IMG/VR virus record: IMGVR_UViG_3300010354_000714
Span: 1-22,709 of that record
Source: a virus
Length of the DNA: 22,709 bases
Direction: 5' to 3' (one strand)
Shown: in pieces, positions 1 to 22,709 of the stretch
Position numbering within the stretch: the stretch's first letter is position 1
How the letters are laid out: each line of letters begins with the position of its first letter
Notes under the pieces: generated by a model
What the model was told of the DNA's origin: nothing
Seen by the model: only the letters and a program-made list of their open reading frames with translations
Databases searched by the model: none
Made by a program: the position numbers and the translations under genes

Positions 1-1266
1 AATAAAAAAGTACAGCAATTTTTTATGGAAATGGCTGAAAAAATTGATCTATATTCAGTTGTATATGGAGCAGCACTAGAATTCTGGAAGATGGGAGAAA
101 GCTTTCCATATGCAGAGCTTGATGAGAGTATGGGCGTTTGGAGCAGGATTACAATCTTAAATCCAGATTTTACACATGTTAAAAAATCTATAATAGGAAA
201 TCATTCACAGATATCTCTAAGACCTGATGCCGGTCTTGTTAGACTCGTAAACTCTAATTTGCCGGCAGATGTAGCGATGAAGCGCTATATTCCTTCTCAT
301 ATAATTGACTATGTAAAAAAGGGTATGAATATACCATTAGATGATTTTAATATTTCACATTTAAAGTTATTAAGCTCACCATATGATATTAGAGGTACAT
401 CAATTATTGTATCTATATATAAAGATTTAATGTTATATGACAAACTTAGAGAATCAAAATTTGCACAAGCAGATGGCATGATAAATCCATTAACACTAGT
501 TACACTTGGTGGAGATGGCGATTATAGAGCAACACAATCTGATATAGAAGCATTCAAACAAGTACTGGAAGAAGCTCAGTATGATAAAGACTTTAAAATA
601 GTTACTCATTCTGGTGTTAAAATAGAAAGAAATGGATTCAGTGGCGCAACAATGGATATATCTGCAGATATTACACATATTGTTGAAAATATTTATGCCG
701 GATTAATGACACCAAAGGCATTAATGGATCAGGAAGGTGCAACATATGCAAGCTCTTCTGTTGGTCTAGATGTATTAAGACAGAGATATGATGTGTTTAG
801 AAACATGATTAAAAAATGGTTAGAAAGAAAAATATTTGCACCAATTTGCGAATTACAAGATTTTTTTGAATATAAAGATGGAGAAAAAAGACTTCTAGTT
901 CCAACTGTTGATTGGAATCACATGAATCTATACGATATGAATGATTATGTTCAACAAATTGGTCAATTCGTATCTAATAAACAAATTTCTTTACAAACAT
1001 TGCATAGAAGTCTTGGTTTATCATATGAAGAAGAAAGAAGAAGAATTAGGGAAGAAATGTTTGATGATCAGATTTTTGCAAAAGAACAACAGATACTAGG
1101 AAACATGAGGCTGTCTGAAATACAGGGTCTAGATCCAGTAAGAGGTGTTCCAGAGCCACCAGAAGGAACTGCTGGTGCTCAGCCACAAGAAGCTGGAGGA
1201 GTAGGCGGAATGGAAGGCGGATTACCAGGTATGGGTGGACCTCCACAGGCAGAGTCACCACAATAA
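1..1266 (+). CDS. Phage portal protein, 5' end missing
   Basis: Portal protein: the dodecameric ring at the capsid vertex through which DNA is packaged and ejected, and to which the terminase and tail attach. The frame is open from base 1, so the N-terminus lies outside the window. The first internal Met is at base 25 and the visible part is 421 residues. Portal-like features are a mixed alpha/beta core, the segment KFAQADGMINPLTLVTLGG, a helical stretch that includes VGLDVLRQRYDVFRN and the motif WLERKIFAPI, and a charged helix (EEERRRIREEM). The last 40 or so residues are a Gly/Pro/Glu-rich disordered tail, common at portal C-termini. A gene with its own GGAG site follows 12 bases after the stop. 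The family call rests on recalled motif patterns and on the protease and capsid genes downstream; no search was run. Confidence 0.8.
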   Translation, partial: NKKVQQFFMEMAEKIDLYSVVYGAALEFWKMGESFPYAELDESMGVWSRITILNPDFTHVKKSIIGNHSQISLRPDAGLVRLVNSNLPADVAMKRYIPSHIIDYVKKGMNIPLDDFNISHLKLLSSPYDIRGTSIIVSIYKDLMLYDKLRESKFAQADGMINPLTLVTLGGDGDYRATQSDIEAFKQVLEEAQYDKDFKIVTHSGVKIERNGFSGATMDISADITHIVENIYAGLMTPKALMDQEGATYASSSVGLDVLRQRYDVFRNMIKKWLERKIFAPICELQDFFEYKDGEKRLLVPTVDWNHMNLYDMNDYVQQIGQFVSNKQISLQTLHRSLGLSYEEERRRIREEMFDDQIFAKEQQILGNMRLSEIQGLDPVRGVPEPPEGTAGAQPQEAGGVGGMEGGLPGMGGPPQAESPQ

Positions 1267-1278
1267 TATGGAGATGAT

Positions 1279-2676
1279 ATGACTTCTAGAATTAAAAAAA
1301 TTGGCCAACAGGCCAATGAATCAAGTTTTACAGAGGCTCAACTAGCTACTGCTATAAACTTATTTTTATTTGGCATGAATCAATTTCATGCACTTGGAAT
1401 GATTAAGACCAACATTCCAGATGTACTATCAGATGTTGTTGGTCTAGTATCTTCAATTCTCGTAGCAAAATCTGGTTCAAATTATATGGAAAGAGAGCTA
1501 ATGCTTGGTATTTCTAAAAAAGAAAGAGCAAACGATGATTCTGACCCTATTGATAAGGTATATTCTGCATTTTCAACTAGAGTTGCCAGAAGAATAAAGC
1601 TACCATTTGATAAGTTTTCAAAACTAATAGAATACATTGAGGAGCTGCTAGGAAGTGGTGCTTCTGGTGTAAATTCAAAAACATCTGAATATGAAAATCT
1701 AAAACATTTAATTTTAAGATCAAAAGATGAATATGAATTAAAAGATAATTTATTTATTTTAATAAAAGAAATATCAACAATACTAGATAATATAAATATT
1801 ATTGCAGGAACTAATTTTTCAACTATAAAGCAATTAATTTTTCAAAAACCAGTTATTAGTACAGAAATTGGCGTAGATGAGAATACATTATCAGATAAAA
1901 AATTTAATTTAAATAATCTTCCTAATAATTTGGTTTTAAAATTAACCGATTTATATAAAGAATTTTATAATTTAAAAATATTATTTGATATAGTTCAAGG
2001 TGTTTCTAATAATTATTCTGAACATGCTATTAGCTGGAGAAATCACAATATAGCTAATCCTGCAAATAGATCTACTCAAAATAATAAACAGCAAAATCAA
2101 AAATCCGGTCCTTCTACTAAATCTCTTTTAATAAAACAAATTTTTGATTTACAAAACTTTACATATGATACATCTACATCTTCTTATAAATTAGATTCAT
2201 TAACAAGTTCATCGAAACCAAGTTTTAAATTAGAAGTTGAGTGTAATGATCAAAATACAAATGAATATGATTTACTTCAGACGTTATACAAAAATCATTT
2301 ATTAATAATAAATGATGGATCAGGAATTACAGATCAAAATTTTTTGTCAGCACTATCTCAAGTTAAAGATGGATTTACAAACCCAAGTTCAAATAACTTA
2401 TTTTTAAACTTATCAAAAAATAAAAAAGGAAATTATATTCTTAAAATAGAATTTCCTCAAAATATTGCACAAGAACTGAATAGAAGCAAAGGGTTTAATA
2501 TTTTTAGAATTAAAATTGATAATAATCAAATTTACTTTATAAAAACTGGATTAGATAAATATTACATAAATGATAGTTTTTCAAAAATATCATTTAATTT
2601 AAACGATTTAATAGATGATTCTTCTAATATTTCAAAATTAGAAAGATCTAAAATTTTAGCTAAGATAAAAAAATGA
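1279..2676 (+). CDS. Unrecognised 465-aa head-module protein
   Basis: I do not recognise this family. GGAG at 1270-1273 sits five bases before the ATG. The N-terminal 250 or so residues are predominantly helical, with hydrophobic stretches such as VLSDVVGLVSSILVAKSG near residues 48-65 that are too polar overall for a confident membrane anchor. An Asn/Gln/Ser-rich linker at about residues 258-282 separates this from a C-terminal part (about 285-465) with alternating hydrophobic residues, suggesting a beta-rich domain. There is no signal peptide. Base composition becomes visibly more AT-rich after the first third. The stop overlaps the next start as ATGA, implying translational coupling. Its place between portal and protease genes suggests a head or neck component, but this is only context. 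Confidence 0.6.
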   Translation: MTSRIKKIGQQANESSFTEAQLATAINLFLFGMNQFHALGMIKTNIPDVLSDVVGLVSSILVAKSGSNYMERELMLGISKKERANDDSDPIDKVYSAFSTRVARRIKLPFDKFSKLIEYIEELLGSGASGVNSKTSEYENLKHLILRSKDEYELKDNLFILIKEISTILDNINIIAGTNFSTIKQLIFQKPVISTEIGVDENTLSDKKFNLNNLPNNLVLKLTDLYKEFYNLKILFDIVQGVSNNYSEHAISWRNHNIANPANRSTQNNKQQNQKSGPSTKSLLIKQIFDLQNFTYDTSTSSYKLDSLTSSSKPSFKLEVECNDQNTNEYDLLQTLYKNHLLIINDGSGITDQNFLSALSQVKDGFTNPSSNNLFLNLSKNKKGNYILKIEFPQNIAQELNRSKGFNIFRIKIDNNQIYFIKTGLDKYYINDSFSKISFNLNDLIDDSSNISKLERSKILAKIKK

Positions 2677-3200
2677 AAAAAGAATCATATATATCAAGAA
2701 AAGAAAAAAAAATTAAAAGCATTAAAAATATGCCTGTAATTAATCCTATTTCAGAAACTGAAACAGGATCCAGAGGATATATCCTTCCAGATACATATAG
2801 AGGGCAGCCATTTATGAAGAATGAAGAAGGCGAAGGGTCAATATCCTCTAGGTTGGAAAAATATAAGAAAAGAAAAACACCATATGATGATTTAAAAGAT
2901 ATCATGATTGAGTTATCAGATAACCTAGATGATAACGGCGAAATTGTGCTTGCTGATTTTAGTGATTTTTTAATAAAAAAAATTGCAGAAATGGAAAAAA
3001 TAGATTATGTAAATCAATTTAATTTATTAATTAAAGCAATTAATAATTCTGACTCTTTAGATAAAGATAAAAAAATATCAAATTTAGTTTTAAAATTTAA
3101 TTCATTCATAAACAATAATTATAATAAAGAAGATTTACAAAATATAAAAATGGTTGCATACCAAACAACAAGAGCTGAGGCTGAAGAATATGTCGGATGA
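2673..3200 (+). CDS. Small helical protein with an LD-x2-GE repeat motif
   Basis: A 175-aa protein of unknown function, coupled to the upstream gene by an ATGA overlap. No clear Shine-Dalgarno precedes the start, so initiation probably depends on re-initiation. An in-frame ATG at 2730 is an alternative. The N-terminal 20 residues are strongly basic (Lys/Arg/Ser), followed by a Gly/Pro-containing segment, RLEKYKKRKTPYDDL, and then a helical region. Residues about 79-110 contain LSDNLDDNGEIVLADFSDFL followed by IKKIAEMEK. This resembles a small helical-hairpin motif (L-x3-LD-x2-GE-x3-A-x2-D-x-L-I-x-K-I-A) that recurs in other proteins of this window. The end overlaps the next gene by 11 bases. 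Confidence 0.6.
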   Translation: MKKESYISRKEKKIKSIKNMPVINPISETETGSRGYILPDTYRGQPFMKNEEGEGSISSRLEKYKKRKTPYDDLKDIMIELSDNLDDNGEIVLADFSDFLIKKIAEMEKIDYVNQFNLLIKAINNSDSLDKDKKISNLVLKFNSFINNNYNKEDLQNIKMVAYQTTRAEAEEYVG

Positions 3201-3492
3201 AGAATTAATAAAAAAAGCGCAAATACTGGAAAAAGATCCAGTTTATGTAGCAACAGAACTAAGTAAAATTATAAAAATAATGTTAAGCAGAATGAGTCCA
3301 GAATCTCAAGTAAAATCATTTATAAACGTAAAGGAAAAATTAAAAGATTTTAATACAATGGAAATAGCAGGAAAAAAGAATCCTGGTGGAGCTTCGATTG
3401 GAGTTAGTTTAGGTCTTGTAAAAAATGTATTAAATGGAAAAGATCCTTATTTTATAAATGTTGTATTACAAGAATTAATAAAGAGGTTATAG
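3190..3492 (+). CDS. Small helical protein (100 aa), unknown function
   Basis: The product begins MSDEELIKKAQILEKD. I chose the ATG at 3190 over an upstream TTG at 3154 because a GAGG lies at 3177-3180, nine bases before the ATG, and because it limits the overlap with the preceding gene to 11 bases. The protein is mostly amphipathic helix, ending with a Gly-rich turn (KKNPGGASIGVSLGLVKN) and a final helix. There is no signal peptide or membrane segment. Its stop shares one base with the GTG start of the next gene. I do not recognise the family; the context is the portal-protease interval of a phage head module, where neck or completion proteins often lie, but nothing specific supports that role. 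Confidence 0.6.
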   Translation: MSDEELIKKAQILEKDPVYVATELSKIIKIMLSRMSPESQVKSFINVKEKLKDFNTMEIAGKKNPGGASIGVSLGLVKNVLNGKDPYFINVVLQELIKRL

Positions 3493-5609
3493 TGAATAAA
3501 TTATCATGGCCATATATAGGTAATCCTGAAAATGAAATGGGGTCAATGAAAAATAATGGAAACTATAGAGATTTCATGGAAAATAGCTATGAAAGATTGG
3601 ATTCTTTAAATCCAGAAAAATACACAAGTACAGGTAATGAACTACCAACCGCCACAATATCTGGTGGTGTTATTTTCAAACCACAAGAAGATAAATTAGA
3701 GGAAAATATGTTTTTTGACTTTTTATTTAATGACGATGGCCTTACCGATAACTCAAATATCTTAGTAGTATCTGACGATGTAGATGAATTAGAAACATAT
3801 GCCTCACCTAAATATAATATTTTTTGTTTAACAAAAACAACAGATTTATTTAGTGAAAAAATAGTTACAACTGCTGGAGATTCAAAATATTTTAAATTTA
3901 ATAAAAAATTTGATTTATTTTATATTAAAGAAGATAATTTTGATAATTTAAAATTATCACTTTTTAATTTAAAAGATCAATTAAAAAATATATCTTATGG
4001 ATATATAAATACTAAATTAGATAATAATAGTCTAAAAAAGGCAGCAAGCTTTGCCAATATAGATTATGATAAAATTAAAAATATTTCTAATAATTTTTAT
4101 AGAATTTCATTTAATAACTTAAAAAAATCAAAAATAATAGGAGTTTTAGATAGAAACGGCGATACAAAAGCTGCTTTTATATGTGATGTGGCAGACTCAT
4201 TTGAAAGTAAAAAGTCTGGACTACAAGCATACTCTAGCATAAACAATAGTTTTGGATTATTATTTCCATATAAAAAAGCAACAGATGTATCTTACCATAT
4301 GGGATCTGTATCTTATCCTATTGATATAATATTTTTAGATGATAATTCAATTATTAAAAAAATAGAACGCAATATACAGCCTGGAAGTCCTGGATTGTTT
4401 TGCTGCTCAGGTGTAAAAAATGTATTAGAAATAAAAGGCGGAATGTCAGGTTTATTAGATATTAATACTGGTGATTCTATATTTATAGATTCTGTAGATT
4501 ATATTGCTCCAAATAGTATTGAAAAAGATACTGCAATTAAAACTTCAAAAATTCTTTCATCTGCAGTACATAAATATGGAAACGTATCTATAAGAATAAA
4601 GGGTAATGAAGAAATAAATAAAAGTGCTAGCTTAATTAGTGTAAAAAAAGATATTTGTATAGTTGATCTTGATGCATTTTTAAATTATAATGTAAAAATT
4701 CACAAATTAAGTAATTATAATTATTCAAATGTTAGAAACATAATTTGCTCAAGTCCAAAGACTATTGATAATAAATTTAAAAATGAATCTGTTATAAAAT
4801 ATGCTTCAGATTCTATAGATTCAGAGTATTGTTTGCCAGCAACATTTACCTCATTTAATGAGGCTTTTAGATCAAATGTAAAAACATCATTAGGTGAAAT
4901 ATTAGGATTTAAAGGAAAGGTTGTTTTGGCTACAACAAATAATCTAAATTGGGAAAAAATTGCATCAATTTTAAACTTTAAATCAAAAATATTATTTAAT
5001 AAAAATTTTCCATTTTTTGAAACATTATTATATCATAAAGATGATTCATTATATCATGCTGCAAAAAATAGATATGCAAATAATGATTTATACTTTTTAA
5101 ATAAAAAAGCAGGCTTTCCAATTCCAAAAGAAGATGTAGAGAAGGCAAAAAAAGCAGAAGAGTTATTTAAAAAAACAAATAAAGATTCTGAAAAACTTTT
5201 AGATAATTTAAAAAAGAATTTATCTGTATATCAAAACATACAAGCAGATAAAGAAAGGATTAAGAACAGCAAGCACGAATATAATGAATCTGTAAAAAGA
5301 AATACAGAACTACTTAAAAAGATATTAATTGACATCAAACAAGCACTCAAAATAATGAATGAAATAAAAGATATTTCAAATACAATTGAAATTATAAGTG
5401 CTGTCGCAAGTGCTATAATGAGATCATCTGAGATAATAAAAGATATATTTGATTTAGTAAATTATATAGAGGCTGATGATTTTATTCAAAGATTAACAGA
5501 AAAGACATCAGAAGCTGAAAAAATGTTTTTAGATTTAGATAATTCAAATCAACGTATGATAAACTATATAAATACTGATATTTTAGGTGTATTAATAATT
5601 ACTCAATAA
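3492..5609 (+). CDS. DUF192-domain-containing phage protein (705 aa)
   Basis: The gene starts at GTG (3492), preceded by AAGAGG at 3481-3486 with five-base spacing; the stop of the previous gene overlaps it by one base. Residues about 213-335 match the DUF192 pattern: a GL motif, NSFGLLFPYKKATDVSYHMG, PIDIIFLDDNSIIKKI, a CCSGV turn, VLEIKGGMSGLLDI and TGDSIFI. DUF192 proteins are normally small, stand-alone, often exported bacterial proteins of unclear function, so embedding in a 705-aa phage protein is unusual. Residues about 85-205 alternate hydrophobic strands and helices (NILVVSDDVDEL, FDLFYIKED), weakly suggesting an alpha/beta fold that I cannot name. The C-terminal 200 residues are Lys/Glu-rich coiled coil with a less polar helix (ISAVASAIMRSSEIIKDIF). 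LKKAAS (about 181-186) and INKSAS (about 375-380) resemble motifs seen at boundaries in the scaffold-like protein. Role unknown; a structural or internal head protein is plausible from context. Confidence 0.65.
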   Translation: MNKLSWPYIGNPENEMGSMKNNGNYRDFMENSYERLDSLNPEKYTSTGNELPTATISGGVIFKPQEDKLEENMFFDFLFNDDGLTDNSNILVVSDDVDELETYASPKYNIFCLTKTTDLFSEKIVTTAGDSKYFKFNKKFDLFYIKEDNFDNLKLSLFNLKDQLKNISYGYINTKLDNNSLKKAASFANIDYDKIKNISNNFYRISFNNLKKSKIIGVLDRNGDTKAAFICDVADSFESKKSGLQAYSSINNSFGLLFPYKKATDVSYHMGSVSYPIDIIFLDDNSIIKKIERNIQPGSPGLFCCSGVKNVLEIKGGMSGLLDINTGDSIFIDSVDYIAPNSIEKDTAIKTSKILSSAVHKYGNVSIRIKGNEEINKSASLISVKKDICIVDLDAFLNYNVKIHKLSNYNYSNVRNIICSSPKTIDNKFKNESVIKYASDSIDSEYCLPATFTSFNEAFRSNVKTSLGEILGFKGKVVLATTNNLNWEKIASILNFKSKILFNKNFPFFETLLYHKDDSLYHAAKNRYANNDLYFLNKKAGFPIPKEDVEKAKKAEELFKKTNKDSEKLLDNLKKNLSVYQNIQADKERIKNSKHEYNESVKRNTELLKKILIDIKQALKIMNEIKDISNTIEIISAVASAIMRSSEIIKDIFDLVNYIEADDFIQRLTEKTSEAEKMFLDLDNSNQRMINYINTDILGVLIITQ

Positions 5610-5618
5610 GGAGATATG

Positions 5619-5792
5619 ATGTTTTATAAATTTGGAGATAATACAAAAACAAAAACTGTTATAACAAAAGAATCTAAAGATAAAAATAAAGAAGAATTTT
5701 TAGATGATAATGTTGAAGTTTTTGATGAAAATGATGACACAAATAGAAGATCTGCTATAATTAAAGATTATATGAAAAACAAAGAAGGTTAA
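5619..5792 (+). CDS. Short acidic ORF (57 aa)
   Basis: A small ORF fills the gap between the 705-aa gene and the protease-scaffold gene. AAGGAG at 5608-5613 is five bases before the ATG at 5619 and two before an alternative ATG at 5616, so I prefer 5619. The product starts MFYKFGDNTKTKTVITKESK, followed by an Asp/Glu-rich middle and a short basic C-terminus ending DYMKNKEG. It has no membrane segment, Cys or recognisable motif, and is probably disordered. The strong ribosome binding site directly after the preceding stop, the lack of any other gene here and a clean in-frame stop support a real gene. Function unknown. Confidence 0.6.
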   Translation: MFYKFGDNTKTKTVITKESKDKNKEEFLDDNVEVFDENDDTNRRSAIIKDYMKNKEG

Positions 5793-5861
5793 TAATTAAA
5801 ATCTTTTACACAAATATTATAAAAAATTAATAATGATTATAATCTTTATATTGAGGTATTA

Positions 5862-8800
5862 ATGTTTAAAAAAGTTTGTTATTCTAACGAGCCAAAACTT
5901 AGAAAGGAATCTCCAGAAAAAGTTTTAGCATCACAAGACATTGTTGACAGATTAAGTAAGTTAGCAAATAACGTCAAGGCAATTGCTCCAAAATCTGATG
6001 ACTTTTTATATTTCTCGATCATATTTCTAAAAGCTGCAGAATCTGCATATTTAGATGAAACTGGAAATATAAAGAAACTTGCGAATGGTGAGGATGCATG
6101 GGGCTTTTTTGATGAGAATTGGAAGTGGCATGGAAATGTAAAGCCACATCGTAATAATAATTTTGATATATTTCCAGAATCAGAATTAAAAGTCGCTGCA
6201 AAGAAATGGATAGGAATGCCATTATGCAGAGATCACGAATCATCATCAGTTGATGGAATTAGAGGCATTATTCTTGATGCACATTATGACGAAAAATTTA
6301 AACAAGTCATTGGACTATGTGCTTTAGATAAGGTCAATTATCCAGATCTAGCTAGAAAGGTTGAGACAGGCCTAGTTAGATATGGATCAATGGGTACAGC
6401 TGTAGAGACTTCTGTATGTTCAGAATGTGGAAATAAGGCAGCAACTCAAAAAGATTATTGTCAACACGTTCTATCGAAGTCTGCTCACGGTGAAATAAAC
6501 GTAGGTTTAAAGCCAATAGAATATTCCCTTGTAGTTCAGCCAGCAGAGCCAGGAGCTATCCTATTAAGATGTCTGGCTTCATTAGAAGATTATAGAAAAG
6601 AATTTATTAACTATGGTGTACAAAATGTTGATGAAATGCTTGGAAAGCTGAGTGAAAAGCAAGCATCTCACCTAGAAACAATAATGAAGACAGCCTGCGG
6701 TGAAAATGGCTGCAGTATACCACAGAGAAAGAAAATTATAATAAGTTTCCTATCAAATAATGGTATTATTACAGAATCGGACATAAAAGACTCTGGTAGT
6801 CACAATTCTTCCGACATTAAATCATTTGCGTATCAGGAATCTGGTATGGATACTGAGAGATTAACAAGTGGCGAAGATGGTTTTAAAGATCAGCTTTTCG
6901 GCACTTCTTCTGAATATTCTATGCTTGGTACTAAAAACCCAGACAGTGAAAAAGACTTTGTAGCAACTAGTGACATTGTAAAAGCTGTAGATAGAACTTC
7001 AACTTCCGCCCCGCTTACATCTGTGGCTGGCGAAAAAGATTCTAATAATTTATCAATTAACCAACTATTGGAGGATATAATGAGTGAAAGAAATCTTAAG
7101 AAAAGAGCAGAGCTCCGCAGACGTATAGCTTACATGCAGGGTGGAGACTCAGTAGATAACAAAGCATATCGTGAGCCTGGTGATTTCAAATCAGATAAAA
7201 TGTCTGAGACTGTTAGAAATACCCAGGACAGACATCTTCTTCAGGATGGAGATATGGAAAAGCTAACTAGAGAAGATATGGCTCTAAAAGAAAAACTCTC
7301 TAGAGCAGAACTAAGAGAGGCCAGACTCAAGAGAGTAGCTTACATGCAGGGAGGCGATTCTGTTAGTGATAAAAACTACCGTGAACCAGCAACCTATAAG
7401 TCTGATAAAATGTCTGAGACTGTTAGAAACACTCAGGATAGACATCTTCTTCAGGACGCTGACATGGATAAGCTAACCAGAGAAGATATGGCTCTAAAAG
7501 AAAAACTCTCTAGAGCTTCTGCAAAAAATGCTACATTAAATAAAGTTGCATATACTGGTCCAGCCTTAACTACTAGATTTTCTATAAAAAGAAACCAAAA
7601 CGGCCAGATTAATAAAGCTGCTTCAGTTTTTGAAGTATTCTCTGGAAATAAGAGAGTAATTGCAGCTACAGCTGGTCAGATTTTTGGAACAGATTTAAAT
7701 GATAACTGGGATTGGATTAAGAGCGAACAATATGGAAGAGAGGTTTGCAAGCATATTAGAGCAAGCGGAATTCCATATGTATCTGGATTACTAAAGTCAG
7801 CACAGGAGGCTCCTCCAGCCCCTATGCCTGCCGCACCAGCAGGAATGGATGCCGCTCCAATGGGCATGGATGCCGCTCCAGCAGGCGCAGATGTTGGCAT
7901 GGACCTTCCACCTCCTCCAGATATGGGCGCCGCTCCAATGGGCGACGAGATGCCAGAAATGGAGGCACCAGATATGCCAGAGGAAGAAGAAGATTCTGAA
8001 AAGAGTGAAGATCCAGCATCTCAAATAGACGAAGAGCTAACTGGCATAGAAACTGCAGTTTCTACAGTTAGAGATCTTGTAAATGAACTAAAAGATAAGC
8101 AGGAAGCTGATGTAGACGTAAATGTATTTACTGGCAAGAAAAAAGAGGGTGAAGAGGATGAAGGTAAATTAGCTCTATCAAGAGAGCTATATAGAGGCTT
8201 AAGAAAGTCCTATAGAGATTTAGATAGCTCTGCTGATGAATTAGCTATGGTTGCAGAAACTTATGAAAATATTTCAAGACTATCTTCCTCACAGAGAAGA
8301 GAATTCTTAAAGCTTGCAAGAGATGCAAGAAGAGATTCTGCTAGAATTCTTGGTGAAGCAAACTCTCTAATAAGAATAGCAAAATCATTTGTAAGTTCTT
8401 CTAAGCTAAAGAAATCAGCTCAGATGGAAAACCATATGAGAGATGATATGGATCTAGAATACAATGATGCTATGGATATGGGAATGGATGAGGCAGTAGA
8501 TTATGTTGACTATGAGGATGATGCCATGATGGACTCTGCAGATAGCCTAATGCATGGCGACGAGATGGAGGCAGATGCTTCAGATCTCGTTGCAGCAGCA
8601 ATGGATATGAGAAGAGCTCGCAGAGAAGCTATAGTAAAGCAAGCTGAATCTAGCGTTCTATCAAAAAGAGCTTCTGCAAGAAAGACTCTATTAAAGAAGG
8701 CAGAAGAAGCAATGGCTGAAGATATGTCTGAAGATATGTCTGAAGATATGTCTGAAGATATGGGAGATAAGACAGATGATCTAAATGACATGAGCGCACT

Positions 8801-9248
8801 ACATGCAATGAAAGGCATGCAGATGGGCATGAGATCTCAGAATGATATGCCATCAGGCATGACTGCTGGACCTCAGATGTCAAATGAATTAAAAGCATTC
8901 GATGTAAGAGCATCTGCATTAAATGCAAGAATGCAGCAGAAAAAAGCTGAAGAAGAAAGAGAATCATACAGACTCAAGCTTCGTAGAGCTTATGATGTTG
9001 GAATGGATATGCAAAGAAAAGGACTCCTACCAAACACTAAGACCGCACTAGATAAGCAGGTTGATGATATTATGTCTTTTGATGACAAAGCATTTGAAGC
9101 ATTTAAACGTAGCATTGCAAATGCAAAGCCAGTTAGAAATGTAAAAATAGCATCAGATCTAGGTGGCGTAAATGTTGGAGTTGAATCTGATTCTCAGGCA
9201 CAATCTGGTCCAATGACTGCAGATAAACTACTATCACTTTGGGACTAA
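5862..9248 (+). CDS. Prohead protease fused to a scaffold-like region
   Basis: Probable head maturation protease and scaffold in one 1128-aa chain. GAGG at 5853-5856 precedes the ATG. Residues about 40-245 show the HK97/T4/herpes-type protease pattern: a His in CRDHES (H125) and a Ser in VRYGSMG (S176), each in a predicted strand, with a strand-rich stretch between. Just after S176 comes a zinc-binding element, CSECGN to DYCQHV (C186, C189, C200, H202), then EYSLVVQPAEPGA. The rest looks like scaffold: a 70-residue tandem duplication (424-563), a compact segment (about 585-645, including VFEVFSGNKRVIAATAGQIF), an Ala/Pro/Met-rich linker (about 648-715), coiled coil (about 715-865), an acidic Met/Asp-rich tract with four EDMS-type repeats (953-968), and a conserved-looking C-terminal segment (LRRAYDVGMDMQRKGL). 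Candidate cleavage motifs (LNKVAY, INKAAS, LLKSAQ, LKKSAQ, IVKQAE, LLKKAE) sit at the boundaries. The protease call is from motif recognition; scaffold and self-processing are inferred. Confidence 0.7.
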   Translation: MFKKVCYSNEPKLRKESPEKVLASQDIVDRLSKLANNVKAIAPKSDDFLYFSIIFLKAAESAYLDETGNIKKLANGEDAWGFFDENWKWHGNVKPHRNNNFDIFPESELKVAAKKWIGMPLCRDHESSSVDGIRGIILDAHYDEKFKQVIGLCALDKVNYPDLARKVETGLVRYGSMGTAVETSVCSECGNKAATQKDYCQHVLSKSAHGEINVGLKPIEYSLVVQPAEPGAILLRCLASLEDYRKEFINYGVQNVDEMLGKLSEKQASHLETIMKTACGENGCSIPQRKKIIISFLSNNGIITESDIKDSGSHNSSDIKSFAYQESGMDTERLTSGEDGFKDQLFGTSSEYSMLGTKNPDSEKDFVATSDIVKAVDRTSTSAPLTSVAGEKDSNNLSINQLLEDIMSERNLKKRAELRRRIAYMQGGDSVDNKAYREPGDFKSDKMSETVRNTQDRHLLQDGDMEKLTREDMALKEKLSRAELREARLKRVAYMQGGDSVSDKNYREPATYKSDKMSETVRNTQDRHLLQDADMDKLTREDMALKEKLSRASAKNATLNKVAYTGPALTTRFSIKRNQNGQINKAASVFEVFSGNKRVIAATAGQIFGTDLNDNWDWIKSEQYGREVCKHIRASGIPYVSGLLKSAQEAPPAPMPAAPAGMDAAPMGMDAAPAGADVGMDLPPPPDMGAAPMGDEMPEMEAPDMPEEEEDSEKSEDPASQIDEELTGIETAVSTVRDLVNELKDKQEADVDVNVFTGKKKEGEEDEGKLALSRELYRGLRKSYRDLDSSADELAMVAETYENISRLSSSQRREFLKLARDARRDSARILGEANSLIRIAKSFVSSSKLKKSAQMENHMRDDMDLEYNDAMDMGMDEAVDYVDYEDDAMMDSADSLMHGDEMEADASDLVAAAMDMRRARREAIVKQAESSVLSKRASARKTLLKKAEEAMAEDMSEDMSEDMSEDMGDKTDDLNDMSALHAMKGMQMGMRSQNDMPSGMTAGPQMSNELKAFDVRASALNARMQQKKAEEERESYRLKLRRAYDVGMDMQRKGLLPNTKTALDKQVDDIMSFDDKAFEAFKRSIANAKPVRNVKIASDLGGVNVGVESDSQAQSGPMTADKLLSLWD
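7131..7550 (+). repeat. Tandem 210-bp in-frame duplication
   Basis: There are two direct copies of exactly 210 bp, at 7131-7340 and 7341-7550, encoding residues 424-493 and 494-563 of the protease-scaffold protein. Over the first 59 residues of each copy 51 are identical (counted by eye), including YMQGGDSV, KMSETVRNTQDRHLLQD and LTREDMALKEKLSRA; the last 11 diverge. A third VAY occurs in register at 7551 but the similarity then stops. Each unit begins just after a basic helix ending [RK]-[IV]-A. Confidence 0.9.
8718..8765 (+). repeat. Four 12-bp GAAGATATGTCT repeats
   Basis: GAAGATATGTCT occurs three times in perfect tandem, followed by a fourth copy ending GGA. It encodes EDMS x3 plus EDMG within the acidic Met/Asp-rich part of the scaffold-like region. 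A likely replication-slippage site whose copy number could vary between relatives. Confidence 0.9.
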
Positions 9249-9258
9249 GGAGGCTTTC

Positions 9259-9849
9259 ATGAGAATAAGAACAAATGGTGATGCTATTGCTCAAGAATTT
9301 TTAAAAATTATGAATAAAGGTTCTAAGCTAAATAAAACCGCATCATTAGACGAGGCAGCAGATTCTTCATGCAAGCTTCCAACAGAGTTATCTGGTGGTG
9401 ATACTACTGTTGCACTAGATAATTTAGAGGATGAGTCTTTAAGTGATGATGAACTAGGTGGCCTACTATCTGGATCTCATAATCTTGGAAACGAGTCTAT
9501 TGTAGATCAAATAGATGAATCATTTGATAGCACTGTTGATTCTGTAGAGGATTCATCAAAAGATTTACCAAAAGAAGCATCATTATCTTATCTATCTCCA
9601 AAAGGTATGAAGATAATGCATGGTCTTGGGAAAATAGCTGCAAGCCTAAGAGTTAAAGGTGAAGATTTTGCGGCAGATGTTGTTGAAACTACTGCAATGT
9701 CAATAAGCGGAGACTTAAAAAAAGAAGCAGCAGAAAAGAAATCTGTAGTTTCTAATCTCCAAAAAGTTGCAAGCAAACTTGATAGCTCTGGTGATAAATT
9801 TGCTGGTGATTTAGTTAGAGCTACAATTGAAAATATTATTAAAAAATAA
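9259..9849 (+). CDS. Internal head-type protein with leader and helical repeats
   Basis: A 196-aa protein ten bases downstream of the protease-scaffold stop, with AAGGAGG at 9247-9253 as ribosome binding site. The N-terminus, MRIRTNGDAIAQEFLKIMNK followed by LNKTAS at residues 24-29, resembles the start of the 676-aa protein at 11119 and may be a targeting or propeptide sequence. Residues about 30-105 are acidic and Ser-rich, probably disordered. The C-terminus holds two copies of a helical motif: LGKIAASLRVKGEDFAADVV and LQKVASKLDSSGDKFAGDLV. I do not recognise a named family. Its size, acidity and position between the protease and the capsid genes fit a scaffold or internal core protein, but that is inference. 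A strong terminator follows. Confidence 0.6.
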   Translation: MRIRTNGDAIAQEFLKIMNKGSKLNKTASLDEAADSSCKLPTELSGGDTTVALDNLEDESLSDDELGGLLSGSHNLGNESIVDQIDESFDSTVDSVEDSSKDLPKEASLSYLSPKGMKIMHGLGKIAASLRVKGEDFAADVVETTAMSISGDLKKEAAEKKSVVSNLQKVASKLDSSGDKFAGDLVRATIENIIKK

Positions 9850-9885
9850 TTTTTAAAAATATTTAAATATAGCTATTAATAGTAT

Positions 9886-9920
9886 AATAAAGGGAAGAGG
9901 AATCTTCCCTTTATTTTTTT
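9886..9920 (+). terminator. Intrinsic terminator after the protease block
   Basis: A perfect 12-bp stem, AATAAAGGGAAG (9886-9897) with CTTCCCTTTATT (9904-9915), and a six-base loop, followed by a run of T to 9920. It closes the transcription unit ending with the 196-aa protein, 36 bases after its stop. Confidence 0.88.
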
Positions 9921-9938
9921 ATTTTATCAAGAGGAAAA

Positions 9939-10631
9939 ATGTTAAAAGTTATTCATAGTGGAAATGCAATGCCAATGAGTACTGCTGTTGATCCAACTGC
10001 AGAATTTCAGCCGGGTATGTTTGCACAGCTTGGATTAATAGGAAATGATATAGTAGCAACTGTTAGTGATGGAACTGCACCACTGGGAATTATTGATGAT
10101 GCCAGAACTACATCTTTTACAAAATCACAAATTGATGAAATTATTTATATAAATGTAAATGCAGTAGAAGTAGACGCAAATGGACAAAGAGTTAATTCTG
10201 AGGAAGTAACTGGTGTTTTAGAATTTCCAAATATTTTAGATAGTAGTTTTGTAAGTACAGTATCTGTAATATTAAATAAAGTAAATGGAATAATAAGTGT
10301 TCCAGTTGGAACTCCATTAAATCATGATGCAGATTCAGATGGAGTTTTTGATAGTTTTAGAATAATTGTTAGTTATGTATATAGAGTAAGCGGAATTCCT
10401 GGTGACGATACTACTATAGGTAGTGGAAGAGTTACAATACATTATCAGAGAGGTTTTTATGCAACAGACCAATTTGATACAACTCAAGTTTACCCCGTTA
10501 ATGCAACATTATATGTTGGAATTGATGGAAGGTTAACAACAAAACAGCCGACAGATACACATCCTGGTGTTGCAATTGTTACTGGCCCACCAACATCTGC
10601 TATGGGCACTTTGGAATTTTTATTATTATAA
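9939..10631 (+). CDS. Putative capsid decoration or virion structural protein
   Basis: A 230-aa protein with AGAGGA just before the ATG. It is predicted to be almost entirely beta-strand with frequent Gly, Asp and Thr, and has no membrane segment. The segment GTAPLGIIDDARTTSF and the C-terminal pattern YVGIDGRLTT, PGVAIVTGPPTS and GTLEFLLL are of the kind seen in phage head decoration or stabilisation proteins and other virion beta-sandwich proteins. It lies directly after a terminator and upstream of the capsid genes. An aspartate-rich loop, LNHDADSDGVFDSFR, could bind calcium but I would not insist on it. The family assignment is tentative; a baseplate or head-fibre protein is the main alternative. 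Confidence 0.45.
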   Translation: MLKVIHSGNAMPMSTAVDPTAEFQPGMFAQLGLIGNDIVATVSDGTAPLGIIDDARTTSFTKSQIDEIIYINVNAVEVDANGQRVNSEEVTGVLEFPNILDSSFVSTVSVILNKVNGIISVPVGTPLNHDADSDGVFDSFRIIVSYVYRVSGIPGDDTTIGSGRVTIHYQRGFYATDQFDTTQVYPVNATLYVGIDGRLTTKQPTDTHPGVAIVTGPPTSAMGTLEFLLL

Positions 10632-10675
10632 AAATATAATATACTAATTATGTTTTTATAATTAAAGGGATACTT

Positions 10676-11122
10676 ATGTCAAATTGGTCAAAAGAAGATA
10701 AGGCCGTATATAATAATAGTGAAATTTTTCAGGAATTTGAAAAAAGAACTATTGAAAATATTTTTAGATTAGATATGTTGAGAAAAAAAGCTCAACAAAA
10801 TGCTAGTCAGTCAACTCTTAAGGCAACAACTGATGCTGCAAAGGCTGCAACAGAAGCTGTAAGAGAGCTTGGCAAAGTAAAAAAAGAAGTAGGTCTGGCT
10901 GAAGATCAGCTATCAAGTAATTCTGATGATTATATGATTAGTGGTCAATCTGAAGAGCTCTTTAATTCAATGATGAAAAATAAAATGGATGATGATATTT
11001 CTGATACAATTATTAATGAATTAATGGAAATGAAAGAAGCTGCCATTGCAGAAGGCAATATAAAATTGGCTTATAAAATAGAAAGAACATTAGACGAAAT
11101 TTTATCCGTGGAGGTTATATGA
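10676..11122 (+). CDS. Small coiled-coil head-module protein
   Basis: A 148-aa helical protein with AAGGGA at 10665-10670 and a four-base ATGA overlap with the next gene. The N-terminal 40 residues (NNSEIFQEFEKRTIENIF, then LRKKAQ at 35-40) resemble the leader of the following 676-aa protein (NKSEIF, then LNKTAS at 28-33). An Ala/Lys/Glu-rich coiled coil follows (about 45-85), then an acidic Ser/Asp stretch, and finally a helical hairpin, INELMEMKEAAIAEGNIKLA followed by YKIERTLDEIL, of the type repeated in the 196-aa protein. Function unknown. Coupling to the 676-aa coiled-coil protein suggests they act together, perhaps as internal head proteins or chaperones. Confidence 0.55.
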   Translation: MSNWSKEDKAVYNNSEIFQEFEKRTIENIFRLDMLRKKAQQNASQSTLKATTDAAKAATEAVRELGKVKKEVGLAEDQLSSNSDDYMISGQSEELFNSMMKNKMDDDISDTIINELMEMKEAAIAEGNIKLAYKIERTLDEILSVEVI

Positions 11123-13149
11123 GAATAAATACTTCAAATAAATCTGAAATTTTTGATATATATTCTCAAGTAATGGATAGATATAATAAAAAATATTCTT
11201 TAAATAAAACTGCTTCAACAACTAGCGGCCTCCTTGGGGTAATTACAGAAAGTGCAAGACTAAATACAAAATATTCTGCTAAACTAGCAGAATTTGGCAT
11301 AAAGAATATTGATGAACTTAATGTTCTCTTAAATAAAGCTAAAAGTGTATTAGAAGAAGGTAAAGCAAACAACCAAAAAGAAGCATTGGAAGTAGTAATA
11401 AAAGAAGTAACGAAAAAAAATCCTATTCCTCATAAACTTGATGAATTTATAATACTATTAAAAGAAATAGAAGAAGATCAAAGATCTGCCGCAGTCAGAG
11501 CTTCAGGCGAAGCCGCAGCCGAAGCTATAAAACCAGCTCTGAGTGATATTTCTAGCACAATAAAAACCGTAACCGAATCTGTTAGTAAGTTTTCAAAAGA
11601 TTCTGCAGAACAATTGAAAGAATTAGCTGAATTAATGAAAAAAAATCAACAACTAAATGACCAATTAATTGAAAATTTTGATAAAAGTTTTAGTTCAATA
11701 TCTTCAAAATTAGATAGCACTATAAATTACTCAATATCAAAATTAGAATCTACTATAAAAGCTTCTGATGAGGTAGGTAAAAAAGAATTAACAGAACAAC
11801 TAACTGCATTAAAAGCGCTACAAAAAGAATTAAAAGAATCATCAAGTAAAGTAAGCTCAAACCTTTCCGCTGCAAAGCTTGCAGATAATGTAGCTTCTGC
11901 AGCAAAATTTGCAAAAAAAGCTTATGGCTTTATTTCTGAAATAATTAACATATTATTAGTTGTATCTGGAGTTGGAGCTGCATACTGGTATCTTACAAAA
12001 GATAAGACTGCAGAGGAAGATGTAAGAGGAAGTACAGGTGAATTTAGTAGACCAGCTACTCAAACAAGAGATGATGAAGATCCTCTAAATATGGATCAGA
12101 CATATCAGAGAAGACCGTCTAGTAGGGTTGCAGCAATTTTAGATGATAAAACAAAAAGAGTAGATTTTTTTGATAGCTTAAAATATATGGATCCAGATAG
12201 AGCTGAATCAGCTCTGGAATCTATAGCAAAACATTATAATGCAACAGGTTATATAAAACTATCTACACCAGTTGTAATAAATAATGAAACAATAGAATAT
12301 GTCTTTCCAATGGCATTTAGAGGTGGTAGGGATCCGGTTAGAGATACGGCAAGAAGAGCTGCAACTGAGGAATATTTTATAAACCTATATACACAAGATT
12401 CTATGAACAATAGAAGAATAAAAACAAGAATAGAATCTACAGTTGGATCATCTGATGCTCAAAAAATAGCAAACTATGCTTTTTCAGTAGTAGCTGGAGG
12501 AGCATTATTCTCAGGAAAGGGCACCCCATTCGGATTAGGAGATAGGGGCAGAAGATATGGTAGAGGCAAGAAGAATGTTGGAGTTTCAGATTTTGGAATA
12601 GCTGGAACATCTAGAAGAAGGATGACAAGAGAGGAAAGAAGAATGGCAGAGAGGGGTGATATGAGAAATAATAATCAAGACTTTATATTAGATAATTCTA
12701 TGGATTTAGATGATCCAATGAGTGCATTTGCATCAGGAATAAATGAAATAATAAAGAAAAATGCAAAAAATATTGATTTATCTACTAATAGTAATGATAA
12801 ATCATATAACTTTGATAAAAAAGCAGATAAGTTTTCAAATCGTTATTTTAAAGATGCCGTTAAGGATCTTGAAGATGATGAGTTTATGAAAGAATACTAT
12901 GCAGGTTTTTCTAAATTGCATAATCAAAAATCAAAAAAACAAAAAGAAGACTATAGCAAACTTTACGACCTTCATGATGAGACTGGATCGGAATTAATTC
13001 ACAAATCTCATCCAAAAGCTATTTCAGTAGCTGAGGCTATAGGTGGTGGTGGTCTTGTTGAAAATTTAAACGAAAGAAGCAAATCAATGCAAGATGCTGC
13101 TAAAAGGAATCCTTCTGGCAATTATCGAGCAAGATACGTTTCTAAGTAG
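11119..13149 (+). CDS. Coiled-coil protein with one membrane segment, possible internal/ejected protein
   Basis: A 676-aa protein with GGAGG at 11110-11114. Residues 1-33 form a leader-like sequence ending LNKTAS that matches the start of the 196-aa protein at 9259. Residues about 35-265 are long Lys/Glu/Ser coiled coil, with SKLDSTINYS followed by SKLESTIKAS showing an internal heptad-like repeat. A hydrophobic helix lies at about residues 272-293 (IINILLVVSGVGAAYWYL). After a charged linker, the C-terminal half includes a second folded part (about 340-470), a Gly/Arg-rich basic stretch (FGLGDRGRRYGRGKKN) and a Lys-rich tail. A membrane segment next to coiled coil in a phage head module suggests an internal protein ejected with DNA or a tape-measure-like protein. 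Tape measures usually lie in tail modules, so I favour the former. Not recognised as a named family. Confidence 0.5.
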   Translation: MRINTSNKSEIFDIYSQVMDRYNKKYSLNKTASTTSGLLGVITESARLNTKYSAKLAEFGIKNIDELNVLLNKAKSVLEEGKANNQKEALEVVIKEVTKKNPIPHKLDEFIILLKEIEEDQRSAAVRASGEAAAEAIKPALSDISSTIKTVTESVSKFSKDSAEQLKELAELMKKNQQLNDQLIENFDKSFSSISSKLDSTINYSISKLESTIKASDEVGKKELTEQLTALKALQKELKESSSKVSSNLSAAKLADNVASAAKFAKKAYGFISEIINILLVVSGVGAAYWYLTKDKTAEEDVRGSTGEFSRPATQTRDDEDPLNMDQTYQRRPSSRVAAILDDKTKRVDFFDSLKYMDPDRAESALESIAKHYNATGYIKLSTPVVINNETIEYVFPMAFRGGRDPVRDTARRAATEEYFINLYTQDSMNNRRIKTRIESTVGSSDAQKIANYAFSVVAGGALFSGKGTPFGLGDRGRRYGRGKKNVGVSDFGIAGTSRRRMTREERRMAERGDMRNNNQDFILDNSMDLDDPMSAFASGINEIIKKNAKNIDLSTNSNDKSYNFDKKADKFSNRYFKDAVKDLEDDEFMKEYYAGFSKLHNQKSKKQKEDYSKLYDLHDETGSELIHKSHPKAISVAEAIGGGGLVENLNERSKSMQDAAKRNPSGNYRARYVSK

Positions 13150-13189
13150 TAAGTGTTTCGTAATTAACAATTAATTTAAAGGAAAAAAA

Positions 13190-13849
13190 ATGGCATTAAA
13201 ACTATTACAGCCTGGCAAAGAACCAGCAGGTCAGTTCGACCTAAAAGATGGAGTCACCCTTTATGGCGGTGAATGGGTAAATATGGAAACAGTAGCAGCA
13301 GGTTCTGATCTAGCTGCAGCAGACGTATCATTAGTTGGTCCATACAGCGGATCTAATCTAGTTAGATTTAATCCAGGTGTAAAGACTGCGCTAAATACCT
13401 CACCAACCCCACATACAGTAGTCTTTGGCGGCCTAGCTGATGAAGGTACAACTGGATATGGAACATCATTTGGAACAATTATTGGTACAGCAGTTGGTAA
13501 AGGTACAGGCTTTGGCGCACAGGCAACTTCCGGCGTTATCACTGTTGGGCCACAGACAACTGCAGGATCTGGAAAAGTTACCGTATGGTCTGCTCCAGGT
13601 ATTTATGGTGTTTCTGGCGCTCCAGCAACAGGTTCAGCAGCTCCATTAAGCGCAATGGTTGTCAATGAAGCTGTATACTCAAATTCATCAGGCTTCTTAG
13701 GAGATTCAGGCATAGTAACTGCAACTAGCGCTCAAGTTGGCATATCTCTAGGCGCAGTAAGAGATTCTTCATTAGTCTCAACAACTGCAACTGCAGCAGG
13801 CGAGTCCGCTGAAACTGAATTCTACGCACTATACCTATCAGCACTATAA
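13190..13849 (+). CDS. Putative capsid decoration or stabilisation protein
   Basis: A 219-aa Gly/Ala/Thr/Ser/Val-rich protein with AAAGGA before the ATG, ending 18 bases before the major capsid gene. It opens MALKLLQPGKEPAGQFDLKD, then VTLYGGEWV. Most of the rest is predicted beta-strand with a Gly-rich central segment (GTGFGAQATSG). No Cys, no membrane segment and few charged residues: the composition of an exposed virion beta-protein. Codon use is richer in C-ending codons than in most neighbours, as in the capsid gene, consistent with high expression. An adjacent, similarly expressed partner of the capsid protein is most simply a decoration or capsid-vertex protein, but I see no decisive motif. 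Confidence 0.45.
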   Translation: MALKLLQPGKEPAGQFDLKDGVTLYGGEWVNMETVAAGSDLAAADVSLVGPYSGSNLVRFNPGVKTALNTSPTPHTVVFGGLADEGTTGYGTSFGTIIGTAVGKGTGFGAQATSGVITVGPQTTAGSGKVTVWSAPGIYGVSGAPATGSAAPLSAMVVNEAVYSNSSGFLGDSGIVTATSAQVGISLGAVRDSSLVSTTATAAGESAETEFYALYLSAL

Positions 13850-13867
13850 TATAAAGGAGCATTAAAT

Positions 13868-14908
13868 ATGTCAAACATTTTCAATACACATGGTGAAGTA
13901 AACGCAGCCTCCGTTCAAGATGCTCTTTCTGCTATAGTAAAATATGCAAGCATCATTGAAGACCTACAGCCAAGCTCTTCTGCTCAGGCAATGGCAAGCT
14001 CTCTTTCTGATGATCAGAGAGATGAAATGATCAAGCAAGCCTTACTAACTTCAGAAGGCAAAATTGCATTAGGTCAAGCAATGGCTAACCCAATTCGCAG
14101 AAACTTAGATTACCAAGGCGTAGCAAGAAAGGCCCTAGTTGTAGATCCTCTACCACAAGGCGCTCTACCTGTCTACGATCGTGATATCGACGTAGCTGCA
14201 GTTGTTATATCCTCCAATGGTACCGCCCCAGAATCTCGTGTTTTTGGTGATAGAGTAACCATCCCAGAGTTTGAGATCGTATCAAACCCAACCGTTAGAA
14301 TCGCTGAAGTTAGAAGAAGAAGATTCAACGTCATTGATCGTGCTCAGCAAAAGGCTCGTCAGGAAATCCAGGCACAAGAAGACGCAAACGTATTCGCAGC
14401 CTTAAGATTTGCTGGTGATAATAATCAGGGTGGTGAAAACACTGCTGTTTCCCTAGATGCAGTAGGCCCATCTGGTGGTCCATCTGGTGCGCCATTAGGA
14501 GCTCTAACAAAGTCTGGTATGCTAGGCTTAAAGAAGCAGATTGATCGTTGGGACTTAGTAACCTCCAAATTCTTCCTAAATATTAATCAGTTTACTGATA
14601 TTCTAGATTGGGAATCTGCTGGTGCTGCCGGTGCATCTGGCGTTGATCCAGTTACCCAAAGAGAATTACTACAAACTGGTCTATATGGTCACATTTTTGG
14701 TGCAGATATTATCGTATCAAAAGTTGTACCAGCTGGTGAAGCATTTGCTTGTGCAGATCCAGAGTTTGTCGGCGTCATGCCAGTCAGACAGGATATCGAA
14801 GTTCTACCTGCTGATGAGCCAAAACAGCTCAAACTAGGCTGGGTTGTTAACGAAATCATCGGCATCGGTATCGTTAACCCAAGAGGCGTATCTTACGGTT
14901 CTTTCTAA
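13868..14908 (+). CDS. Major capsid protein (HK97 fold)
   Basis: A 346-aa major head protein, the lattice subunit of the capsid. GGAG lies eight bases before the ATG. Residues 1-80 or so are helical and rich in Ala/Ser/Gln/Asp (SAIVKYASIIEDL, SSLSDDQRDEMIKQALL), resembling the scaffold-like delta region that prohead proteases often remove. Then comes YQGVARKALVVDPLPQGALP followed by VYDRD, the start of the mature-type core in many phage capsid proteins. Later features are RVTIPEFEI, a long spine-helix-like segment (RVRRRFNVIDRAQQKARQEI-type), a Gly-rich loop, and a C-terminal GIGIVNPRGVSYGSF. Codons are clearly optimised (CGT for Arg, many C-ending), as expected for the most abundant protein. 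A strong terminator follows. The removal site of any N-terminal region is unknown. Confidence 0.85.
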   Translation: MSNIFNTHGEVNAASVQDALSAIVKYASIIEDLQPSSSAQAMASSLSDDQRDEMIKQALLTSEGKIALGQAMANPIRRNLDYQGVARKALVVDPLPQGALPVYDRDIDVAAVVISSNGTAPESRVFGDRVTIPEFEIVSNPTVRIAEVRRRRFNVIDRAQQKARQEIQAQEDANVFAALRFAGDNNQGGENTAVSLDAVGPSGGPSGAPLGALTKSGMLGLKKQIDRWDLVTSKFFLNINQFTDILDWESAGAAGASGVDPVTQRELLQTGLYGHIFGADIIVSKVVPAGEAFACADPEFVGVMPVRQDIEVLPADEPKQLKLGWVVNEIIGIGIVNPRGVSYGSF

Positions 14909-14926
14909 TATAACTAAATTATTGTA

Positions 14927-14963
14927 AATAAGAGGCTGGGTTATCCCAGCCTCTTATTCTTTT
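14927..14963 (+). terminator. Strong intrinsic terminator after the capsid gene
   Basis: A perfect 14-bp stem, AATAAGAGGCTGGG (14927-14940) with CCCAGCCTCTTATT (14945-14958), a TTAT tetraloop and a CTTTT tail. It lies 18 bases after the major capsid protein stop. Confidence 0.92.
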
Positions 14964-15010
14964 ATGGTAATATTTGAATGTAATAATGAAAATATTATTA
15001 AGGAATTTTT

Positions 15011-18000
15011 ATGCCTGTTCAAAAATACTATAATATACCATTTATAGGTGAAAAATTAAAAGAATATAATAAAGTTTTTGACTCTAAAATTTTTAATATT
15101 AAATTTAAAAATAAAATAACTGGAAGCATTGAAGATCACAATTTAAATGATTTATTTTTTGAATATGTAGACATAACAAATAAATATTATGAAAAATTTT
15201 TATTTATTAGGATGTCTAATTATAACAATTCTAATATGTTTTTTGAAAAATTTTTAAATTCATTTGGAAAACATGGTATAGATTATAGTTTTTCACCATA
15301 TAAATTTGATGAGTTGTATTTTGAATTTAATCCATTTTATAAAAATTATTTTTTTAAATATATTGATTTATCTATAGCTAAATCAAATGAGCTTCAAAAT
15401 TTAGAAGAAAAATCAGAAGAAGAAAAAAATATTTTTTATAATGAATCTATGGAAATTTATAATAATTTGATATCTAGTATAGACAAGCTTAGAGATGATA
15501 TTATAAATATATATTCTAATAATAAAAACTCTAAACCTTTTATGATATCTAATGCTGATGATTTTGCAAAAAAAGTATTTAATTATTCATCATTTGATTC
15601 ATTGATTGATTCAGTTAATGTTTTTTTTGATATATTATATAGCAGAAATATTGTAAATATAATTAATTTAATTAATGAAAGATTTGGTGAAAAAAATTTT
15701 ACAAATAAACTATTTATTGAAAATATAAATAAAGAAATCCTCAATCCATCTAGTTACCCAGCAATAGGATATTATTTTAATGATAAGCCACAAAGCATAA
15801 TTCTAAATGCTGATTACATTAATTTTAATAGAATAAAAAATCTTCAAATTTTTAATTATTTTTTAACTTTAAATAAAGATGAGTGGATTTCAGAAGCATT
15901 AGTAAGTTTTGTTAGATTATTATTAGATCAAAAAAAACAAGAAGATATTGATTTAGTATTTATTAAATATGGAGATATATACATTAATAATGTAACTTCT
16001 AAAGATTTAGAAAATATTGATTTATTATTAAATAAACTTAAAATAAATTTTAATGATTTTTTAACTTATGAATTTTTTACAAATAAAAATAATAAAAAAA
16101 TTATTAATTCAATTGAAAATTTAGTTTCTTATGCGCATGATATTGTATATCCACAAATAATTTCTATTTTTTCAAATTCAATAGAAAATCTTAAAAATAA
16201 ATATATAAAAAATTTAAATTTACAAAATGATATTATAGATGATTTATTTTATCCTTTATATTCTAAAAATATTAATTCAAATTATTTATATGAAATTAAA
16301 TTTTTAACAACTAACCCTGCTAATAAAAATTCAATTCTTTCAAGGATGTTTATTGAGAATAAAGAATTTCTTTATTCAGTTAAAAAACAATTATCATTTT
16401 TTCCATCATTAAATATAAAAGGTACTTATTTTGAAATATTAAAAAATATAATTGACTTTAATAAAATTAAAGAAAATATAAATATTTTATTAAAATCTGA
16501 TAATAAAGAAATAGATTTGCTTCCGGCGTTTGACGATTATTTTTTAAGCATAAAAAATGAATATTTATCTAAAATAGAAAATATATATCTTAAAGGAGAT
16601 TTAAATTTAAATAACATAGTTGAATTAACAGCCGCAGATATTATATCTAAAAAAATTTTTGATATAATCAAATACATAGATGAGGACGAATACGAAGATG
16701 AGGATGAAGATTTTGAATATGACGAATTAGATACGACACCATCCGCTAGTAAGATTTATAATAACGTTCAAAACTTGAATCTTGTTTATTTAAAAATATT
16801 AAAATTTTCATCAAGAATAATTCTTTTAAATGGAAGAAATTATAAAGAATTTATAGAAGCAGAAAAAACAAATATTAAAAAAGAACCTACTGATAATAAA
16901 GAAATTGATGTAAATAATATAAACAAAGATAATGAAGTTTATAAAACATTATCTAAAATAATTTTAAATAATTTCAAAAAAGAAGGAGAAAATATAAAAG
17001 AAAATAAAGAAAATAGTTTAAATATTAAAATTTCAGAATTTTCTGATGAAACTTTATCAAACACATATATAACAAAAAAACTTTCATTTGAAAAAATATC
17101 CATATTATTAAATAATTTATATTTAAAAAATATTAATTCAAATATTATAGATACTTATTCTTTTTCTGAATTTTTGCATAATTTTAGACAAATTTTATTA
17201 GATAAAGATAAATCTTTAAAAATATTTAATTTTAAAATATATAAAATTTTATTATATTGGGTAAAGTTATTCTTATCTGAAAATGAATTAACTTCTGAAA
17301 AATTACTAGAAGATAATATTTTATTATTTTTAGAAAATATTTTGCTTATATTAAATATAATAGATAGTAATGCAACACTTAGAGCATCTGTATATAATTA
17401 TTTTAGTACAAATTCAATGTTATATAATTTTGAAGAAGATTTTATTAAAAAAAGTAAATATTCTAAAATAGAAACATTTAAAAACCTTTCTTCTCTTTTG
17501 TTTTTTTATCATAATTATGATTCAAGAGAATATTCTTCATTAAATCTTTTGATAAAAAAATCAAAATATTTAGACAAATTATATTTAAAACATTATCAAT
17601 TATTTTTAAAAAATTTTATTGAATTTTATTCAGTATTAAAAAAAGAAGAAATTAACTTTTTTGAATTAAAAGAAAAAATGTATAGTTTAATAGATGAGCT
17701 TTCATCTGAAACTAATATTGGAAAAGATAAAGTAGATAAACTTTTATCAAAAAATGATATAGAATCAATTTTATATTTTAACATGCAGTTTGATAAAATA
17801 ACTTTAACTGCTTTTGATTTTGATAATGCATTAGATTCTATGGGTGAAGTTTTTGACAAAAAATTAGTTTTATCTATGGATAGAGTTTTGTCAACATATA
17901 ATCAAATAGAAAGTATTAAATACTATATGTCTTATGCAAAGCCAAAAGAAGATATAGTTCTAGATAATAACTACTTATTTGATGCAAATAATAATTATAA

Positions 18001-18718
18001 ATTTAGATTTAGAACACTAGGAAATCTAGATCCTCAGCATTTTACAATTGGTGTAGAAATTGATTGCTGTCAAAGAATCGGAGGACCAGGGCAAGGCGCT
18101 GCTGTTGATTCATTTGTAAACTCAAAAGCAAGCGTTATAATACTAGAAATAAGCAGCGATGATAAAAATTGGTATGGTATAGCACAATCTTACTTTCATG
18201 TTGCCGATCTTGATGGTAATAAAATATTTATACTAGATAATATAGAAGCAGAAAAAAGAACAAATGATTATTTAAAAAGTTTAATTGGTTTTAACTTTGT
18301 TGAAGTATATGCAATTCTTGCAAAAGAACTTTTAAAAAAGGGTTTTAGCAAAGTTTTGTGTGGCAAGGATCATTCAAATGTAATAAATGAATTAGAATCT
18401 AGTTTTAAAACTATAAAATTAAAATCAGATCCAAGAAAATTTGAAGTAAAAAATATACCCAATGAATTTATATATACTGATTTTGATCCAAATAATTCCT
18501 ATGACTTAAGTGATCCAAACTTTAAAGTTCCAAATATAAATGGAACAATGTTTCTAACATCATCAAATTTAAATAAAAATATTTTATTAAAATTTTCAAA
18601 CTATATACTTTTAAAAAATGTAAATAATTTGAAAATTTTAAAATTAGCAAATTATTTATACAAAAATAATTTAACAGAATTTTCAATAAAAACATCGTTA
18701 TTAGAGAGGATTAAATGA
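15011..18718 (+). CDS. Giant AT-rich protein with C-terminal GNAT-like CCQR domain
   Basis: A 1235-aa protein with AAGGA six bases before the ATG. The first 950 or so residues are Asn/Lys/Ile/Phe-rich, mainly helical and very AT-rich at DNA level; arginine is encoded essentially only by AGA/AGG. An acidic patch lies at about 555-578 (DEDEYEDEDEDFEYDELD). I do not recognise this part. Residues about 998-1140 differ in composition and look like a compact alpha/beta domain: RFRTLGNLDPQHFTIGVEID leads into CCQRIGGPGQG (C1019, C1020), then strands (ASVIILEIS, WYGIAQSYFHV, KIFILDNIE) and a helix, VYAILAKELLKKGFSKVLCG. The order of paired strands followed by a helix resembles a GNAT acetyltransferase core, and a CCQ-G motif occurs in some GNAT-like domains of large mobile-element proteins; this is from memory. 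Coupled to the next gene by ATGA. Function unknown. Confidence 0.5.
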   Translation: MPVQKYYNIPFIGEKLKEYNKVFDSKIFNIKFKNKITGSIEDHNLNDLFFEYVDITNKYYEKFLFIRMSNYNNSNMFFEKFLNSFGKHGIDYSFSPYKFDELYFEFNPFYKNYFFKYIDLSIAKSNELQNLEEKSEEEKNIFYNESMEIYNNLISSIDKLRDDIINIYSNNKNSKPFMISNADDFAKKVFNYSSFDSLIDSVNVFFDILYSRNIVNIINLINERFGEKNFTNKLFIENINKEILNPSSYPAIGYYFNDKPQSIILNADYINFNRIKNLQIFNYFLTLNKDEWISEALVSFVRLLLDQKKQEDIDLVFIKYGDIYINNVTSKDLENIDLLLNKLKINFNDFLTYEFFTNKNNKKIINSIENLVSYAHDIVYPQIISIFSNSIENLKNKYIKNLNLQNDIIDDLFYPLYSKNINSNYLYEIKFLTTNPANKNSILSRMFIENKEFLYSVKKQLSFFPSLNIKGTYFEILKNIIDFNKIKENINILLKSDNKEIDLLPAFDDYFLSIKNEYLSKIENIYLKGDLNLNNIVELTAADIISKKIFDIIKYIDEDEYEDEDEDFEYDELDTTPSASKIYNNVQNLNLVYLKILKFSSRIILLNGRNYKEFIEAEKTNIKKEPTDNKEIDVNNINKDNEVYKTLSKIILNNFKKEGENIKENKENSLNIKISEFSDETLSNTYITKKLSFEKISILLNNLYLKNINSNIIDTYSFSEFLHNFRQILLDKDKSLKIFNFKIYKILLYWVKLFLSENELTSEKLLEDNILLFLENILLILNIIDSNATLRASVYNYFSTNSMLYNFEEDFIKKSKYSKIETFKNLSSLLFFYHNYDSREYSSLNLLIKKSKYLDKLYLKHYQLFLKNFIEFYSVLKKEEINFFELKEKMYSLIDELSSETNIGKDKVDKLLSKNDIESILYFNMQFDKITLTAFDFDNALDSMGEVFDKKLVLSMDRVLSTYNQIESIKYYMSYAKPKEDIVLDNNYLFDANNNYKFRFRTLGNLDPQHFTIGVEIDCCQRIGGPGQGAAVDSFVNSKASVIILEISSDDKNWYGIAQSYFHVADLDGNKIFILDNIEAEKRTNDYLKSLIGFNFVEVYAILAKELLKKGFSKVLCGKDHSNVINELESSFKTIKLKSDPRKFEVKNIPNEFIYTDFDPNNSYDLSDPNFKVPNINGTMFLTSSNLNKNILLKFSNYILLKNVNNLKILKLANYLYKNNLTEFSIKTSLLERIK

Positions 18719-19179
18719 ATCCAGCAAAATTAAAAGAAAGACAGATTGCAATAAAAGCAACACCATTGGGTGAAAGAAACACAATATATAATGCCGGAAG
18801 AAGGCAGCTTCCAAAAAATAATATTGGCATGGATAATCCAATAGATCAATCTTATTCTAATTTTTTTGAATATGAGCAAGAATTATCTGGAATAAAGCCT
18901 TCATCTGAATTATTTTCAATGTTAGAAGAAAACGAAAAAAAAGAAGAAACAGAAAATACAATATTAGATGAGAATACTGATAAAAATATTACTAATATTG
19001 AAAATAATATTGAGATAAATAATTCTTCGATAATTTTGGAAGAAGTAGATCATATTGTAACTACATCATTTGATTTTATAAGATGTGAATTTATAAAACA
19101 AGATGGAGAAAGGTGTAAAAGACAGGCTCCAAAAAATCATAAATTTTGCTCAAAACATAAAAATTTAACACTTATTTAA
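18715..19179 (+). CDS. Small protein with C-terminal zinc-binding motif
   Basis: A 154-aa protein whose ATG overlaps the stop of the 1235-aa gene, with GAGAGGA shortly upstream in that gene's 3' end. The N-terminus is basic (KLKERQIAIKATPLGER), the middle is acidic and Asn-rich, probably disordered. The last 30 residues form a likely zinc site: RCEFIKQDGERCKRQAP, then KNHKFCSKHK. The Cys-x9-Cys...Cys-x2-His spacing resembles the small 'C..G..C....C..H' zinc motifs (DUF5763-like) often found at protein termini in phages and bacteria; this is a tentative family link. Translational coupling suggests partnership with the 1235-aa protein, possibly as an adaptor that binds nucleic acid or protein through the zinc motif. 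Confidence 0.55.
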   Translation: MNPAKLKERQIAIKATPLGERNTIYNAGRRQLPKNNIGMDNPIDQSYSNFFEYEQELSGIKPSSELFSMLEENEKKEETENTILDENTDKNITNIENNIEINNSSIILEEVDHIVTTSFDFIRCEFIKQDGERCKRQAPKNHKFCSKHKNLTLI

Positions 19180-19196
19180 AATTTTAAAATATTAAT

Positions 19197-19238
19197 TATA
19201 ATATAGCATAGATTACTTATCTACTAAAGATAGTAATC
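19197..19238 (+). promoter_or_regulatory. Candidate -10 box and 5' mRNA hairpin
   Basis: TATAAT at 19197-19202 would place a transcription start near 19209-19211. An 11-bp hairpin with one bulged T begins exactly there: GATTACT-T-ATCT, loop ACTAA, AGAT-AGTAATC (19211-19238). No T-run follows, so it is not a terminator, and the GAGAG ribosome site of the next gene begins three bases later. A convincing -35 box is not visible, and TATAAT is common in AT-rich DNA, so the promoter part is weak; the hairpin itself is clear. Confidence 0.35.
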
Positions 19239-19250
19239 ATAGAGAGCGTC

Positions 19251-19472
19251 ATGAAAACTTTTAATACATCAGATTTATCACTAGCAGCCTACCTATCAAT
19301 GGTGGGTTTAAAACTATTGTTAGTAGAAAAAGATAATAAAAATAAATTTAATTTTGTTTTTGAAGATGAAAACTCTACAGCATCAAATCATGCAGTTTCT
19401 TTTTTAAACAGCGATTTTTTAAAATATGATAATCATGTAAGAAATTTAAAAAAAATGCTATACATAAAATAA
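19251..19472 (+). CDS. DUF5659-like small protein
   Basis: A 73-aa protein: FNTSDLSLAAYLSMVGLKLL, then FNFVFEDEN, a helix (NHAVSFLNSDFL) and a C-terminal KKMLYIK. The order of a short 'F-x-T-x-DL-x-LAA-x-L' helix, a beta hairpin ending in F-x-F, and a final LKxxLY segment resembles DUF5659-type proteins, which are small, of unknown function and found in phages and bacteria. The assignment is from memory of the pattern. GAGAG lies four to five bases before the ATG. It is preceded by a hairpin and followed directly by the AAGTTAA repeats, so it may form its own small transcript or head the fibre transcript. Confidence 0.55.
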   Translation: MKTFNTSDLSLAAYLSMVGLKLLLVEKDNKNKFNFVFEDENSTASNHAVSFLNSDFLKYDNHVRNLKKMLYIK

Positions 19473-19503
19473 GTTAAAGTTAAGTTAAAATTAAGTTAAA
19501 GTA
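19471..19503 (+). repeat. AAGTTAA direct-repeat array upstream of fibre gene
   Basis: Four copies of AAGTTAA (19471-19477, 19477-19483, 19482-19488, 19493-19499), followed by a degenerate AAAGTAAA. The first overlaps the stop of the DUF5659-like gene, and the array ends 24 bases before the ATG of the fibre-like gene. It might be a protein-binding site or mRNA leader element, or a product of slippage in AT-rich DNA. Confidence 0.6.
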
Positions 19504-19526
19504 AAAAATTATAATTTGGAGAAAAA

Positions 19527-21848
19527 ATGGCAAGACCGTTTCAAACAAAAATTACAGGTGGTCAGCAGCTTCTACAAGAAATAAGCATGAATGGTCCAGG
19601 CGGCTCTCGCGTCGTCGGAACCGGCGGCTTATCTGTAGACGCTAACGACGCATTAACAGTAGACTGGTCCGTTGTACCAGACAAAGAGAGTGTTGACAAC
19701 AGAGTATCTTCAGAAGAAGTTGCCAGAGCATCTGGTGACGTATCTTTAACAACCAGACTATCTACAGAAGAGGTTGCTAGAGCTTCTGATGACGCATCCT
19801 TAACTCTAAGACTTTCCACTGAGGAAGTTGCAAGAGCTTCTGCTGATGCATCATTAGTAGTCGTAGTATCTGCTGAAGTATCTGCTAGAGCATCTGGTGA
19901 CGAATCTTTAACCACAAGATTATCTTCTGAAGAAGTTGCTAGAGCATCTGATGACGCTTCTTTAACAGCCAGACTATCTACAGAAGAAGTTGCTAGAGCA
20001 TCTGATGATGCTTCTTTAGCTCTAAGAATCTCAACAGAAGAAACCTTCAGAGTTTCTGCAGATAATTCAATCGTTGTAAGAGTATCTGCTGAAGTATCTG
20101 CTAGAGCATCTGGCGATGCCTCACTATCTGGCAGACTAGCTCTAGAAGAGTCCTCCAGAGCATCTGGCGATGCCTCACTATCTGGAAGACTAGCTCTAGA
20201 AGAGTCCTCCAGAGCATCTGGTGATGAATCACTAACCTCTAGAGTTTCCACTGAGGAAGTTGCAAGAGCCTCTGAAGATGCCTCCCTAACTCTAAGACTT
20301 TCCACAGAGGAAGTTGCAAGAGCTTCTGCTGATGCATCATTAGTAGTTGTAATTTCTGCTGAAGTATCCGCTAGAGCATCTGGCGATGTATCTCTAACCT
20401 CTAGAGTTTCCACTGAAGAAATTGCAAGAGCATCTGGTGATAACTCCTTAGCAATCAGAGTTACAAACATTGAGACTGGTTTCGTACAAGGTGTTCAGTT
20501 CAAGGGATCACTTGCAGACTTTGCAGCAATACAGTCATACATTCTTGCAGAAGGTAACGTCTCCTCTGGAGATCTAACCTTTACCGATGCAACTGGTGGC
20601 GAAATTGATACAAATGGCTGGGCCTTCTATGACGAGCAGGGATATGATACCTATCTATTAGTAAGCCAGGCTCCAAATGCCTCTGTTGGTTTACTAGAGA
20701 TTGATCCAACAATCACCTCTCACTCATTGCTAAAGTTTGCAAACTACCAGGAAATCGCTGGATTAGTTTCAACAGAAGTTGCTCTAAGAGCTTCATCTGA
20801 TGAATCTATTGTTTCCAGACTATCCTCCGAGGAAGTTGCCAGAGCCTCTGGTGATGTATCTTTAACTGCAAGACTATCTTCCGAAGAAGTTGCCAGAGCC
20901 TCTGACGATGCTTCCTTAGCTCTAAGAATTTCAACAGAAGAAAGCTTCAGAGTTTCTGCCGATAACTCAATTGTTGTAAGACTATCTGCCGAAGTATCTG
21001 CTAGAGCCTCTGGTGATGCATCCTTAGCTGGTAGACTAGCCCTAGAAGAGTCCTCCAGAGCATCTGGTGATGATTCTCTCTCCGGTAGACTAGCTCTAGA
21101 AGAATCTTCAAGAGCTTCTGGTGATGAATCTTTAACTTCCAGAGTTTCTACTGAAGAAGTTGCAAGAGCATCTGAAGATGCCTCCCTAACTCTAAGACTT
21201 TCCACTGAGGAAGTTGCAAGAGCCTCTGGTGATGCATCCTTAACAACCAGACTATCTACAGAAGAAGTTGCTAGAGCATCTGATGATGCCTCTCTAACTC
21301 TAAGACTCTCTACCGAAGAAGTAGCTAGAGCTTCTGGTGATGAATCACTAACAACTAGACTATCTTCTGAGGAAGTAGCTAGAGCCTCTGGTGACGCATC
21401 CCTAACAACTAGAATTTCTTCTGAGGAAGTTGCTAGAGCTTCTGCTGATGCAAGCATCATGGATTCCATTGGTCCAACCAAGGTTCTATGGTTCAACGTA
21501 TCATCACTTCGTAGCGCAGGAACAACACTAGACCTAGGAAGCGAAACCAACATCACCAGCTATATTAAATATGGCGGATTTGATTGGACACAGGTTGCTT
21601 GGTCTGGCGGTGTAAGCGGTGGCTCACAGTCTAAAGAGTTTGCAATGCAGAGCCATGAAGTCTACGTTAACGGTATGTTACAGAGACCAGAAGGATCAGG
21701 TTCACCTGGATTCCCAGACATTATTACTGCAGCTGGCGCATACACCCCAAGTGGTGGCGACTACGTTCTAGTAAATAATGGAACTGTTGGTATCAAGTTT
21801 GCATTCGACCTTCTAGCAACAGACACTGTAAAAGTAATCTACAAGTAG
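19527..21848 (+). CDS. Fibre-like virion protein with 27 copies of an 18-residue repeat
   Basis: A 773-aa protein with GGAG five bases before the ATG. Residues 1-58 form an N-terminal domain (FQTKITGGQQLLQEISMNGP and a Gly-rich turn, ending in ALTVDWSVV), possibly the virion-attachment end. Residues 59-310 are 14 units of the type R-[LV]-S-[TS]-E-E-V-A-R-A-S-x-D-x-S-L-T-x. Residues 311-412 form an intervening globular domain (VQFKGSLADFAAIQSYILAE, TNGWAFYDEQGYDTYLLVS). Residues 413-646 are 13 more units, and 647-773 a C-terminal domain (HEVYVNGMLQRPEGS, ending TDTVKVIYK). The repeats carry hydrophobic positions spaced for a helical, probably trimeric, coiled-coil shaft, like those of phage fibres and whiskers. 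Codons are optimised as in the capsid gene, implying high expression. Tail fibre, whisker, neck or head fibre are all possible; receptor binding is not shown. Confidence 0.65.
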   Translation: MARPFQTKITGGQQLLQEISMNGPGGSRVVGTGGLSVDANDALTVDWSVVPDKESVDNRVSSEEVARASGDVSLTTRLSTEEVARASDDASLTLRLSTEEVARASADASLVVVVSAEVSARASGDESLTTRLSSEEVARASDDASLTARLSTEEVARASDDASLALRISTEETFRVSADNSIVVRVSAEVSARASGDASLSGRLALEESSRASGDASLSGRLALEESSRASGDESLTSRVSTEEVARASEDASLTLRLSTEEVARASADASLVVVISAEVSARASGDVSLTSRVSTEEIARASGDNSLAIRVTNIETGFVQGVQFKGSLADFAAIQSYILAEGNVSSGDLTFTDATGGEIDTNGWAFYDEQGYDTYLLVSQAPNASVGLLEIDPTITSHSLLKFANYQEIAGLVSTEVALRASSDESIVSRLSSEEVARASGDVSLTARLSSEEVARASDDASLALRISTEESFRVSADNSIVVRLSAEVSARASGDASLAGRLALEESSRASGDDSLSGRLALEESSRASGDESLTSRVSTEEVARASEDASLTLRLSTEEVARASGDASLTTRLSTEEVARASDDASLTLRLSTEEVARASGDESLTTRLSSEEVARASGDASLTTRISSEEVARASADASIMDSIGPTKVLWFNVSSLRSAGTTLDLGSETNITSYIKYGGFDWTQVAWSGGVSGGSQSKEFAMQSHEVYVNGMLQRPEGSGSPGFPDIITAAGAYTPSGGDYVLVNNGTVGIKFAFDLLATDTVKVIYK
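19701..20456 (+). repeat. First fibre repeat array, 14 x 54 bp
   Basis: Fourteen contiguous 54-bp units encoding 18 residues each, without indels. Typical units read RLSTEEVARASDDASLTL. Variants include two adjacent RLALEESSRASGD units and a RISTEETFRVSADNSIVV unit. Neighbouring copies often use different synonymous codons. Confidence 0.92.
20763..21464 (+). repeat. Second fibre repeat array, 13 x 54 bp
   Basis: Thirteen 54-bp units in the same register as the first array, starting with a divergent unit (LVSTEVALRASSDESIVS). Units 4-8 (RISTEESFRV through RVSTEEVARASED) repeat the order of units 7-11 of the first array, showing that a multi-unit block was duplicated. Confidence 0.92.
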
Positions 21849-21856
21849 TATAATAT

Positions 21857-21882
21857 CTCAAGAGAAATTTATTTCTCTTGAG
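21857..21882 (+). other. 11-bp hairpin upstream of terminator
   Basis: A perfect stem, CTCAAGAGAAA (21857-21867) with TTTCTCTTGAG (21872-21882), and a TTTA loop, eight bases after the fibre-gene stop. It lacks a T-run, so it probably protects the 3' end or marks RNA processing rather than terminating by itself. The real terminator begins eight bases later. Confidence 0.75.
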
Positions 21883-21889
21883 TAATATT

Positions 21890-21920
21890 AAGGGGTGGAG
21901 ATTAATCTCCACCCCTTTTT
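21890..21920 (+). terminator. Strong intrinsic terminator after the fibre gene
   Basis: A stem of AAGGGGTGGAGAT (21890-21902) with ATCTCCACCCCTT (21905-21917): 12 bp with a TTAA loop, or 13 bp if the loop is two bases. It is followed by TTT, a G and another run of seven T. One of the most GC-rich short elements in the non-coding DNA here. Confidence 0.92.
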
Positions 21921-21943
21921 GTTTTTTTAATTATGGAGAATAT

Positions 21944-22279
21944 ATGAAAAAAGAACTTTTAAATAAACTAAATATTATAGCTAATTCAGTAGATGTAGCA
22001 AAAACCGAATCTTCAAAATCAGATCTTTATTATGATGGTTATTTTGACTGTATGAAGGATTTACTATCTGATGATAATTCATTTTTTATGAATTTATTGG
22101 AAAAAAAATTTGAAGGAAAAGCAAAACAAGAAGCTTATGAAGATGTATCTTCTTTATTATCTAGTTTGAAAGTTTTTATAGAAAATTTACCAGAATTTTC
22201 AGCACAAGAAACTACTGATTTTTCAATTCACCCAAATGAAAGAGCTCAAAGATTCTTGGAAAGAAAGAGACAAGGATAA
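21944..22279 (+). CDS. Small helical protein (111 aa), unknown function
   Basis: The start is set at the ATG at 21944, five bases after GGAG (21935-21938). An upstream in-frame ATG at 21878 lies inside the hairpin-terminator region and would translate through it. The product begins MKKELLNKLNIIANSVD, a short version of the 'L-x2-IA-x2-LD' helix seen in other proteins here. It continues with YYDGYFDCMKDLLSDDNSFF and ends in a Lys/Arg-rich tail (NERAQRFLERKRQG). No membrane segment or catalytic motif. The following gene starts three bases after the stop. I do not recognise the family. Confidence 0.6.
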   Translation: MKKELLNKLNIIANSVDVAKTESSKSDLYYDGYFDCMKDLLSDDNSFFMNLLEKKFEGKAKQEAYEDVSSLLSSLKVFIENLPEFSAQETTDFSIHPNERAQRFLERKRQG

Positions 22280-22282
22280 AAG

Positions 22283-22597
22283 ATGCCTCCAACTTATATG
22301 ATATCTCCTGATGTTGTTTGTATGAATCGTGCAAAAAAAGATGCAGAAACTCATTACAAAAAATATATAGACTCTCTTGAAGAAATTTTAAAAAATAAAA
22401 ACTCTACTAAAATTAGATTAGAAATAAATAGAGCAAAACAGTGGATAAAAAAATATGAGGAATGGGCTATAAAGTGGCATAAAAAACATTATATAAAGTT
22501 GTCAGATTGCTATTCAAATATAGAAGACTCCCATATATCTGAAAGAGTTAGGCCGCCATCTGCTCCATTTTTAGATTTATATTCTGAGCTTACATAG
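22283..22597 (+). CDS. Small basic helical protein (104 aa), unknown function
   Basis: AAGGA overlapping the end of the previous gene provides the ribosome binding site, eight to nine bases before the ATG. The product is rich in Lys, Trp and Tyr: MPPTYMISPDVVCMNRAKKD, then two helices with INRAKQWIKKYEEWAIKWHK, and a Pro-containing C-terminus (RVRPPSAPFLDLYSELT). Paired Trp residues in amphipathic helices suggest a compact helical hairpin that binds protein or nucleic acid, but no family is recognised. Its 3' end overlaps the opposing gene by eight bases. Confidence 0.58.
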   Translation: MPPTYMISPDVVCMNRAKKDAETHYKKYIDSLEEILKNKNSTKIRLEINRAKQWIKKYEEWAIKWHKKHYIKLSDCYSNIEDSHISERVRPPSAPFLDLYSELT

Positions 22598-22709
22598 CGC
22601 TTTCTAGTAGTTCTTTGTATGTCTTTATATTATCTGGATTTTCTGGAGAGAATTTCCAGATAACCTCTTTTGCAGATTCAGAATATATTTTTTTATTATA
22701 ATTAAAATT
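22590..22709 (-). CDS. 3' end of an opposite-strand gene, unknown function
   Basis: On the reverse strand the frame is open from the window edge to a TAA at 22592-22590, giving 39 residues: YNKKIYSESAKEVIWKF, then SPENPDNIKTYKELLESAM. The amphipathic, charged composition and normal-looking codons make a true C-terminus likely, and the convergent eight-base overlap with the preceding gene is typical of compact phage genomes. It marks a change of transcription direction. Too short to identify. Confidence 0.55.
   Translation of the reverse strand, partial: NFNYNKKIYSESAKEVIWKFSPENPDNIKTYKELLESAM

Follow-up and report, generated by a model that had tools for sequence, protein, structure and literature searches.

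The stretch of viral DNA analysed here in full (22,709 nucleotides, the window) is a 22.7 kb virus fragment that holds the head-morphogenesis module of a phage-G-like jumbo phage (Table 1). Among cultured phages, Bacillus phage G is the closest relative. The major capsid protein (MCP) of the window is 49% identical to that of phage G, the portal 29% and the protease 31–32%, and the order portal, protease, decoration, MCP is common to both, with the protein at 13190 occupying the same place as phage G gp26, annotated as ‘capsid decoration’. Based on this homology of MCP, portal and protease and on the synteny, we place the window with the phage-G-like jumbo phages. A scan of viral contigs returned 80 MCP relatives, several of which lie on contigs of 150–335 kb. 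The relatives used, whole or nearly so, are G001 (335 kb), G002 (317 kb), G003 (236 kb), G004 (222 kb) and G005 (211 kb), and the comparison phages are T4, phiKZ and two distant relatives, Tunturi_5 and LR745208, each represented by most or all of its genome.

Table 1. Features of the head module and their positions in the window; a slash marks a predicted cut.
Feature	Position	Strand	Remarks
Portal	25-1266		phrog_16240; incomplete at the edge of the window, ~145 more N-terminal residues in relatives
Head-module protein	3492..5609	+	M.K.[SA]WPY start, three internal sites, DUF192 domain (PF02643, E 2e-17)
Head maturation protease with a long scaffold-like tail of low conservation fused to it, 1128 aa	5862..9248	+	PHROG profiles
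LSKLAN, residues 31-36, predicted self-processing site ahead of the catalytic domain	5952..5969	+	K33/A35 invariant
Catalytic domain, residues 98-240, candidate catalytic H125 and S176	6153..6581	+	Both invariant
Scaffold-like tail	6609..9245	+	[LI].K.A with K at 414, 561, 585, 645, 851, 926, 935, 945
Small acidic core protein with leader	9259..9849	+	Motif in 22/22 orthologs, residue 16-35
Predicted propeptide MRIRTNGDAIAQEFLKIMNKGSKLNKTA, residues 1-28, predicted cut before S29	9259..9342	+	Sequence and ortholog leaders
Leaderless, highly conserved protein, contrast case	9939..10631	+	0 sites in 18 orthologs
Coiled-coil-like head-module protein	10676..11122	+	Leader residues 1-39 ending LRKKA/Q; weaker motif support
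Large coiled-coil head-module protein with leader	11119..13149	+	Motif in 25/29 orthologs
Predicted propeptide, residues 1-32, ...SLNKTA/S33	11119..11214	+	Sequence and ortholog leaders
Leaderless decoration-like protein, contrast case	13190..13849	+	0 sites in 51 orthologs
Major capsid protein	13868..14908	+	phrog_2522, E 2e-69
Predicted MCP propeptide, residues 1-27, ending IVKYA/S28	13868..13948	+	Conserved IV[KR]YA[SA]

The first-pass annotation had proposed that the proteins at 9259 and 11119 begin with a similar leader ending in LNKTAS, and the motif is found exactly where it was placed, at residues 24–29 and 28–33. The LRKKAQ assigned to residues 35–40 of the 10676 protein is likewise correct, and the NxSEIF element said to be common to the 10676 and 11119 proteins is present (NNSEIF/NKSEIF). 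The capsid protein at 13868 carries IVKYAS at residues 23–28, and the general leader motif across the window proteins is [LI]-x-K-x-A, or [LI].K.A in pattern searches. Each of the assigned starts has a Shine-Dalgarno-like sequence in its favour: aaggagg for 9259, aaagg for 10676, gtggagg for 11119 and aaggag for 13868. Outside the leader, no convincing similarity was found between the 9259 and 11119 proteins or between the 10676 and 11119 proteins, and the arrangement is that of T4-type leaders, a short segment common to head proteins that are otherwise unrelated. No 6-mer besides LNKTAS is common to N-termini of window proteins, and some shared 6-mer arose in 33 of 2000 shuffles, which gives P ~0.017 for the bare coincidence. 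Since the match by itself is only mildly improbable, the case rests on the relatives.

Non-redundant members of each ortholog family were examined for [LIVMF].K.A within residues 1–55, and the counts were compared with the shuffled mean. The motif is present in all 22 members of the 9259 family (2.3 in shuffles), where its position floats, in 25 of 29 members of the 11119 family (4.4), in 14 of 16 MCPs (1.1), and in 21 of 21 proteases (3.3). The 10676 family is weaker, with 11 of 26 against 3.6; many of its members read [LI]xxK-x-A instead, and its ortholog leaders follow WSKED...SEVFQELE...ILxKKIA. In the decoration-like 13190 family the motif occurs in just 1 of 41. MCP homologs with an N-terminal extension keep IV[KR]YA[SA], and the next ~15 residues are variable; the phage G MCP begins downstream of the leader region and is without a leader. 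The leaders do not form one homologous sequence. As for the motif first put forward, the K-x-A leader is real, but a restriction to LNKTAS is too narrow given the ortholog leaders, the true form being [LI]-x-K-x-A, with Ser tolerated for Ala and Arg for Lys. The three leader proteins named at first also stand, and the same mark is found on the MCP, on the protease and on numerous proteins from outside the head block.

The protein at 5862 matches phrog_18299, head maturation protease (E 4.2e-13, residues 101–206), and phrog_2774 (E 3e-19), and is homologous to phage G gp19. It is encoded between portal and MCP (genes at 25, 5862, and 13868), as is the case in phage G. His125 and Ser176 are invariant in 13 sequences, and an alignment with T4 gp21, of low hhalign probability (1.9%, E 0.025), sets His85 and Ser140, which we take to be the catalytic residues of gp21, on these two positions. 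The PHROG match, the conserved His125 and Ser176, the location and the gp21 alignment support an assignment of the 5862 product as a T4-gp21-like head protease. A PDB sequence search with the protease gave no meaningful match and a Pfam search no match, and an AF2 model of the protease domain, calculated with the phage G row left out of the alignment, has a pLDDT of 45, too low to inform on the fold. Group 3 jumbo phages, phage G included, have been described as being without obvious S77 prohead peptidase homologs, and as having XkdF-type or divergent SH-superfamily peptidases (PMC7824862). The 5862 protein contains 12 [LI].K.A sites compared with 1.04 in shuffles. Lys33 and Ala35 of the N-terminal site, about ten residues ahead of the catalytic domain, do not vary among 13 sequences, one of them phage G gp19 (32% identity), and each of 31 protease orthologs has 4–9 sites in the tail, some at fixed columns and others shifting.

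This crowding recurs in other core proteins. Summed over orthologs, which are not independent, [LI].K.A occurs 144 times in the tail of the protease protein (15.8 expected, 24 orthologs), 69 times in the bodies of the 9259 family (5.1 expected), 45 times in the 3492 family (8.0 expected), and 53 times in the bodies of the 11119 family (22 expected), whereas the bodies of the MCP, portal, 9939 and 13190 proteins together contain 2 sites compared with 10.2 expected (Poisson 0.002). Variants are also frequent in the protease tail ([LI].R.A, 46 vs 12.2; [LI].K.S, 37 vs 14.0), and Arg at P3 and Ser at P1 appear to be tolerated. Because ortholog counts are not independent, a scan was also run genome by genome without presupposing the motif. 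In this blind scan of a.b residue pairs, K.A ranks first of 400 in the core proteins of the window (50 vs 21, z 6.5), followed by L.K; it is first also in G001, G002 and G005, and second in G003. For the core proteins of T4, the same scan returns I.E at the top and L.E in third place. In these proteins [LI].E is found 34 times (16.2 expected), but 18 times in the shell proteins of T4 (14.8 expected). Since [LI]xE is the established cleavage site of T4 gp21, the method recovers a true head-protease motif.

For N-terminal enrichment, 400 [LI].X.Y patterns were ranked over the first 50 residues, using as control residues permuted within each N-terminal column. [LI].K.A takes rank 1 in the window, G002, G004, G005 and phage G, rank 4 in G003, and rank 9 in G001, compared with 384 in T4, 149 in phiKZ, 113 in Tunturi_5 and 24 in LR745208. 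Patterns built from the same residues ([LI].A.K, [LI].E.A and [LI].KA) lack comparable N-terminal enrichment. A general feature of phages, or of jumbo phages, is ruled out, the motif being unremarkable in the four comparison phages. The matches are concentrated in the head module relative to other genes (Fisher: G004, 12/26 vs 1/63, p=4e-7; G005, 2e-4; G001, 1e-4; G002, 0.004; G003, 0.019; phage G, 0.028), with p values that are approximate, as the limits of the module were drawn manually from synteny. In G004, one match falls in the tail block, where sheath and baseplate are recognised. Chance matches occur, with about half of the N-terminal matches in phage G being expected; the phage G tail sheath carries FVKTAS at residue 20. 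Across all N-terminal matches the preference for Ser at P1' is weak (1.3x), and Ser is therefore not part of the core motif. A genome-wide search for leader-bearing proteins, which the first-pass annotation had suggested, finds the motif N-terminally enriched and head-biased in the five relatives and in phage G. The leader is not equally spread in these six genomes, and many proteins from outside the head block are marked as well.

In phage G, the pattern [KRS][RK][LF].[KR].[ASG] is present in the first 30 residues of 28 proteins belonging to 22 families, with 1.5 expected, and this leader type reads MKRLIKK[AS]. Several of the ADP-ribosyltransferase-like proteins of phage G have the domain starting directly after the leader, for instance MKRLIRKA-SRILYHGTS in the protein at 178671. 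Further phage G proteins with a predicted cut after the motif are gp38 (MKRLIKKA/SVYDVPEE), gp20 (...RLKKTA/LMPTQ) and gp19 (...GLVKTA/AKVVKIAP). The motif lies ahead of a PARP domain in G002:256564 (PF00644 at residue 14) and precedes the phage lysozymes G003:97099 and G001:231300, and the leader-type protein G002:196626 has a transglycosylase domain further along. A helical hairpin, LIKLAnhLDerGLvKEADyLDsII, is repeated in G002 and G004, in most cases as a leader, in others inside proteins or near C-termini. T4 Alt is a known precedent for a head-packaged ADP-ribosyltransferase. At least 10 ADP-ribosyltransferases have been reported in phage G, and head packaging was proposed for such proteins (PMC9503650). 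The proteins that carry these leaders outside the head block would be virion cargo.

At the level of sequence, the comparisons establish a lineage-specific and head-biased N-terminal K-x-A motif that is conserved, crowded in core proteins, low in shell bodies, and encoded together with a protease. We consider it likely that the motif reflects a T4-like system of propeptides and packaging leaders in which the specificity of cleavage is new, the cut falling after the Ala of [LI]xKxA. This reading is supported by the head bias, the near absence from the tail block, the core crowding with the shell at chance, the site in the protease, and the T4 control. Proteins that assemble into the prohead would carry the leaders as N-terminal propeptides, and the gp21-like protease (5862) would cut after the Ala of [LI]-x-K-x-A, with Leu/Ile at P5, Lys at P3 and Ala at P1. 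The same specificity would take off the MCP propeptide, trim the leaders of core proteins, and shred the scaffold-like tail of the protease protein as well as the 9259 protein; the protease itself probably self-activates at K33-x-A35. Retention of a protein in the core is most likely due to the helix ahead of the motif. Related phages, including phage G, place such leaders also on ADP-ribosyltransferases and lysozymes, probably for head loading and injection. The earlier proposal of propeptide-type leaders with a motif unlike the small-x-Glu site came through all the computational tests available. What we infer from these patterns is cleavage after Ala, the scissile bond, a targeting role of the leader and cargo injection.

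Alternative readings differ in how much of this evidence they accommodate. A leader that stays uncleaved and acts as a docking helix, i.e., a short linear motif with K-x-A as the face that binds to the core or inner shell, would fit with the amphipathic-looking helices that the motif ends, and with the occurrence of the related hairpin inside proteins and near C-termini. We regard it as quite improbable, since the position of the motif floats from residue 16 to 35, the sites in the scaffold tails are many and partly turning over while shell bodies are without them, K-x-A is kept in the protease ahead of its own domain, and both the core/shell contrast and the pair scan behave like the true cleavage motif of T4. 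Another reading takes K-x-A as a protease site but the leader as only trimmed, with entry into the head provided by other contacts. This sub-case is compatible with the cleavage part of the propeptide reading, but appears unlikely because the near-identical MKRLIKK leader on unrelated phage G proteins (28 proteins in 22 families) would be unneeded if it were only trimmed off. As for composition, helical N-termini rich in Lys, Ala and Leu might yield the motif by chance, and the modest P value of the exact LNKTAS match alone would allow it. The column-permuted, shuffled and same-residue pattern controls are, however, without comparable N-terminal enrichment, which makes such an origin extremely improbable; on the permutation, shuffle and pattern controls and the ortholog family counts, we reject chance similarity.

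Extending the propeptide reading, it is possible, and we suggest it tentatively, that K-x-A leaders constitute a lineage-wide ‘shipping code’ that loads dozens of otherwise unrelated effectors into the head, where a K-x-A-specific protease removes the label before injection. Among the leaders would be the MKRLIKK[AS] type of phage G and, in the relatives, the hairpin LIKLAxxLDxxGLxKEADxLDxII; the effectors would include ADP-ribosyltransferases, lysozymes, and kinase-like and peptidase-like proteins. If the propeptide reading is true, it provides a rule for where proteins are cut in phage G and in a large environmental group of jumbo phages, by which anonymous proteins become predicted virion cargo and mature N-termini become predictable.

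In an open-access subset of the literature, neither a K-x-A head-protease site nor such a leader was found described, which is weak evidence of absence. For phage P1 DarB, 30 N-terminal residues suffice to send a reporter into the capsid, and the part of that source considered here describes no K-x-A system (PMC9024508). The head module of phage G (gp14–gp27) is similar to that of the window in gene order, in a protease that is 32% identical and has K-x-A, and in KxA-type leaders, but the phage G protease is not fused to a tail, the MCP is without the N-terminal extension, and the leaders are mostly MKRLIKK[AS].

The T4 system, with the gp21 protease, the propeptides of IPI–III, Alt and gp24 and a capsid-targeting sequence, offers parallels in the short leaders on internal head proteins, the MCP propeptide, the digested scaffold, self-cleavage of the protease at its N-terminus, and a packaged ADP-ribosyltransferase (PMC9958956, PMC9503650), and T4 gp21 is activated by loss of nine N-terminal residues (PMC9958956). 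Unlike in T4, the site is [LI]xKxA and not the Glu-based [LI]xE, the protease of the window is fused to a scaffold-like tail, and the leader sequences are unrelated. In SPN3US, gp245 cleaves at an AxE site with Ser preferred at P1', and propeptides are cut several times; the P3-x-P1 spacing of the motif, the multiple propeptide cuts and the preference for Ser at P1' are features of phiKZ and SPN3US with likeness to the present system (PMC10052503). The sites in those phages are AxE or SxE and the propeptides mostly long (111–254 aa in SPN3US), whereas the motif here is K-x-A and the leaders are about 9–40 aa. The head-protease motifs of T4, phiKZ and SPN3US are glutamate-based, and a Lys-x-Ala specificity, if true, would represent a distinct branch beside them.

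The K-x-A leader, a short N-terminal leader ending in [LI]-x-K-x-A at a predicted head-protease site, also begins a protein of the related viral contig G002 that possibly combines opposing ADP-ribose activities in a single polypeptide, as judged from its PARP and NUDIX domains. Kinase-like motifs (GxGxYGxxW/F...LKI) were read by eye in leader-bearing proteins of three other relatives (G005:194860, G003:80080, and G001:249806), for which Pfam gave no match. An exception to the head bias of the motif is the sheath-like protein at 107618 in phage G (587 aa), with FVKTAS at residue 20; its N-terminal sequence points to a probable tail sheath.

Coordinates of the features discussed
Feature	Location	Description
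1128-aa protein	L141:16567-19950 (-), G002:256564-259950	K-x-A leader, PARP (PF00644), NUDIX (PF00293)
Hairpin copies	G002 (L129-L144), e.g. 151994-161670 and 195120	
Hairpin copies	G004 190713-193380	
DUF192 (PF02643)	Window 3492-5609	Residues 232-330 of head-module protein; E 2e-17
Fibre-like protein	Window 19527-21848	Long SEEVARASGDxSLTxRLS repeats
1235-aa protein	Window 15011-18718	AT-rich
ADP-ribosyltransferase-like paralogs	Phage G 35181, 81739, 163172, 178671, 245985, 401788, 446697	KRL-type leader

In G002 and G004, many otherwise unlike proteins carry repeats of a helical hairpin, LIKLAnhLDerGLvKEADyLDsIIKKA, in N-terminal, internal, or C-terminal positions, and no Pfam model covers it in the carriers scanned. 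The C-terminal repeats of the 9259 family, orthologs of the small acidic core protein in the window, are weakly similar to this hairpin.

Within the window, DUF192 is embedded in a head-module protein. The minus strand is open across the repeats of the fibre-like protein, and the resulting ORFs (302 and 270 aa) are probably a by-product. The 1235-aa protein has no PHROG match, and only two relatives were detectable among the fetched loci.

In phage G (L003, L145-L169), the paralogs at 402412 and 420403 lack the KRL-type basic leader (MKRLIKK[AS] type), the form that the leader mostly takes in this phage. The other ADP-ribosyltransferase-like paralogs, with an HGTS motif, begin immediately behind it.
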